Shown here one piece after another: positions 1 to 64,000 of a stretch of 64,000 nucleotides of DNA. The translations under genes were made by a program, and so were the position numbers. The stretch is from Mariniblastus sp. (GTDB lineage: Bacteria > Planctomycetota > Planctomycetia > Pirellulales > Pirellulaceae). The number at the start of each line of letters is the position of its first letter. The stretch's first letter is position 1. The notes below the pieces were generated by a model, which made no database searches, was not told the origin of the DNA, and worked only from the letters and a program-made list of their open reading frames with translations. The stretch is from assembly GCA_028823415.1 (NCBI GenBank), contig JAPKBL010000005.1, positions 1 to 64,000 of the forward strand, written 5' to 3'.

Positions 1-1505
1 ACGATCTGACTACCCACCGAAGCATTCATCAGGCTGAGTGCACCACTACGACGTTTCCCTACTTTATTCACTGAATAGAACACCGGGCTTGGCACGTCTT
101 TCAAGATCGCCGCTGTGGCGGAAGTCAATCCATGCCCCGAACCTTCCGGAGGGATAACGACGGGAAATTGCCCAGCGCTGATTCCTCGGGCGGCGTTGCT
201 TTCCTTCCAGGGTATCAGTGGCGCCAAGGCCGTTTTGAAGTAGCCCCCTTTATCAAAGGACTTGGGCCCTCCCAGCAGAACAAGGTTGCCGCCATCCTCA
301 ACGTATTTTTTTATCGCGATGAAGGACGCAGGGTTGATAAAGTCTGAGGGGAACGATCCGAGGACAATGCAGGTATACAGTTTCAGGACCTCTACATCCG
401 CGGGAAACCCACGCGAGAACACCTGGTCACCATCCTGCCGCGCTCCATCAATCAGAAACACCTCTGCGTTTTTTCGGTAAACCGCGGTCAGCTTGATCGT
501 TTCATCATCGCTGAATTCCCGCTTGAGCATCGAGAAATTCACGTCCAGCATGTTGCCATACAAGAGAACATTGATGCTCTTCTCGCGGACGTCCACGGCA
601 AAATCACGCGTGTTGTTCAACGCGGTCATTTCGCCATCCACGTCCTTGACCGACAACCGATAGTGGTAAACCCCCTCGGCCTGTTCGGCAGGAATCTCGA
701 ACTCCACCCGCCCATTGCTTTTTCTGGGGTCGACCGTCACGGTTTGCAATTGCTGGTACCGGCCAGCGACTTCTTTCTCAATCCAGACATCCACTTCCGC
801 GGTTTTGTTCGCGAATTCGTCCGACGTACTGTGTACAACAATGTCTGCAGAAACCTTGAACGGCGTGTCCAGTTCCACCTCTTCCGGGATGTCCGTATTA
901 CTGATTTCCAGATCATCCCAAGTCGCGGGCTCCGTTCCGATGCCGACGATATAGATGGGCACCCCGGGAAGACGCTCGCTGCGAATCACTTCGTCACCCC
1001 CATCGGTGATCAAAACAACCGCCTTGCAATCAGACAGGTCGGGCTTTTCCGAGAGAGAAACCACGGTCCTGCCCAAATCGGTATTGCGTGTGCCCGTGGC
1101 CGGATCATCTTTTGCTGCGAGGATGTCGACATCGAACTGGAGGTTCTCTACGCTGGCGATGCCTTTGAGTTCGCCTTGAATAGCCTGGCCAATCTTCAGG
1201 GCACGTCCGGTGCGGGAGTTCGACCCGTCGTCTTCCACATCCATCGAGGTGGAGATGTCGCTAACCACAGCAACTTTCTGAGAATCATCCGACGGTTTCA
1301 CATTCCGCCAGGCTGGATCCATCAACGCCACAACGACGAGAATGGTAAAGAGTACTTTCGGGGCCAGCAACTGCATGGTCCTCGATACCGCGTAACGCGA
1401 CCGATACCGGTACCACAGCAGACACAACCAACCCATCAACGCCAGGATGATGAAGCTGTTTGCCAGCGTACCAAGGTGCGGTTTCCAAATAAGCATGCCT
1501 ATCAT
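1..1505 (-). CDS. VWA / class-I glutamine-amidotransferase-like membrane protein, partial (C-terminus beyond window edge)
   Basis: Open minus-strand frame absent from the ORF track because it runs off the window. Starts at ATG 1505-1503, overlapping the upstream stop (TGATG). Reads MIGMLIWKPHLGTLANSFIILALMGWLCLLWYRYRSRYAVSRTMQLLAPKVLFTILVVVALMDPAWRNVKPSDD..., i.e. N-terminal TM segments, then a VWA-like region. The plus-strand ORFs here (e.g. 663-1556) are antisense shadows. Confidence 0.8.
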   Translation of the reverse strand, partial: MIGMLIWKPHLGTLANSFIILALMGWLCLLWYRYRSRYAVSRTMQLLAPKVLFTILVVVALMDPAWRNVKPSDDSQKVAVVSDISTSMDVEDDGSNSRTGRALKIGQAIQGELKGIASVENLQFDVDILAAKDDPATGTRNTDLGRTVVSLSEKPDLSDCKAVVLITDGGDEVIRSERLPGVPIYIVGIGTEPATWDDLEISNTDIPEEVELDTPFKVSADIVVHSTSDEFANKTAEVDVWIEKEVAGRYQQLQTVTVDPRKSNGRVEFEIPAEQAEGVYHYRLSVKDVDGEMTALNNTRDFAVDVREKSINVLLYGNMLDVNFSMLKREFSDDETIKLTAVYRKNAEVFLIDGARQDGDQVFSRGFPADVEVLKLYTCIVLGSFPSDFINPASFIAIKKYVEDGGNLVLLGGPKSFDKGGYFKTALAPLIPWKESNAARGISAGQFPVVIPPEGSGHGLTSATAAILKDVPSPVFYSVNKVGKRRSGALSLMNASVGSQI

Positions 1506-3661
1506 CAAGCGATCTCCTCAGCGGATTCTGTAGACGTCACCCAAGGCTGCTTTTGAGAAGCGCCCTTGGTGTTGTCCTTCCATTTTTTTGCTGGCGATCC
1601 CAGCAATCCCTCGGCCATCAAAAACGCCAGGGCCAACAACAGAAACGGTACATACAAACCGGTGCCCGCCAGCGATTGTTCCAACTCGTCTCGGAAGTCA
1701 TCTTCGTCGGAGAGAATACTAACTCCATGGGGGATGCCTTCTAACGCACCGATTTCCGAGCCTTCGATAAAGGCACTGTGCCCCTCCAACTCAGACGGCA
1801 GAACTGTCAGACAGGTCTCACGCTGCCCCAAGGTGGCGATGTAAGCGCCGCCACGTACTAAGATCGGAGACTGGTCTTTTAAGCCAGACCAGTCGACTTG
1901 GTCACCTAGCAGTGTCGTGATCGACATCTCCGTTCCTTCACCGGGCAGCAAACGTGCCGACTGGCCTGCGACAATCGACAGAGTTTCATTGGCCAGACTA
2001 GACACCGCGCCCAAAGCCATCGGCTGAGCCAGCACTAGAAAGGTCTTTTGTCTCGGCAACGTACTCCAGGTACCCGTTCGACCGAAGGCCATGCCACTGA
2101 CAACAATCTGACCTTTTCCGTGTTTGCGAATCGCCAACAGGCCGAGGTCTTCACTGGCACTCAGTAAAGGAACGTAGCCGGCATCTTGCGTGAACGTAAT
2201 CGGAAAGTACTGTTTGACAAAAGCCGTGCCGATGCGAACCCGTCCGTCGAGCCCGCGGATGTCAGACCAGAATGGCGACGACTGCTCGCCAACCTGCAAC
2301 GGCACGCTGATCGGCAACGATTTTAAGGGCTCAAGTTTTGCACCCAGCCAGGCGGGTGCTTGGCCGGTTAATTCGCTGGCATCGACTGCAGGGAGTACCA
2401 ACATGTTTCCACCCTGCTGCGTGTATTGATCCAAAAGGTCGCTCGTTTCCGCGTCCAACGTTGAGGCATCCGCCCAGGTCAATACCACCAGCATCGGTGT
2501 CTTCTCCTGCAACCGACTCTTGAGGGTGTCCCGGGGTAAAAAGCTCGGCACTAAGGAAGTGAAACGGCCATCGCCACCGGGCGAGAAGGCGAGCGGTAGT
2601 AGACCGAACGTGCCGGTCGCCTGCTCGCCGAGAAAATAGATGTCCCCTTTTTTCTCGCAAATGTAGGGAACAAAGACGCGATTATCGCCTTCAAACCCAT
2701 CCCCTTCAATCCAAATGCGGACCCAATGACGACCCGGAGCTTTTGGCTGGAGCGGCAACTTCACTAGCTTCTGTGCGCCCGCGGCAACATCGACATTGAT
2801 GGTCTCGGCAACGGTATGCACAGAATCTTTGCGATTGACGCGGACCTGAAAATCTTTGGCACTATCATTCCGCAACAAGACCTCTAATGAGTAGGGCTGA
2901 TTCGGCAGAATCCTGCGAGATGATACGGTTGCTCTGAGCAAACAGATATTCGGCAAAGTAGATTCGGCGGTGGGGACGCGATGCACGAACACGCGCGCCC
3001 CGCCTTCGATATCTTTAGCCGCCAGAACAGGATTCTTCCACTCCGCTTCCTGGAGGTCGGTAAACACATGCATTGAACCACCCCCGCTAGGTGACACTTC
3101 CTTGAGCAACGCTGTCGCCCGTAGCATCGCTTTGGACGAATCTCCTGTCGCCTCAGTCGCCTGGATCGATTGGAGAAAGCTCAACAGGGTATCTTTGTCG
3201 GTGGTCATGCCTCCAAATCGGTCGGCACTCGAGTCGGGCACCAGCAACACAATGGCTGCCTTGCCGCGCGGGTCCATACTTTTCAGCAGTGCACGTGCGC
3301 CCTCGAGGGCCACATTCAACTTGGTTCGATCACTGCCTTCAACTTCGCCAACCATCGAGCTGGAGTTATCGACGATAATCACAACCGCCTGCTGGCCACT
3401 TAAACCCATGACGTTCCCCGTTTCGGGAACGGACAGGCGCGCCAGGGCGAGCAGCAGAAACAAGAGCAGCAGGGTTCTGGCCGCCAGAAGCAGCGGTTCC
3501 CTAAACTTTCGATGAAAAGAAAGCCGGGGTTTCATGCTGTCAAAAAACATCCGGGTCGAAAACAACACCGTCTTACGTTGGCGGCGCATCAACAGATGAA
3601 ACAGCACGGGGGCCGCGGCTAGCGGAAGTAAATACAAAAATAGTGAGGCACCTGGAATCAT
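1505..3661 (-). CDS. BatA/VWA-domain membrane protein (aerotolerance-type)
   Basis: N-terminal BatA-like motif (PLAAAPVLFHLLMRRQRKTVLFSTRMFF), VWA MIDAS-like DNSSSM, C-terminal TM; adjacent to DUF58 and MoxR. Confidence 0.88.
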   Translation of the reverse strand: MIPGASLFLYLLPLAAAPVLFHLLMRRQRKTVLFSTRMFFDSMKPRLSFHRKFREPLLLAARTLLLLFLLLALARLSVPETGNVMGLSGQQAVVIIVDNSSSMVGEVEGSDRTKLNVALEGARALLKSMDPRGKAAIVLLVPDSSADRFGGMTTDKDTLLSFLQSIQATEATGDSSKAMLRATALLKEVSPSGGGSMHVFTDLQEAEWKNPVLAAKDIEGGARVFVHRVPTAESTLPNICLLRATVSSRRILPNQPYSLEVLLRNDSAKDFQVRVNRKDSVHTVAETINVDVAAGAQKLVKLPLQPKAPGRHWVRIWIEGDGFEGDNRVFVPYICEKKGDIYFLGEQATGTFGLLPLAFSPGGDGRFTSLVPSFLPRDTLKSRLQEKTPMLVVLTWADASTLDAETSDLLDQYTQQGGNMLVLPAVDASELTGQAPAWLGAKLEPLKSLPISVPLQVGEQSSPFWSDIRGLDGRVRIGTAFVKQYFPITFTQDAGYVPLLSASEDLGLLAIRKHGKGQIVVSGMAFGRTGTWSTLPRQKTFLVLAQPMALGAVSSLANETLSIVAGQSARLLPGEGTEMSITTLLGDQVDWSGLKDQSPILVRGGAYIATLGQRETCLTVLPSELEGHSAFIEGSEIGALEGIPHGVSILSDEDDFRDELEQSLAGTGLYVPFLLLALAFLMAEGLLGSPAKKWKDNTKGASQKQPWVTSTESAEEIA

Positions 3662-4551
3662 CAGCTTGTTGCCCTTTTCAGTAAAGCGTCGTGAATATCC
3701 ATCGAGGTATCAACCAACAAATAGTTGGCCCCTTCGTTGGTGCACCCAATCCGAACATCGTCTAAATACTCGCGGATTCTCTGCAGGTATAAATCGCGGA
3801 AGTCGCCGATGTCGACGTTCATCTTGTCGTGGGTTTCGAGAAATTCGACCTCAATTAATCCCTCTTGAGGCAAGCGAATTTCGGCCGGGTCTAACACATG
3901 AAAGACCGTCACGTCATGCCCCGCGTAACACAGACTTCCGATGCCCTTGAGTGTTTCGCGGGGGTCCTGTAACAGGTCGGAGATAACGACAACAAGCGAC
4001 CGTCCCCGGATAAATTCTGTCGCTTTCGACAGTGCCTGTTGAATGTTACTTTCGCCCGCTGGCTTAATTTGCTCGAGCCCTTGCAACAGCGGTCGAAGTG
4101 CACCGAAGGTCGCGGCAGGCTCGTACGTTTTTCGCAAATCATCATCAAAGGTGACCAGGCTGGTCGAATCGCCCTGGTTGACCATGACATACATCAAAGC
4201 CGCAGCTAGATGGCAGCCGTAGTCCATCTTGGACATCGACCCCATATTCTGGAAAGACATGCTCTCGGAGGTGTCGAGTAAAACGTTCGCTCGGATATTG
4301 ACCTCGTCGTGGAAGCGACGAATCACATACTTGTCGGTGCGGGCATAGACATTCCAGTCGATCCGTTCAATTGGATCTCCCTGGATGTATTCCCGATACT
4401 CAGCAAACTCGACAGAAGACCCGAATGTCGAAGAGCGGTGCCGCCCTTGCAGCCCGACGTCCATCCGCTTGGTCACACCGATCTGCAAATTTCCCAGATG
4501 GTCAGCCGTGCTCGACGGCAGGTATTTATATGTATCCAGTTTCGTTGCCAT
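3661..4551 (-). CDS. DUF58 domain-containing protein
   Basis: FAEYREYIQGDPIERIDWNVYARTDKYVIRRFHDE is the typical DUF58 signature; stop overlaps start of the VWA gene. Confidence 0.92.
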   Translation of the reverse strand: MATKLDTYKYLPSSTADHLGNLQIGVTKRMDVGLQGRHRSSTFGSSVEFAEYREYIQGDPIERIDWNVYARTDKYVIRRFHDEVNIRANVLLDTSESMSFQNMGSMSKMDYGCHLAAALMYVMVNQGDSTSLVTFDDDLRKTYEPAATFGALRPLLQGLEQIKPAGESNIQQALSKATEFIRGRSLVVVISDLLQDPRETLKGIGSLCYAGHDVTVFHVLDPAEIRLPQEGLIEVEFLETHDKMNVDIGDFRDLYLQRIREYLDDVRIGCTNEGANYLLVDTSMDIHDALLKRATS

Positions 4552-4637
4552 GTTATGCTTTCTAGTGGGACAGCTTCCAGCCTGTCACGAACGGTTACAT
4601 CTGATTCCCAAGCGACGGGCTCGAAGCCTATCCCACG

Positions 4638-5801
4638 CTATGTCGTTGCTTTCTTTTTTCCGCTCCAGAGTTGTCCAAAAAACCCTGACTTTGGTTGATC
4701 ATCATGAATCACCGGCACCGCCTCGAGCAGCCAGTCGATAATGATGTCTGTATCGTAGCCCTCACTGACGGCAGTGAAGTTCAAGCCAAAGCGATGCCGG
4801 AACACGGGATGAACAAATTTGCGAATGTCCTGCACTGAAACATTGAACCGCCCGCTTAACAGCACGTGGGATTTGGCCGCCAGTAGCAAAGCCTGTCCAG
4901 CTCGTGGACCGCAGCCCCATTGCACCCATTTGGGAATAAAGTCAGGGGCGAGGGAGTCGTCCGGACGAGTCGCACGAGCAAGACGCGCGGCATAGTTCGC
5001 CACATAACGACTCACCGGCACACGCCGAACCAGGTTCTGAAACCGCTTAATCTGTTCGCTGGTCAGCAGGGCGCCCAGGCGGGGAGATGAATCGAGCGTT
5101 GTCTTGATGAGGATTTCCTGCTCCTCGCTCAGCGACGGGTAATCGACATTGATCATGAACAGAAAACGATCCAATTGCGCTTCCGGCAACGTATAGGTCC
5201 CCTCCTGTTCAATCGGGTTCTGCGTGGCCAATACGAGAAACGGCTCGGGCAATGGGTGCGTCACGCCGCCCACGGTCACACGTCTTTCCTGCATGCCCTC
5301 CAACAACGCGGCTTGCGTCTTGGGGGGCGTTCGATTGATCTCATCAGCCAGCAGCATGTTGGTGAAAATCGGGCCACTTTGGAACGCAAACGAGCGGTGT
5401 CCGTGGTCCCCTTCGGCCAACACCATGGTCCCGGTGATATCCGTCGGCATCAGGTCGGGCGTGAATTGGATCCGTTTAAATTCGAGTGACAAGGTCTTCG
5501 CCAGACTGCTGACCATCAGCGTTTTGGCAAGCCCCGGAACACCGGTCATCACACAATGCCCCTTGGCAAATAGGGCGGTCAGGACTTGGTCGAGCACTTC
5601 GCTCTGTCCGACAATGACCTGTCCCACTTCCCGCAGTAGAAGCCTGCGCGTTTCCGCAAGCGCCGCTACCAACTCCACAGTATCCTCCGCCAACTCATCT
5701 TCAAAGGAGCTGTCTTCCGTCGCGTCGCGTGGCGACAGGTCGATCGGAAGTGAGACCGCCCCTTCGTCAGGATGCGTATTTTTCCTGTTCTGTGATGTCA
5801 T
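4638..5801 (-). CDS. MoxR-family AAA+ ATPase
   Basis: Walker A GVPGLAKT, Walker B LLADEINRTPPKTQAALLEGMQE, sensor ATQNPIEQEGTYTLPEAQLDRF. Confidence 0.96.
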   Translation of the reverse strand: MTSQNRKNTHPDEGAVSLPIDLSPRDATEDSSFEDELAEDTVELVAALAETRRLLLREVGQVIVGQSEVLDQVLTALFAKGHCVMTGVPGLAKTLMVSSLAKTLSLEFKRIQFTPDLMPTDITGTMVLAEGDHGHRSFAFQSGPIFTNMLLADEINRTPPKTQAALLEGMQERRVTVGGVTHPLPEPFLVLATQNPIEQEGTYTLPEAQLDRFLFMINVDYPSLSEEQEILIKTTLDSSPRLGALLTSEQIKRFQNLVRRVPVSRYVANYAARLARATRPDDSLAPDFIPKWVQWGCGPRAGQALLLAAKSHVLLSGRFNVSVQDIRKFVHPVFRHRFGLNFTAVSEGYDTDIIIDWLLEAVPVIHDDQPKSGFFGQLWSGKKKATT

Positions 5802-5867
5802 AAAAACTCCCTTACCGCGAGGTTAATTCGCCTTTCGCTTCGCAACAGGCGACTCTGATCGTGAAAC

Positions 5868-7460
5868 TCAATGAGTCATGGCATACATGATAATATTGCT
5901 GCCAAGCTGTTTCGCCGATTCAGATTGATACCCGCGACTCAAAGGATATCGAACTTCGTTCCAGCCCCCTTCAAGGTCGTAGGGACTGTAAATGACTCGT
6001 AATTTCCCGGCAACTTCCACTCCAAACAGCACCGGACGTCCCTGTAATTTATCTCCCTGATCCTTCATCAGCGTCGGAGTGTATTTCACTCTCGTGATCG
6101 TGTGAAGCGAACGGAATATCTCGTGCGTTTGCGGCAACAACCGGAATTCGTCTGCTGGGAAGACCCGACGCATCTCACGAACGGCCGCCTGATGAAACTT
6201 AGCCAGCCCCAACCCATTGTTGATCACCAGCGTTCCACCTTGATTGACGTGCCTACGCAAGGTTTGGATTTGCCTCGGGGTCAGTACAAAATCGTCGAGG
6301 CCAGTAAATAACAGAAACGGATAGGCAGACGTGTCGTCACGCTCAAGGTCGACAGACACGCGCCGGAGATTCACGGGAATCGCCGAATCCTTTTCAAGTC
6401 GGGTCAACAACTGTCGTGCCGCACCCGGATGTGTATTCCAGTGGCCATTGTGTTTGGCTTGGGCGAAGACAAATTCAGAAGTGGGAGCATTCTGATCAAT
6501 CGCACCGAATAACTCCGCCTTGCCTTCCGCTTCGCCCACGCGTCCGTAACCGACGATGTACGGTGCGAGGTTTTCGCCAATCTGACGAGCGCTCTGCTCG
6601 CTATATGCCTTCGGATTAAGCCCCTTCTTCTCCAGCTGATCAAAGACTTTCATCTCGCCAGCCATGCCGCAACCAAGACCGTACTTGGACACCAGCACAC
6701 CAATCCGACTGCCAATATAGAGACCTTCGAAAAACGGCTTGCCTTTCTCTCCCTCGCCACCGCTGCGATAAGTAACCTCTTCAATATCAGTGGCAATGTG
6801 ATAGAGAGGATGATCAGGTGGCAAGACTCGGAATCGCGATTCGGGGAACATGTCATCAAACACCTTCAGCGACGATTCATAAAACCAAGGAGAACCATAC
6901 ACCGAGTCACAGACAATCATCCCGCCATCAAGCACATATTGTCGCAATTTGTTAATCACCGTCGGGGTGAACTTCACCTCACGAACGCCGCCTAGTAGGA
7001 TCGCCGGCATGAGCGCCGGGTCGTAGCTAAACTCGGCGAGCGACGTCTGGGTGGGCATATACTTAAAGCCCTCGCTGCGCGCCCGCCTATGAAACTCCAG
7101 CATATCATTGGGAGCCAGATTCCAATCCTCGGTCAGCTCCTTGCCGATGATCGCACCACTGCCCCACTTCACCTTCCCCAACAGATAGTCAGGCGAAGGT
7201 GGTTTGAGCCGCTCGGACTGTGGAATCGGCATACCTGGCAGCGAGGGAATAATATCGCGTTTTTCACCACCCTTGATTCCCGTCTGAAGCTTTTCGTTCC
7301 TGTCCTTAGCCGACTTGATAAACCAGTCATCCGAAGACGCGCCTTTTCCCGCTTGCCCGAACGCTACCGGCTCAAAGGCCACTAGCGCAACTGTCAGGAA
7401 GGTTGCTGTCAGCAGGAAATACGAAAACAAATTCGGGTAGGATCGACTCGGGTGAGTCAT
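5868..7460 (-). CDS. DUF4159 domain-containing secreted protein (two tandem copies)
   Basis: Signal peptide. Two similar halves: KFTPTVINKLRQYVLDGGMIVCDSVYGSPWFYESSLKVFDDMFPESRFRVLPPDHPLYH and VLTPRQIQTLRRHVNQGGTLVINNGLGLAKFHQAAVREMRRVFPADEFRLLPQTHEIFR. Confidence 0.8.
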   Translation of the reverse strand: MTHPSRSYPNLFSYFLLTATFLTVALVAFEPVAFGQAGKGASSDDWFIKSAKDRNEKLQTGIKGGEKRDIIPSLPGMPIPQSERLKPPSPDYLLGKVKWGSGAIIGKELTEDWNLAPNDMLEFHRRARSEGFKYMPTQTSLAEFSYDPALMPAILLGGVREVKFTPTVINKLRQYVLDGGMIVCDSVYGSPWFYESSLKVFDDMFPESRFRVLPPDHPLYHIATDIEEVTYRSGGEGEKGKPFFEGLYIGSRIGVLVSKYGLGCGMAGEMKVFDQLEKKGLNPKAYSEQSARQIGENLAPYIVGYGRVGEAEGKAELFGAIDQNAPTSEFVFAQAKHNGHWNTHPGAARQLLTRLEKDSAIPVNLRRVSVDLERDDTSAYPFLLFTGLDDFVLTPRQIQTLRRHVNQGGTLVINNGLGLAKFHQAAVREMRRVFPADEFRLLPQTHEIFRSLHTITRVKYTPTLMKDQGDKLQGRPVLFGVEVAGKLRVIYSPYDLEGGWNEVRYPLSRGYQSESAKQLGSNIIMYAMTH

Positions 7461-7554
7461 GGCAGGTTCCTTTGCGTTGGATGATCATTCATCTGTACTG
7501 TTACTCCCATCGGCGGCGCATCTGGACAAATCATTTTCGCCTATCCCACGATCC

Positions 7555-9006
7555 TTAGTTACCATTGAAATCCCCGTTACGGACACTTTTCCCAATGATG
7601 ATCTCGGCGGTAGGTAGGGGGGTAGAGTCGGGAAAGGGTGTCCCCTGCAATTGAAAGTCGTCCAGACGAGGCAACCCCGGTTCCGGAAAGTGCGTCACTT
7701 GCAACTCGAAGTTGTCCAAATGAGCGACTCCGACGAGTTCTCCTCCCCCGTCGTGTGTATCGATCGCGATGAACAGTCTCTTCTTGGCTTCCGTCGCCGT
7801 GGTAGTCGCACTGCCCGCACCCGCTTCGTATGCGGTGGGGGTAGTTGAGGTTCCCGAAAGCATCGTGGCGAAAGTGGTTCGCGTGCCGCTGATCAGGTCG
7901 TTGTCGGTCGTGAACAATTTAATGGCGAGTTGGTCTTGGGCCGTCCACCATTTGTCCCCCAGCCAAACGTAGCGGATCTCGAATTTGTCGCCGCTGCGAA
8001 TGGTGTACCCAGTATCTTGCGCCGGCAAACGTGTGGGCGTTTCCGATAACAAAAGGTTGCGTGTGCCGTCGTAATCACGGGTCTCTTGTGTGGCAATCGA
8101 GTTCGAATCACCGGCGAGTGAGATGTTCTCCCAAACTGGCGTTTGCGCCCACGTCCGGTCAGGAGCGACGAACTGCGGCGTCATGTCGCTGCCCGGGGCG
8201 GCGACGACGCGATAGCCTGCCGACACGGCAACCGTCTTGCCGTCACTCATCCGACCGATTTGGACTTTCCCTTCTCGGACATAAAGCCTCGTCGAATCGG
8301 GCCCTGCTTCCAAATCAAACTGCGTTCCGACAACCGTAAGGTCGGCTGCTGGTGTGTGGATCAACATCGGCTCGCCCTCAGGCTGAGGCACCACATTGGC
8401 GGAGAATCGGCCCTGTTTTAGACGCAACTCCTTCTGCCCCTGATCGGAAAACGTAAGTATCGAATCACCGAAAATCATGGCTGTCGAGCCGTCATGGAAC
8501 TCCAACTCGAACCAAGATTCGGGTGCCGTCCCTTCAATCGTTCCGCCCGGCAACTCCGCTTCCTTGCTCAACACATTCGACCAACGTGTCGCAGTTTGCG
8601 GTGAATCAGAATCTTGAACAATCTGGCCACCGTTACCGATCCAAATCAGCGATCCGTTCAGGCCATTAACCCGTGCGATGCTGCGGTTGCTGTTGACATG
8701 CCGGATGTATAGAGTCACCGACAACGCGACGATGACCCCCAAAGCGAGCGCCAGAGACGTCTTGAAATAGCGAGCCGTCGAGGGCTTCCCGATCGAGACA
8801 CTTGCCCCGCTGGCTTGCGAAATCGCCCCGACACTCTCGGTATCAGCCACCTCGCGAATGACGGCATCGAGCTGGGCCAACTTGTTAAAAGTTGCTCGCG
8901 ACTCGGTGGACTCACGTAATTCTTGCTGGAGCGTTTCAGACTCTGCTTCGCTGATTCGACCATCAAGCCAAGCACCAATCCGTTGCTCTAAATTTGAATG
9001 GGACAT
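7555..9006 (-). CDS. FecR-domain / anti-sigma-like membrane protein
   Basis: Likely start MSHSNLEQRIGAWLDGRISEAESE at 9006 (TAATG overlap with sigma stop); single TM; FecR-like LKQGRFSANVVPQPEGEPMLIHTPAADLTVVGTQFDLEAGPDSTRLYVREGKVQI. Confidence 0.85.
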   Translation of the reverse strand: MSHSNLEQRIGAWLDGRISEAESETLQQELRESTESRATFNKLAQLDAVIREVADTESVGAISQASGASVSIGKPSTARYFKTSLALALGVIVALSVTLYIRHVNSNRSIARVNGLNGSLIWIGNGGQIVQDSDSPQTATRWSNVLSKEAELPGGTIEGTAPESWFELEFHDGSTAMIFGDSILTFSDQGQKELRLKQGRFSANVVPQPEGEPMLIHTPAADLTVVGTQFDLEAGPDSTRLYVREGKVQIGRMSDGKTVAVSAGYRVVAAPGSDMTPQFVAPDRTWAQTPVWENISLAGDSNSIATQETRDYDGTRNLLLSETPTRLPAQDTGYTIRSGDKFEIRYVWLGDKWWTAQDQLAIKLFTTDNDLISGTRTTFATMLSGTSTTPTAYEAGAGSATTTATEAKKRLFIAIDTHDGGGELVGVAHLDNFELQVTHFPEPGLPRLDDFQLQGTPFPDSTPLPTAEIIIGKSVRNGDFNGN

Positions 9007-9560
9007 TATGCGTTCTCCGCCGCAAGTGCCTTCGTGACGCAAGCGAGCACGACTGCACGTAAACGCTGGACAACCTTGTAGAACGCCTGCTCGCTTTTTC
9101 CCGATTGCAGCGCCACTTCTCGCATGACCACACCGGTCGAATGAACGTTCAACAGTAATTCACGTTTCGAACGTGCCAATTTTCCCAAGCAAACCCCTAG
9201 GTGTCGCTGGCGAATCTGCTGAACATCCTCTCCACTGGCCTCTTCCGCCAGCAGATCCCAAACGTCATCGGCAAAGACCAGTGGGCTTCGAGCCACGCGA
9301 CGTCGGTACTTCAACGCCTCAAACCGAGCGATCGTGAGCAACCACCCCCCAAACGATGTGCCATCTTCAAAATCATCGAATTTCCGCCACGCAATCAGGC
9401 TCGCCTCCTGAGTGACCTCTTCGACTTCATGCCACGTCGGCAACAATCCGCGCAGAAACGAACGCACGCGCGGCTCATGTTCTACCAGGAGTCGCACAAA
9501 TGCTTCGTAACGCTCGTTGTCGCTCGAAGTGGTTCGTTTTTTGGGAGATTGATCAACCAC
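9006..9560 (-). CDS. ECF sigma-70 family RNA polymerase sigma factor (Rhodopirellula/Verrucomicrobium type)
   Basis: RSFLRGLLPTWHEVEEVTQEASLIAWRKFDDFEDGTSFGGWLLTIARFEALKYRRR, plus region 4 LNVHSTGVVMREVALQSGKSEQAFYKVVQRLR. Confidence 0.9.
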   Translation of the reverse strand: MVDQSPKKRTTSSDNERYEAFVRLLVEHEPRVRSFLRGLLPTWHEVEEVTQEASLIAWRKFDDFEDGTSFGGWLLTIARFEALKYRRRVARSPLVFADDVWDLLAEEASGEDVQQIRQRHLGVCLGKLARSKRELLLNVHSTGVVMREVALQSGKSEQAFYKVVQRLRAVVLACVTKALAAENA

Positions 9561-9631
9561 AGCCTATCACTCCCGCTCAAGGGCAATCTGGACAGAGGAA
9601 TTTACTGAAAGTAATTTTTTTATCAATGAAG

Positions 9632-11650
9632 TTATCGGTTTGGCCACTTGAGTAAAACTTTGCCCGAATCATCGGTCAGGCGGAGTTGGCGAATGGATGC
9701 TTCTCCAGAACCTTCGCTGACATCGAGTCTCAGTTGTTGAATCGCCTTGCCGGTTTTTAATTGGATATCAATTTTCTGCCAGTCTCCGTCGGCGACAACC
9801 TCGAATGGAATACGATTCCCTTTAGGGAGGATGGTTTTCGGATCGGTGGTAAAGAAGAGCTCGCCCCCGCCTTTGCTGCCCCCTTTTAATTCAAAGGCCA
9901 AGTGATAGGGCCCCGGAACCAATGCGTTGCGCCGAAGGTCCATTGCGATACCGGGATCTTCTCCCGAGAAGACAAGATTTAAACTTCCTTTTTCTATTTC
10001 TAGTTTGGTATTTTTTCGAGTTCGAATGGGTTGCTTTGCTCCGGCTCTCGTTCGTTTTTTTGTTTTCCCAGTGGGTGCTTCCTTGTCAAATTTTGTCCAC
10101 TCGCGATTGGTGTGTACGGGCTGAGCTTTTCCGGTGGGCGCGTAAGTTCGTTCGGGAGCATGAAGTACATCGCGTGACATTTGCGTCCACTTTTTGACCA
10201 TTGCAGCGAGTCGTTCGGGTTCCTTTGCAGCCAGGTCATTCAGTTCGGTGCGGTCTTCGGCGACATTGTATAATTCCCAAGCTTCGCTTTTAAAGCTGAC
10301 AATTTTCCAGTCGCCGTCGCGTAGTCCTCGGTCTTGAGCGAACAGCAGGTGAATTGGTTGTTCGCGGTTAATTTTCTCACCCTCAAACGCGGGCGTTAGT
10401 GTGACTCCGGACACTGGCCGCAGTGTGCGATCAGGCCATTGATTGGGGATTTCGCTTTTTGTAATTTCCGCGAGGGTAGGCATGACGTCGATGAGGTGGG
10501 CAGGTTGGTCAGTGATCGAACCTGCGGGTGTTTTCAATCCGGCGGGCCAGTGCACGATGGCTGGCGTGGAGACGCCGCCTTCGAATTGGTTCTGTTTGTA
10601 ATAACGAAATGGAGTGTTGCGAGCCCACGACCAACCGGTTGAATCGGCCAGGCCGATGTCTCCGTTGGTTGGCTCGACATCGAGCAGCGGTGCCCGGCGG
10701 TCATATGGGCATGCCCCATTATCAGATACGAACAGAATCATAGTATTGTCAAGTTCGTTGTTGGCTTTGAGATCATTGACCAAGCGGCCGATTTCCTGAT
10801 CGACTCGATCAATCATTGCCGCTAACGTTGTCATTCGATTAGCTTCATATTTTTGTCGCCATGGTTCGAGATCTTTCCAAGCGGGAATATGTTCGGGACG
10901 AGGGCTTGGCTGCAGCTTACTAGGAAGAATCCCGAGCGCCTTTTGTTTTCGTACCCGCGACTCTCGAGCGACATCCCAACCCTGATCGTATTTTCCTTTG
11001 TACTTTGCATAGTCTTGGGGGAGCGCGTGCAGAGGTGCGTGCGGAGCGTTAAAGGCAACGTATAGATACCAGGGTTTATCTGTCGCGCGTGCTTCTTTGA
11101 GGAACCCTAACGCGAAATCAACATCGGCTACGGTCGTGTAAAAATCTTGTTTCGGCACGGTCCAAGGTTCGCCGTTGAGCCGGAATGTATTGTCCCCTTT
11201 GAAGAAATTGCAGGCGCCGCTGAGGTGTCCAAAGTATCGGTCGAATCCGAAATCGGTTGGCTCTTGTTTGAGATGCCATTTGCCTGTCATAGCAGTGAAG
11301 TATCCGGCATCGCCAAGTACTTCGGCGGTCGTGACCGCGTGATTCATTTTCGTATCACCGGCAGCAATACAGTACTGTCCGGTTAAGAGGGAGACGCGTG
11401 ATGAGTGGCATTTCGCGGTGTTGTAGAACTGGGAAAACCGCAATCCGTTGGATGCCAGCGAGTCAAGATTGGGGGTGTCGATTTCTCCCCCGTAACATCC
11501 GATATCGGAATACCCGAGATCGTCAACCATGATCACGACGACGTTCGGTGGATCGGCAGCTTGGGTGGCGGGCGCGATGAATAGCAAAAGAGCCAGCGGC
11601 AGGGTCAGCGCGAGAAGGGTTCGGAGTGAGATTGGCTGCCGATCGATCAT
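9632..11650 (-). CDS. Sulfatase with extra C-terminal beta-sandwich-like domain
   Basis: PNVVVIMVDDLGYSDIGCYGGEIDTPNLDSLA; FGly-type motif K-CHSSR-VSLLTGQY; FVSDNGA; C-terminal ~110 aa not part of the sulfatase fold. Confidence 0.92.
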   Translation of the reverse strand: MIDRQPISLRTLLALTLPLALLLFIAPATQAADPPNVVVIMVDDLGYSDIGCYGGEIDTPNLDSLASNGLRFSQFYNTAKCHSSRVSLLTGQYCIAAGDTKMNHAVTTAEVLGDAGYFTAMTGKWHLKQEPTDFGFDRYFGHLSGACNFFKGDNTFRLNGEPWTVPKQDFYTTVADVDFALGFLKEARATDKPWYLYVAFNAPHAPLHALPQDYAKYKGKYDQGWDVARESRVRKQKALGILPSKLQPSPRPEHIPAWKDLEPWRQKYEANRMTTLAAMIDRVDQEIGRLVNDLKANNELDNTMILFVSDNGACPYDRRAPLLDVEPTNGDIGLADSTGWSWARNTPFRYYKQNQFEGGVSTPAIVHWPAGLKTPAGSITDQPAHLIDVMPTLAEITKSEIPNQWPDRTLRPVSGVTLTPAFEGEKINREQPIHLLFAQDRGLRDGDWKIVSFKSEAWELYNVAEDRTELNDLAAKEPERLAAMVKKWTQMSRDVLHAPERTYAPTGKAQPVHTNREWTKFDKEAPTGKTKKRTRAGAKQPIRTRKNTKLEIEKGSLNLVFSGEDPGIAMDLRRNALVPGPYHLAFELKGGSKGGGELFFTTDPKTILPKGNRIPFEVVADGDWQKIDIQLKTGKAIQQLRLDVSEGSGEASIRQLRLTDDSGKVLLKWPNR

Positions 11651-11887
11651 TGGGATTCCTCAAGTTTAATTTTCATCGGAGTGCGCTTAAGTGATTCAAT
11701 TGGTCGCTGTTGGGCGATTTAAATAAATGCGACTGAAGTGTTGGCCGCGCAGTGTAGTTCGAAACAACTGTCATTGTAGCGGTGAATCATTATGGCTGCT
11801 TGAAATTCGAATTCGGAGCTATCAAGCCCAAGACCTTAAGAAGCGAATTTAAGGAATTTACTGTTTATGAGCCAAAGAAGTTGGGCG

Positions 11888-12529
11888 TTAAATGCTTGCC
11901 ATCACGATGAGTAAAATGTACACGAAGATCAAAATGACTATGATCGCGGGGTAGAGCGTCGTTGTGAAAGAAGCGAGCCCCATTCCTCGGAGTTTGCCGC
12001 GGGCAACTCGAATGCGATAAGTTGAAGCTGCCCCCAGCAGAGTTGCGATGATTGAGGTAAATAAGGCTGCAGGACGGTAGATGTCTGTGTAGATTGAATT
12101 GCTGAAAATTAGAGGTGCCTTAAACGCTTCACCGATGGGTGATAGAAAAATCATGTCCGCGGCAACTAGTAATCCCCATGGAAAAAAGAGCAACGATAGG
12201 AGCGAGAGATAGCAGAATCCTTCTGGTTCGTTGGTCTGGATATCCAGAATGCTACTGCTTGTTTTGGGCTTTCGTTGGCGCGCATTAGACGGCGCCTGGT
12301 AAGGGTTGGTGGTGTCGGAAGGTGAATTTTTTATCGCAGATAGGGGGTCTAATGCTGCGTCTGAAGTTTGGTCAGCCTTTTCAAAATGCGAGGTAGTTTG
12401 CTGGGAGCGTTGTTGTCGTCTGTATTTGATGTTGTTGGTGCAGACAAATATCAAAACAAAGCAAGGGATCAGCGTAACAATTGCTATCAAGATAAAAACA
12501 GAAAGAAGGGATGCCATGCTGAAATCCAA
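11888..12529 (-). CDS. Hypothetical multi-TM membrane protein
   Basis: N-terminal TM, polar linker (NPYQAPSNARQRKPK), then about four hydrophobic segments. Confidence 0.65.
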   Translation of the reverse strand: MDFSMASLLSVFILIAIVTLIPCFVLIFVCTNNIKYRRQQRSQQTTSHFEKADQTSDAALDPLSAIKNSPSDTTNPYQAPSNARQRKPKTSSSILDIQTNEPEGFCYLSLLSLLFFPWGLLVAADMIFLSPIGEAFKAPLIFSNSIYTDIYRPAALFTSIIATLLGAASTYRIRVARGKLRGMGLASFTTTLYPAIIVILIFVYILLIVMASI

Positions 12530-12873
12530 GGTGTTGTTTTGAGCGAGTCCAGTTTGCGATGAACATTACGGTTCTGCGGATCGGACCTAAGTTAAATACT
12601 GGACGAAAGAATAGAAAATCGCAGTCGGCCCATACTCGTGGATTCATTGGAATGTTTCAATTGCCGTTGCCCGCTAAGGATGTTTTTCGCAATTAGCTAA
12701 CTGGCAAAAACAAGTGTTTGGGGACGCAAAGTTTCACTACAAGTGTAGTTGATTTCCGCATGCTACCTCTGCAGATTACTTAAATGAAAGCTCCAGATAT
12801 ATCGCGATCAGTTTTAGGTGCGTATATTTACTATTGTTAACTCGCGGTCGAATCGGTGATTGGATAATTTGCT

Positions 12874-13050
12874 GTGAAATGGATCGTTGCCATTATGTGT
12901 TTCCCACTTGGGGCCTTTTGTGCGTATGGTTTTTTAGCGTCATTCGAACCTCACCCCAGTGCAATGGCCTTCCGAGTCGGTTACCTCGTCATCGGCGCTT
13001 TTTGTTTGTTGGGAATGGCATTCCCATTTATTCCGCGAAAACAAAAGTAA
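12874..13050 (+). CDS. Small two-TM membrane protein (58 aa, GTG start), not in supplied ORF track
   Basis: Frame from GTG 12874 to TAA 13050: (M)KWIVAIMCFPLGAFCAYGFLASFEPHPSAMAFRVGYLVIGAFCLLGMAFPFIPRKQK. Two hydrophobic helices with a basic C-terminus. Below the track's length cutoff and GTG-initiated. Confidence 0.6.
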   Translation: MKWIVAIMCFPLGAFCAYGFLASFEPHPSAMAFRVGYLVIGAFCLLGMAFPFIPRKQK

Positions 13051-13280
13051 AAACGCGTGGCCTGATTTCGATGGTCTCAATTTCTAGAATTGTGGGCAGG
13101 TCTAATGTGAGGCGGATGGTTGTGAATGTGTTGTGAATGTGTTGTCGGGTTTCTCGAAGTTCTCGCCTTGGCAACGTGAATTATCTTTAATTTTAAAAAC
13201 GGTTGGCCGGGCTTGGAAGCAAGAGGTATGATAGATGCTTCACTAATGGGCATTTTTGCAATCGGTTGGAGCAGGGGACA

Positions 13281-14672
13281 ATGAAGAGAATAATTCTGGT
13301 GTTGATGCTTGGGTTGTTAGGTTCACCGATTTGGGCTGACGACGATCTTCCAAACATTATTTACATCATGGCGGATGATCTCGGTTACGGCGACCTATCC
13401 TGTTTTGGCCAAACCAAATTCGAGACTCCCAATATTGATAGTCTTGCCAAAGAAGGTGTGACGTTTACCAACTACTACGCGGGTTCCACCGTTTGTGCAC
13501 CGACGCGTTGTGTGTTGATGACCGGGATGCATACCGGTCACGCATTCGTGCGAGGCAACCGAGAAGTTAAGCCCGAGGGTCAGGCGCCGATGCCGGCCAA
13601 TATCGTGACGCTTCCACGGTTGCTAAAAAAAGTGGGTTACACCACAGGGATGTTTGGAAAGTGGGGGCTGGGTGCCCCCGGATCCGCAAGTGATCCGGTC
13701 GAGCATTTTGACACGTTCTATGGCTACAATTGTCAGCGACAGGCGCATACGTTCTACCCAACGCATCTCTGGCACAATGACAAGAAAGTCATGCTGGATG
13801 AAAAAACGTACTCGGCTGATTTAATTTCGGAGCAACTGTTGCAATTTGTTCGGGATAACAAAGACAGACCTTTCTTCGCCTACGTTCCTTTTACGATTCC
13901 ACATGCAGCCATGCACGTGCCAGAGGATGACCATGCACCGTTTCGAAAAAAGTGGCCGCAGTTCGACAATAAAATTGGTAAGTACAAAGGCCCGGATGTA
14001 AAGAATCCGATTGCGGCATTTGCCGGGATGGTGACCCGCATGGATCGACATGTTGGTGAGTTGATGGCGCTACTCAAGGAGCTGGGAATTGACGACAACA
14101 CAATTGTTTCGTTTACCAGCGACAACGGGCCTCACATGGAAGGTGGCCACGACCCCAAGTTTTTCAATTCCAATGGCCCCTTGAAGGGTCACAAGCGGGA
14201 TCTTTACGAAGGAGGGATTCGTGTTCCTTTTGTCGCGCGGTGGCCAGGTAAAATTAAAGCTGGAACGGAGACGGATATTCCCGTTGCGATGTGGGATGTG
14301 TTACCGACTTGTCTTGAAATTGCCCAAGTAGAATCTCCGGCTCGTATCGACGGAATCAGCTATCTCCCGGCGCTCCTCGGAAAAACAGCGGAACAGCCAC
14401 GGCACGAGTATCTTTATTGGGCATTTTACGAACGAGGTGGAAAGCAGGCGGTGCGATTGGGGAAATGGAAAGGTGTTCGAAATAATGTAGGTAAGAACCC
14501 AAATTCTACCCCCGAGCTTTACGATCTAACGAGCGATATTGGTGAAATGAAAAACGTTGCAGCGGAGCATCCTGACATCGTGAAACAGATAGAAGCTCAC
14601 ATGAAGGAAGCGCATACACCTTCTGCGGATTGGACATTTGCTGGGCGCAAGAAAAAGCAACAAAAGAAATAG
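13281..14672 (+). CDS. Arylsulfatase
   Basis: LPNIIYIMADDLGYGDLSCFGQTKFETPNIDSLA; CAPTR-CVLMTG; TSDNGPH; signal peptide from ATG 13281. Confidence 0.94.
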   Translation: MKRIILVLMLGLLGSPIWADDDLPNIIYIMADDLGYGDLSCFGQTKFETPNIDSLAKEGVTFTNYYAGSTVCAPTRCVLMTGMHTGHAFVRGNREVKPEGQAPMPANIVTLPRLLKKVGYTTGMFGKWGLGAPGSASDPVEHFDTFYGYNCQRQAHTFYPTHLWHNDKKVMLDEKTYSADLISEQLLQFVRDNKDRPFFAYVPFTIPHAAMHVPEDDHAPFRKKWPQFDNKIGKYKGPDVKNPIAAFAGMVTRMDRHVGELMALLKELGIDDNTIVSFTSDNGPHMEGGHDPKFFNSNGPLKGHKRDLYEGGIRVPFVARWPGKIKAGTETDIPVAMWDVLPTCLEIAQVESPARIDGISYLPALLGKTAEQPRHEYLYWAFYERGGKQAVRLGKWKGVRNNVGKNPNSTPELYDLTSDIGEMKNVAAEHPDIVKQIEAHMKEAHTPSADWTFAGRKKKQQKK

Positions 14673-15041
14673 GAGTTAGAATTGTCGCAGGCACGCAAAT
14701 CGGATGATCTGTTTTGGGTTCAAGATAGTGGTGCAGCTACTTGTGGGATTCCAAAGTCAGTTAGCCCGTTTGCAAAAATCCCTGCGGCCTTGGTCACTGC
14801 CTTTAGTGTTTTTCTTGTAGGCGCGCCTACACTGATCAGTGGTTGATGACATCGATTACCGATCGCCTTGGACTGGAGTAGCCTTCGGAGATCTAAACTT
14901 GGCGTGTGATCAAATCTGCTTTCGAACGGGATGGCCAAATCGTGAGTGCTCTTGCTAAAGCTTTGTTAGCCGTCTGTGATTTGTGTTGACTTAAGTCTTT
15001 TCCATCTGATATTGAAATTGCGTTGCATTTAGGGAGACCGG

Positions 15042-16484
15042 TTGATGAGGTTCTGTGTTCTTGTGGGAGTTCTTGCTGTCTTGCCATTGGTCGCTTTGGG
15101 AGCCCGTCTTTCAGCCGATGATGGCCGTCCGAACATCATTGTGTTTTTCGCTGATGATCTCGGGTACGGCGAGCTTGGTTGCCAAGGGAATACGGAAATT
15201 CCAACGCCTCATATCGATGCGATTGCAGAGGGTGGCGTTCGCTTCACCGCTGGATATGTGGCCGGGCCAAATTGCAGTCCATCGCGGGCGGGTTTGTTGA
15301 CCGGTCGGACACCAACGAAATTTGGATATGAGTTTAATCCAATCGGTCCACGTAATGAGGAGCCCGGGATCGGATTGCCTGTGAAGGAAGTGACGATCGC
15401 GGAGACGCTGCAAGATGCCGGGTACACCACGGGTCTGATTGGAAAGTGGCACCAAGGTGGAGGTGCTGCGTATCATCCGTTTCGGCATGGTTTCGATGAA
15501 TTTTTTGGGTTCACTCATGAAGGGCATTATTTTGTGCCGCCGCCATGGAAGGGGACGACCACCATGCTACGGCGAAAGAGTCTTCCCAACGGGAGTGAAG
15601 GCCGTTGGGTTGGTGAAAAGGGATTGATCTATTCCACTCACATGAAAAGTAATGAACCGGACTACGATGCAAATAATCCGATCGTTCGCGGTGGCCAGCC
15701 GGTGGTTGAAACTGAATACCTAACCGATGCATTTACTCGCGAGGCTGTTGATTTTATTGACCGCCATGATGATAAGCCATTTTTTCTTTATTTGGCTTAC
15801 AACGCGGTTCACAGTCCTCTCCAGGGGGCAGACAAATACATGAAGAAATTCGCTCACATCGAGGATGTGCATCGCAGAATATTTGCGGCGATGTTGGCCA
15901 ATATGGATGACAGCGTTGGGGCTGTCATGAATCAGCTGCGGAAGTCCGGCCTCGAGGAAAATACGATTGTCTTTTTTCTGAGCGATAACGGCGGACCGAC
16001 CCGTGAGCTGACCTCAAGCAATCTTCCACTACGTGGTGAGAAGGGGCAAATGTATGAAGGGGCGATCCGCGTGCCCTACATGGTGCAGTGGAAAGGTAAA
16101 ATTCCGGCGGGAAAGGTTTATCATCAACCGGTTTCCTCATTCGATATTTATGCCACAGCGGTTGCCAATAGTGATGGAGTTACTGTTCCCAATCAGGTGG
16201 AAGGTGTTGATCTCGTTCCTTTTTTGACGGGCGAGGATCGCGGTCGTCCTCATGAAACTCTGTTTTGGCGTCAAGGTGGAAAGGCTGCGATGCGACATGG
16301 CGATTGGAAGATTGTCAGGATGGGAAAACGCTTGCAGGCTGGTCGCGCGAAATGGGAACTTTATGATTTATCCAAAGACATTTCAGAGCAAACCAATCTT
16401 GCAAGTGCTCATCCAGAAATTCTTTCAGAACTTATTTCCCGTTGGAATGAGATGAATTCTGAAATGGCTGATCCACTCTTTTAG
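15042..16484 (+). CDS. Arylsulfatase
   Basis: RPNIIVFFADDLGYGELGCQGNTEIPTPHIDAIA; CSPSR-AGLLTGRTPTKFGYE; LSDNGGPT. Confidence 0.94.
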   Translation: MMRFCVLVGVLAVLPLVALGARLSADDGRPNIIVFFADDLGYGELGCQGNTEIPTPHIDAIAEGGVRFTAGYVAGPNCSPSRAGLLTGRTPTKFGYEFNPIGPRNEEPGIGLPVKEVTIAETLQDAGYTTGLIGKWHQGGGAAYHPFRHGFDEFFGFTHEGHYFVPPPWKGTTTMLRRKSLPNGSEGRWVGEKGLIYSTHMKSNEPDYDANNPIVRGGQPVVETEYLTDAFTREAVDFIDRHDDKPFFLYLAYNAVHSPLQGADKYMKKFAHIEDVHRRIFAAMLANMDDSVGAVMNQLRKSGLEENTIVFFLSDNGGPTRELTSSNLPLRGEKGQMYEGAIRVPYMVQWKGKIPAGKVYHQPVSSFDIYATAVANSDGVTVPNQVEGVDLVPFLTGEDRGRPHETLFWRQGGKAAMRHGDWKIVRMGKRLQAGRAKWELYDLSKDISEQTNLASAHPEILSELISRWNEMNSEMADPLF

Positions 16485-17914
16485 GTTCCTCCTCCCGGAC
16501 GCAGTTGCTGGGTGAAGGCTTCAATTTCTTGATTGTCGAGTGCTCCATCAAGGTTGGTGTCGGCGCGATCGATAATCCGCTGCATCATGCCCGGGATTTC
16601 ATCTTTGGTTAGGATCCCGTCTCCGTTGGTGTCCATCGATTTCAGGCGAGAAAGAACTCCCGACGCCATTCCCGAGCGTCCACCGTTCATTCCTCCTCCC
16701 GGTGTCGGTCGCGTTGAATTAAGTCCCATTTCTGATGGAGTTAGTTGGCCATCTTGATTTTTATCGAGGGACGCAAGGGCGAGCGAAGCTTGGTTTAATT
16801 CTGTCGTTGACAACTTTTCATCTTTATTTTCGTCGAGCGTCTGCATGACTAGATTGCCAGAAATTTCTGGTAACGGTCCTTCAGCGGATTTTGCTAAAAC
16901 GGCTCCTCCCTTTTTTTGCAGAGCTTCAAAATCCGTGATCGCTAATCGCCACAAGCCTTGCCGGTTGACCGCAGCGTAAATGAACTGATCATCGATGGCC
17001 ATTGCCCAAACCCCAATGCCACCACGGGGAAGATTGGTGCTAACGTCGAACCAGCGGTCTCCATTATCGGAACTGATGTAGACCGATCCGCTTCCACGGA
17101 ACGCGCCAACAGCAACGAGGCCATTTCCGATGGCGAAAGAACGTGCGTTTGCTGAGCCTAAAGTTGCGCTCCAGGTCTTCCCTAGATCGGTACTTCGATA
17201 GGTACCACGATTTGTACCGGCAAAGATGGCTTCATCATTGGCGATGATGGCTCGAGAATGAACGTTGGCTGGGATTCCATTGTTGGCTTCAGTCCAATGG
17301 TCACCTCCATCTGAGGAAGTGTAGATCCCAGCACCATCGGTTGAAGCAACGAGTGTGTTTTCCAAACATGTCAAAGCGCGTACATCGGGGTTGGATAATC
17401 CACTGCTGGAATTGCCCCATGTTTTCCCCTGGTCGGTTGTTTTGAAAACGCCGGCTGGCGTCCCACAAAAGATAGCCTCCCCGAGCGAGGTTAAGCCGTT
17501 TGAACTTTTCTTGGATGTTTGCCGAACAACCGGAAGTCCGTTTGATCTTTTCTCCCAACTCTTGCCACTGTCGTTTGAAAAATAAACCCCGTCTGCACTT
17601 CCGGCAACAAGCCATCCGTCGATGCTGATAATCGATCGGAACAAGCGGTCGAATCTGGTATTTAGGAGTCCTGTACTGCGTTGCGTTATGCTGTCGCCGT
17701 GGTCATTTGACCAAAGGATACCCATCGCGTTTGTACTGGAATTGGGTAAGCCGCCAGTTCCGATTACCAATTCATTCTTATTGTGGACGGCTAAGGCAAA
17801 TACCTCCGGATGCTCATTTGGCAGTTTGACTGGCGTCCATTGTGCGAACAGGAAATCCAAAGGAAGGAACAGGAAGGTTAAAAAGATCAGCAGCGAGTAA
17901 AGATGTTTTTGCAT
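16481..17914 (-). CDS. Secreted BNR/sortilin-like beta-propeller protein with C-terminal EF-hand repeats
   Basis: Repeated Asp-box-like segments (YFSNDSGKSWEKRS, FKTTDQGKTWGNSS, YTSSDGGDHWTEAN, YRSTDLGKTWSAT, YISSDNGDRWFDV); EF-hand loops DENKDEKLSTTE, DKNQDGQLTPSE, DTNGDGILTKDE, DTNLDGALDNQE. Confidence 0.88.
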   Translation of the reverse strand: MQKHLYSLLIFLTFLFLPLDFLFAQWTPVKLPNEHPEVFALAVHNKNELVIGTGGLPNSSTNAMGILWSNDHGDSITQRSTGLLNTRFDRLFRSIISIDGWLVAGSADGVYFSNDSGKSWEKRSNGLPVVRQTSKKSSNGLTSLGEAIFCGTPAGVFKTTDQGKTWGNSSSGLSNPDVRALTCLENTLVASTDGAGIYTSSDGGDHWTEANNGIPANVHSRAIIANDEAIFAGTNRGTYRSTDLGKTWSATLGSANARSFAIGNGLVAVGAFRGSGSVYISSDNGDRWFDVSTNLPRGGIGVWAMAIDDQFIYAAVNRQGLWRLAITDFEALQKKGGAVLAKSAEGPLPEISGNLVMQTLDENKDEKLSTTELNQASLALASLDKNQDGQLTPSEMGLNSTRPTPGGGMNGGRSGMASGVLSRLKSMDTNGDGILTKDEIPGMMQRIIDRADTNLDGALDNQEIEAFTQQLRPGGGT

Positions 17915-18093
17915 TGTTCTTTCTTTTCTTTCTGTATTCCCAAAACGCTCGGTTCAAATATAAACACGCAACAAAACGTAATTAAGGACATCCATTTAAA
18001 TAGTTGTTTGCATGAAATTACGATCCTCGTCGTCCGTCTTCTGGTGTCAAGCCAACAACGATATCGAAGGTGGTTAATTCTCCGATTTTTGAA

Positions 18094-19413
18094 TTACTTC
18101 GCCATAATGTTTTTATTGGTTTTAGGCATGCTGTTGATTGCCGCCTGAAGTTTGATTCGCGCGGCTTCGGCGGTGGGGGAGCCTGTGCCGGTCGCGATAT
18201 TATTGGTCTCGTGTCGATCATCGACCGCGATAAATTTACCGTGCGAGTAGAGCTTGAATTTTTGATCTTGCGCCCAAATGATAAACGGCTTTCCCGCGCC
18301 GTGCTGTGTGGCAGCGTCCTTTTTCTTTGGGTAGTAGTATTGGAAAACCCATCCTCTTGGATTACCCGGTTTGCCTGTACATTGTGGCCAGAAGCTTTGT
18401 CCATCGAGTGTCACCTCGGGGAGTTTCGCATTTCCAATCTCGGCGAGTGTAGGCATGAAGTCGGAGAAATCAACTAGATCATTCGTTTCGAAGCCAGCGG
18501 TAACGGTTCCCGGGCAATTGATGATCAAAGGTGCGTGACATCCGCCATCGGTTGGGTACGCTTTTTCTCCTTTTCGAATTTCACCGTTGTAAGGATAGCT
18601 CAAGTTGGTGTGCGTTCCATTGTCGGTTGTAAAGATAACAATGGTGTTGTTCCGTAGACCATTTTTATCGAGGGTGTTGACCAGTCTTTGAACGCATTTG
18701 TCCATATAACTGACCATGTCCCGGTAATTGTCTGCGGCGTTTTTGTGGTTTCGGTTTTTACTGTCAGGCGTTGGGAGAAACGGTGAGTGTACTGAGAGCA
18801 TCGGATAGTAGGCGAAAAAAGGTTTGTCCCTTTCTTGCTCAATAAACTCGATGAGAAAGTCCGTGCATATTTTTGGGCCGTAAGAGTTTTCATCAATCGG
18901 TACTTGTTTACCATCGCGAAGAAGACTCGGGTTCCAATATCGAGGGCGTTCTGTTCCGGGGTAGTTCCAAAGACAGAAAGAATCAAAACCGCAGTCGGGA
19001 GCGAGCGCACCGTTGTTCCCGTGAAGCTGCCACTTTCCAGCGATCGCTGTGTCGTACCCAGCATCCTGCATCATCGTGCCGAAGGTCTGTTCTTTGGGGT
19101 CAAGTTTTCCAAAAACCGTGTAGTTCCGAATGTTGTCCCGCCCTGTCATGATTTTGACACGACTCGAAGTGCAAACGGGTTCGGAGTAGCAGAAATTAAA
19201 CTTGACGCCAGTTTTAGCCAGCGCGTCGAGGCAGGGCGTTTTAAAATGTGTACTGCCATAGCAACCAATGTTATCGTAGGCGATGTCGTCCGCCATGATT
19301 AAGATAATATTTGGTTGCACTCGTTTCGTAGACAATTCATTGGCTTGCAGTTGCGAGAGCGAAAATGCGATCACGGTTGTTGATAAAAGTACCAACCAAA
19401 GTTTAGCTGTCAT
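18094..19413 (-). CDS. Sulfatase
   Basis: QPNIILIMADDIAYDNIGCYGSTHFKTPCLDALA; FGly-type motif V-CTSSR-VKIMTG; FTTDNGTH. Confidence 0.93.
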   Translation of the reverse strand: MTAKLWLVLLSTTVIAFSLSQLQANELSTKRVQPNIILIMADDIAYDNIGCYGSTHFKTPCLDALAKTGVKFNFCYSEPVCTSSRVKIMTGRDNIRNYTVFGKLDPKEQTFGTMMQDAGYDTAIAGKWQLHGNNGALAPDCGFDSFCLWNYPGTERPRYWNPSLLRDGKQVPIDENSYGPKICTDFLIEFIEQERDKPFFAYYPMLSVHSPFLPTPDSKNRNHKNAADNYRDMVSYMDKCVQRLVNTLDKNGLRNNTIVIFTTDNGTHTNLSYPYNGEIRKGEKAYPTDGGCHAPLIINCPGTVTAGFETNDLVDFSDFMPTLAEIGNAKLPEVTLDGQSFWPQCTGKPGNPRGWVFQYYYPKKKDAATQHGAGKPFIIWAQDQKFKLYSHGKFIAVDDRHETNNIATGTGSPTAEAARIKLQAAINSMPKTNKNIMAK

Positions 19414-19444
19414 GAGAGCTTTCCAGATTTCGGAGAGAGAGTAA

Positions 19445-21271
19445 CTAATCGATCAAGCGGATTTGCTTTAGTATCGCATGTCCCTGGGGAGATGTGAGGT
19501 CGATTTTGCCACGAGTTTTTTCGTCGATGAGGGTCACTTCAAAAGTCGCAATCTTTGACCATTCCAGTTTTTTCTTATCCGTATTTTTAAAATCTGCGGC
19601 AGCGATGACGAGTTCCCTAGGTTGGTCACCAGTAATACGGGTGGTGTATGAAAAATTGCCAAGGTTGTTTTCACGACTCAGGAATTGACTACTGATGTTC
19701 AAACGAAGCGCTAGCTGTTTTCCCTGTGGATCGATTTCAATTGCCAATTTTTTAATGTGAGATCGATCAAGTTTAGGGTTTTGAAATTTGTAGGTCTTGA
19801 TGCTTCTTTGGTCGCGACTCGACCAATCTCGAGAGCCGTTGCTAAAGTCTTCAAAAATCAAGTTGGGGTCGGCTAAACTCACGAGTGCACTTAGGTTAAT
19901 GGATTCTGGTATGAAAGATTGTTCCTCTGAATTGAGGGCGAAGGTGTTAGTTTCGCCTCGCTCGAGTGCTTGTGGTTTATCCAGTTGGTAGCGACAGATT
20001 GCGAAGAAATAGATTGGCAGGTCAGCGGGGAGGGGAACCTGAGTAGACCAAATTCCCTTCGCCGACTTTTCGTTTGCTCGAGTCCAGAAACGGGTTCTGG
20101 AATTGGGGTCATAGCTGTAATAAATTTCTGTATTAACAAGCCTGTCCTGATCACTTGGGGTCACAGTAAATGTGGCGGAGGGAATGAAGGAAGACGTGTT
20201 GAGCGTTAAGTTAGAGGCAGGAGTCGCTGGGATTTTCTGATCAATACCCTTAAGGTATTGATCAAACCAGAGATTGAGCATGACCCACTGCTCTGGGCCG
20301 GGGCCATGGTTGAAGTGGACGTTGGTCGTGACTCGCCAGTTTGGGTGTTTGAGTAAATCCATCGACTTGTAGATTCGCTCAAAAGTAGAATGGAAGTCAT
20401 TCGAGGAGCTAATAAACATGACCGGGCATTTGACAGACGGCCAGTAGGCACTGGCGTCAATGGTATTTTTATAGAGTTCTAAATTTTGGAAATGAGGTTT
20501 GAGACTGCTGCCTTGGATTCCGCCTGGGAAATCAACGTATTTAAATCCAGTTCCACCTACAAATGGGGCGACTGCCTTAAGCCTTTGGTCGATTGCGGTA
20601 AGTGCCGTGATCATTCCTCCCATTGAAAATCCGGTAAAACCAATGCGGTTCGGGGCGACCTCCGGTTGTTGTTCGAGAAATGTAATGGCTCGTCTTGCAG
20701 CGACCGTTAGGAGGAACCAATTTGCGTTGCGCGGACTCGGCACTGGGTCGATCGAGTAATCATCGGGTAGAAGGTTTCGTTTCCACCCTGCGCGGAGTGC
20801 TTTCGAATAGAACCGCGGCCCTTGGGAAGGATCGACATTTCCCCAATCCGTATTGATTGAAATGTCTTCTTCCATTGGCCGGCCAAGCCAATTGATGTCG
20901 ACCGTTGCGAATCCCTGTTTTGCAAAATAAACGCCCCGTCCACGTTCGGCCCGCTGACCTCCGCCGTGGCTCCACACAAATGCCGCGTTCCGTTTGCCGT
21001 TATCGGGATAGGAGTAATAAGCTGCAATTCGCGCTTCGGTTCCCTTGAAGGTGCCGACTTTAAAAGTCACGTACTGGGTAACGACTCCTTCTGCCTTCCA
21101 TTCTTTGATGACCTGAATGTCGAGAGACTCTTTTTGAGCGTCATAATCCTGCCACAACTCAGTTGCAGTCTTCGGCACCTCAGCAGGTGCGGAATAAGGA
21201 GTGAAGGTTTCTTGTGCGTCAATTGAGAGACTAACAAGATTGAGAATCAGGAGGAGATAAATTGTTTTCAT
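19445..21271 (-). CDS. Alpha/beta hydrolase (acetyl-xylan-esterase / prolyl-oligopeptidase-like)
   Basis: Signal peptide; nucleophile elbow GFTGFSMGGMITALTAIDQRLKAVAPFVGG; extra C-terminal domain. Confidence 0.8.
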   Translation of the reverse strand: MKTIYLLLILNLVSLSIDAQETFTPYSAPAEVPKTATELWQDYDAQKESLDIQVIKEWKAEGVVTQYVTFKVGTFKGTEARIAAYYSYPDNGKRNAAFVWSHGGGQRAERGRGVYFAKQGFATVDINWLGRPMEEDISINTDWGNVDPSQGPRFYSKALRAGWKRNLLPDDYSIDPVPSPRNANWFLLTVAARRAITFLEQQPEVAPNRIGFTGFSMGGMITALTAIDQRLKAVAPFVGGTGFKYVDFPGGIQGSSLKPHFQNLELYKNTIDASAYWPSVKCPVMFISSSNDFHSTFERIYKSMDLLKHPNWRVTTNVHFNHGPGPEQWVMLNLWFDQYLKGIDQKIPATPASNLTLNTSSFIPSATFTVTPSDQDRLVNTEIYYSYDPNSRTRFWTRANEKSAKGIWSTQVPLPADLPIYFFAICRYQLDKPQALERGETNTFALNSEEQSFIPESINLSALVSLADPNLIFEDFSNGSRDWSSRDQRSIKTYKFQNPKLDRSHIKKLAIEIDPQGKQLALRLNISSQFLSRENNLGNFSYTTRITGDQPRELVIAAADFKNTDKKKLEWSKIATFEVTLIDEKTRGKIDLTSPQGHAILKQIRLID

Positions 21272-21778
21272 TTCTATTCATTCATGCCGAGGCAGGAAAG
21301 TCGTCGCGGTGGAAATTTACCAGCGGGCGATTGCAGTCCCGATTCTCGAAATCGTTTCCAAGAGTTGATTTCTGTTTTTTTAATGATCGCTTCAGCAGCG
21401 CGGCCCAAGTTGCTAGTCCCACGCGCTTGTGAACGAGGGCATTTTGGCGACCAAGATCAAGCCTAACTTAGAATGCGAACGACATCAAACCAAGAGGATG
21501 CAGTTCCATCGATACCTAACTCGTTGCTGCCGCAGCAGTTGAAGATCGAGTTGGGCAGGACAGGGCTGGCCTGCCGCTGAGCATCGCTGTGCTGGGTTTA
21601 ATTATTGCCCGAATATGATTTTTAAAATAAAATATTGCCAATAATTTCTCGAAAACATCGAATAGATAAATCATGTCGGTGCATCCGCGTGACATTGGCT
21701 TCAGTTTCGGATCAACTCTTTATAGAACACCAATGCCGATTTAATAGCTGACAGCTATCTTAAATTTAACCTCCGAGG

Positions 21779-22228
21779 TTGTTGATGAAATGCATCTTTT
21801 TTGGGTTTTTAGTTTTGATTGTTTCCTTGTTCTCATTGCTTGGCTGTCCTCAAACAAATCAGGCACCGGTCGTGGTCAGCGGAAGCCCAGTAGCGCCGGT
21901 CAAGTCGGAGGCGATCCATCGGGTGAGATTCTCCTACGACATCGCGGGCAGTAAAGGCTTTAAAGGGAGTTTGGGTTACCCTCCCAGTTCCAAAGTGACC
22001 GGCGGACTGGATGGGAATTCGTGTTCCTACAACGATGTTGGTCGAAACGTGCTAACGGCGTACGAGTTTGAATTTGTCGATCATCAAGACGGCTGCGACG
22101 TCTATCGCGTGACACGAAGTGTGACCGGTGGTGAGCATGACGGACGAAGCGATGTCGTCGATGTTAAATACTCAGGTAAAAAAACCAGCGTTTTTGACGA
22201 TGAAATATCGACCGATGTGATGGAGTGA
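21779..22228 (+). CDS. Hypothetical lipoprotein
   Basis: Signal peptide with lipobox SLLGC; no recognised family. Confidence 0.65.
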   Translation: MLMKCIFFGFLVLIVSLFSLLGCPQTNQAPVVVSGSPVAPVKSEAIHRVRFSYDIAGSKGFKGSLGYPPSSKVTGGLDGNSCSYNDVGRNVLTAYEFEFVDHQDGCDVYRVTRSVTGGEHDGRSDVVDVKYSGKKTSVFDDEISTDVME

Positions 22229-22458
22229 TTCGAAAAGCCACCCACGCTGGATGAATGTCTCGACGCTTCCTAGATGAACTTTACGGGGAAGAAGTCGGAG
22301 ACATTTCTACCTGGCCCGATCTTTTCGGGAATTAACGCAACTCGGTGTTTAATACAAACGCCAACCCCTCGGCCGCGCCGTTCCAAGTCTTAAAGAACCT
22401 CACGCTAATCGATGAAATCCAGAACCAGAAACGGCACTTTGGTGGCCTTGGTTATCAG

Positions 22459-23535
22459 TTATTTTTGCAAGTCAACCATGGCCTTGCCCATGGCCTCGCC
22501 CACGTTCATGTAGGTCTCGGAATTACCGCTGTAGTGGCCGCCTGAGCTGCCACCTTTGGAAAGCGGATGAGTATAAACGGAGGAAACGTTCCCTTTGAAA
22601 TCGGGGTATTTCCCAGACTTGCCGTCTACGGCTTGCATAGCATTGAGGATTTTTCCTCCACCGTCGGTGGCACCTTGCTCGGTCTGTCCAAGCGATGCGC
22701 AGACGAATTCTGCGTTGGGTGCATCAAAGTCCTTGCGAAGTGTTTTGATAAGTTGAACCAAGTTTTGTTCGTAGCGATCAGATAGCGCTGCGCTTCGACT
22801 GTCGCGATCTCCCTGCCACCAGAAAAATCCAGCGACTTCGTATCCTTTTGCATCGGGATAGTACTTGTTGAGGTCTTCTAAGACTTTTTTGGCGCGCGCG
22901 ATGTCGCCATCGTATTGCATGCCTGCATACCAGCCGATCTTTTTGGGCTCCTCACCTTTTTTCCATTTTTCAGGAGACCCTTTGTAAGCAGGGTGGACCC
23001 AGGTGACACCTTTGGCATCCGTGAATTCGAAGCCTTCGCTGCCCGGTGGCAACAGGTCCCAACCGAGTGCGCGGTTGCCAATACAGCTTTTGAGAATCAT
23101 CACGGGAGCGTCGGTCGCTTCTCCGACGTGATGCCCGATACCGAATTCCGGGCCAATTTTCCCGCCCTTGATGGTCATCCACTCGTTGTTGAATTCGCGT
23201 GATCCACCGTCACCACTTCCCATGACGCGGACGTTGCGGACGTCTTGTCGTTGAGTCCAGTTGCCGGAGTCATCTACTAGGTAGGGGTATAAGTTTTTTT
23301 CCTTGACCGCATGTTCCAGCGATCCATCGCCACCCTTGATTTTCCCGGCACCGAGCATGTTGGATTGCCCCAGCAGGATGTAGACCTGAACCGGTTTACT
23401 CATATCAGCAGGTTTGCCATCGGGATCGGGCAGCTGCTGGGCAGCGATTGCGTTTGTCGACGAACAAAAAATTGCAAAAGACGAAAAGAGGAGGAGTGTT
23501 TTTAATGAGGTCACTTGAATCATCAATTTTTCCAA
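22459..23535 (-). CDS. Sialate O-acetylesterase-like (SASA) protein
   Basis: VQVYILLGQSNMLGAGK; GPEFGIGHHVGEA; VAGFFWWQGDRD. Confidence 0.88.
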   Translation of the reverse strand: MEKLMIQVTSLKTLLLFSSFAIFCSSTNAIAAQQLPDPDGKPADMSKPVQVYILLGQSNMLGAGKIKGGDGSLEHAVKEKNLYPYLVDDSGNWTQRQDVRNVRVMGSGDGGSREFNNEWMTIKGGKIGPEFGIGHHVGEATDAPVMILKSCIGNRALGWDLLPPGSEGFEFTDAKGVTWVHPAYKGSPEKWKKGEEPKKIGWYAGMQYDGDIARAKKVLEDLNKYYPDAKGYEVAGFFWWQGDRDSRSAALSDRYEQNLVQLIKTLRKDFDAPNAEFVCASLGQTEQGATDGGGKILNAMQAVDGKSGKYPDFKGNVSSVYTHPLSKGGSSGGHYSGNSETYMNVGEAMGKAMVDLQK

Positions 23536-23726
23536 TCGGGGTAGACTTAAAAAAAGTTTGTGAAAACTAGCAATCTGAGTATATATGAAATGAGGCCGCA
23601 GCCATAAGTTACTAGCACAGTTTTGTTGGCGACTACGAATAATCGTTTATCCAATGGGCTTTGATTCGCGCCCGTCCGTTCCGATGATGGAATAGGCAGT
23701 GGCGAGTGGTAGCCATCACACGATCA

Positions 23727-25163
23727 TTAATTACTTTGCTTTGCCATCAGCTCAGCCATAGAATCTGCGAACGCATCTCCAAGGCGAACGAAAAACGCAC
23801 CGCTTCCGAGATAGTGATAGGGGCGGTCGCTGCCGACGGTGTCCCATTCATGGTAGTGCTCCGGCCAGCCTTTCTTAAAGACGTTGTCGGAGTAGTGAGA
23901 GTACTCGGTGTAGCTTTCAACTGCAGCGACATTGTCTTTAAACTCGGGAGCTTTGGCCGCTTCTCTTTGGCCGACGGAGACTAGATTCTCGGCGACCTTT
24001 TCAGCGGTTACCCCGGTTCCGAGAACACCAATCACAACCGGCATGTTCGGCTCGTTGTATTCTTTGCGGATGTCCTGGATGAAAGAGATCATGTTGGTTT
24101 TATAATTGTCTCGAAACTCGGGTGAAAACTGATCGTTATATCCCTGGAACCAAACCAAACCAGCGATCTTGTAACCCGCATCAGCGTCGTACTCAGGATG
24201 ATTGTCTTTGAGATTTGCAAGTACGTCTTGAATTGCCGAGTTCATCATTCGGTAGTTGAGGCCGGCCTCGTCCATGTTGAATGGTTTGGGTTTGCGTGGT
24301 TCGCGCGGCTCACGAGGTTCGCGCAGCTTCTTGCGTGCCTTCTCGTCGGCGGTTTTCAGTTGCTCCTCATAGGCAGTCAGGTCGGCTTTGTACTTCTCCT
24401 GGTCCTGCGGGAACGACTTGACGGCGGCCTCGTATCGTTTCAGATTCTCACTTGCCTTGGTCTTTGCCTCAGCGTATTCAGGAGTGGTCTTAAAGTCAGG
24501 CAGCGAGGGTGGGCGAAAATTGTAGTTCAGCGACTTTCCGCCCCATGAGGTTTTGATAAGCAGAATTGGACCGTCGACCTTTTCTGCGATTGATAAACCG
24601 AATCCATACTCTGGCCCAATTTTAGAATCATCGGCACCGTATCCGATTCCCAGTTTTCCTGATTTCTGATTTCGATCTGCGATTGAATTGATATAAACAC
24701 GATCGGACGTCGCGCAGGCAGCACTGACTTTTTTCTTATAGGCTTCGTGGGCTGCTTTTAATTTATCTACCTTGGCCTGGAGTGCTGTTTTCTCAGCACC
24801 ATCTGCCATCTTTTTGATTTTATCGTTAGAGATTCCGCCGGTTAGTTCATCAATTTGTTTACTGAGTGTCAGTTGGTCTTCCAGAGTTTTATTTGAAACT
24901 CCGCTGGTGCTGTCAAACACCATTTGTACGAGGTCTTGATCGCGGGAATCACTCGATGGGAACAGCGTTGCAATGGTATGAGCTCGCGCGTGCCCAACCG
25001 TATTTGACTGACCCGCAAGAATGAAGATTTTTAGCGGTTCTTCTCCGATGACTGGGCTGACGCTAAATATTGCCAACGTAACAATAGCGACCAGGCTGAA
25101 CTTTTTAGGGTGCATGAAATTCATGGTTGTGTTTTCTTTCGGGAGATTACGGATGCCAATCAT
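23727..25163 (-). CDS. Sialate O-acetylesterase-like (SASA) protein with charged helical insertions
   Basis: LKIFILAGQSNTVGHARA; GPEYGFGLSIAEKVDGPILLIKTSWGGKSL; IAGLVWFQGYND; long Lys/Glu/Ala-rich segments inside the domain. Confidence 0.86.
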   Translation of the reverse strand: MIGIRNLPKENTTMNFMHPKKFSLVAIVTLAIFSVSPVIGEEPLKIFILAGQSNTVGHARAHTIATLFPSSDSRDQDLVQMVFDSTSGVSNKTLEDQLTLSKQIDELTGGISNDKIKKMADGAEKTALQAKVDKLKAAHEAYKKKVSAACATSDRVYINSIADRNQKSGKLGIGYGADDSKIGPEYGFGLSIAEKVDGPILLIKTSWGGKSLNYNFRPPSLPDFKTTPEYAEAKTKASENLKRYEAAVKSFPQDQEKYKADLTAYEEQLKTADEKARKKLREPREPREPRKPKPFNMDEAGLNYRMMNSAIQDVLANLKDNHPEYDADAGYKIAGLVWFQGYNDQFSPEFRDNYKTNMISFIQDIRKEYNEPNMPVVIGVLGTGVTAEKVAENLVSVGQREAAKAPEFKDNVAAVESYTEYSHYSDNVFKKGWPEHYHEWDTVGSDRPYHYLGSGAFFVRLGDAFADSMAELMAKQSN

Positions 25164-25279
25164 CTGGAGGTCCGGCCTCAGAGCCTACTTCAGGAACGAA
25201 TGTTACTTTAATGGGATCGATTCTAACAGCTGCGGAATCAAGTCGTAGCAAACCGTGATGATTTTAATCGAGAAGTCAT

Positions 25280-25302
25280 TCAGCATTGATTTTCAATGCT
25301 GA
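25280..25302. terminator. Perfect inverted repeat, putative hairpin between gene 25354-26931 and gene 23727-25163
   Basis: TCAGCATTGA-TTT-TCAATGCTGA (10-bp arms, 3-nt loop); no clear U-tract. Confidence 0.45.
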
Positions 25303-25353
25303 GATTGGCTCGATCGCAGGTCAGAGCTACAAGTGGTCAGCGGTTGAGTGGGT

Positions 25354-26931
25354 TTAATTTTTTAAATCCTGCTCCGCCTCGATTTTAATGTTTTTTAAGG
25401 ATTCATCTTCTGGTTTGAATTCGAGACCTTGGTTAGCGTAAATGATCGCTTTTTTTGGTCGACCATTGTTTAAACACATCAGTGCAGTTTTTCTTATTAA
25501 CCAGACTTTCCCCGGTGTCATTTCAAGGTCAAATTCCATGAGGCGAATCGCATCGTCGGTAAGTCCATCCATGGCGAGCCGTGTTGCCACGGTTGCGTTA
25601 GCTCCACCCCATCCAGCAGGCTTCCCTTTAGATTTAAACCACTTGATTGCCGCTTCGACGCCCTCATTTTTTACCATTTGATACATGCGTTGTTGTTGAG
25701 TAACACGAGGCTTTCCAGGCATCCGGTAGGGCTGATCGGTGACGACATGGATTAATTCGCCACTAAGTCGTGTTACCGTATTCCAAACGTCTGCTGATCC
25801 TATCATGTCACCTTGATTGCACAGTACGATGACAAAGGCATCGTCATTCACGAGCCGATTTTCCATGGCTCGAAATCCATTGATCGCGCCGCCGTGGTTG
25901 ATGATTTTGGTGCGCCGTTTCGTTACTGGATGGTTGCGGGCATAAATTTGCCAGCCATATCCATAATTACTCTGAGGTCTGCCGCCGGCGGCTTTCACTT
26001 CCGGCACGTCTCGGTTGGGAGTGAACATCAAATCGCGATACTTCTTTTCCAATAGCTGGTCGGTATACAAAGCACGATCCCAAAGGAACATGTCTTCTAC
26101 GGTCGAATACAATGCTCCGGATGCTCCTGGTGTTGATCCCATATTGATGTAGGTTGCGTTTTCAAGTCCGAATGGACCGTAAGTGTATCCGCTGGCCCGC
26201 TGCTGGAGGACGGTTTGATTAAGATCGAAGCCACTGTTCTGCATTCCTAGCGGATCAAAGATTCGCTCTTGGAGATTTTGCTGAAAACTCTTTCGCGTCA
26301 CCTTTTCGATGATTCTTCCCAGAATGCAATAGCCAGCATTGCAGTAGCTGTAAATGGTTCCCGGTTCATGGGCGAGATCTCCGCTGCAGTGAAGTTTAAT
26401 GAACTCATCCGGAGGGAAAGATAGCCGTGAAATTGTTCCTCGATAGTCATAGCTGGATGTGAAATCTTTGATGCCGGATTGATGCGACATTAAGTGATGC
26501 AGCGTGATTTTTCCTCCGGTGTCCTCGCGGTAATAAGGCAAGTGCTTACTGATCGTGTCATCGAGTTTTACTTTGCCTTCTTGCACCAATTGCATCACGA
26601 GCATACTGCAGAACTGTTTACTGACCGAGGCAATTCGGAATTTAGTATCGGTGGTATTGGGGATGCTCCATTCGTGATTTGCCATCCCAAAGGCTTGCTT
26701 GAAGATTACCTGACCCTTGTCGGCGACGAGCACGGCACCAGAAAACAGACCAGTCTCCGCCGTCGCCTCGCACAGTTTCTGCAAGGCAGCCTCTTTGTCG
26801 GATCCGACCTCCAGGTAACCTTTGGGAAGTGCAGGTTCTTTATCTTGGGCAAGGATTGCATGGCATAGTGCAAACCACCCGAGGAACAAACCAATTCGCA
26901 ATGTTCTACGGTTCATATTTTCTTTCGGCAA
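25354..26931 (-). CDS. Serine hydrolase, beta-lactamase class C / D-Ala-D-Ala carboxypeptidase family
   Basis: SxxK in RIASVSKQF, YxN in YSYCNAGY, HGG in INHGGAINGF; signal peptide. Confidence 0.9.
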   Translation of the reverse strand: MPKENMNRRTLRIGLFLGWFALCHAILAQDKEPALPKGYLEVGSDKEAALQKLCEATAETGLFSGAVLVADKGQVIFKQAFGMANHEWSIPNTTDTKFRIASVSKQFCSMLVMQLVQEGKVKLDDTISKHLPYYREDTGGKITLHHLMSHQSGIKDFTSSYDYRGTISRLSFPPDEFIKLHCSGDLAHEPGTIYSYCNAGYCILGRIIEKVTRKSFQQNLQERIFDPLGMQNSGFDLNQTVLQQRASGYTYGPFGLENATYINMGSTPGASGALYSTVEDMFLWDRALYTDQLLEKKYRDLMFTPNRDVPEVKAAGGRPQSNYGYGWQIYARNHPVTKRRTKIINHGGAINGFRAMENRLVNDDAFVIVLCNQGDMIGSADVWNTVTRLSGELIHVVTDQPYRMPGKPRVTQQQRMYQMVKNEGVEAAIKWFKSKGKPAGWGGANATVATRLAMDGLTDDAIRLMEFDLEMTPGKVWLIRKTALMCLNNGRPKKAIIYANQGLEFKPEDESLKNIKIEAEQDLKN

Positions 26932-26936
26932 GAATT

Positions 26937-29498
26937 TTATTGCTTGGCTGGTTCGGCATTGGGAAGTGGCAGACCCAGTTCGTCACTGTTGTGTTGGAAT
27001 CCGTTTCCATCAAAATCTACATAGATTGGATTGCTTACGGCAATTGGCGGACGCTTGCCGTAACGCGTTCCCATGACCTTTTCCATGGTCATGCCTTCGC
27101 CGATCGTGGCAACGATTAGATGTGCGTCACGGTCGATCGACAGATCGAATGACGAATCGAATTTTCGCACTGCGTCAATTTTACCAAACAATTCGGGCGA
27201 ATCCCTGCGCGTGTAGTTATGTTTTTCGCTTGGTTGTCCGTTGATGAAGACTTGCACGCGATTGACATCCAACCAGTTGGGGCACTGAACGGTTACTTTT
27301 AACGTCACTTTGCCATCGGTCGCAACCAGAGAATCTCCTGGAATCGCTAAGCCGGGGCTTGAGTTAGATTGTCCTGTAACCGAAAGGAAGGGGCCGGTCG
27401 ACATGATGATATGGCCGGCTTTGGCCTGTTGCACCATTTCGTCGCTAGAAATTTTTGCGGGGTCGTCGGTGCTGGAAGCGAACCAGTTTCTGCGCCATCC
27501 ACTACCGTGGTGGTTGTAGTGCGAGTCGGTGTTGATGACGCCGGGGATGCGGTAGCCTTGGTTGAGTAGCTGGAGCCATTGAAACATGGGAATCCGCATC
27601 CGACGCGTACTCGGTGGGTTGTTGGGAATGTCTTGAAAAATGGTTTCTAAAGGATGGACTTCAATGATGTCCGTCCATTTTAGCATCCCACGGAATCCTT
27701 CGTCGGGCACGCCATCGGTATCGAGGTCGCCGTATATCTGGTGCAGGTTAGGGTGGTTCATTTGAACCAGTTTTTCAGATTGGTTATCCCACATCGCGAG
27801 TCGCTCAATTTGCACGAGTGGATTGTAGGAGATTCTGGGGCCCCCTCCATTTTGAGTGTTAGGTCTCCAGATAAGCGGGAATGAATTCTGGTGGTTAACC
27901 GGTAATGGCGAGCCCGTTAATTCAATTCCGGTGCAGGTCGCCAATAAGTGTTCCAGGTTCATCTGCTGCAGGTGCGGCGTATAACTGTCGATTCGATTGT
28001 GTTCGGTACAGGGTGCAAACTCCACATTCTCGCACAGCAAATTTTCGACGCGGCCATATTGGTCGGATGTGTTGTCGCCTGAAGGGCTACTGTGGCTATG
28101 CAGGTCGTTGCTGACCCAACCTGTCGTATCGACAACTCGATCCAGCTGCACCGTGAGCTGCTGCATCTCCTTGGCGATAATCTCAACTTCTTTTCGAACA
28201 CTGTTGTATTCTGGACCACGGCTAAAATAGATCTCATACTTGCCCGGTTCGAGCGGACAATACATTCGGCCATGTACCGAGTAGACGAGGTTTTCCACGA
28301 AAGTCCTGGTGCTGCTCAGACCAAAGTTAGGGTGTTTTCCAGCTGCCGCATAAATGGTGGCTTTGACGGGAATAAGCTTGCCTTGACCATCTCTGACTTC
28401 CGCTGCAAAGCCACTGACATCTGTTAAGGGTAACGTTACAGTTTCGTTTTCCACAGTTTTGTTATCTTTACCGGATCGGAAAGTAACCTCCGTGCTTTGG
28501 TATCCCATGGCAGATGCTTTCGCAATATATTCGCCGGGTACGAGCCTGGAGTGGGCGACTCCCTGATCATTTGTCTGCAAAGTAAATGACTCCTGATCGT
28601 CATCCTCGTTGCCGTTAACCGGTCGCACAATAACTTTGGCGCGAAAGACGGCAGCCACTCCTTCAGCGGGCCGCGTCTCAGGACTGACTACGAATTGGTG
28701 CATGGTGGGTGAGATGTCCGGTTGTTCAACGATCGCCCGGAGGTCGGCTGGGCTGGTCGCCGGATAAAGACGGACCGTCCATTTCAGCCCGCTATCGGTT
28801 CGCTCGACATGGTCGTCCGAATATTGCAATTGGTTAGGCCGTCCCTTTTTCCAGTTCGGTGGTTGCTGCGGTCGTTGCTTCACAAGCGGGATTTGGAATC
28901 CAATCGTTTGTCGAAAAAACGAATCCTCACAATAGGCAAGGCTGCCAGACTGCTCAAACACGAACCATCCATCGGCGCGAACACCATCGAACGCTTTGAC
29001 ATCCTTTGCGGCATCCCCGTCGATAGTCACAGTGGATTCAACAAAAGAGTTTCCATCCTTTAGCCGGTATTCAACAATGGCGGCAGTGCCATCTTTGGCA
29101 ACTGTCTTGGACGATCGACATTGCCAAAAGATGGTGTCACCCTCCCTCCCGACTTTTACCAGGGAAGGATCATGGAATAAATATCGTCCTGCGGTCGGCG
29201 TGTATGCGCTGAGTTGATCATTCGATGGTTCATTGAGTGTAAGATCCAGAATGGAACCGCCAATGCTACGGACGGTCATGTTAGCGTCCCGAGTAGACAG
29301 GGCCGCCGCGATTGTCAATGAAATATGTTCGTTCTTCAGTAGATAGTCACCGTAAATCCAATCGACTTCCTTGCCGGAGATTATCGGCTCGGAACCCGGG
29401 GCGATGACACGGACCTCATCGGCAGTCGCTTGGGTTGCGGACAATCCAAAGGAGAGCCCGATGACAAGTTGAACTAGTATGGTGAGGCAGGTTTTCAT
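26937..29498 (-). CDS. CehA/McbA-family (PHP-type) metallohydrolase
   Basis: GWVSNDLHSHSSPSGDNTSDQYGRVENLLCENVEFAPCTEHNRID; carboxypeptidase-regulatory-like repeats before it. Confidence 0.82.
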   Translation of the reverse strand: MKTCLTILVQLVIGLSFGLSATQATADEVRVIAPGSEPIISGKEVDWIYGDYLLKNEHISLTIAAALSTRDANMTVRSIGGSILDLTLNEPSNDQLSAYTPTAGRYLFHDPSLVKVGREGDTIFWQCRSSKTVAKDGTAAIVEYRLKDGNSFVESTVTIDGDAAKDVKAFDGVRADGWFVFEQSGSLAYCEDSFFRQTIGFQIPLVKQRPQQPPNWKKGRPNQLQYSDDHVERTDSGLKWTVRLYPATSPADLRAIVEQPDISPTMHQFVVSPETRPAEGVAAVFRAKVIVRPVNGNEDDDQESFTLQTNDQGVAHSRLVPGEYIAKASAMGYQSTEVTFRSGKDNKTVENETVTLPLTDVSGFAAEVRDGQGKLIPVKATIYAAAGKHPNFGLSSTRTFVENLVYSVHGRMYCPLEPGKYEIYFSRGPEYNSVRKEVEIIAKEMQQLTVQLDRVVDTTGWVSNDLHSHSSPSGDNTSDQYGRVENLLCENVEFAPCTEHNRIDSYTPHLQQMNLEHLLATCTGIELTGSPLPVNHQNSFPLIWRPNTQNGGGPRISYNPLVQIERLAMWDNQSEKLVQMNHPNLHQIYGDLDTDGVPDEGFRGMLKWTDIIEVHPLETIFQDIPNNPPSTRRMRIPMFQWLQLLNQGYRIPGVINTDSHYNHHGSGWRRNWFASSTDDPAKISSDEMVQQAKAGHIIMSTGPFLSVTGQSNSSPGLAIPGDSLVATDGKVTLKVTVQCPNWLDVNRVQVFINGQPSEKHNYTRRDSPELFGKIDAVRKFDSSFDLSIDRDAHLIVATIGEGMTMEKVMGTRYGKRPPIAVSNPIYVDFDGNGFQHNSDELGLPLPNAEPAKQ

Positions 29499-29678
29499 AA
29501 TAGTGGGAAGGGTAGGAGTGAAGAATGGCCCATTAATGATAGTCGACCATTAAGTGGTAGAAGCGATGCTGGTGAACTCAATTGACGCGTGTATCACTGT
29601 CACCAGTGGACGCTGGAGTCTGATACGTCGACGACTGTTAGATTTTACAATCGTAATACAGCGAGGATTACTGAAGTT

Positions 29679-29733
29679 CAGTCATTGCCGGATTTCAGTC
29701 ATTGCCGGATTTCAGTCATTGCCGGATTTCAGT
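29679..29733. repeat. Three perfect tandem copies of a 17-bp unit plus a 4-bp partial copy
   Basis: CAGTCATTGCCGGATTT at 29679-29695, 29696-29712 and 29713-29729, then CAGT. Confidence 0.95.
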
Positions 29734-29969
29734 TTAACTGTTTCCATCGCAATCGCCAGTGCTCATTTTGAACCGCTGTTGGGTTGTGGGCTGTCGTACC
29801 ACTTCAGTCATAACTGGGGATCGGAAGGTAACAGATAATCTATTTTTCCCGATTTCTTCCAGTTCTGCTCCCCAATGCTGCGCCCCGGTTGCGGCTATTG
29901 CGTTCATCAATTAACAATTTCATTGAGTTCATTGCGGAACCGGTAGATTATTCTTCATAGAGAAAACGC

Positions 29970-31151
29970 ATGTACGAGTGGACGGTTATTTTACGAGCGA
30001 TCGGTATTCTAACGGTAGTCATTTGGTGTCTCAGTTGGGTGCGGGCCTGGTGGCATTCCAGGCAGTATGGCGAAATTCCCACGGGGGTAGCAGTGGGAGA
30101 GAACCAGTCAGATGTCTTGCCCGAGTTGTCTGTTTTGGTTCCAGCCTGTAACGAGGCGACGAGTATTGAATCGACCGCAACGAGCCTGTTGAATCAAACC
30201 TACCCAAATCTGCAGTTGATTTTTATCAACGATCGTTCGACGGACCAGACGGGTGAGATCATTGACCGCCTGGCCAAACAGAATCAGCGGATCACCGCGA
30301 TTCACATTGACACCTTACCCGATGGCTGGCTGGGCAAGGTTCATGCATTGCACGTGGCGACGGAACAGGCCACCGGTGACTGGTTGTTGTATACCGACGC
30401 GGACGTTGGTTTTGAATCGAATGCGCTCACCGAAATTATGCAATTCGCTCAAGCCAATCATATCGATCATTTGGCGGGACTTCCCCGGATGAAACCGGCA
30501 GGTATTTTAATTGAAATAGCGATCGCCGCATTTTACACGAGCTCGATGTTTTTTGTTTCAGCTAAGAGGGTTGCCAATTCGGATGATCCGCTGGCGGTAG
30601 GTGTCGGTGCTCTGAACTTGGTTCGCGCGAGCGCTTTGAGACAGACGGAGGGTTTTGAATGGTTGAAAATGGAAACGATCGACGATGTCGGTTTGGGGCT
30701 AATGATGAAACGTGGCGGTGGGCGTGCGATGGTTGTCCGGGCCGGAGATCAAATTTCGTTGCAGTGGTATCAAAATCTGGCTGAGATGGCCGGTGGATTG
30801 GAGAAGAATAGTCCCGGGCTAACTAAATACAGTGTGGTCCGTGCGATGGGGTTGTTAGCAATACTTCCGGTGGCTGTATTCGGATTTCTTTGTACCTTTT
30901 ATCTTCCGTTGGCAGGGGTCGCAGCGGCTTGGGCTGCAAGTGTGTTGTTCCCATTGTTGATCATGTCGACGTTCTCTCGCCAATCTTCGTTATCACGGAT
31001 GAGTTTCTTTTTGTTTCCCGTCGGTTTAGCTCTGTTGTGGATTATTTTTTCCCGTGCATTATTTTTGTTATGGCAGAGAGGTGGCGTGCAATGGCGCGGG
31101 ACGCAATACGGGATTAGCCAATTGAGGCAGGGCCAGCGGCTCGAATTGTGA
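29970..31151 (+). CDS. Family-2 glycosyltransferase, membrane-associated (HpnB/CrtQ-like)
   Basis: LSVLVPACNEATSIESTATSLLNQTYPNLQLIFINDRSTDQTGEII; LLYTDADVGFE; C-terminal TM segments. Confidence 0.88.
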   Translation: MYEWTVILRAIGILTVVIWCLSWVRAWWHSRQYGEIPTGVAVGENQSDVLPELSVLVPACNEATSIESTATSLLNQTYPNLQLIFINDRSTDQTGEIIDRLAKQNQRITAIHIDTLPDGWLGKVHALHVATEQATGDWLLYTDADVGFESNALTEIMQFAQANHIDHLAGLPRMKPAGILIEIAIAAFYTSSMFFVSAKRVANSDDPLAVGVGALNLVRASALRQTEGFEWLKMETIDDVGLGLMMKRGGGRAMVVRAGDQISLQWYQNLAEMAGGLEKNSPGLTKYSVVRAMGLLAILPVAVFGFLCTFYLPLAGVAAAWAASVLFPLLIMSTFSRQSSLSRMSFFLFPVGLALLWIIFSRALFLLWQRGGVQWRGTQYGISQLRQGQRLEL

Positions 31152-31207
31152 GCCTGGAGGAGGCTGCCGGTCAATTTTTATTTCTCGATGAAGAGTGGGG
31201 ATTTTCT

Positions 31208-32521
31208 CTAATTGAATCCATTGATCGAGTTTGAAATCTCGATTGCCCGATCATCCGTCATTCCAGAGATGAAATCCAGGGTATGGTGAATCCACCACAC
31301 GAATGGCTGTTTCGCGTTTGCCGCCAAATAGTCCTGGCTCCAGGCGAGTGAGAGACAGCGTTGTGCGATGAACGGCACCGAGTGTAGATCTTGATGTTCC
31401 GACAACGCGTAGGTTGCTTTTCCAAGAGCTTTCAAGATCCTCCCCATGACTTGATAGGATCCTATCTCAACGCGAATTTTTTTTTCAGCCGTGAAGATCT
31501 TGGTCGTATTTGCTTTCTTGACCGATGCAAAACATTCTGAGTCTTGCGGAGAGAGTCCCGCTTTTAGATCGTCAACGCGATTCCCGGACATGATCTCGTC
31601 ATAGTTCGATACGAACACATCCCAAAACGCCTCAATCAGGCGGCCGATGACCTCCGCGCGAAGCTGCGGCAGATTTGCCTTGTCGTGGTATTCCTTTTTT
31701 TTGTCACCAAGCAGACCGAAGTAAAGCTCACGAGCCTCGCTGGGCGAGATTTCGTTAATCTCAACGGCGTCTTCAATGTCGATGACGCGGTAACAAATAT
31801 CATCCGCAGCTTCGGACAAAAACGACATTGGATGCCTGGTAAATTCGTCACCCTTAAAAAGGCCCATTTCTGCAAAAATGGTTTTTGCTATTTCCTCTTC
31901 GCTGGAAAAAAAGTTGTACTTGCCGAGATTCTTGGCCCTCGGATCTGTTGATGTCCAAGGGTACTTCACCATTGTTCCGAGAGAGCAGTAGGTAAAGTGG
32001 AGGTAGGCAAGTTCTCCGAGGTCTTTGCGAGAGGCGAGTCTAAACCCTTGGGCATTTCCTTCAAAAATCAAGACATCTGCTTTAAGTCCTTCATCGTTAA
32101 AATCCGGTGGAAAAAACTCACGGGAGTGACTCTCAAGCCATTCCCGAATCGCGTATTCCCCTGCGTGACCAAAAGGTGGATTGCCAATGTCATGAGCCAG
32201 TGAAGCGGCCATCAGCGAAAAAGCGATATCATACTCATTGATCGAATTTGGAAGTTCTCCTTTTTCCTCTAGCAACTGGCCGAGTCGTCTTCCAAACGAC
32301 CGGGCAACCGAAGCGACTTCGAGTGAATGGGTCAGTCGATTGTGAATGTGAGCATTCTCTTCCATCGGGTGGACTTGGGTCTTTTTTCCAAGCCGCCGAA
32401 ACGAAGACGAGTAGATTGCGCGATCATAGTCCGTTTCAAACGAACTTCGGGATTTGACCGCATCCTTTGACGGGGTTGCATGGCGCGAGGTGCAGAGTAA
32501 TTTTTGCCAGTCAAGTTTCAT
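31208..32521 (-). CDS. dgt: Deoxyguanosinetriphosphate triphosphohydrolase (dGTPase, HD superfamily)
   Basis: Likely start MKLDWQKLLC at 32521; YSSSFRRLGKKTQVHPMEENAHIHNRLTHSLEVASVARSFGRRLG; SLAHDIGNPPFGHAGE. Confidence 0.94.
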   Translation of the reverse strand: MKLDWQKLLCTSRHATPSKDAVKSRSSFETDYDRAIYSSSFRRLGKKTQVHPMEENAHIHNRLTHSLEVASVARSFGRRLGQLLEEKGELPNSINEYDIAFSLMAASLAHDIGNPPFGHAGEYAIREWLESHSREFFPPDFNDEGLKADVLIFEGNAQGFRLASRKDLGELAYLHFTYCSLGTMVKYPWTSTDPRAKNLGKYNFFSSEEEIAKTIFAEMGLFKGDEFTRHPMSFLSEAADDICYRVIDIEDAVEINEISPSEARELYFGLLGDKKKEYHDKANLPQLRAEVIGRLIEAFWDVFVSNYDEIMSGNRVDDLKAGLSPQDSECFASVKKANTTKIFTAEKKIRVEIGSYQVMGRILKALGKATYALSEHQDLHSVPFIAQRCLSLAWSQDYLAANAKQPFVWWIHHTLDFISGMTDDRAIEISNSINGFN

Positions 32522-32657
32522 GTTGCGTTCTGCATTTGCTGCGCCGGCGATTATGTTGCGAGCTGGCATCTGCACCTTGCGGTCCTATCGAGTTGTCGCG
32601 GTGGTTGTTTTCTATTGACGACCGATAACGATCTAGCCCGGATTCACTTGAGGCGAA

Positions 32658-32686
32658 TCTTTCGGTCGGCGCGGCCGACCGAAAGA
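32658..32686. terminator. Strong perfect hairpin downstream of sulfatase 32773-34665 (minus strand)
   Basis: TCTTTCGGTCGGC-GCG-GCCGACCGAAAGA: 13-bp perfect arms, 3-nt loop. Confidence 0.6.
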
Positions 32687-32772
32687 CGCCAACCATCCGA
32701 ACAACGAGCAAGTCATGGGAAGTTCTTAATGACGTCTTCAGTGGAGCGCGCGTCTTTTGTTTTATTAATCCA

Positions 32773-34665
32773 CTATTTGTCTTGGACGTAAACTTTCACC
32801 GTATCGGTGAACGCGGGAAGTTGGATATTTTTGCCGATGTCACGCGCCTTTACCGAAAACGTCACCCCGTATTCTGTGAACTTTCCGGGGACGGGGCCGG
32901 GATTGTCATGCGTGCCCATTTGTTTGGAGGACGTAATTTTGCAGAATCCTTTGGGAAGTTTCTTGGTCAGGATCGGTTGCGGGACGTCGGGGTAACGTGC
33001 GTCAGAGTGTTGGTTGTTGATCCAATTTTTCAAACCTTCCTTGGTGGTGTTGTTGTTGAACTGATAGACCACGCTTGTGACAGGAAAGGTCTCGTCTTGG
33101 TTGTCGATTTTCATTACCAGAACCGACTGTTGTTTTTCAAAGGTGTAGAAGACGAGGGTGTTCCGATAGCCAAGCATCGAATATGAAATTTCGACTTTCT
33201 TGGGTTTTATTTGATCTTTGATCTCCTGTTGATTCGCTGAAGCCCAGCCATGGCCTGTCGATAACTTTGGAGCGGTCGTTTTGATCTCTGGGATTTCACC
33301 GAGCGGCGCCAGTGTTGTAGCCCAAGCCGCATGTTTGGTGGCCATTTGTTTCACGATTTTCGGATGTTTTGCAGCGACGTCCTGTTCTTCCCTTGGATCT
33401 GATTTGAGATCAAATAATTGCCACGGATCCTTGTCGTATTTCTTGTAGAGTCGCCAATCTTTCCAGCGAACGGCGATTAAATGACGACGAACCGCGTCGC
33501 CCGGTTCGTTGTTGAGCCAGTGTAGATACTCATGTGCATCGCTGGTTTGTTCACCTTGGAGGTATGGAAACAGATCCACTCCATCACAGTGTTGGGGGAT
33601 GGGCTGGCCAACCAGCGAGGCGATCGTGGAGTAGAAATCAAAGTTGGCGATTAAGCCGTCATGCTGTTTTCCTTGGGGGAGCGTTCCGGGCATGGAAAAG
33701 ATTGTGGGCACGCGCACCCAGCCTTCTTTTTGCGTTCCGTTTCCTTTCCCACCTGTATAGGGAGCGGAGGATCCGCCTTCGCTACCATTGGCGCCATTGT
33801 CGCTGGTAAAGATCACCAGTGTATTCTCACGCAAGCCCTGTTGGTTTAGGGCATTGATTAGCTTGCCAACTTGATCATCGACCGCGACGATCGCGCCAGC
33901 GAGTTTACGGCGGTTACCCTTGGCGGTGGTCCGTGCCATCAGACGTTCAGGGGCTTCGACACTTGGCGAGTGGACTGCTTCAGGCGACCAGTAGAGAAAA
34001 AAGGGCTCTTCTTTGTGCCGTTTCACAAAATCGGTCATCGAGTCGCCATCGTAATCGGTCAACCACATGGTCTCGCCAGCTTCATTGACACAAAAGTACT
34101 TTGACCCACTCTTTTTTGCAGCGATTTGTTGCATCGCTTTCGGCAGCTTGGCAATCTCTTGTTTGGTGTATTTTTTCTTTGGCGGGGTTTTTGCGATTTC
34201 GGTGAATCCCACTTGGAGGGGGCGTTGTAACTTGGTTCCGATATCCCATTTGCCGATCTGCCCGGTGACGTAGCCGTTATCGGAAAGGAACTTTGCGAGC
34301 GTGGGTCGGTCCTCTGGAATGGGCAGTCCGCGCGACATGCCATACTTACCGAATCGTTGCCCATATTGGCCCATGATCATGCTGCATCGACTTGGACAGC
34401 ACGGAGGGTTGGTGATGTAAGACGCCGTGCACTGAACGCCTTCGGCGGCCAGACGATCGATATGAGGTGTCGGGATATCCTCACATCCAAAACAACCAAT
34501 GTCCCCGAATCCCAAATCGTCAATGTAAATTAAGATGACATTGGGGGCGTCCTGATTTGGTCGGGCTTGAGCTGGAACATCGGGCCGCTCAGCAGCATTG
34601 CCCTGTCTTGCAAAGACGCAAAGAACGAAAAGAACGAAAAAGATAATTAGCGTGATTTGTTTCAT
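32773..34665 (-). CDS. Sulfatase with additional C-terminal domain
   Basis: Likely start MKQITLIIFFVLF at 34665; APNVILIYIDDLGFGDIGCFGCEDIPTPHIDRLA; P-CCPSR-CSMIMG; FTSDNGANG; ~150-aa C-terminal extension. Confidence 0.93.
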   Translation of the reverse strand: MKQITLIIFFVLFVLCVFARQGNAAERPDVPAQARPNQDAPNVILIYIDDLGFGDIGCFGCEDIPTPHIDRLAAEGVQCTASYITNPPCCPSRCSMIMGQYGQRFGKYGMSRGLPIPEDRPTLAKFLSDNGYVTGQIGKWDIGTKLQRPLQVGFTEIAKTPPKKKYTKQEIAKLPKAMQQIAAKKSGSKYFCVNEAGETMWLTDYDGDSMTDFVKRHKEEPFFLYWSPEAVHSPSVEAPERLMARTTAKGNRRKLAGAIVAVDDQVGKLINALNQQGLRENTLVIFTSDNGANGSEGGSSAPYTGGKGNGTQKEGWVRVPTIFSMPGTLPQGKQHDGLIANFDFYSTIASLVGQPIPQHCDGVDLFPYLQGEQTSDAHEYLHWLNNEPGDAVRRHLIAVRWKDWRLYKKYDKDPWQLFDLKSDPREEQDVAAKHPKIVKQMATKHAAWATTLAPLGEIPEIKTTAPKLSTGHGWASANQQEIKDQIKPKKVEISYSMLGYRNTLVFYTFEKQQSVLVMKIDNQDETFPVTSVVYQFNNNTTKEGLKNWINNQHSDARYPDVPQPILTKKLPKGFCKITSSKQMGTHDNPGPVPGKFTEYGVTFSVKARDIGKNIQLPAFTDTVKVYVQDK

Positions 34666-34708
34666 TGGGTTCCCTGATCGTAAATGTTTGCCGCTTCGCG
34701 TGGTGATT

Positions 34709-36178
34709 TTAATTTCCACTGGGATCTTTGCCGTCCACCCACGGTCCAGCGAGTTTCATATGGGTGGGGTCCTCGAGCACGCTACCGGTGTCGCCGGCAT
34801 TCCAACCGGCAATATGATTAGGCTTGCCTCGCTCGGTGGATTTTTTTTCCCACCGCGTCGCCCAGGTTGAATCGGCTTCTTTGACCGAGTGTGTCTGGTC
34901 ATCGAAGAAATAGGCTTTCCCTGTGCGATAGCTTTTCGCGCCGAGAAGCACGGTTGTGATGGCCGCTGCTCCCAACAGCGGATCATTGTTACACATCGCC
35001 GGATCTTCGGCCACCATCGCGTCGATCCAGTTCTTGAAATGCGTATAGGTTGAGTCTACCTTTTGGGTTGCAATGCGTTCCTGTTTCAATTTGCTATTCC
35101 GGGTGACTTGAGGTCGTTCCGGGATGTAATCAAACCCATCAAAACTCTCGCCTGTTCCAAACACAAAAGACCCGTGATGCCCTCGGATGGTTTGTTGAAT
35201 GGGTGTGTTGGCACAAGCCATCGTCGCGGTCACCAGTCCCTGAACCCCTTCATTGAAATCGGCAACAACCGTTGCCACGTCAGGAACGGTTCGTCCGTCG
35301 TACTCGAGGAAAATGCCTCCCGCGCCCACGACTCGTCCCGGGAATCGAAGCCCAGTGGCCTTAAACATTGACGTGGTGCGATGCACAAACAAGTCGGTGA
35401 ACATTCCTGAACCGTATTCCCAGAAACGACGCCACTGTCCGAATTTTTCGCGATCAAAAGTCTCGTACTTTGCCAGTCCTTCTTCAACGCCGAGCCATCG
35501 TTTCCAGTCGATGTTGTCCGGCGTCATTTCTTTTTCAAGCTTTTGGCTTCGCCATTGTCCTTGTGCTGAATTCCGGAAAAACTCGGTCTGGTACTGGAGC
35601 ACTTTGCCGAGTTTCCCGGCCTGCAACATTTCGTTGACTTGTCCCCACAATGGCAAGCTCGTCGATTGGACACCAACTTGCATGACCTTGCCCGATTTTT
35701 GCCACGTCTTCATCACGTCGATGGCTTCTTCGACGGTCTTGGTCATTGGTTTTTCGCAATAAACGTTCAGCCCTTTTTCGAGTGAATCAATGGCTTGTTT
35801 AGCATGCCAATGGTCTGGCGTGCCGATGCAGACTGCGTCCAGGTTCGATTTCTCAATCATTTCCAGATAGTCAACGAACTGCCCCGGTGCCTGTCCCGTT
35901 TCCTGCTCGATGTACTTGGCTGCTCTTTCGCGGTGCTTATTGTAGACATCACAGACTGCGACTAGTTCAATCGGCTGGCCTTCCCCTTGAAGTTTGCACA
36001 ATGTTTTTACATGAGCTCTGAATCCCCGTCCGCCGGGGCCAATGAAGCCGATTCGGATTTTAGCATTGGCCAACGACGAAGACTCTGCCGAAGCTACCGA
36101 GGTAAAGGCCGCCATGGAGGCGACCGCGGTCGCGGATTGTTTGATAAAGTCACGTCGGTTCTTATTTGATTCTGACAT
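34709..36178 (-). CDS. Gfo/Idh/MocA-family oxidoreductase with Tat signal
   Basis: Likely start MSESNKNRRDFIKQSATAVASMAAF; IRIGFIGPGGRGFRAHVKTL; DAVCIGTPDHWHAKQAIDSLEKGLNVYCEKPMTKTVEEA. Confidence 0.93.
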   Translation of the reverse strand: MSESNKNRRDFIKQSATAVASMAAFTSVASAESSSLANAKIRIGFIGPGGRGFRAHVKTLCKLQGEGQPIELVAVCDVYNKHRERAAKYIEQETGQAPGQFVDYLEMIEKSNLDAVCIGTPDHWHAKQAIDSLEKGLNVYCEKPMTKTVEEAIDVMKTWQKSGKVMQVGVQSTSLPLWGQVNEMLQAGKLGKVLQYQTEFFRNSAQGQWRSQKLEKEMTPDNIDWKRWLGVEEGLAKYETFDREKFGQWRRFWEYGSGMFTDLFVHRTTSMFKATGLRFPGRVVGAGGIFLEYDGRTVPDVATVVADFNEGVQGLVTATMACANTPIQQTIRGHHGSFVFGTGESFDGFDYIPERPQVTRNSKLKQERIATQKVDSTYTHFKNWIDAMVAEDPAMCNNDPLLGAAAITTVLLGAKSYRTGKAYFFDDQTHSVKEADSTWATRWEKKSTERGKPNHIAGWNAGDTGSVLEDPTHMKLAGPWVDGKDPSGN

Positions 36179-36284
36179 CAGTTTTCTTTTTGGCAAGTAT
36201 GAGATAGTGATCGTGGTAGAAAATTGGGGATGGATTTGCAATCAAGTCGAGCAAATCGATGAAGTTGCGGGAGATGCCAAAAGG

Positions 36285-37310
36285 TTATTTTGGCATTGCC
36301 GCATTCGACTCGCCAGGCGCTGGCGGGGAACTTATTTTTAAATTGCGGTACCAGACTTCGGCACCGTGATCGGTAAGCATGATTCGGCCTTTTGCGTTGC
36401 GACCAAAATCAGGCACATCGTTAAATTTACTTTCAGCGACTCGTTTTTTCCATTCAGCGTTTCCAATGGTTGCCGAGGCAATTGGTTGTCCGTTTAGCCA
36501 ATGGTCAATTCGGTTGCCTCGAGCAACGATCCGGCTCGTATTGAACTGGCCAGCGGGATTGATTTTTCGATTGGGATGAGGTTCGAAAAGAGCGTAGATA
36601 GAACCTGTGTCTTTCTTACTTGGAGGTTGGCCCGTCTTTCCGGAATCAAAAATTTGATATTCGTAGCCCAGCATTTTGCGACCATATTTTCGGACGCGAT
36701 ACTTGATGCCACTATTGCCGCCTTTGGCAATTTTCCATTCAAATGAGAGGTCGAAATCACCGTATTGCTCGCGCGTGACGATGTTGCCAATTCGCTTTTT
36801 CCCTCGCTTGCGATGAATGGTTCCATTGTTCACCTCCCAACCGGAAGGGACAGGTTTGCCATTTTCAAGGCTCCAGTTGTCGAGCGATTTTCCGTCAAAA
36901 ATTTCAGACAACCGTTGAGCTGGTTCCTGTTGAATTTCTGTGATCAGGTTGGGGGCTTCAAGTTGGTTGTCGTGGTCATGGATTGTTGGGATTCCGGTGG
37001 TCAACAGTGTGTTGGCCATGCCTAGTCGCGCATCATCAATTCCAGTGGGTAATCTGGATCGAGAGGGCGTGCCGGTGCCGGATGCTGAATGAGCGTCCGT
37101 GAAACGGAATCCTACTTTGGCAGGCGCATTCACGTGAGGCTTCTTGATTTTGGACTGCGGATTAAAAGCCGTGCAATCGCCATAGCCAAGATCGTCGGCG
37201 AGAATTAAGACGATGTTGGGTTGATCAGCCAGGCTCGCGGCTGAAATAAAGCAAAAAGTGAGGAATAGGTAACTCACATTTGCGACTTGGCGTACGATCA
37301 TAGTTGCCAT
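36285..37310 (-). CDS. DUF1080 (3-keto-disaccharide hydrolase-like) protein with degenerate, truncated N-terminal sulfatase segment
   Basis: N-term QPNIVLILADDLGYGDCTAFNPQSKIKKPHVNAPAKVGFRFTDAHSASGTGTPSRSRLPTG, then DUF1080-like IFDGKSLDNWSLENGKPVPSGWEVNNGTIHRK...GNIVTREQYGDFDLSFEWKIAKGGNSGIKYRV. Confidence 0.88.
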   Translation of the reverse strand: MATMIVRQVANVSYLFLTFCFISAASLADQPNIVLILADDLGYGDCTAFNPQSKIKKPHVNAPAKVGFRFTDAHSASGTGTPSRSRLPTGIDDARLGMANTLLTTGIPTIHDHDNQLEAPNLITEIQQEPAQRLSEIFDGKSLDNWSLENGKPVPSGWEVNNGTIHRKRGKKRIGNIVTREQYGDFDLSFEWKIAKGGNSGIKYRVRKYGRKMLGYEYQIFDSGKTGQPPSKKDTGSIYALFEPHPNRKINPAGQFNTSRIVARGNRIDHWLNGQPIASATIGNAEWKKRVAESKFNDVPDFGRNAKGRIMLTDHGAEVWYRNLKISSPPAPGESNAAMPK

Positions 37311-37396
37311 ATTGTAAATCTTGCTGACTCGTCAAGGCAACTGAAATATAGAGTCTTTGTTGAATTGCGTACTTAAATTAAATGCAAGTTGATATT

Positions 37397-37684
37397 TTAG
37401 TTTTCAAAACTGTCAGGAATGCCATTCTCATCTTTATCTTCTAGCAGGGCTTGAATCTCCTGTGGCATTTCCTCGATGGAATTATACGTTTTGCCGTTAT
37501 ATTCGTAATTCGTTTTGGTCACGGTATTCTTAAGCTCAGGTGATCCTGAACGCAAACGCTCGAATGCGGTTCGAGCTTCTTCTGGCATGTCATCTAAACT
37601 GGCATACTTTTTTCCATTAAACACGTAAGATTCGGAAGTGGAATAAGAACGGAAGAATTTGGTGATTGCATTTCTAATTCCCAT
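37397..37684 (-). CDS. Small hypothetical protein with internal two-copy motif
   Basis: YVFNGKKYASLDDMPEEARTAFE and YEYNGKTYNSIEEMPQEIQALLE in a 95-aa protein. Confidence 0.7.
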   Translation of the reverse strand: MGIRNAITKFFRSYSTSESYVFNGKKYASLDDMPEEARTAFERLRSGSPELKNTVTKTNYEYNGKTYNSIEEMPQEIQALLEDKDENGIPDSFEN

Positions 37685-37979
37685 AGTGTTTTTCTGTTCT
37701 GCAAAAATAAAGTTGATTCGAGGAAACGCATTTAGAGAAGTGCATCTAAGATATCACACAGCTTAAACTTGCCAATGAAAAAATATGAATCTCAGTTGTG
37801 GTGCATTGTCCATGCGATTGGATGTAGAACAAGAAAGATGATGGTTTTGAACGTCACCGAGGATGTTTAGCGGCCATCTTGAGCCTGTTGAGATTGTCCG
37901 AGGGGGTAGGGCAGGCGGTCGCGGCGGTTCAATTACAAACGAGCTGGTTTAGCTAATTCATGATTTGTGGCAACTTGTT

Positions 37980-39962
37980 TTATTTGCGAAACTTACTTTG
38001 GGGAACCAGAAATCCTGCTCGGATGCTGACATTGCTAATGCTGCCGGGTTGCCCGTCGGGAAAGGAAATGTAGATGACATTGCGTGCTTTCAGGTCGGTT
38101 GGATCAAGGCGGATGATTTTGCAAGATTTGTATGCCTTGTCCGTCAGTCGGTTAGCGCATTTCTCTAATGGCACCTCGTACGGTTTTCCGTTGACGGTCA
38201 TGGAGATTTCTTTATCGAACTCGGGTGCGCGATTCACACCGATGCGTAAATTGGCATATTCAAGTTGATCTGCTTCTGGAATTTCAACCGTGAAAGCCCG
38301 CTTCCTTCCTTGGTCGAGATTTACGTCAAGGCGATTGCCATAACAGGGGATTTCGTTGATTCTTTGACGCGGTTCAATTGCTTTTGCGTAGGTTGATTTA
38401 ATGAGGACTGTCTCCCGCCCTTTAAATCGAAAGTCGTAGGATGCGTTTTTATGGAGGTTGTTGTTTGCTGTTTTGCTTCCGACGGGGCGTTTCGCTTCAG
38501 CTAGGTAGGGAGTGAAGTCAGCGTTGCGCCCAAGACGACGGACTTGCATTTCAATTGGGCGTGGCAGATTGATTGAAACAAATTTATTAGCGTTTGAGAG
38601 ATTGTTGAGAACGACAAAAACAGTATCGCCATCGACAAACGCTCGCGTTTGAATGTCGGGATCAGGGCATGAGGAAGTGATTCGGTTTCCACGTAAATCC
38701 CGGAACAGGCGATAGAACAAAATCTTTTTGCTGGGCAGCCAATCGGTTTTATCTGTGAAGTTTCGCGGAGTGTAAAGTGTGGCGTAGTACTTTGGGTCCC
38801 AGTTCATGCTCTCCAGCAGAATAAACGGAACTGCCTTCAATACCGTGTGCGGATGATCCATGAACACTAGCGTGTTTGCGATTGCGCTACTAACCATGTT
38901 GAAGTCGTCGATCGACCGTTTTTTCATTTCCCATTCGAATCCGGTTTCTTTAAATTGAGCATCAACGGCAAGTTGTTGAACTAATTCATTGCCACCGTAA
39001 CCACCGTGTTCGCTGACGACGATGTCAACCTCTTTTCCATAACTGTTAACGGTGTAGTTTTGGATTTGATCTAATAGTGATTCCAGTGGCAGGCCACTTT
39101 GAATCACTCCGCCAAAGTTACCATCTTTTTCACGGAGGAAGTCGTAAACATGGAATGAGTAAAAGTCCAATTTGCATTGGGTGTTGTCAATGAAGGGCTT
39201 GAGGTTCTTCTCCCAGATTGGAACGGCCAGGCAGGGGCCTCCCACCAGTACGCCGGGAACTTCCCGGTGGACCGTTTTCATCGTTGCCAGATGCCAGTTG
39301 GCTAAATGTTTACTTTGCAAATATGACCAGTGCGGTTCGTTGATTGGTTCATAGTATTTCGGTCGGTCGAAGTCGGTGAATCGATGGTGAAGCGCGAGTG
39401 CTGATAGTTCAGCCGCAGCTTCCATGTTTTTTGGAAGTCGCTGAGCGTGTTTGTCTTTTCGGGCAGATTCCGTTTGGTAGATGCCCATGAATTCGGGGAA
39501 TGCGTTTCGAAAGCCATGCGCTGCAATGTCCAGACGATTGTTCATGTCGTCTTTAAAATCGGCGCGAGATGGATTCGATGTCACTTTTTTGATTAGAAAT
39601 TCTTTGTCGACAAATCCACGGCGGCTCGGATCTTCGCGGATGGCCTTTTGATACTCGTCCAGCCCGTTGACCACTTGCAGCGTTCGCCCGAACGTGATTC
39701 CGTTGTTTTCGATTAGCCATTGGTAGCGAGCAGGTTTAATGCAGCGTTTTTTAAATTCGGAGCCCGGATCACAAATGCCGAAGTAGGCCTCGCGGTTAAG
39801 TTCGGTCGTTCCTTGAATACTTCGAATTGAAAAAGGATCAATCGAAATATCGACTTTGGGTTGAGTGCGAATGGGTTGGTTGGGTGGATTCTGGCCATTT
39901 GCCGAATGTTCCAGTAAACAACTCGCTAAAGCGATTGTAAAAATCAATTTAAGGTTATTCAT
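37980..39962 (-). CDS. Secreted glycoside hydrolase, beta-agarase/porphyranase-like (GH86-like)
   Basis: Likely start MNNLKLIFTIALASCLLEHSANGQ; clan GH-A-like acid/base region YYEPINEPHWSYLQ and nucleophile-like VVSEHGGYGGNE; C-terminal beta-sandwich-like domains. Family call from recall only. Confidence 0.62.
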   Translation of the reverse strand: MNNLKLIFTIALASCLLEHSANGQNPPNQPIRTQPKVDISIDPFSIRSIQGTTELNREAYFGICDPGSEFKKRCIKPARYQWLIENNGITFGRTLQVVNGLDEYQKAIREDPSRRGFVDKEFLIKKVTSNPSRADFKDDMNNRLDIAAHGFRNAFPEFMGIYQTESARKDKHAQRLPKNMEAAAELSALALHHRFTDFDRPKYYEPINEPHWSYLQSKHLANWHLATMKTVHREVPGVLVGGPCLAVPIWEKNLKPFIDNTQCKLDFYSFHVYDFLREKDGNFGGVIQSGLPLESLLDQIQNYTVNSYGKEVDIVVSEHGGYGGNELVQQLAVDAQFKETGFEWEMKKRSIDDFNMVSSAIANTLVFMDHPHTVLKAVPFILLESMNWDPKYYATLYTPRNFTDKTDWLPSKKILFYRLFRDLRGNRITSSCPDPDIQTRAFVDGDTVFVVLNNLSNANKFVSINLPRPIEMQVRRLGRNADFTPYLAEAKRPVGSKTANNNLHKNASYDFRFKGRETVLIKSTYAKAIEPRQRINEIPCYGNRLDVNLDQGRKRAFTVEIPEADQLEYANLRIGVNRAPEFDKEISMTVNGKPYEVPLEKCANRLTDKAYKSCKIIRLDPTDLKARNVIYISFPDGQPGSISNVSIRAGFLVPQSKFRK

Positions 39963-40356
39963 TGTTGGTGGCGGTAAGTTGCATCGGGTTAAAAAACAAA
40001 TCAAATGATAGCGAATGCTAATTTAGCGAATAAATAGGCTGGGGTGAACTAACGGAGTATCCATTTGAGCCTGCGACTTAGGATTAGGTTTGAGAAATTT
40101 CTACGCCCATTTTATATGAACCGAATGACGTGCTTTCTGAATGGTTTCTGTTCAAATAGCTTTAAGTTAGTAACTTTGATTGAGAGGGAATTTTGAATCA
40201 AATTTCTTTATTACAACAATCATTGACACAAATTATTGCAAGTTTTCATTTATAAAATTGTCCACGAAATCACCGCTTTCTGGTTTTATTGCAGAGGTGT
40301 ACGCACTGTCCTGCTTCGGACGATGTGATTTGTTGAAAAAAGAAACAGGAAAAGTG

Positions 40357-41334
40357 ATGAAAAAAGTCGACACACTTGTCTGCATGGCGACCGCATTGCT
40401 GGCGATCACTGGCGTCCTTTCAGCAGATGACAATGGCAATCCTGCGAGTCAAAGCAAAAGTAAAAACTTTCGAGGATCGTATTACGTTAACGGCGAAATC
40501 CACGTTAATACCTATGGTCAACCAGAGGGCAAACCGCTTACCACCGGTCACCACGACTTTAAGCCATCCTGGTCAAAGACGGGTGACATGCTGGTCTTTT
40601 TCCGCAGGTTGAAAAACGATCCCGATGTATCGAAATGGAAAACGGCTATTCACATCATCCATATAGATGGAACTGGACTGCACCAACTAACCGACGGAAC
40701 GCACACGGACTTCAATCAAACCTGGACGCGCGACGGTAGCAATACGCCGATTTGGAATCGAAAGAACCCGAAGACGGGTGGCTACGTGGTGATGGCCAGC
40801 AAGGTTGGTGCAAAGCCTGGTGAGGAAGTCGCTCTTACCAGCAAGGGACATCATGCCTGGGCCTACACCTGTCTGATCGACGGTCGGATCCTGGTGCGAT
40901 CGAATCCACCAGGCCAGAGCATGGGGTACTACCTGATGACGCCTGGGAAGAACGTCAATCCGACGTTTGAACGCATCGAGTGTGAATTGGCAAAAACGGG
41001 AGTGCTTGACCGAGTCAGTCTCTCGCCGAGCGAAACGAGAGTCTGCTTCGAGTTTCAACGGGGGTTCAAGCGACGAGTTCCCGGGCGCACACTTTACGTT
41101 GCCGATTTCGACGCCAAGAACCGCAGGATCACCAATGCAAAGCCGCTGGCAAACGAGGATGGAAAACCGATCTGGTTTGCGTACCCACGGTGGTCGAAAG
41201 ACGAATCCTCGATCGTTTATCAGGCAGGCGGTAAGCTCTATGTCTACAAACCTAAAGACGGCTCGACGCATCAAGTCTCGAGAGACGACAAAGCTGACTA
41301 CCGTTATCCACACTTCGAAGACGCACCAAAGTAA
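40357..41334 (+). CDS. TolB/WD40-like beta-propeller periplasmic protein
   Basis: Signal peptide from MKKVDTLVCMATALLAITG; repeats HDFKPSWSKTGDMLVFFRR, HTDFNQTWTRDGSNTPIW, FAYPRWSKDESSIVYQAGGKLYVYK. Confidence 0.75.
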   Translation: MKKVDTLVCMATALLAITGVLSADDNGNPASQSKSKNFRGSYYVNGEIHVNTYGQPEGKPLTTGHHDFKPSWSKTGDMLVFFRRLKNDPDVSKWKTAIHIIHIDGTGLHQLTDGTHTDFNQTWTRDGSNTPIWNRKNPKTGGYVVMASKVGAKPGEEVALTSKGHHAWAYTCLIDGRILVRSNPPGQSMGYYLMTPGKNVNPTFERIECELAKTGVLDRVSLSPSETRVCFEFQRGFKRRVPGRTLYVADFDAKNRRITNAKPLANEDGKPIWFAYPRWSKDESSIVYQAGGKLYVYKPKDGSTHQVSRDDKADYRYPHFEDAPK

Positions 41335-41369
41335 GCAAGTTTGTTTACACAAAATATTCAAGAATCGAA

Positions 41370-42860
41370 ATGAAACTTAATCCGATAGTTATCGCAGCAA
41401 TAAAGAAGCCACTCGCAGCCAAACTGGTGATCGTATTTGTCTTCGTTTTCATAGTTGCTTTTGAGCAAATTCATGCCGCCGACTCAATCGAAAATCCGAA
41501 CGTTTTATTCATCGCAGTCGATGACTTGAACGACTGGGTTGGCTGCCTCGGCGGACATCCCCAAGCGAAGACTCCCAACATCGACAAACTGGCTCGCAAG
41601 GGAATCCTCTTCGAGCAGGCCCATTGCGCTGCTCCTCTCTGCAGCCCCTCGCGTACCGCGATCATGATGGGGCTCCGTCCATCAACAACGGGTATTTACG
41701 GCAATCTGAATTGGTTTCGCGATATGCCAAAATACAAGGATTGGGTGACGTTGCCGCAATATTTCCGCAAGCATGGGTATCTCGCCTGGGGCGGCGGAAA
41801 ACTTTATCACCAGGCTCACGGTAAATTCTCCGATGCCGCCGCGTGGGATCATGTCTATTCAACTCGCACTGGTGCAGTCCCACCGCCGAAAGAGGACCGC
41901 TACAAGCACGGATTGCGCCCCAAGTTTGAATCCAATCCCATCCTCGCCCGACTCATCGACTGGGGGCCAACCGACGCCCCGATGGAAGCGAATCCCGATT
42001 GGAAGACCGCGGACGGCGCCGCTCAGTTTTTACAGCGAGATCATGACAAACCTTTCTTCCTTGGTTGTGGAATCTACCTGCCTCATCTTCCCTGGTATGC
42101 CCCTAAGAGGTTCTTCGACATGCATCCACTGGAAGAGATTGAACTTCCGCCATACAAGGCTGACGATTTCGATGACATCCCCGCGATTGGCCGGCGGATG
42201 GGCGAACGTCACATCAAGCACATTCGTGAAAGCGGCAAATGGAAGGAAGCTGTCCAAGGCTGCCTCGCAGCGGATTCGTTCGCTGATGCCTGCGTTGGCC
42301 ATGTTCTTGATACACTCGAAAAGAGTCGTTATCGAGACAACACAATTGTTGTCCTGTGGGGCGACCATGGTTACGACGTGGGCGAAAAGAAGATCGCCAA
42401 GTCGGCGCTCTGGGAGCAAACGACCCGGACACCGCTGATCATCTATGCACCGGGCAAGTTGTCGATCGGCACACCGGCCGGTGGAATGACTTGCGAGAGT
42501 CCGGTCAGCCTTGTCGATCTCTATCCGACGTTGCTAGATTTATGCGGCTTACCGAAAAACCCGAAGAACGAAGGGAGAAGCCTCGCCCCGTTGGTTCGTG
42601 AGCCGAAGGCCGACTGGCCGTATCCGGCAATCATAACGCACTCACCCCACTGGCTGGGTATTAACCACGCCGTTCGCTCACGTGAGTTTCACTACATTTG
42701 CTACAGCGACGGTGGCGAGGAACTTTACGACGTCCAAGCCGATCCACTTCAGAGGAAGAACGTCGCCGATGACCCGGCCCGCGCTTCCGTCAAGGCGGAA
42801 TTGAAAAAATGGCTCCCGCAGAAAAACTCGCCGCACTTCGGCGCACCTAATCGGAAATAA
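41370..42860 (+). CDS. Sulfatase (iduronate-2-sulfatase-like)
   Basis: NPNVLFIAVDDLNDWVGCLGGHPQAKTPNIDKLA; CSPSR-TAIMMGLRPSTTGIY; WGDHGYDVGEKK. Confidence 0.93.
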   Translation: MKLNPIVIAAIKKPLAAKLVIVFVFVFIVAFEQIHAADSIENPNVLFIAVDDLNDWVGCLGGHPQAKTPNIDKLARKGILFEQAHCAAPLCSPSRTAIMMGLRPSTTGIYGNLNWFRDMPKYKDWVTLPQYFRKHGYLAWGGGKLYHQAHGKFSDAAAWDHVYSTRTGAVPPPKEDRYKHGLRPKFESNPILARLIDWGPTDAPMEANPDWKTADGAAQFLQRDHDKPFFLGCGIYLPHLPWYAPKRFFDMHPLEEIELPPYKADDFDDIPAIGRRMGERHIKHIRESGKWKEAVQGCLAADSFADACVGHVLDTLEKSRYRDNTIVVLWGDHGYDVGEKKIAKSALWEQTTRTPLIIYAPGKLSIGTPAGGMTCESPVSLVDLYPTLLDLCGLPKNPKNEGRSLAPLVREPKADWPYPAIITHSPHWLGINHAVRSREFHYICYSDGGEELYDVQADPLQRKNVADDPARASVKAELKKWLPQKNSPHFGAPNRK

Positions 42861-42861
42861 C

Positions 42862-45336
42862 ATGAAACTCATCCTCACATTTTTTTTCTGCTTCCTGCTG
42901 GTTTGTCCCGGTTTTGCCAATGACAAACCGCCAAACGTCGTCACTCTACTTGTCGACGATCTTGGATACCGGGACATCGGCTGCTACGGCGGTCCCGTCA
43001 AGACCCCGGTCATCGACAAGTTGGCTGCCGAGGGCGTGCGCTTCACCGACTTCCACTCGGGAGCCGCCACCTGCTGCCCCTCGCGGGCCACCTTTCTGAC
43101 AGGCCGCCACCACTATCGCACCGGAGTCTACTCCGTCATCACCGAACGGCTTCACAAGATGCATCTCTTGAAGCGCGAAACAACCATCGCGGAGGTGCTC
43201 CGGGAAAACGGCTACGCCACCGCCCACTTCGGCAAGTGGCACCTCGGCATGCCCGTCCAGAATCGCGATAATCCCACCCCCGCCGATCATGGCTTCGACT
43301 ATTGGTTCGGACTCGTCAACGGCGCGGGACCCAGCCAGAAGAACCCCACCAACTTTCTGCGCAACGGCAAACGTGTTGGTAAAATGAATGGCTATTCCTG
43401 TCAGATCGTGGTCGATGAGGCTCTTGCCTGGCTCGATCAAAAGCGCGACGGCGACGAACCCTTCTTCCTCAATCTCTGGTTCAATGAACCGCACGACCCG
43501 ATCGCGGCGCCCGACGAGATCGTTTCTAAATATGGCGGGCTGAACGAACGGGAAGCCATCTACAGTGGCACCATCGACAATACAGATCGAGCCATCGGAC
43601 GCCTCGTCGCTAAGCTTGAGAAACTCGGTGAGCTGAACAACACCATCATCATCTACTCCTCCGACAACGGCAGTTACCTGCAAAAGCGAAATGGTGAACT
43701 GCGTGGAAAGAAAGGTTCGCTTTTCGAAGGCGGGCATCGCGTCCCCGGCATCATTCACTGGAAAGACGGGATCCCCGGCGGTAGGGTTGAGGACGAACCA
43801 GCTGGAGCCATCGACCTCCTTCCGACTCTCTGCGGGTTGATCGGCATCGACAAACCCGAGGGCGTCCGTCTTGACGGCTCTGACCTCGCGCCTCTACTCA
43901 CCAGATCAGGCAACTTCGAGCGGCATCAGCCGCTCTTTTGGATGAGTGGCGCGAACATGGTTCTGCGAATGGGTGACCACACGCTTTTCGCCTCCGGTAC
44001 TGCGAAATCTTCGATCGACTTCAAAACCGCCGATCGACTCATGAAGCAAATCAAAGAAGTCCTTGGCGATGATCTCGAAAAAGAGTTGGGCGGATTGGAT
44101 TTTCGCTCTCGCCTGTTCAACGGGAATTTCGCCAATCCCGAGGCTAATCGACTGAAGAATCAACACCGGGACTTGTACTACTTCAACGAAGCGTGGATCC
44201 CCGAACTCAAAAAGAGCGGGCTTGGCCGGGTTCAACTGTATGACCTTTCCAAGGATCCCAGTCAGAAAGATAATATTGCGCTGAAGCGTCCCGAACTCGT
44301 CGCCAGAATGAAAAAGCAGGCCGCTGCTATCCGCCGGAGTGTCATGGCCGAAGCTCCGGAATGGCTCACCCCAGAAGAACAGGCCGCCGTAATGAAGACC
44401 GGGGAAAACGGACCGCAACGGCCTGCCACCGGAGCACCCGACAACGATACCGCGAAGCTACTCGCCCGTATCGACAAGAATGACCTTCCAAAAGACTATG
44501 ACGTTAGCCGCCACCAGGCTTACGTCGACCGCGTTATGGCGGGTCTCAAACCGGAACAGCGTGCTCGGGTCGGCCAACTTTGGAAAGAGAAACGACGCCT
44601 GAGTCCTGAAATGAAGAACGTGGGGCAGTCCTTCGTTAGAATCCTCAATTATGTCGCCAATGGAGAGAAGGCGAATTCTTCGGCAGCGCCAAAGTCAGCT
44701 CTTTTGCCTGCTGAGAAGATCGAATTGCAACAGCGGACTGAAAAGGCCAGCATCGAAGAGAAAACTGGAATCCATCGGCTTTCGACAACCAAGCGTTCGA
44801 CGTATGACGCATTTTCGTATCTCAATCGAATTCCGGATACAGTTTACGAAGATGAAAGTGTAGAAGATTTTCTCGGCCGAATTTTTGGGCGCCTCGCAAA
44901 TCAAGAAGGGCGCATTTTATTAAAAGCTCCCACGGGAATGGACCGACTTGGATACGAAGGGCTAAAGACATTCTTGAATTATGATGGGACTGAAAGTGTC
45001 GGCAATTGTGCCGCCTGTCATACATTGCCGAATTTTACAGATGGCAAATCATACGTGACTCGCCATGGAACTGAGCCGAAGCCGACTCCCTCCCTGCGAA
45101 ATCCTGAGAAGCGAAAACTTGACTTACGTAGAATAGTGTTGCAAAAGATCGAGGCAGCAAAACAGAAACAGCAGGGTAAAGCGGATGATATTAGTGATGC
45201 CTATTTGGTGATGAAGCTGAGTGAGCAAGACGTCCCCGGCTTGGTCGCTTTTTTGAAACTGCTAGAAGATGAATCCGACAATCGGTTTCGACAATCGATC
45301 ATTGATGCGAAAGTACTTGATACGTCCGAAGATTAG
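42862..45336 (+). CDS. Sulfatase fused to a linker domain and a C-terminal c-type cytochrome-like domain
   Basis: N-term PPNVVTLLVDDLGYRDIGCYGGPVKTPVIDKLA, CCPSR-ATFLTG, YSSDNGS. C-term GNCAACHTLPNFTDGKSYVTRHGTEPKPTPSLRN (CXXCH at 45007-45021). Confidence 0.9.
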   Translation: MKLILTFFFCFLLVCPGFANDKPPNVVTLLVDDLGYRDIGCYGGPVKTPVIDKLAAEGVRFTDFHSGAATCCPSRATFLTGRHHYRTGVYSVITERLHKMHLLKRETTIAEVLRENGYATAHFGKWHLGMPVQNRDNPTPADHGFDYWFGLVNGAGPSQKNPTNFLRNGKRVGKMNGYSCQIVVDEALAWLDQKRDGDEPFFLNLWFNEPHDPIAAPDEIVSKYGGLNEREAIYSGTIDNTDRAIGRLVAKLEKLGELNNTIIIYSSDNGSYLQKRNGELRGKKGSLFEGGHRVPGIIHWKDGIPGGRVEDEPAGAIDLLPTLCGLIGIDKPEGVRLDGSDLAPLLTRSGNFERHQPLFWMSGANMVLRMGDHTLFASGTAKSSIDFKTADRLMKQIKEVLGDDLEKELGGLDFRSRLFNGNFANPEANRLKNQHRDLYYFNEAWIPELKKSGLGRVQLYDLSKDPSQKDNIALKRPELVARMKKQAAAIRRSVMAEAPEWLTPEEQAAVMKTGENGPQRPATGAPDNDTAKLLARIDKNDLPKDYDVSRHQAYVDRVMAGLKPEQRARVGQLWKEKRRLSPEMKNVGQSFVRILNYVANGEKANSSAAPKSALLPAEKIELQQRTEKASIEEKTGIHRLSTTKRSTYDAFSYLNRIPDTVYEDESVEDFLGRIFGRLANQEGRILLKAPTGMDRLGYEGLKTFLNYDGTESVGNCAACHTLPNFTDGKSYVTRHGTEPKPTPSLRNPEKRKLDLRRIVLQKIEAAKQKQQGKADDISDAYLVMKLSEQDVPGLVAFLKLLEDESDNRFRQSIIDAKVLDTSED

Positions 45337-45422
45337 AATTTGAGAGAATACTTGTCCACGATTGGAAGGTTGGCGAGGTTAAATAGAAGTCAGCGGTAAT
45401 CCGAGTGAACTAAGAGAATTTA

Positions 45423-47879
45423 ATGAGAAACGTTACTTTAGTTGCTTTGTTTTTTTGTCTTTTTTCCGGGCTTAACGGCGCCGTGGAGGCCGAGACAATT
45501 CGCGGAAAAGTCGTCGACCGGTTTGGCAGGCCTGTGGAAGGCGTCATGGTTTCTGCAATTGATGATGCACATCGAAAATGGACATCGGTCTTTTCACAGA
45601 AAGATGGTTCGTTTGAAATTGCTGATTTACGAAATGTTGATCACAATATTCGCACTCGATTGATGGGACTGGCAGATGAGTGGATCAGCGGAGTTGCGGC
45701 AGGCACCGAAGATATGGTGATCCAAACGCGTCCGGCTATCGGCGAAGAATTGGAATTGCAACGTCCGGCAAACAGTGCGTTCAGTATGCTCGATTTTGAT
45801 AATCCTCGGGACAAACTGAATTTCAAGATGATGTGCTCGTACTGCCATCAGGTAGGCACGCTTGGGTTTCGAACTCCTGAAAAACCAATTGACTGGGAAA
45901 CCATGTTGCGCCGGATGGACGGTTTTGGAGGTCTTTATCCACATACCCAGGACACCATCATCGGTCGATTGATGAATACTTATAAAGATGACGCGGTTGA
46001 TGATTGGCCAGCCTTCGTTCCTCCTCCGGCACCGACAGGGATGGCAGCGGCAGCAACGATCACGATGTGGGAAATGGACAAGCCTCTCGAAGGTTCATTC
46101 CATGACTTGGAAATAGGCCGTGATGGGAAGGTGTATGCAGTCAACATTAGCAGGCAGCGAATGATTGCGTTGGATCCCAAATCAGGCAAGCAAGACGTGA
46201 TTAAGTTTCCTGCGCGAGTGCACGCGCCCCATTCGATTGAAACCGCGAATGATGGAAGCCTATGGACGACAATGTGTGCCAGCGGAAAGATGGCTCGTTA
46301 CGACATTGAGACGGGAGAGTTTGAGGTCTACAGTAGTGCCGAGGCACCCAAGAAACGTGGTAATTATCCGCACACTCTGCGAATCAACCCGAAGGATCCT
46401 GAAGGCTTAATTTGGTACACCGATGCTGGATCGAATTCCTGTTTTTCACTCCATCCTGATACGCATGTCGTTAAGGAGTACAAATTGCTTAGTGCTGGGC
46501 AGGCGATCGGTGCTGGACGTGGAGAGTCGCGAGGGATCACGCCTTACGGGCTCGATTATTCACCAGTCGACGGCATGCTTTGGTATTCCAAACTCAATGG
46601 AAACCGGATCGGTCGAATCGATCCCAATGCGGAGGATGGTGATATTAAAGAATGGAACCCACCGTTTCGTGGACCGCGGCGTTTGCACGTTGCCCCTGAT
46701 GGAATGGTTTGGGTTCCCGGTTTTGGGTCGGGCGTGTTTGGTAAATTCGACCCCAATACTGAGTACTGGACTGTTTACGAATTGCCGGATTCTGAAAATC
46801 AAATTCCTTATGCTTTGAATGTCGACAAGGACGGAATCGTTTGGATTTGCGGTACGGGAAATGACACGATTAATCGGTTCGATCCTGTAACGGAGACATT
46901 CGTTGAGTTTCGATTACCGACACGTGTGTCTTATACACGCGAGATTGAATTTGGCGATGATGGCAGCATTTGGACGAGTACATCCGGGCCTGCGCGGCAT
47001 ATGGAGCGTGGCGTCGGGGCGGTGATTCGTATCTCGTTACCCGATGATTTGCCAGCCACGGGTGGTATTCGGTTAACACCAAAAGTTTATAAAGGCAATC
47101 ACGACATCGGCAATCTCGCCACCGCTCCAAAGGTGGAACGCAAAATGGCCCCCGAGCGAGAACAACTATACGCAAAAATCGACGCCAACCCGTTACCCGA
47201 TGCGTACAAAAAGATGCCTCACCAAAAGTGGGTCGACTCACGCCTGGCCGCCTTCCCAAAACACAAACGGAACCTCGCGGGTACGCTGTGGAACGAGTTT
47301 CGAAAGACTCATCCGGATCGCAGGAACGACGGGCAGTTCTATGTGAAGATCATCGACTACATCATCAACAACAACACGCCGGTAAAACGTCGCTTCGTGA
47401 AGAAGTGGCAACATCACTGGTTCGGCGACGCTCCGGATCGTCTGGGTAAACGAAATCTCGAACGAGGCCGCATGGTGTTCGAGCAGGCGACCTGCAGCCG
47501 CTGTCACAACATCGGGCCTGGCGAGAAGAAACTTGGGCCAGATCTAACCGAGGTTACGAAACGTTTTCGTGGATCAAAGCTATTGCAGCAAATCGTCAAG
47601 CCATCCGCTGAGATCCATAAGGATTTTCAAACTCAGATGATTCTTGGAGATGATGGTCGATTGAGGACAGGTTTAGTGGTCGAAGAAACCGAAGATGAAG
47701 TTGTCCTGATCCCCAATCTTTTGAAGCCCGACATTATCGAAAACATGAAGAAATCTTCGATTGAAGAACGTAATACGGCGGATGTTTCGACGATGCCTGC
47801 GGGATTACTGGATACTTTTTCGGTTGAAGAAATTCTTGATCTCGTCGCCTTCATTGAGTCCACTGGATCTGGCAATTGA
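45423..47879 (+). CDS. Carboxypeptidase-regulatory-like + streptogramin-lyase-like (Vgb) propeller + cytochrome c protein, two CXXCH motifs
   Basis: RGKVVDRFGRPVEGVMVSAIDD; CSYCH (45834-45848); repeated DGxxW propeller segments; CSRCH (47493-47507) followed by LGPDLTEVTKRFRGSKLLQQIVKPSAEIHKDF. Confidence 0.88.
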   Translation: MRNVTLVALFFCLFSGLNGAVEAETIRGKVVDRFGRPVEGVMVSAIDDAHRKWTSVFSQKDGSFEIADLRNVDHNIRTRLMGLADEWISGVAAGTEDMVIQTRPAIGEELELQRPANSAFSMLDFDNPRDKLNFKMMCSYCHQVGTLGFRTPEKPIDWETMLRRMDGFGGLYPHTQDTIIGRLMNTYKDDAVDDWPAFVPPPAPTGMAAAATITMWEMDKPLEGSFHDLEIGRDGKVYAVNISRQRMIALDPKSGKQDVIKFPARVHAPHSIETANDGSLWTTMCASGKMARYDIETGEFEVYSSAEAPKKRGNYPHTLRINPKDPEGLIWYTDAGSNSCFSLHPDTHVVKEYKLLSAGQAIGAGRGESRGITPYGLDYSPVDGMLWYSKLNGNRIGRIDPNAEDGDIKEWNPPFRGPRRLHVAPDGMVWVPGFGSGVFGKFDPNTEYWTVYELPDSENQIPYALNVDKDGIVWICGTGNDTINRFDPVTETFVEFRLPTRVSYTREIEFGDDGSIWTSTSGPARHMERGVGAVIRISLPDDLPATGGIRLTPKVYKGNHDIGNLATAPKVERKMAPEREQLYAKIDANPLPDAYKKMPHQKWVDSRLAAFPKHKRNLAGTLWNEFRKTHPDRRNDGQFYVKIIDYIINNNTPVKRRFVKKWQHHWFGDAPDRLGKRNLERGRMVFEQATCSRCHNIGPGEKKLGPDLTEVTKRFRGSKLLQQIVKPSAEIHKDFQTQMILGDDGRLRTGLVVEETEDEVVLIPNLLKPDIIENMKKSSIEERNTADVSTMPAGLLDTFSVEEILDLVAFIESTGSGN

Positions 47880-47984
47880 AGCTCAGAGACCATTGGGTGC
47901 CGGGGATTACGCCAGCAGTTCCTCAACAACGTGCGCAGCTTCGACTTCCACTAACCACCGAATCCAGGAAAAATTTGTCGTCTA

Positions 47985-50900
47985 TCAATCGCTCAGGAAG
48001 CGTTTAGGAGGCTGTTCACCTTTCGGCACGATGCAAATCTCCCTTAAATCAATGAGACAATCATTAAGATGTCCCTCCGGACTCAACATGACACGTTGCA
48101 CTCCGGTCTTCAAATCTATCGTGCCGATCAATTTTTGCCGGTATTGGTCCCAAGTGCCCGTCGATTCGACATTTGAAATTATTTCAGCATTACCAAGCTC
48201 AAGGCGGTAAGAATTGTTTGCTGCCGATTTGGCAACCGCCCAGTCGAGATAGATATCATATTTGCCGGCAGCAACGATCTCCACTTTCCATTCCGCACGA
48301 TCATCTTCGCTCTGCCAAAATCCAAGGTTCCCATACCCTTGTTCATAAACAAGCGTTGGGCCGTAGACGAACGCCCGTGACGCGCGCAACCGCAGAACAC
48401 CTGACCCCTCCTCGGGTAACACCAATTGCGGTTGATTACCTTCGAATTGTTTGGGTGGCTGTCTCCGCTCAATAATATAGGCCACCAAATCGGCAAGCGC
48501 CTGTGGGTCGAGCGATGTTTCCAAACCCTGCGGCATCATTGATAAGGAGCTTCGGCGAAATCCTTCTTCTTCAATATCCTTTTTAAGCAAGGTATAGACT
48601 TCTGAATTTTGCCCTAACAGCGTGACGCTAGTGGAAGTTTCCTGCTGTAACAAGCCGGTGAATTGCCGCCCATCGGTCATAAGCACGATGTAATTATGAT
48701 ATTTATCCTCCACAGACCGCGCCGAATCAAGAATGTGGGTGGTCAGGAATTTGGGTGAAAGATCGGCCAATGCTGCAAGGTCGGGGCCAACCGCATGTCC
48801 CTGGCCAGCCAAACGGTGGCATTGAGAACACGTTTTTTCGAAATGGTGCTGGCCCTTGCCGGAGATTCCCCCTCGCCGAACGGCGGGAAGATAACGGTCA
48901 ATCACAATCTGGCGTTCAATATTATGCTGGCGTTTTAGGAGTTGGCCAGCTCGGTCGGACAAGTCAGTATTCGGATGAGCCATCAACACCTGCGAATATG
49001 CAAGATTGATGTCGGTTGGTTGTATTGTCCCCTTTTCCACCGAGTCCAAAAGCACGCGCGTGCTGACCGGCCTTTGCAAATAAAGCCCCACCAAGCGATC
49101 TCGCGTCAACGGGCCGTACTGTGGCCAACCCCCTAACACTTTTTCCAAAGGCCTGGTTTCGTTTACCCGGCCAATGCCTTGCAGCACAGATTGTTGCAAA
49201 TCGCGTGGCGTCTGTGGTAACAGAAGCGACATCGCCAAACCGATATCGTTGGTTGCAAAATCAGGGTCACAACTTAACAGGTTCAATGCCGCCGCCCTAA
49301 AATTTTGTGGCGTTTGGGGATCGATCAAGCAATCCCTCGCATGTATCCTCAAATCAGAAATCCATTGTCTTTTTTGGTCATCTAGGGTCAGCAAATCTAC
49401 CGATTGTCCATTTTCCCGCAAAACCTGATCGATATCGGCCAGCGCATTCATTTGCCAAATTTCATATTCCCCGGACCCATTTTTCATCAACAGAGCCAAT
49501 ATCCCAACAACTGAATCGAGATCTCCCAACCCAAGTGATGTGCGGATTAATGATTGCAGCGGTAAACTTTTGGCTTCTAAAATACCCTCTGTTTCGATGA
49601 CGCCAGCGAGAACATCGGCAGGCCGACTTTGGATGCTGCTAAGCGCTGCGGCGACAATATGGATATCCCCAGGGTGTTTGGCCAGAATTTTTCCGATTGT
49701 ATTTCTCGCGATTGGATGATCCATTTCTCCAAGTGAACAGGCGAGTTGTAAGACAACCTGAGGCTCTTGTTCCACTTCTTCCAGTCGCGCCAAAGCTTTG
49801 ACTATCGATTCCAGGATTTGGGGCCCAACGGCCTCGTGACTCCGCAGCAGTGTTGCATCCTCTGTCTTGTTCGTCATTCGATCCGAATTGATGAATTGTT
49901 CCGCAATACGCACAGAGTGGCGACGGACAGCCGGATGAGAATCGAGCAACCCTTCTAAAATTTGTTCCATCGCGACCGTTTCGCGACCCGCTAGAACACA
50001 AAGAGCCGCCAACCGCTGGCATGGAATTTGACTTGTAGTAAATGTGATCGCCAAACTTTTGTCGACCGCTGGATCCTTTTGCCACAGCAAAAGCCTGTGT
50101 GCAATATCTCGCTTTGTTCCGTTGGAATCGCCCAACTGATCAATCAATTGCCGTACTGAATACTTGGTCATATCGGAAATCGGCTTTGGTTTTTGTTGGC
50201 GAGGAACGATTCGATAAATGCGGCCAAGTTGGTGTCCCTCCCGCAGATCTAAACTCTTTTCAAGAACATCATCAATCCATTCGGGATGTTCAATGACCGG
50301 ACGATACATGTCGGTAATCCACAAACAACCATCTGGCCCGGTCCTTAAGGTGGTGGGGCGGAACCAGGAATCATTGCTTCGCAAAAATTCCGTATTGGTC
50401 TCGTTGGGCGGTTTCCGCGTGCTTTTTCGAACGCCGTCTTTCTTTACCACCCTTCTGTGAATGAGGTTGTGAACCGGTTCGCTGACGAACAGGTTTCCCG
50501 TGAGTGACTCCCCTAGAAAGTTGTCGCGATAAACCATTGTTCCACAGGCCGACGTGAATTGACTCGTCTGGCCCGCTGCCGGTGATTGATAACCGCTATA
50601 ATGACTAAGGATGCGACTAGCGGGAAAAAGCCCCCACTGGCCACCTCGATCGATGTGCCGCAGACTCGGCGACGTGACAAATGGATTGCGCTGCAGGTAG
50701 TGTTCATCCAGTACATACTGCATCATGGGGACGCTATTACTCGATCCCCACCAGTTTCCCCAACTGTCACGGCAACGTCCATGTTGCGTTTGCCCTGTTG
50801 TCGCCTCAATGCGGCCAGTGTCGGGCTTGATTCGCACGTCTCTCCCTTGGATATCTACCGTTTCATCGGTCTTAACAGAATGAATTTTGCCACCACTATC

Positions 50901-53222
50901 TCCATTGGCTAGGTAGACCCAATTGTCGAGTCCCCATCGCAATCCATTGACTCGATGCTGCTGATTTCCTTCGACAAATCCTGTGAACCAAGATTCGCGC
51001 AGGTCCGCACGCCCATCACCGTCGGTATCTTCGAGATACCAGACATGAGGAGCTGCCGTAATGAGCACACCGTTTCGCCAAACCATCAAATCGGTTGGGA
51101 AATTGAGCCCCTCTGCAAAGAGACTGCTGCGATCATATCGCCCATCTCCGTTGCTGTCTTCGAGAATCCGAACACGACCACCCGGCTTCCCTTTTCCGTC
51201 AACACCCAGAGGATAGTCCGCCATTTCAACGACCCAGAGGCGACCATCTGCCCCCCAATCGATCGCAACCGGGTCTTGTACCATCGGTTCAGCCGCCACC
51301 AGTTCGACTCGGAATTCGGGTGCTACCTCAATTGATCGGCGCGAAGCCTCGGGTGTTCGCGGCTCCAAGGCCTGGTCTCCCATCAAATCGGAAAAGGAAC
51401 GTCGCTCGACCAAGTCCGGCATCTGGCTGGTCGCTTCATTTTGCCACCAAACATGATTCCGGGAGACCCATGCACCATTGTTAGTTCCATTAATTACGAT
51501 AGGAGGTATGGCGCTGGAATCTGCCTGACGACCTTGCTGTGCCACACGACTCCACCCTTGCTCAAGAGAAGAGAACAAATGCAGTGAAAAATCTTTTTCA
51601 TTTGAAAAAAGGACGTCGAGATGTCCATCCTGATCGACATCGACAAATCGCATCCCGGCATCCTTGCCATTGGCATCGACCAACTCCGTCGTGGCGGGAA
51701 GACCAAACGGAAGGGGCTTCCATGTGTTTCCCTCTCGATCCCAAGACAGCACTTGGCCAGGCTTATTGCCGGCGATCAACTCACACACTCCATCATTGTC
51801 GAGATCTCTTAACCGAACACCCAGGTCACGGCCATTACGGGCCGTGAATATTGGTTTGTCATCAAGCACCAGGCCATTGAGCATGGTTGTATCTTGATTC
51901 CATTTCCCATTGGAAAAATGCCAGATACCTGCCTGCTGTTCGTTGCGGACCAATAGACTCGCATTGCCATTTTTTTGAGCAATGAAGAATTCAACACCGG
52001 CCGGTCGTGTGAGCCCGTCTGCATCGGCTCGGACAATCTGAACGGGAAAATCCGATTCGTGCCATTTCTCAGTCTCGGGATCCCATAAACGTGTTCGTTG
52101 CAGTTCCGAATTTCCAATCACAACATCGAGAAACCCATCGTTATTCAGATCGATCAAACGGACACCATTGTCTCGACCTGCGTCATCCCGCAAAGGTTGT
52201 CCAGCGAGTAGATGGTTTTCCAGACGTTGTTGATATTCGTGAAAATTCAGAAACTTGATCCGATTGCCATGTTCTTCGATGGCATGATCGATGAACTCGA
52301 TGATCTGGTCACTACTAATCCAGCCATGTGGATGAAAGACCAGAGACGTCGCCCCCTGTTTTAAAACGGTCGCATCGAGCGCAATTTTCATGTCTGCCAG
52401 AGTGCGGGGATTGTACGACTGTTGTACGTTTTGACCTTCCCAATCACTTGGGACGAGACAGGGGACTTCCCAGCACAGCCGACCGATTACGTAGGGATAC
52501 GGATAATCATCGATCGTATTTAGGTACGATGGGAAAGGAAGATAATGTCGAAAACGCGATTTGCCATCGGGTCGTGTTGCGATGTTGTCGGGCAAACTCG
52601 GATCGTCTGCAGAGAAGACGTGAAATACCGAGCTATCCATTCTGAGGAAATTACCCTCAGGTGTAGTTCGATTAAACACCTCCATCCAAAATCGTGGACT
52701 CGTCGAATTGATGGAATCACAACACGGCATCCGAAAAGCGATTGGCGAATTATTTGGAATATTCGCCATCAAGTCGACGCAACGTTCATAAGTACTGCGG
52801 GCGGTATCAAAGCTACGGTCGCGCAAGCATGGGCATGGATGGTCGATCGTGTGAACATCAAGGCTAAGACCCTGTTTGAGCCACGTCTGCAATTGCGGAT
52901 CATCGGCGTGGATAGAATTCGTCAAAATACTCAACGGCATCCGGCCATCGATCTCTGCCAAGCGATTGAGAATCGGACGCAAGAATGTTTCATAACGCGC
53001 CGTATCACGCATGTCGTCGATCGATAACACGATCACTCCTTGGACACCTTTTTCGCCCACCCACTGAGGCGTCACCAATTTGGGGAAATTACGATGAACG
53101 TAGAAAGGATCGCAGGGGTCCGAGAGATAGGCCAACCGATTTCCATCGCCTCTGACTGGCGAGAACAAAATTCCGACAACCAGGCTGGTTGAAATAACGA
53201 GCTTTGCAAAAATCTTTAACAT
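47985..53222 (-). CDS. 1745-aa secreted multidomain protein: polysaccharide-deacetylase-like + FG-GAP/VCBS + PVC-type membrane-bound dehydrogenase propeller + HEAT-like + cytochrome c + CBM-like
   Basis: VIVLSIDDMRDT with HTIDHP (deacetylase-like); DLNNDGFLDVVIGN repeats; RVRILEDSNGDGRYDRSSLFAEGLNFPTDLMVW; CSQCH (48816-48830) GPDLAALADLSPKFLTTHILDSARSVEDKY; C-term YDIYLDWAVAKSAANNSYRLELGN. Confidence 0.88.
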   Translation of the reverse strand: MLKIFAKLVISTSLVVGILFSPVRGDGNRLAYLSDPCDPFYVHRNFPKLVTPQWVGEKGVQGVIVLSIDDMRDTARYETFLRPILNRLAEIDGRMPLSILTNSIHADDPQLQTWLKQGLSLDVHTIDHPCPCLRDRSFDTARSTYERCVDLMANIPNNSPIAFRMPCCDSINSTSPRFWMEVFNRTTPEGNFLRMDSSVFHVFSADDPSLPDNIATRPDGKSRFRHYLPFPSYLNTIDDYPYPYVIGRLCWEVPCLVPSDWEGQNVQQSYNPRTLADMKIALDATVLKQGATSLVFHPHGWISSDQIIEFIDHAIEEHGNRIKFLNFHEYQQRLENHLLAGQPLRDDAGRDNGVRLIDLNNDGFLDVVIGNSELQRTRLWDPETEKWHESDFPVQIVRADADGLTRPAGVEFFIAQKNGNASLLVRNEQQAGIWHFSNGKWNQDTTMLNGLVLDDKPIFTARNGRDLGVRLRDLDNDGVCELIAGNKPGQVLSWDREGNTWKPLPFGLPATTELVDANGKDAGMRFVDVDQDGHLDVLFSNEKDFSLHLFSSLEQGWSRVAQQGRQADSSAIPPIVINGTNNGAWVSRNHVWWQNEATSQMPDLVERRSFSDLMGDQALEPRTPEASRRSIEVAPEFRVELVAAEPMVQDPVAIDWGADGRLWVVEMADYPLGVDGKGKPGGRVRILEDSNGDGRYDRSSLFAEGLNFPTDLMVWRNGVLITAAPHVWYLEDTDGDGRADLRESWFTGFVEGNQQHRVNGLRWGLDNWVYLANGDSGGKIHSVKTDETVDIQGRDVRIKPDTGRIEATTGQTQHGRCRDSWGNWWGSSNSVPMMQYVLDEHYLQRNPFVTSPSLRHIDRGGQWGLFPASRILSHYSGYQSPAAGQTSQFTSACGTMVYRDNFLGESLTGNLFVSEPVHNLIHRRVVKKDGVRKSTRKPPNETNTEFLRSNDSWFRPTTLRTGPDGCLWITDMYRPVIEHPEWIDDVLEKSLDLREGHQLGRIYRIVPRQQKPKPISDMTKYSVRQLIDQLGDSNGTKRDIAHRLLLWQKDPAVDKSLAITFTTSQIPCQRLAALCVLAGRETVAMEQILEGLLDSHPAVRRHSVRIAEQFINSDRMTNKTEDATLLRSHEAVGPQILESIVKALARLEEVEQEPQVVLQLACSLGEMDHPIARNTIGKILAKHPGDIHIVAAALSSIQSRPADVLAGVIETEGILEAKSLPLQSLIRTSLGLGDLDSVVGILALLMKNGSGEYEIWQMNALADIDQVLRENGQSVDLLTLDDQKRQWISDLRIHARDCLIDPQTPQNFRAAALNLLSCDPDFATNDIGLAMSLLLPQTPRDLQQSVLQGIGRVNETRPLEKVLGGWPQYGPLTRDRLVGLYLQRPVSTRVLLDSVEKGTIQPTDINLAYSQVLMAHPNTDLSDRAGQLLKRQHNIERQIVIDRYLPAVRRGGISGKGQHHFEKTCSQCHRLAGQGHAVGPDLAALADLSPKFLTTHILDSARSVEDKYHNYIVLMTDGRQFTGLLQQETSTSVTLLGQNSEVYTLLKKDIEEEGFRRSSLSMMPQGLETSLDPQALADLVAYIIERRQPPKQFEGNQPQLVLPEEGSGVLRLRASRAFVYGPTLVYEQGYGNLGFWQSEDDRAEWKVEIVAAGKYDIYLDWAVAKSAANNSYRLELGNAEIISNVESTGTWDQYRQKLIGTIDLKTGVQRVMLSPEGHLNDCLIDLREICIVPKGEQPPKRFLSD

Positions 53223-53654
53223 GCTTGCTTATTCTCCATAGTTCTTGCGCCTTACATGGGTATCTTGTTTCAGGTTGCGAGCGCCCCTTTAGGCGTCGAC
53301 ATCACCGTGATCGCATCTTGAACAACGTCTTCAGTGTCCGGACTAAGTTCCTGCTGGTTGTGGGCGTAGCTGGCGCTTGTGGTTCTTCCCTCACCTACAA
53401 ATGAGTGAATGCAAAATAAAGCGTAACACAAAATGCAAAAAACATAGCATCCGTTTCGTGGCAATCCGCCTCGCCAGTGGGCAGCTGAAAACGGAGCCAA
53501 TGATTTTAGCCACGTGCGGGTAGTCTGACGGACAGAAGTCACAATGGATGCAGGTTGAAATCGCCCGATATCGCTCAGGTGTGCGACAGCTCTCGCGAAA
53601 CCTACCCAACGCAAGTTCGATATGACGAATTGGGGTCCGAAAGGAACCGGCCTG

Positions 53655-54059
53655 TCACCTTTGGGGGGCCCGCGTTTTCTGCAAACTTTGATAGCGGGTA
53701 AGAATCAACGGCTCCAACCGCCCGGTTACTTTGGCAAGTATTGCGGAGTCCGGAAACGCGCTGCTATCGGCCAGATGGGTAATCAGCATCTCGATCTGGG
53801 CAAGCAGTCGATCGGCTTCATCGAATGCCTTACGCGAATCTCCCTGTTTGTAGCAATTAAATATGTACCGCAATTTTGATTTGAAGTCGTCGATTGAAAC
53901 CTGATCATCATCAAAAAATCGTCTCGCATCGAATTGACAGGACCGTAGAGCGGCTTTAACGGCTGCCGTGTTTTTGGAAACGATTGATTCCTTTACATGG
54001 TCCAATTCGCTGCGCATATTAAAAACCGCAAGGATTGAATCTTGATTGGTTTTTTTCAT
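53655..54059 (-). CDS. Small helical hypothetical protein
   Basis: 134-aa ORF in an intergenic gap with helix-like composition; no recognised family. Confidence 0.5.
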   Translation of the reverse strand: MKKTNQDSILAVFNMRSELDHVKESIVSKNTAAVKAALRSCQFDARRFFDDDQVSIDDFKSKLRYIFNCYKQGDSRKAFDEADRLLAQIEMLITHLADSSAFPDSAILAKVTGRLEPLILTRYQSLQKTRAPQR

Positions 54060-54286
54060 CGCTAGATCAGTTCACGGCCTAGGAAGGTGGATTCGCTCGT
54101 CGGGCAATACCTTCGGACTTAGAAAGACGCGATGCAACCAATTTATCCGAAAATAATTTTGCCTCTTCAGAATGGGTGATCACCAATCCAGTCTGTGATA
54201 CCGGAGTAACGAGGCGGCCAACACCGGCCTGTCTACACGAAGGGCACTAGTCGAATTGACTGAGGCAAGTTGACAGCGAACGGTAT

Positions 54287-57200
54287 TCATTGCTTGCCTT
54301 TCTTACCGCATTCCCAGAGCCGAACCGAATCAAACACGATTTGGCAATCCGAGCCTCCCTTAAGGGAGAATCTTGGTCCGTTTTTATCATTTTCGTTGAC
54401 GACGGTGACCGTCTCGTGTTCGTAGGTTTTACTGCAACCGTTAACGCTCACTCTGATCGTCCCTTTCTTGTACTCGATGATTAGGTCGATCCACTCGTTG
54501 AGCTTCATGTCCGACTCAGGTTCGGTGTAAGTGGGGCCATCTGGCAGTTTGATTCGATGTCCCCCGCCTTCAAGGTAACTGAGAACGATCATGTGGTGGC
54601 CAATTTGAAAACTGGGACGACCCGGGGTGAGATCCTTCTTTTCAAATTTGTACCGCATGTGGCAGACAAACTGTTCGGGAATGCGATTGAGATGTACGAC
54701 CGGCTCCAGTCCTAGGTGGTGGTCACGCTTCAGCGCCGCGATGGCTTCTTCTTGGGATGTGAATAAGGAAGTCACGATCAGTTTACCATCCTTGATCGAT
54801 TTGTCCTTTTTAGGAAATCCAAAACGTTGTTGGTTAAACTCCCCATCAAAATCGTCGGAATAAACTAGCGTTCCAGTTTTAAACAGTTCTGACTCGAACT
54901 TCGACTGTTTGTCGCCAGGAGAATTTTTTGTCGCGGAAGTTTTTGTCTGAAACGCTTTGCTTTGAACGAGGGCATGAATAAATTCGCTGAGTGAGAACCG
55001 TTTGGTTTTGGCTGATCCGACAATTCCGTCCGCGAGATGTTCATCGGAGAACCCAAAGGGACGACCTAGTCCGTATTCGATCAGGTGCTCGGTGAGTCCC
55101 CGGGCGAAGTCTCCCTCGCGCTCGGTGATCAGATCGCGGAGTTCGTGATAGTCGCTGAAGTTTGGGCCTTTGTGGAATGCTCCTGAGGCGTCGATGGTCC
55201 AAGTCTTCCCCTGCTTCCCTTTGCCTCCGGCATGGTCCGTGGTGCGCCACTTACCAGCGGCGTTGAAGTTCTCCAGTCCGAAACCGATCGGATCGATCTT
55301 GCGGTGGCAACTTGCGCACTGGGCTTCTTCTTGGTGGGCGAGCAGGCGTTCGCGCGTGGTGAGTACCTGGTCATTCAGCCGAGAGATCTGGGGAACATTT
55401 GGCGGCGCTGGTGGCGGCGGATCGTTCAAGAGATGGCGCAGGACCCAGGCTCCACGTTCGATCGGGCTGCTATCGATGCCGTCACTGCCCATGGCGTGGA
55501 TAGCGGCCATACCGAGTAATCCGCCCCGAGGCGAATCGGCGGGCAGTTTGATTTTTTGGAACCTGTCGCCAGAAACACCTTCGATACCGTAGTAGGTGGC
55601 GAGCAGGCCGTTAACGAACACGTAGTCGCTCTTCAAGAGTTTCCCGATGCGACCGTCTTTTGAATCGCGTAGCAGGTGGGCGAACGACTGATAAACCTCT
55701 TCGCGCGTGGCTGCTCTGGTGCTTTCATCAAAATCTCGATGAAGGTTGACGTCAAACTGAAAGAAATCGAGTCGTTCCATGTCGAGCCACTGATGGACGA
55801 ATCCGGAGACGAATTCATCCGAACGCGGATCGGCAATCATTCGATCAACCTGCTGCCGAAGCGTTTCTTGGAGGTGTAGTGTGTTCTGCTCTGCGAGCTT
55901 GAGCAGTTCTGCGTCTGGTGGCCCGCTCCAGAGGAAGTAGGCCAAGCGCACGGCCAATTCTCGATCAGAGAGTTGGCGCGACCCAACCGCGTTGCTGGGT
56001 TCATTGAGGTAGAGGAAGCTAGGTGATGCGAGAATGATGCTGAGTGGCATACGAATTGCAGTCTCGAATGAGTCACCGGACTCTCGACGCGCGGCGAAGA
56101 TGTCAGTGAGGCGATCGATAAACTCGACCTCTGCTTCGACACCGCGGAAGGCTTTGAAAGCGAACTGTTGCAGGATCTCGCGTGCCCGGGAGGAATCGTC
56201 GGGATCGATGGCATCGTCGGGATCGATGATCCACCAGTCGTTCCTGCGAGTATCATTATTGGACGCATTCAGCGGTCCTTCGAGTTCCACCCAGTCGATC
56301 CAGATTGCCGGTGGATGTCCGTAGCCGTTTTCGTTCTTCAGATTGTTGTGCGCATCCCAAAGCGCTTTGAGATTTCCGTTGTTGGGCTGTTTCTCCTGAA
56401 CTGCGAATTCGCGAATCGTATTGGCGGTGACCTCGAGTGGAATCTCGATCGTTTCGGGATTGTCGATGGTGCCGGTGACTTGATGAGTACTGATGGCTCG
56501 GCCTTCGAGTCCCCAGTTTCTGCTTTCAATCTGGCGTTGAGGAGGTCCCACCTGAATGAAACGTCGCTCGGCAGGAGTGCCTTCAACAGCCCCGACACGC
56601 ACACGCATGATATAGCTGCCGGGCGTTAGTTCCTTTTTCTTGGCAGGAACGATGATTCGACCGGTGCCATGAGCAAGCTTTAGGTAGGTGCCGCGGTCGC
56701 GATGTGGCAGGCCGACGTAGTGCTTGTGAAGAGCTAGACTTCGGCTTCGTGAAGGATCAGATGCGGCAGCTTTTTTCGCGTCGCTAAACCCGAACTCCCT
56801 TGGATTGGGAGTATCTTTTAACCGGTCGGCAAAAGTATAAAATCGGTTAGGGTGATCGATCAGGCGATCCGTCTTTCGAATCTTGGCAATGATCGCTTGA
56901 TTCTCAGCGGTCTTGGCTGCCTCATCGACTCCTTTCTTCCACAGCCCGAATCGTTTCTGACGCTCTTCGGTCTGCGCGATTTCTTTCTCGTTCGCCGGAT
57001 TGATTGTCTTCTCAGGCTCAACGCGAACAATTCTGGATTCAGTGTCCGCAGTCTCACTGATTGGCCCGGTCAGCTCAATCCAGTCGACCCAAATTGCGGG
57101 AGGAGTGCCGTAGCCGTTCCTCTGCTTGTATATGGAGAATTCATTTCTGAGAATTCTTTTACTATCTTCGGGTTGGCGTTCCCGAATCCCCAGTTCGCGT

Positions 57201-58450
57201 GGCGTGTTTGAACCGATCACAAGTGTCGTTTCGATGATTTCCGGATTATCTTCGGTGCCCGTAACCTGGTAGCTGGCAAGTGGCTTGCCTGAGAAACCCG
57301 CCGGCTGCCCGTTGATGTGATAGGGGTGTCCGACCTCGATAAAATGACGAGAGGAATCAGAACTCTCCACCGCTCCGGCTCGGATTCTCAATTTGTACGT
57401 TCCGGGGGGAACGTCTTTGGGATCAGGGACAACGTCGATTCGCTGGATGCCCCACGTGAGTTTCAGATAGGTGCCCTGATCGCTATTGGGAAGCTCGAGG
57501 TAGTGCTTCATGTAGGCGTGGGTGCGTCCATAGCCACCTTGGAAAGAGAAGGAGGCGTCATTGCCGTCAAGGAAACCGAACTTCGTTGCATCGGGAGCTC
57601 CCTTGAGAAGTTCAGTGTTCTGATAGAGTCGCAGGTTGTTCCTGAGGTCATCGATTTTGAATTTCTCACGGATCTGCGCGAGCGCTTCCTCGTTTTCGGA
57701 AAGAAAGGCAACCTTGTCGATTTCGGCTTTCCAGAGCAGGTAGCGTTTCTGCGTCTTCTCCTGCTTTGCCATAATCTTGCGACTCTTCACATTGACAGTA
57801 TCTTCGGGCTCCAACCGGAAGGTCTTCGTTACCTGGCCTGCTGCCGCCCGACGCTCAAAGGCTTCGTCGATCGCGCTGCGTCCCAGCTTGAGATACTGTA
57901 CGATCTGATCGCTGGAGACGAACTGAGAAGCCCCCACGGTATCAAAGGAACCTGAACCGCCGTCGGCAGGCAGAGAGGAAGCGTCGGCCTTGATGCCGAG
58001 AAGATGTTCGATCGTGTTCAGATATTCTCGACGGTTGAGCCGTCGCATCGTGATGTTGCCACCCGAATCCGACAAAGCCTTACGGGCTGCCACCATCGTT
58101 TGAGCGAGGTTATCGAGAAAGTCTGCCTTCTCAACATTGTCAGGTTGCTCGTAGTCTTCCGGCGGCATTTCTCCGGAGTTCAAAACGTTTAGCACCTTCT
58201 GCCATTTTTCTGCCTGTTCGACAGTCGTGATTTCCAGCGCGAGTGTTTCCAGATCTACCCCTCCCTCCCGTGTTTTCGAATCGTGACACTCGAAGCAATA
58301 CGACGCTAGAAATGGTTGGCTTTTCTCTGGAAGGTTTATCTGTTGCGGGGTTGCATGTACGAAACTGCAAAGCCCCAGCACTAACATAAAAATAGCTAGA
58401 TTGGTCAAACTGCTTTTGCATACAATCTTGCAATTGTGGAAATTTGTCAC
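54287..58450 (-). CDS. PSD1-type cytochrome c / DUF1587-DUF1592-DUF1588-DUF1585 protein with internal duplication and C-terminal jelly-roll-like domain
   Basis: Likely GTG start at 58450 overlapping the DUF1552 stop (GTGA). CFECH (58281-58295), MRRLNRREYLNTIEHLLG, DRELAVRLAYFLWSGPPDAELL, CASCH (55304-55318) RKIDPIGFGLENFNAAGKWR. Confidence 0.92.
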   Translation of the reverse strand: MTNFHNCKIVCKSSLTNLAIFMLVLGLCSFVHATPQQINLPEKSQPFLASYCFECHDSKTREGGVDLETLALEITTVEQAEKWQKVLNVLNSGEMPPEDYEQPDNVEKADFLDNLAQTMVAARKALSDSGGNITMRRLNRREYLNTIEHLLGIKADASSLPADGGSGSFDTVGASQFVSSDQIVQYLKLGRSAIDEAFERRAAAGQVTKTFRLEPEDTVNVKSRKIMAKQEKTQKRYLLWKAEIDKVAFLSENEEALAQIREKFKIDDLRNNLRLYQNTELLKGAPDATKFGFLDGNDASFSFQGGYGRTHAYMKHYLELPNSDQGTYLKLTWGIQRIDVVPDPKDVPPGTYKLRIRAGAVESSDSSRHFIEVGHPYHINGQPAGFSGKPLASYQVTGTEDNPEIIETTLVIGSNTPRELGIRERQPEDSKRILRNEFSIYKQRNGYGTPPAIWVDWIELTGPISETADTESRIVRVEPEKTINPANEKEIAQTEERQKRFGLWKKGVDEAAKTAENQAIIAKIRKTDRLIDHPNRFYTFADRLKDTPNPREFGFSDAKKAAASDPSRSRSLALHKHYVGLPHRDRGTYLKLAHGTGRIIVPAKKKELTPGSYIMRVRVGAVEGTPAERRFIQVGPPQRQIESRNWGLEGRAISTHQVTGTIDNPETIEIPLEVTANTIREFAVQEKQPNNGNLKALWDAHNNLKNENGYGHPPAIWIDWVELEGPLNASNNDTRRNDWWIIDPDDAIDPDDSSRAREILQQFAFKAFRGVEAEVEFIDRLTDIFAARRESGDSFETAIRMPLSIILASPSFLYLNEPSNAVGSRQLSDRELAVRLAYFLWSGPPDAELLKLAEQNTLHLQETLRQQVDRMIADPRSDEFVSGFVHQWLDMERLDFFQFDVNLHRDFDESTRAATREEVYQSFAHLLRDSKDGRIGKLLKSDYVFVNGLLATYYGIEGVSGDRFQKIKLPADSPRGGLLGMAAIHAMGSDGIDSSPIERGAWVLRHLLNDPPPPAPPNVPQISRLNDQVLTTRERLLAHQEEAQCASCHRKIDPIGFGLENFNAAGKWRTTDHAGGKGKQGKTWTIDASGAFHKGPNFSDYHELRDLITEREGDFARGLTEHLIEYGLGRPFGFSDEHLADGIVGSAKTKRFSLSEFIHALVQSKAFQTKTSATKNSPGDKQSKFESELFKTGTLVYSDDFDGEFNQQRFGFPKKDKSIKDGKLIVTSLFTSQEEAIAALKRDHHLGLEPVVHLNRIPEQFVCHMRYKFEKKDLTPGRPSFQIGHHMIVLSYLEGGGHRIKLPDGPTYTEPESDMKLNEWIDLIIEYKKGTIRVSVNGCSKTYEHETVTVVNENDKNGPRFSLKGGSDCQIVFDSVRLWECGKKGKQ
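56195..56230. repeat. Intragenic 18-bp tandem duplication (2 copies, 16/18 identical)
   Basis: ATCGTCGGGATCGATGGC / ATCGTCGGGATCGATGAT, encoding IDPDDAIDPDDS in the PSD1 protein. Confidence 0.9.
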
Positions 58451-59736
58451 GCCTGTAACTCCTTCACGATGCCGGTGCTGTCGCCGTGTCGCGGAGCGTC
58501 GATCCCTATTCCTTGTAGCATCGTTAACCACACGTTGCACAGTGGCGTGTCTTTTGGCACGACAAGATGCTGGCCCAGTTTCAACTTAGCACCACCACCG
58601 GTAAGGATGGTCGGGCAATTGGTGAGGTAATGAATGGAGCTGATGTTCGATCCGAAAGCCACAGCGGTATGGTCGAAGAGACTCGATCCGTCGGCTTCTT
58701 TGGTTGCCTTGAGTTTGTCGATCAGGCGGGCTAAAAGTTCGCTGTGAGTTTTGTCGCGTAACTTGGATGCATCCATGCGAGCCCCGGGGGAATAGTGGCT
58801 CACATTGTGCGCGCTTGGTTTGAGATCGAGACTTTGCAGTAGATTCTGACCGGGCATACGATAGGTTAGTGAACGCGTGCTGTCTGTCTGCAACGCCGCA
58901 ACGATGAGATCCTGCATGATCTCGATCTCAGCCTTTCCCTTAAGACCAGGCGCTGGAGCTTCGAGGGGAGCCTTGACCTTGGGAACGTCGAGCCAGTCTT
59001 CGTCCTTTTTCAGACGATTTTCGATGTCTCGAATTCCCTGAAAGTATTCGTCGAGCTTTCCCGTGTCGGTTTTAGAGAGGCCTCGCTGAACGCCTTTGGC
59101 CTGGCTGAGAACCGCGTCCAGGACGCTGCGATTTTCGGCGATCGCAGCCTGGCGTTGTTCCAGTGGGAGGTCGTCGGCGGAGAAGAGTTTGTGAAATACT
59201 TGCACCGGATCGTCCTGGCCGGCGACTGGCTTGCCGCGCTGATCCCAAGCCAGGGAAAGCCCGGGGCCGTGACCCTGAAGATCGGAACCATTGAGTTGAA
59301 TCGAAGAGAATCGAGTATCTTTGCCTAACTGCTCAGCGATGATCTGGTCGACGGAGATGCTGTTGGCCATGTTCTGGCCGGGCACCGAATAGCGATTTGC
59401 TCCGGTAAGCCAAAAGGTGCTACCCCAATGCGCTTCGTTGGCGAATTGATTTGAGCATCCCTGCACGACGGTGATATCGGCCTGGTGTCGGGCAAGTGGA
59501 GCGAGTCCTTCAGATAGTTGGTAGTTCGCTCCCGTTTGATTGATATCGGGATACCACGTCTCTTTGGTCACGCCAAATCCAATACCGAGAAAAACGCTGC
59601 GTTTAGGCGGGGTGGCAGGTGTCGCACTCGCAGCCGAAGCAAATCGGCGAAAGCCGACAGATTCCAGCGCAGGCAGCGCGATTAGCGCACCGGTACCGCG
59701 TAAAAAGTGACGGCGATCTAAGTTGGTTTTCATCAT
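58447..59736 (-). CDS. DUF1552 domain-containing protein (Tat signal)
   Basis: LDRRHFLRGTGALIALPALES; GWDQRGKPVAG-type region; VAFGSNISSIHYLTNCPTILTGGG; paired with the PSD1 gene. Confidence 0.93.
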   Translation of the reverse strand: MMKTNLDRRHFLRGTGALIALPALESVGFRRFASAASATPATPPKRSVFLGIGFGVTKETWYPDINQTGANYQLSEGLAPLARHQADITVVQGCSNQFANEAHWGSTFWLTGANRYSVPGQNMANSISVDQIIAEQLGKDTRFSSIQLNGSDLQGHGPGLSLAWDQRGKPVAGQDDPVQVFHKLFSADDLPLEQRQAAIAENRSVLDAVLSQAKGVQRGLSKTDTGKLDEYFQGIRDIENRLKKDEDWLDVPKVKAPLEAPAPGLKGKAEIEIMQDLIVAALQTDSTRSLTYRMPGQNLLQSLDLKPSAHNVSHYSPGARMDASKLRDKTHSELLARLIDKLKATKEADGSSLFDHTAVAFGSNISSIHYLTNCPTILTGGGAKLKLGQHLVVPKDTPLCNVWLTMLQGIGIDAPRHGDSTGIVKELQA

Positions 59737-59756
59737 TTTGAACTTTGGAAAATGAG

Positions 59757-60740
59757 TTATTTTAGAAAGTGAACTGGCAGAGTCGGTCGCTGGATCGCTG
59801 TGAGCTGAATGTCGTCAACAAAGAAGCCGCCTAAATCAACCGGAGCCGCTCGAGATTTGGTGCTCGCCGCAACGACGACGAGTGCAACCGTTGCGTCCGA
59901 TTCCAGAAGGCAGGACGCGGTAATTGTTGCCGGTTTTGCTCCCGGCGTAAACTTGATCTCTTTTTTGCCAAATCCGACCCCGTGCTCGCTGATTACCCGC
60001 GGCCACTCTTTAGCAATTGCTTCTGGCTTCAGATTGAACAGGTAGATGCGACAACTACCCGCAAGTTTTGGCAATTCGGCATCGGTCGGGGTAGACTCTC
60101 GGCGAAAGCGGGCTGAGAGGTTAAGAGTAATTTGCGTCTCGGAATTTTCTGTTTCCCATTGCTCTCGAATGGACGAGAGATCGACCAACTGAAACACGGA
60201 GCAGTTCGAGGCGAAGTCGTTGGACTCGCCATTGACATTTCCCGTTTTCAGAAGACGCAACATTCGGTTTCCATCCGCTTCTTCAATCACCTCGGCAGGA
60301 TTTCCACCCCAAGTGCCAAAGTGAGACGGGAAGCCAATTTCAATCGGACCAGAAAACGTCTCGAAATCGCCGTTGGCAATTTGAATCGGTCTTGCCTGTG
60401 ATTGAGGCGACTTCACGGCCCAGACTACTCCGACTCCCAGCAGACCAACCATTGCACCCGCCACCAAAGCCGCTGCTATCTGCTGCGGCCAAGCAAAGAT
60501 ACGCCGTGTCGGCCTCGTCAGCGGCTGACTTTTGACCACCTGGCCTTCCGCATCGAGAATGGAAACGATTGACTCGTCGCGCAGGTGACTGACCAAAGCC
60601 TGTTCATCGACCAGCGATTTTGACATGATCGTTCGAGCTTCCGGATGTTGGCGGAGTAGCTCGTTCAGTTCGGTTCGTGCAGATTCGTCGCCGTCGTCCC
60701 GGACTTTTTGAAGCAAGCTGAGAAGTCGTTCTTCCATCAT
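59757..60740 (-). CDS. Anti-sigma-like single-TM protein with extracytoplasmic carbohydrate-binding-like domain
   Basis: Acidic N-terminal cytoplasmic region, one TM (QIAAALVAGAMVGLLGVGVVWAV), then IQIANGDFETFSGPIEIGFPSHFGTWGG...; ATGA overlap with sigma gene. Confidence 0.8.
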   Translation of the reverse strand: MMEERLLSLLQKVRDDGDESARTELNELLRQHPEARTIMSKSLVDEQALVSHLRDESIVSILDAEGQVVKSQPLTRPTRRIFAWPQQIAAALVAGAMVGLLGVGVVWAVKSPQSQARPIQIANGDFETFSGPIEIGFPSHFGTWGGNPAEVIEEADGNRMLRLLKTGNVNGESNDFASNCSVFQLVDLSSIREQWETENSETQITLNLSARFRRESTPTDAELPKLAGSCRIYLFNLKPEAIAKEWPRVISEHGVGFGKKEIKFTPGAKPATITASCLLESDATVALVVVAASTKSRAAPVDLGGFFVDDIQLTAIQRPTLPVHFLK

Positions 60741-61258
60741 GAATTGGTCCTCATCTCAAGCTCGATACACGCACTTAGTTGTCGGCGAATTCGCAGCAAG
60801 TTCATTTTCACCGCACTCAGCTTCCGTCCGGAGGCTTTTGCTATGTCCTTTAAACTTTGGCTAGCGGTGTAGTAGTCATGCAATAGAGCTTTCGGCAATG
60901 GATCGAGTTTCCCTAAGCACTTCGCCAACGCCTCCCGCCGTTGGTCAAACGCACTGGCGGCTTGCTTTGTATCCCTTGCCATCGCTTGAATTACATCTTC
61001 ATCGAACACCAAACGATCCCGTTTTTGATCGCGGTAATGTGAAAGCAACGTGAAGCGTGCCACAGTGAACGCCCACGGTAAAAACTCCGTATCTGGATCC
61101 CAATCTGATGACTTCTGCCACAACTTGACGCAAGTTGCCTGCAGCACCTCGCGCGCATCCTCACGATTAGCGAGATTCGCGTGGCAGTACGCTTCCAGCG
61201 CGGGTTGGTGGCGGGTCAACGCCTCAATAAAGCGGGTTTCATCCGAGGGAGGCAGCAT
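60737..61258 (-). CDS. ECF sigma-70 family sigma factor
   Basis: RFIEALTRHQPALEAYCHANLANREDAREVLQATCVKLWQKSSDWDPDTEFLPWAFTVARFTLLSHYRDQKR. Confidence 0.9.
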   Translation of the reverse strand: MLPPSDETRFIEALTRHQPALEAYCHANLANREDAREVLQATCVKLWQKSSDWDPDTEFLPWAFTVARFTLLSHYRDQKRDRLVFDEDVIQAMARDTKQAASAFDQRREALAKCLGKLDPLPKALLHDYYTASQSLKDIAKASGRKLSAVKMNLLRIRRQLSACIELEMRTNS

Positions 61259-61611
61259 CTCTAAAACGATTCTTCGCCATAAAAAAAGGTGGATCTGAGT
61301 CTTTCATGGTCTCAACCAAACTTGGTTGAAGCCTTTGAGCAGCGCACTTGGGTAACTTGGTTAGTGTCTGATCTCATTAGTTTATTCCACGAAAACACAT
61401 GGCGGTCACATTTTTTTATCCAAGAGAGTTAACTTTACAGTCGTTTCTGACTTTTATGGTGTTTTTTTGAGCGCAATGTCAATTATCGATTCGCACTCAA
61501 TCCAACAACTGCTTTGTGCAATCGGCAACAACAGGAGCAAATAGCAAGGGTTTTTACTGGCGGGCTGGGAGCTTAAGCAGTTCGCTCGGGCTGCGTCGAA
61601 TGAAACGCAAT

Positions 61612-63027
61612 CTATTTTAAACTATCCAGCAGTTTTTTTTCCGTACGCTCTTTGTAATATGGATCAAGCGGATAGCAGCCGCTGACGATTCCATTTCGCG
61701 GCGCGGTCGTACAGTCGCTAAAGGTGCGACACACCTTCTTACGTGTCATCACTTTCCCAGCCAAAACGTCTGCGGGGAGTTCTGGATAGGACAGTACCAT
61801 TCGACCCAGTCCTATCGAATCGACCTGACCTTCGCGAACGACTGCCTGAGCCACATGCGGCAACCACTCCTGCAAGTAACTATAGCCCGAACCGACAAAG
61901 ACCAGTTCCGGATGCTGTCTCTTTAATTCCGCCGTTGCCTGAATCTGCCGAGCGACTCCAACCAGTGGATCTTCGGGAAGCTGATAGCCATCACTGGGCG
62001 GAAAATAAGCTGGACGCTGAATGTGGGGATTGTAATAAGGACTACCGGCAGTCGTGCAGACCATTCGGATGCCGAGCGATTTCAGTAACGTCAAGAACTT
62101 CGACGGTTCATCGAGATCAACGCCGGTGCCGGTTATGTTGCTGCCGAAAGCGAGCCGAGGATCTCCTTCAGCCTCGGGGACACCAATCCGATCGTCTCCC
62201 GGTCGGTACGGAAGGAAATCGAAGATGCTGACGCGGACACCAATTTCTAAATCGGATGTGCAAGCTCGAATTCCTTCGACGATGTCGCGTAGAAACCGAG
62301 TACGGTTTTCAAAACTACCACCAAATTTTCCAGGACGGTCGATGCCGCTCAACAGTTCATGTCCTAAGTAGCCATGACAATGTTTGACATCCACAAATTG
62401 AAACCCCGCTTTTTCAGACAGCGTTGCTGCGGTTACAAAGTCTTCGATCAATCGCGACAGATCATCATCGCTCAACATTAAGGAGTCATCGGTAATTCCG
62501 AGGCGGGCGTCGAGGACTGGATTCCGTTGAGCGATTCGCGGCTCGCTGCGATCCTTGGCATTCGGTTTTGAAAAGCGCCCCGAGTGGGTCAATTGCAATC
62601 CGACTAACAAATCGCTCGAAGTCCCGAAATCGGCCTCATGAGTGGCGACCAGATCAGTGCGCAGGGATTCGATCTCGGCCAGATTGAGATCATTGATCAG
62701 GAGCTGGTTGGGATTGGCCCTCCCATCGTGCCGAACAGCAACGGCCTCGCCACCCCAAATTAATTTAGCCCCACTGCGACCAAAGTTTTTCCATCGACGC
62801 CGTGTGAGCTCAGACGGTTTTCCATCGGGTGTCCCATCCCAGCCCTCCATCGGCAAGATACTGAATCGATTTCCAATCTTAAAGTCATGGACTTCGATGG
62901 GCTGGGCGAGCAACGAATCGGCGCCGCTCTCCAACGTTTCTTCGCAAGGAAGATCTAATTTCAATTCACTCAAATGGCGAGTGAACTCGGCGTGTGTCTT
63001 GAACCCGGCGACGCGTGGATAAGCCAT
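61612..63027 (-). CDS. NADH:flavin oxidoreductase / Old Yellow Enzyme family
   Basis: Likely start MAYPRVAGF at 63027 (TAATG overlap with DapA stop); [74 protein letters not shown]. Confidence 0.92.
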
Positions 63028-64000
63028 TAGTTGCACTCCGCCAGAAGTTTTTGAAGATCACCGGCAATCGTTTGTAGAACTTCGACATCCGAATCGGGAC
63101 GCTGTAACGCATCAGGATGCGTAGCGCTGCTGTCGATTAAGCCTCGGACTTTTAAAAACGTGGCGGCTGAGTGCTTGTACGCGGATGCCGGATTACGAAA
63201 TGCAAAAGCCCCTAAATATTGAAGTAGATCATTCATCTCGTAGAAGCGAGGGTCGCCGGCAGCCCACATCGTATCGCGTTTCGCAAACGCTTCCGGGGCG
63301 AATGTGCTCAACCCCAGCAAATAGTCACTCCCATACATGACCATGTCGATCGCCAAATCGTTTCCCGTGTAGACCTTGAACTCGGGTCGGACGCGATTGC
63401 GCAACTCAAGCCGGCGCCATTCAGGAAGGCGATGTAGTGAAGAGTGTTTGGCCCCGACCGCATTCGGGATACACATCAGTTGTTCGTAGGCTTCGAGCGA
63501 GTAGATCTTGCCGAAGGGAGCAAATGCCTTTCCCAGCTCGAAGAACAGGAATTGGTCACACGACCCTGCCAGAGTCTGGTAGGCAGATACGAGTTCGGCA
63601 TCGGGTAACTCGATCAGACCGTAGGATTGAAAGAAGATGGGCATCCCCTGATTCTCCTGTACCTGTTCGATCCCATTTCGGTAGCGGTCGGCATCGAACG
63701 GCTCTCCTGGTGAGTCGCTGACAAAAACGCCGCCAACGAATTTCTCACCAGAAGTGAGGACGCGCGTACGTCGCAGGACTTCCAGTCGGGTCGATTCGTC
63801 AATCAAGTTGCCGTATCCGGTATCCATATTGACGGCAGGTATTAGACCGGCACTAAGGGTGCGCTGAAGAAGGCATTCGAATCCCCTCCAATCGACCGTG
63901 TGATCATTGTTGTAGGGCAGAAGAACTGCAGAGATGCCGGTGATTTTGCGTCGCGGCATCAGCAGTGTTTGAGGGTCGGGTTGTTCGGTTACTTTTGATT
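63027..64000 (-). CDS. Dihydrodipicolinate synthase (DapA)/N-acetylneuraminate lyase-family protein; true start may lie beyond window
   Basis: [45 protein letters not shown]. The frame stays open upstream of the annotated ATG at 63959 (reads ...[14 protein letters not shown]). Confidence 0.85.

Follow-up and report, generated by a model that had tools for sequence, protein, structure and literature searches.

A small helical domain shared by a sulfatase-cytochrome protein and a haem-propeller protein of Mariniblastus sp.

Results

Domain organization of the two proteins

The stretch analysed (the window) comprises 64,000 nucleotides of DNA from Mariniblastus sp. Two adjacent genes in it encode a sulfatase-cytochrome protein and a haem protein with a Vgb-like propeller, which share a module labelled MOD in this analysis. 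The features of this region are the following.

41370 to 42860, forward strand: second sulfatase (SULF2), upstream neighbour of the MOD sulfatase (open reading frame; domain searches)
42862 to 45336, forward strand: sulfatase-MOD-cytochrome protein, 824 amino acids (open reading frame; Pfam Sulfatase, Cytochrom_C E 9.1e-5)
42931 to 43848, forward strand: sulfatase catalytic domain, PF00884 (Pfam, E 1.2e-67 to 8.7e-67)
44458 to 44661, forward strand: MOD copy 1, predicted four-helix module (whole-genome profile E 3.5e-35; AlphaFold2 pLDDT 94.4)
44737 to 45327, forward strand: sulfatase-associated cytochrome c region (SCYT), CXXCH at 45007-45021 (Pfam and phmmer probes)
45423 to 47879, forward strand: CarboxypepD_reg - haem - Vgb-like propeller - MOD - haem protein, 818 amino acids (open reading frame; Vgb_lyase E 2.9e-25)
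45495 to 45698, forward strand: CarboxypepD_reg domain, PF13620 (Pfam E 7.1e-8)
45747 to 46022, forward strand: upstream haem-binding region (NHEM), CSYCH at 45834-45848 (phmmer probes)
46023 to 47117, forward strand: Vgb-like beta-propeller (Pfam; phmmer probes; structure model)
47166 to 47372, forward strand: MOD copy 2 (profile E 5.3e-29; helical segment in the full-length model)
47418 to 47876, forward strand: downstream haem-binding domain (HEM2, TIGR02603), CSRCH at 47493-47507 (NCBIfam E 2.4e-26)

Domain searches confirmed for both proteins the predicted order of an unrelated domain, the module and a CXXCH domain. The N-terminus of the sulfatase protein, as judged by eye, is hydrophobic and signal-peptide-like, and in some relatives SULF2 and the MOD sulfatase are fused into one protein. 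Besides the CXXCH following MOD, the propeller protein has an extra one ahead of the propeller (45834-45848), and a CXXCH between CarboxypepD_reg and the propeller is present in every homologue whose frame covers that part. The model of the propeller matched virginiamycin B lyase structures (E 5e-18, TM 0.89 to the target; PF24684; PDB 2z2o, 2qc5). The fold is the same, but identity is only about 20%, the window propeller sits between haem regions, and the comparison concerns the host and not MOD. The propeller core is strikingly conserved, being 78-86% identical to that of the window in the tested genomes of the window's family and 61-75% identical beyond it. The domain following MOD copy 2 is the putative haem-binding domain TIGR02603; MOD lies outside this domain and is often found where it is absent. 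A reverse-strand gene (47985-53222), convergent to that of the propeller protein, encodes 1745 residues in which FG-GAP repeats and DUF7133 are combined with a cytochrome c domain; HEM2 and the haem domain of this protein are related (E 2.5e-12).

The two segments belong to one domain family

The original prediction rested on a gapless alignment of the segments encoded at 44458-44670 and 47166-47378 (forward strand) with 27 identities in 71 positions. The translations proved identical letter for letter and the recount gave the same number. When the segments were compared with each other by BLASTP, 58.9 bits and E 9e-19 were obtained (single comparison). Their local score was 138, whereas 5000 shuffles of the second segment gave a mean of 23.3 (sd 4.3) and a maximum of 47. 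A profile built from sulfatase-borne copies alone recovered 37 of 37 propeller-borne copies (E 2e-20 for the window propeller copy), and a profile built from propeller-borne copies alone recovered 34 of 34 sulfatase-borne copies (E 6e-32 for the window sulfatase copy). Judged by these sequence comparisons, the two segments are homologous copies of one domain family, and chance is ruled out. MOD is about 68 residues long, slightly shorter than the approximately 71 residues assumed originally. Whole-genome profile search detected no third copy in the source genome, in which MOD is attached to one of the 133 sulfatase-domain matches (E <= 1e-20).

Predicted fold and relation to known families

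The AlphaFold2 model of MOD (29 sequences, 69 residues, mean pLDDT 94.4, pTM 0.82) predicts with high confidence a compact domain of four helices, formed by residues 2-6, 16-29, 32-48 and 55-67. The best-conserved positions among 80 copies were L1, I5, P11, Y14, H19, Q20, V23, D24, L41, W42, P50, G56, F/Y59, R/K61 and I62.

No Pfam-A or NCBIfam model matched either window copy above its curated cut-off, in keeping with the view of MOD as uncharacterised, and Pfam searches with 47 members gave scattered low scores without any consistent match. Metal_resist, DUF6845 and MHB haemophore were rejected as identities of MOD, since each was a weak Pfam hit below the cut-off in at most 5 of the 47 members. 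The best hit of the Foldseek search of the PDB had E 3.1, and no hit was significant (TM <=0.47); no fold match was found in a library of viral structure models. The PDB sequence search revealed no chain resembling MOD; its best hit (E 0.073) covered a small part of intraflagellar transport protein 74. One sequence, L037, had entered the first iterated profile before curation and matched P0002 with E 3.9e-4, which would imply homology of MOD to the last strand of a GH10-like enzyme. With the curated profile its domain E was only 0.08, and a helix is not compatible with a strand of a barrel; the match was treated as chance. No description of MOD was found in the literature, in which coverage of subscription journals was thin. 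As far as the Pfam-A, NCBIfam and PDB libraries show, MOD is a previously undescribed domain family.

Host proteins and the connection with haem domains

Hosts were tallied for 80 non-redundant copies, with host families assigned by Pfam and domains by phmmer probes derived from these proteins. Propeller-borne MOD was followed by a haem domain in 27 copies, by the protein end in 8 and by a cytochrome-like part in 2. In sulfatases MOD was followed by the protein end (13), PQQ (7), cytochrome (6), a second sulfatase (5), PSCyt (1) or SASA (1). The other hosts were 3-keto-disaccharide hydrolases (L140, and L162 with an esterase), a GFO/IDH C-terminal domain (L163) and PQQ_2 propellers (L091, L135). 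Thus, PQQ propellers, a second sulfatase, PSCyt/PSD, esterase and SASA domains can follow MOD, and MOD itself is nearly always located directly behind the core domain of the host. The GFO/IDH gene of L163 has an in-frame TAG (1081-1083) between its Rossmann part and the C-terminal part bearing MOD, reflecting either a pseudogene or an assembly or sequencing error.

The original prediction viewed MOD as a connector or docking domain joining polysaccharide-processing enzymes to haem domains. The carriers are indeed proteins of polysaccharide clusters, and docking is still the leading reading; it is the joining to haem domains that did not stand. A dedicated haem connector would describe both window proteins, the 27 propeller copies in which HEM2 directly follows MOD, and the 41 of 80 copies that have a CXXCH downstream. 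However, the expected co-occurrence partly fails: 39 copies lack a downstream CXXCH, 10 having one upstream only and 29 having none in the open frame, although contig ends cut some of the frames. These 10 and 29 copies also do not fit an N-terminal extension of cytochrome c, for which attachment to CXXCH would be obligatory. Moreover, MOD-less fusions of the same sulfatase family to the same cytochrome are common (L138, L150, L155, L156, L160, L172, L174) and adjoin propeller-MOD-haem genes, and in L089 a second MOD copy is located behind a cytochrome-like segment. As a general role of MOD the haem connector is contradicted by this tally, and we consider it highly improbable.

MOD is a tethered accessory domain

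Short linkers with many Pro, Ser, Ala and Thr residues precede MOD in the sulfatases. The full-length model of the propeller protein (9 sequences) had a mean pLDDT of only 67 with the MOD helices kept, and pLDDT fell below 50 at residues 541-553, before MOD, and 630-715, after MOD, of the modelled chain. The latter stretch is weaker evidence for a linker because it includes part of the downstream haem domain. On a tree of 51 sulfatase cores, from which two rows cut by contig ends were left out for this count, the presence of MOD needed 5 changes, at least 3 of them forced by well-supported branches. Among propeller proteins, a paralogue in L187 ends without it. These data describe a tethered accessory domain whose gain or loss is independent of the host.

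Mean pairwise identity in sulfatases was 65% for MOD and 69% for the catalytic core, whereas in propeller proteins MOD was much less conserved than the core (48% versus 77%). Sharing a genome did not make MOD copies more alike than those borne by the same host in other genomes. A passive folding or spacing domain, which would stabilise or position the preceding core, could account for the location of MOD straight after the core and for the way its copies track the host family. It seems quite improbable, since close relatives of both the sulfatase and the propeller lack MOD, the linkers ahead of it speak against packing on the core, and MOD is highly conserved on sulfatases.

In a redundant set, in which related proteins recur, MOD exceeded the host core in basic charge in 33 of the 34 sulfatases and in all 52 propellers. 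Expressed as charges per 100 residues, the values were +8.1 for MOD and -0.3 for the core in sulfatases, and +5.1 and -2.3, respectively, in propellers. Positions 35, 37, 46, 47 and 61 are often basic.

Distribution and gene neighbourhood

Of 242 genomes from the window's family, 41 carried MOD in profile searches (29 of 160 among those of good quality), as did 7 of 393 genomes across its phylum and 2 of 291 in a second phylum sample built around the genome of the Verrucomicrobia record L006; these numbers are lower bounds, as the large searches scored only the best first-look candidates. MOD was also present in 19 loci whose records bear the names of Planctomycetota or Verrucomicrobiota members. 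Verrucomicrobial sequences were nested among those of planctomycetes in the sulfatase tree, which suggests horizontal transfer. A plasmid search with P0001 revealed no plasmid-borne copies. Up to three MOD proteins occur in one genome (G928, G058, G259), and several genomes have a single one (for example G029, which is 99% complete, G026, G039, G921 and G929).

Neighbours on the same strand within 8 kb were counted for 19 propeller-MOD genes flanked by at least 6 kb on each side. They were a sulfatase (19; the two sulfatase probes cross-detect, so that SULF2 counts are not independent), the sulfatase-associated cytochrome (16), PSCyt/PSD (15), DUF1552 (15), PQQ propeller (14), FecR-like (10) and ECF sigma (9). 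A frequent gene order was ECF sigma, FecR, sulfatase, propeller-MOD, PSCyt, DUF1552, PQQ. The PQQ propeller, found near 14 of the 19 genes, was rejected as a universal partner of MOD, and no neighbour is universal; G730, for instance, lacks any homologue of the propeller although it has a MOD sulfatase. Upstream of the MOD cluster of L143, a forward-strand gene (1825-5166) encodes a protein that combines a YNCE/lactonase-like propeller with ankyrin repeats and a di-haem peroxidase domain of the MauG type. The PSCyt gene of the window is located apart from the MOD genes and on the opposite strand, while its relatives elsewhere usually adjoin them:

54290 to 58585, reverse strand: PSCyt1/PSD2-5/PSCyt3 protein (domain searches)
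58450 to 59814, reverse strand: DUF1552 (HXXSHH) protein, the usual neighbour of the PSCyt gene (E 8.1e-71)

ECF and FecR-like genes of the window are located between 7.5 and 9.6 kb, and a further sigma gene lies at 60.7 kb.

PSD2-5, PSCyt1 and PSCyt3 have been described as lineage-restricted accessory domains of planctomycete and verrucomicrobial proteins encoded near sulfatase genes, and the function of planctomycete-type cytochrome/PSD genes beside sulfatases was stated to be unknown (PMC5615132). These domains are the nearest precedent for MOD, and PSCyt genes neighbour most propeller-MOD genes. MOD differs from them in having no CXXCH and in being carried by sulfatases, propellers and other hosts; neither the window copies nor the 47 members matched PF07624, PF07626, PF07627, PF07631, PF07635 or PF07637. 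We rate MOD as a new domain family of an already known kind, the lineage-specific accessory domains of exported enzymes.

The window also encodes a 3-keto-disaccharide hydrolase, a GFO/IDH oxidoreductase and many sulfatases. One reverse-strand frame (36288-37331) combines the N-terminal part of a sulfatase (38-120, E 3.9e-7) with a complete 3-keto-disaccharide hydrolase domain (143-333, E 2.1e-47) and is either a relic fusion or an assembly join. A porphyranase beta-sandwich domain (PF18206, E 2.9e-11) is part of the protein encoded by a reverse-strand gene at 37983-40022. Together with the sulfatases and the other enzymes this gene makes a sulfated red-algal galactan, of the porphyran or agar type, a plausible substrate of the cluster.

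Such a substrate, together with the strongly basic charge of MOD relative to its hosts, brings to mind a small, helical carbohydrate-binding module that would hold exported enzymes on the sulfated polysaccharide. Most hosts are carbohydrate-active or encoded in sulfatase clusters, and the linkers resemble those of tethered binding modules. On the other hand, most known carbohydrate-binding modules are beta-sandwich folds, MOD has few conserved aromatic residues, and it was found on just one of the many sulfatases of the source genome. The basic charge alone is suggestive of membership among carbohydrate-binding modules, and we regard glycan binding as a serious alternative to docking, if on balance the less likely one.

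Discussion

MOD appears to fold on its own, is reused on linked proteins, is tethered, and in sulfatases is conserved nearly to the level of the catalytic core. Its simplest role is therefore recognition. Docking to a protein is favoured over glycan binding because of the redox and propeller proteins among the hosts and because of the all-helical fold. We tentatively propose that MOD is most likely a protein-docking tag. In the proposed mechanism the autonomously folding domain of about 68 residues would be appended via flexible linkers C-terminal to enzyme or propeller domains, which are probably exported, judging from their N-termini and domain types. The hosts would constitute one functional cluster of Planctomycetota and Verrucomicrobiota. 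The same small basic helical domain on different proteins would bind one common surface, probably acidic, on a protein of the cluster such as a c-type cytochrome or a propeller partner. The activities of the sulfatase, the haem-propeller protein and related hosts could then work side by side. Both the binding to a protein and the identity of this protein are what we infer.

Several observations are consistent with docking. One family occurs on unrelated hosts (sulfatase, Vgb-like propeller, 3keto-disac_hyd with or without esterase, GFO/IDH, PQQ_2), up to three times in a genome. Its fold is confidently predicted to be autonomous, with linkers before it in the sulfatases and low-confidence flanks in the propeller protein. 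It is gained and lost as a module on the sulfatase tree and is missing from the propeller paralogue. A conserved gene cluster surrounds the propeller-MOD genes, and MOD is more basic than the host core. Against docking stand the genomes with a single MOD protein, the lack of a universal neighbour, the finding that copies within a genome do not resemble each other more closely, the low conservation of propeller-borne copies relative to the core, and the basic charge, which would suit glycan binding equally well. Since several near-complete genomes carry one copy only, a mechanism needing two different MOD proteins is excluded, and mutual pairing of the two window modules was rejected as a required mechanism.

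A functional analogy may be drawn with the dockerins of cellulosomes, in which one small tethered domain is likewise common to different polysaccharide enzymes. A dockerin consists of a duplicated calcium-binding loop-helix motif of about 22 residues and binds a cohesin on a scaffold protein. MOD differs in having no fold match in the PDB; the dockerin Pfam family gave no match in 47 members, the MOD alignment contained no repeated calcium-loop motif of the dockerin type, and no scaffold protein was found among the annotated neighbours of MOD genes. It is conceivable, though rather doubtful, that MOD provides the docking function in an exported assembly of several enzymes, hitherto undescribed, in the PVC superphylum. 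Such an assembly would couple desulfation of algal polysaccharides to haem- and propeller-based redox chemistry and would have evolved independently of cohesin-dockerin systems.

Across two phyla, MOD flags those cluster proteins that probably cooperate or share a substrate. The domain is small, confidently predicted and easy to express, which may permit a direct attack on the function of these clusters. Should MOD be a docking tag, its partner would reveal what the complex is built around; should it bind glycans, it would be an all-helical binder of sulfated polysaccharide.

Follow-up and report, generated by a model that had tools for sequence, protein, structure and literature searches.

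Planctomycetes encode sulfatases by the hundred, along with many c-type cytochromes whose purpose is unknown, and genes of the two kinds often lie side by side. In a 64,000-nucleotide stretch of DNA from a Mariniblastus genome (the window), a sulfatase and a c-type haem domain are encoded by one gene, which raises the question of what a haem could be doing on the same chain as a hydrolase.

The fusion gene and its surroundings

The gene at 42862-45336 is a single uninterrupted forward-strand reading frame, ATG to stop, of 824 residues. It holds the sulfatase and the haem segment in one frame, exactly within the limits that the original prediction had given, and that prediction did not include the linker domain between the two, the partner gene at 45423-47879 or a step in base composition inside the gene. 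The features of the locus are as follows.

37980..40004, minus strand: porphyranase-like protein, divergent from the sulfatase operon (Pfam Porphyrn_cat_1, E 2.8e-11)
40180..41334, plus strand: TolB/PD40-like propeller protein, head of the putative operon (Pfam; counterpart in relatives L042 and L043)
41370..42860, plus strand: upstream sulfatase, a single base ahead of the fused gene and putatively in the same operon (ORF list, Pfam)
42862..45336, plus strand: sulfatase, linker and mono-haem domain fusion gene, 824 aa (single frame; counterpart in L042-L046)
42862..42921, plus strand: probable Sec signal peptide MKLILTFFFCFLLVCPGFAN (by eye from the sequence)
42925..44376, plus strand: type I formylglycine (FGly) sulfatase domain (Pfam PF00884; motifs intact across fused homologues)
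43072-43074, plus strand: codon of the FGly cysteine, Cys71, within the sulfatase domain
44419..44691, plus strand: linker domain, ~90 aa (similar to a stretch of ORF 45423-47879)
44755..45333, plus strand: mono-haem domain, a homologue of the haem domain at the C-terminus of CCP/MauG proteins (Pfam, profile, Foldseek, hhalign)
45423..47879, plus strand: partner (VGB), 818 aa, with CarboxypepD_reg, CSYCH haem, virginiamycin-B-lyase-like propeller, linker and TIGR02603 haem domain in that order (Pfam/NCBIfam, Foldseek, co-occurrence)

Pfam places the sulfatase at residues 24-329 of the fusion protein (E 8.7e-67) and a Cytochrom_C domain at residues 715-799 (E 9.1e-5, which passes the curated cut-off), with the CAACH motif at residues 716-720 (nucleotides 45007-45021). 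The helical linker domain, residues ~520-610, matched no Pfam or NCBIfam family and is homologous to a segment of the downstream gene (39% identity over the matched stretch, E 8e-11). The same ~90-residue unit (44419-44691 in the fusion, about 47112-47381 in the partner) turns up in sulfatases and PQQ fusions as well as in the propeller partner, and is a candidate new domain.

A step in base composition at the domain boundary is what one would expect had an assembly or sequencing error merged two genes, an explanation that we regard as hardly credible. Like fused genes occur as 33 complete frames from separate genomes, and coding periodicity runs unbroken through the sulfatase/haem junction. 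The original prediction had named a sequencing error near 44400-44700, or a want of orthologues with the same architecture, as grounds for doubt. A counterpart gene of 743-824 residues is present in five further Mariniblastus genomes (L042-L046, one with a masked stretch), and fused genes were found in 36 genomes of the family; the separately assembled same-genus orthologues, together with selection on the haem part, exclude such an error.

The base-composition step has another reading. Third-position GC is 0.68 in the sulfatase, 0.59 in the linker and 0.44 in the haem domain, and this step between sulfatase plus linker and haem domain indicates that the window gene is a chimera. The window sulfatase shares 85% identity with an unfused sulfatase-linker gene in genome G215 and only 54.5% with the fused sulfatase of the same genome, which lies 15 bases downstream of the unfused gene. 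The window haem domain, unlike the window sulfatase, follows the fused lineage. The simplest account is that the chimera arose by recombination or deletion between tandem genes arranged as in G215.

The gene context of the fusion is directed at glycans. The porphyranase-like neighbour hints at a red-algal sulfated galactan as substrate, and the surrounding window genes encode several sulfatases, acetylesterase-type proteins, a Gfo/Idh/MocA oxidoreductase, a 3-keto-disaccharide-hydrolase-type domain (DUF1080) and PSCyt/DUF1552 proteins. The DUF1080 and Gfo/Idh/MocA genes lie about 5 kb from the fusion on the opposite strand. Since DUF1080-type proteins act on 3-keto-sugars produced by periplasmic dehydrogenases (PMC9007349), oxidative glycan cleavage would be a reasonable setting for the fusion system, and 3-keto-sugar chemistry is offered here as a lead only.

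Three further loci of the window, all on the minus strand, are of note. At 36285-37310 a sulfatase N-terminal stub (signal peptide, DDLGYGD and a degenerate GTPSRSR) precedes a DUF1080 domain, and looks like a decayed sulfatase acting as a leader. The gene at 47985-53222 is convergent with the sulfatase operon; its 1745-residue product weakly matches polysaccharide deacetylases, bears FG-GAP repeats, DUF7133 and also a cytochrome c domain, and is a possible second hydrolase-cytochrome fusion. At 54287-59736 a PSCyt1/PSCyt3-PSD protein of 1417 residues adjoins a DUF1552 protein. The same type of pair follows the fusion operon in relatives, where a PSCyt3 protein and a DUF1552 protein lie directly downstream of the partner.

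The sulfatase and haem domains

The sulfatase part is predicted from its motifs to be a catalytically complete type I formylglycine sulfatase. The CCPSR and DNG motifs noted in the original prediction are present, the former as the FGly motif CCPSRATFLTG at Cys71, along with GKWH, DD and the downstream Lys. Across 28 of 28 aligned fused sulfatases the metal-site DD and DN/DH, the catalytic GKWH and the Lys are kept, and the catalytic Cys is retained in every complete fusion examined, with CSTAR/CSPAR variants of the motif in some relatives. The full catalytic set is thus held in common with type I formylglycine sulfatases (family S1, PF00884), among which the nearest solved relatives are arylsulfatases and carrageenan sulfatases. 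The window protein differs in its ~300 additional C-terminal residues, linker plus haem domain, and the fused sulfatases form a subfamily of their own with a conserved extension. In a tree of 62 sulfatases the fusions of the family and their unfused, linker-bearing sisters make up one clade (SH-aLRT 99), separate from the other sulfatases of the window genome. Profile scores separate the subfamily as well, with full-length members mostly at 750-898 bits and the next class at 613-663 bits.

The haem domain was assigned to the CCP/MauG group because three lines of evidence agree. Its profile aligned to the haem domain at the C-terminus of L047, a MauG-type protein from a gammaproteobacterium, with an hhalign value of 98.7% (E 4e-16). 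Against the PDB, the top profile match was a weak one to 1iqc, a di-haem peroxidase (E 0.008). An AlphaFold model of the domain (pLDDT 83) returned CCP/MauG structures for all of the top 20 Foldseek matches, albeit with weak E-values (0.05 and worse) and TM of about 0.4, the best being 6e1c, a MauG-like copper-homeostasis protein. A single-sequence search of the PDB with the fusion C-terminus gave no direct match, and the relationship was recovered by profile only. The likeness of the C-terminus to a CCP/MauG-type haem segment, noted in the original prediction, is borne out by the hhalign result and by a structural model, a check recommended there. An identity with the planctomycete PSCyt cytochromes was also considered and rejected, as neither the fusion nor any of the 34 haem-domain members scanned has a Pfam match to PSCyt1/2/3.

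The domain shares its sequence profile, fold class and CxxCH...TPSLRN layout with the di-haem family (CCP_MauG, PF03150), from which it differs in having one haem, no N-terminal peroxidatic domain, a deleted Met-ligand segment and an attached hydrolase. The fusion chain contains one CxxCH only, as opposed to the two haems of a CCP/MauG protein. In the aligned haem domains, the segment between CxxCH and TPSLRN, where a distal Met or Tyr ligand was sought, is shortened and has no conserved Met, His or Tyr. The sole conserved Met is M693, upstream of CxxCH; it and H638 are candidate sixth haem ligands. The CxxCH itself is kept in 41-42 of 42 members, and the domain is under purifying selection, with dN/dS of about 0.12-0.13 when the window is compared with two relatives and of 0.07-0.22 over all eight pairs, near the values of the sulfatase part. 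Taken together, these features suggest that the haem domain descends from the electron-transfer half, the C-terminal one, of a di-haem CCP/MauG protein, and haem binding is predicted.

The resemblance to MauG brings up a protein-modifying role like that of MauG or MbnH, in which the haem domain would oxidize a residue in either the partner or the sulfatase, and might even convert the active-site Cys to formylglycine. The best fold match is MauG-like, sulfatases need an oxidized Cys, and the radical-SAM sulfatase maturase family (TIGR03942) has no match in the window genome, which is about 93% complete. Against these points, the single haem comes from the electron-transfer half while the peroxidatic half is absent, and several of the haem proteins have no sulfatase. 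As for formylglycine maturation itself, it is judged unlikely, since the window genome has five FGE-domain matches and more than 200 sulfatase matches for only one such haem fusion. We consider a protein-modifying role very improbable overall.

Distribution, partner gene and repeated origins

Profile searches found the haem domain in 41 of the 241 family genomes, most of those surveyed being draft metagenome assemblies, and in 15 of 68 genera, leaving most family genomes (about 83%) without the system. In a phylum-wide set of 343 genomes it was present in four, namely the window's own and three of family f86, where it stands alone; three other families of the order also have it in a few genomes. 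A sulfatase is encoded in the same gene as the haem domain in 36 of the 41 genomes (33 complete frames, two contig edges and one frame break). Of the remaining five, G031 has the haem domain fused to an S15/AXE-type esterase, with the sulfatase located elsewhere; G026 has it attached, at a contig edge, to the terminal part of a PQQ-type propeller; in G177 and G261 it stands alone; and in G237 it is a decayed remnant. The standalone haem protein of G177 has a sulfatase about 3 kb upstream, and the association of haem protein and sulfatase thus persists unfused in G177 and G031. In raw counts over the 241 related genomes, the full-length fused sulfatase subfamily is present in 43, and 39 of these also carry the haem domain; just 2 genomes with the haem domain lack this subfamily, and 196 have neither.

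The constant companion of the haem domain is the gene directly following the fusion. Its product is predicted to be a Vgb-type seven-bladed propeller with two haems: the propeller matches Pfam Vgb_lyase (E 2.9e-25), and its model, of moderate quality (pLDDT 70, the C-terminal haem part being unreliable), matches 2z2o by Foldseek with E 3.5e-17 and a TM of 0.86-0.90 of the target. Both CxxCH motifs and His 227, 270 and 317, which fall on consecutive blades, are kept in 15 of 15 partners. These three His are invariant, whereas the catalytic and metal His positions of Vgb are not retained in the best pairwise register. The partner occurs in 40 of the 241 family genomes and shares 38 of them with the haem domain's 41, again as raw counts over related genomes. 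Its start overlaps the fusion stop codon by 4 bases in 24 loci, and in the window 86 bases separate the two genes. Linkage of the partner to the haem domain is near-obligate. Partner relatives retain 67-90% identity, and haem domains far less, at about 32-89%.

The fusion between sulfatase and haem domain arose at least twice. In family f8 the haem domain sits on a member of an unrelated sulfatase subfamily, one related to the sulfatase that immediately precedes the fusion in relatives from Mariniblastus, and the full partner is present in 2 of 3 f8 genomes on another contig. Placing all fused sulfatases in one clade is rejected (AU p 8.1e-10, in a tree that has long branches), which rules out a single origin, and profile scores of about 190 versus over 750 bits also support the f8 split. 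In families f86, f14 and f19 a standalone haem protein of about 216-247 residues adjoins a shorter, one-haem propeller protein, and this arrangement is probably the older form.

Other architectures recur among these loci. Triple fusions of sulfatase, linker, PQQ propeller and haem domain, 1282 and 1334 residues long, occur in G175 and G210. Three frames appear derived or decaying: a sulfatase leader (signal peptide) plus linker and PQQ propeller without the sulfatase (L113 5866-7773, G010), a haem protein with a sulfatase-like signal peptide (L129 5738-6493, G177), and a fusion remnant with a partner tail in one frame (L107 4113-5075, G237). Tandem frames of two sulfatases of the same subfamily, about 1000-1700 residues long and sometimes with the linker, were seen at L184 (G177), L191 (G115), L187 (G212), G209:C154 and G201:C104, and multi-enzyme sulfatase chains seem common in these relatives.

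Such rearrangements lend themselves to an account in which adjacent genes of an operon merged again and again because the haem protein thereby gains the signal peptide and equal dosage of the upstream gene, with no functional coupling to the sulfatase. Tight gene packing, repeated joins with partial decay (G177, G010, G237) and the chimeric third-position GC step all fit this account. It is less at ease with an intact sulfatase in every complete fusion examined, with maintenance of the fusion across many genera, with a second family having again picked a sulfatase, and with a sulfatase subfamily that tracks the haem domain even when unfused. A fusion of convenience is in our view unlikely, yet it is a serious rival.

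Proposed function of the fusion

As far as catalysis goes, it is true that a sulfatase requires no redox partner, and therefore the haem is probably there for the partner protein and not for the sulfatase. Our leading explanation, put forward tentatively and at somewhat less than even chances, is that the haem domain docks to and exchanges electrons with the propeller cytochrome, and so keeps a desulfating enzyme within an oxidative complex for glycan degradation. An exported sulfatase would carry a single c-type haem domain via a helical linker. This domain would be the redox and docking partner of the two-haem virginiamycin-B-lyase-type propeller, with the sulfatase tethered, and the two proteins would form a periplasmic complex. 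The sulfatase would remove sulfate esters from an algal oligosaccharide, and the propeller/haem part would perform, or drain electrons from, an oxidation of the same sugar, possibly followed by elimination. Periplasmic oxidation of the desulfated sugar is favoured because the neighbourhood is glycan-directed. From architecture and conservation we infer a redox function for the fusion, and likewise that haem is bound, that the two proteins touch, that electrons flow and that the substrate is a sulfated glycan. The original proposal was of electron-transfer-linked localization or coupling to an oxidative step. It fits the two-haem propeller neighbour and the redox and polysaccharide context, and goes beyond the results in the oxidation itself. 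Several points weigh against an electron-exchanging complex: the peroxidatic N-terminal haem domain and the CCP Met-ligand segment are absent, the partner yielded no dehydrogenase cofactor site, and the great majority of family genomes do without the system. In addition, the haem protein is unfused in several genomes, and therefore tethering is not essential.

The haem domain may have a docking or co-export role. A second serious rival is docking without chemical coupling, in which the haem domain anchors a cargo, usually a sulfatase, to the propeller cytochrome, and electron transfer belongs to the partner's pathway with no chemical tie to desulfation. The cargo does vary (two sulfatase subfamilies, the S15/AXE esterase, the PQQ-type propeller, or none) while haem domain and partner stay constant, and the linker is common to fusion and partner. 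A pure anchor, however, would not need the CxxCH that is kept almost without exception, and we regard docking alone as somewhat unlikely. A bolder variant is that the split-off MauG-type haem domain and the haem-bearing lyase-type propeller constitute a two-protein oxidoreductase that acts on a glycosidic (or ester) bond by oxidation and subsequent elimination, the built-in sulfatase allowing desulfation and oxidation in sequence on one substrate; this we rate as quite unlikely. If true, a two-protein oxidoreductase with a built-in sulfatase would be a previously undescribed oxidative glycan-degrading machine.

Known systems offer partial parallels to an electron-exchanging complex. In anammox hydrazine synthase (PMC12758564), a CCP-like gamma subunit is paired with a haem-bearing propeller alpha subunit, and the pairing of a CCP-type haem protein with such a propeller is common to both plans; the analogy is a loose one, as propeller type and haem count differ. 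Quinohaemoprotein dehydrogenases likewise have a propeller with a haem electron acceptor, and relatives of the fusion have PQQ-type propellers fused or nearby, although here the haem domain is usually on the sulfatase and a PQQ site is not among the features shown. Sulfatase genes have been reported near planctomycete-specific cytochrome genes, the function of those cytochromes being stated as unknown (PMC5615132). These PSCyt1-3 proteins with PSD domains share with the fusion the superphylum, a c-type haem and the sulfatase neighbourhood, and some loci have both; their haem domain is different, and they are neighbours of sulfatases whereas the fusion is one chain. No published sulfatase-cytochrome fusion was found in the open-licence literature, which is weak evidence given that subscription papers, for example on Rhodopirellula sulfatases, fall outside that scope.

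The recurrence of the sulfatase-haem fusion across many genera, with at least two origins, suggests that desulfation is physically tied to an undescribed oxidation step. One chain joining a sulfatase and a haem, kept over many genera, is strong genomic evidence that the breakdown of sulfated polysaccharides is coupled to periplasmic electron transfer, and the fusion and its partner provide a small, expressible protein with a defined partner for probing the roles of planctomycete cytochromes.
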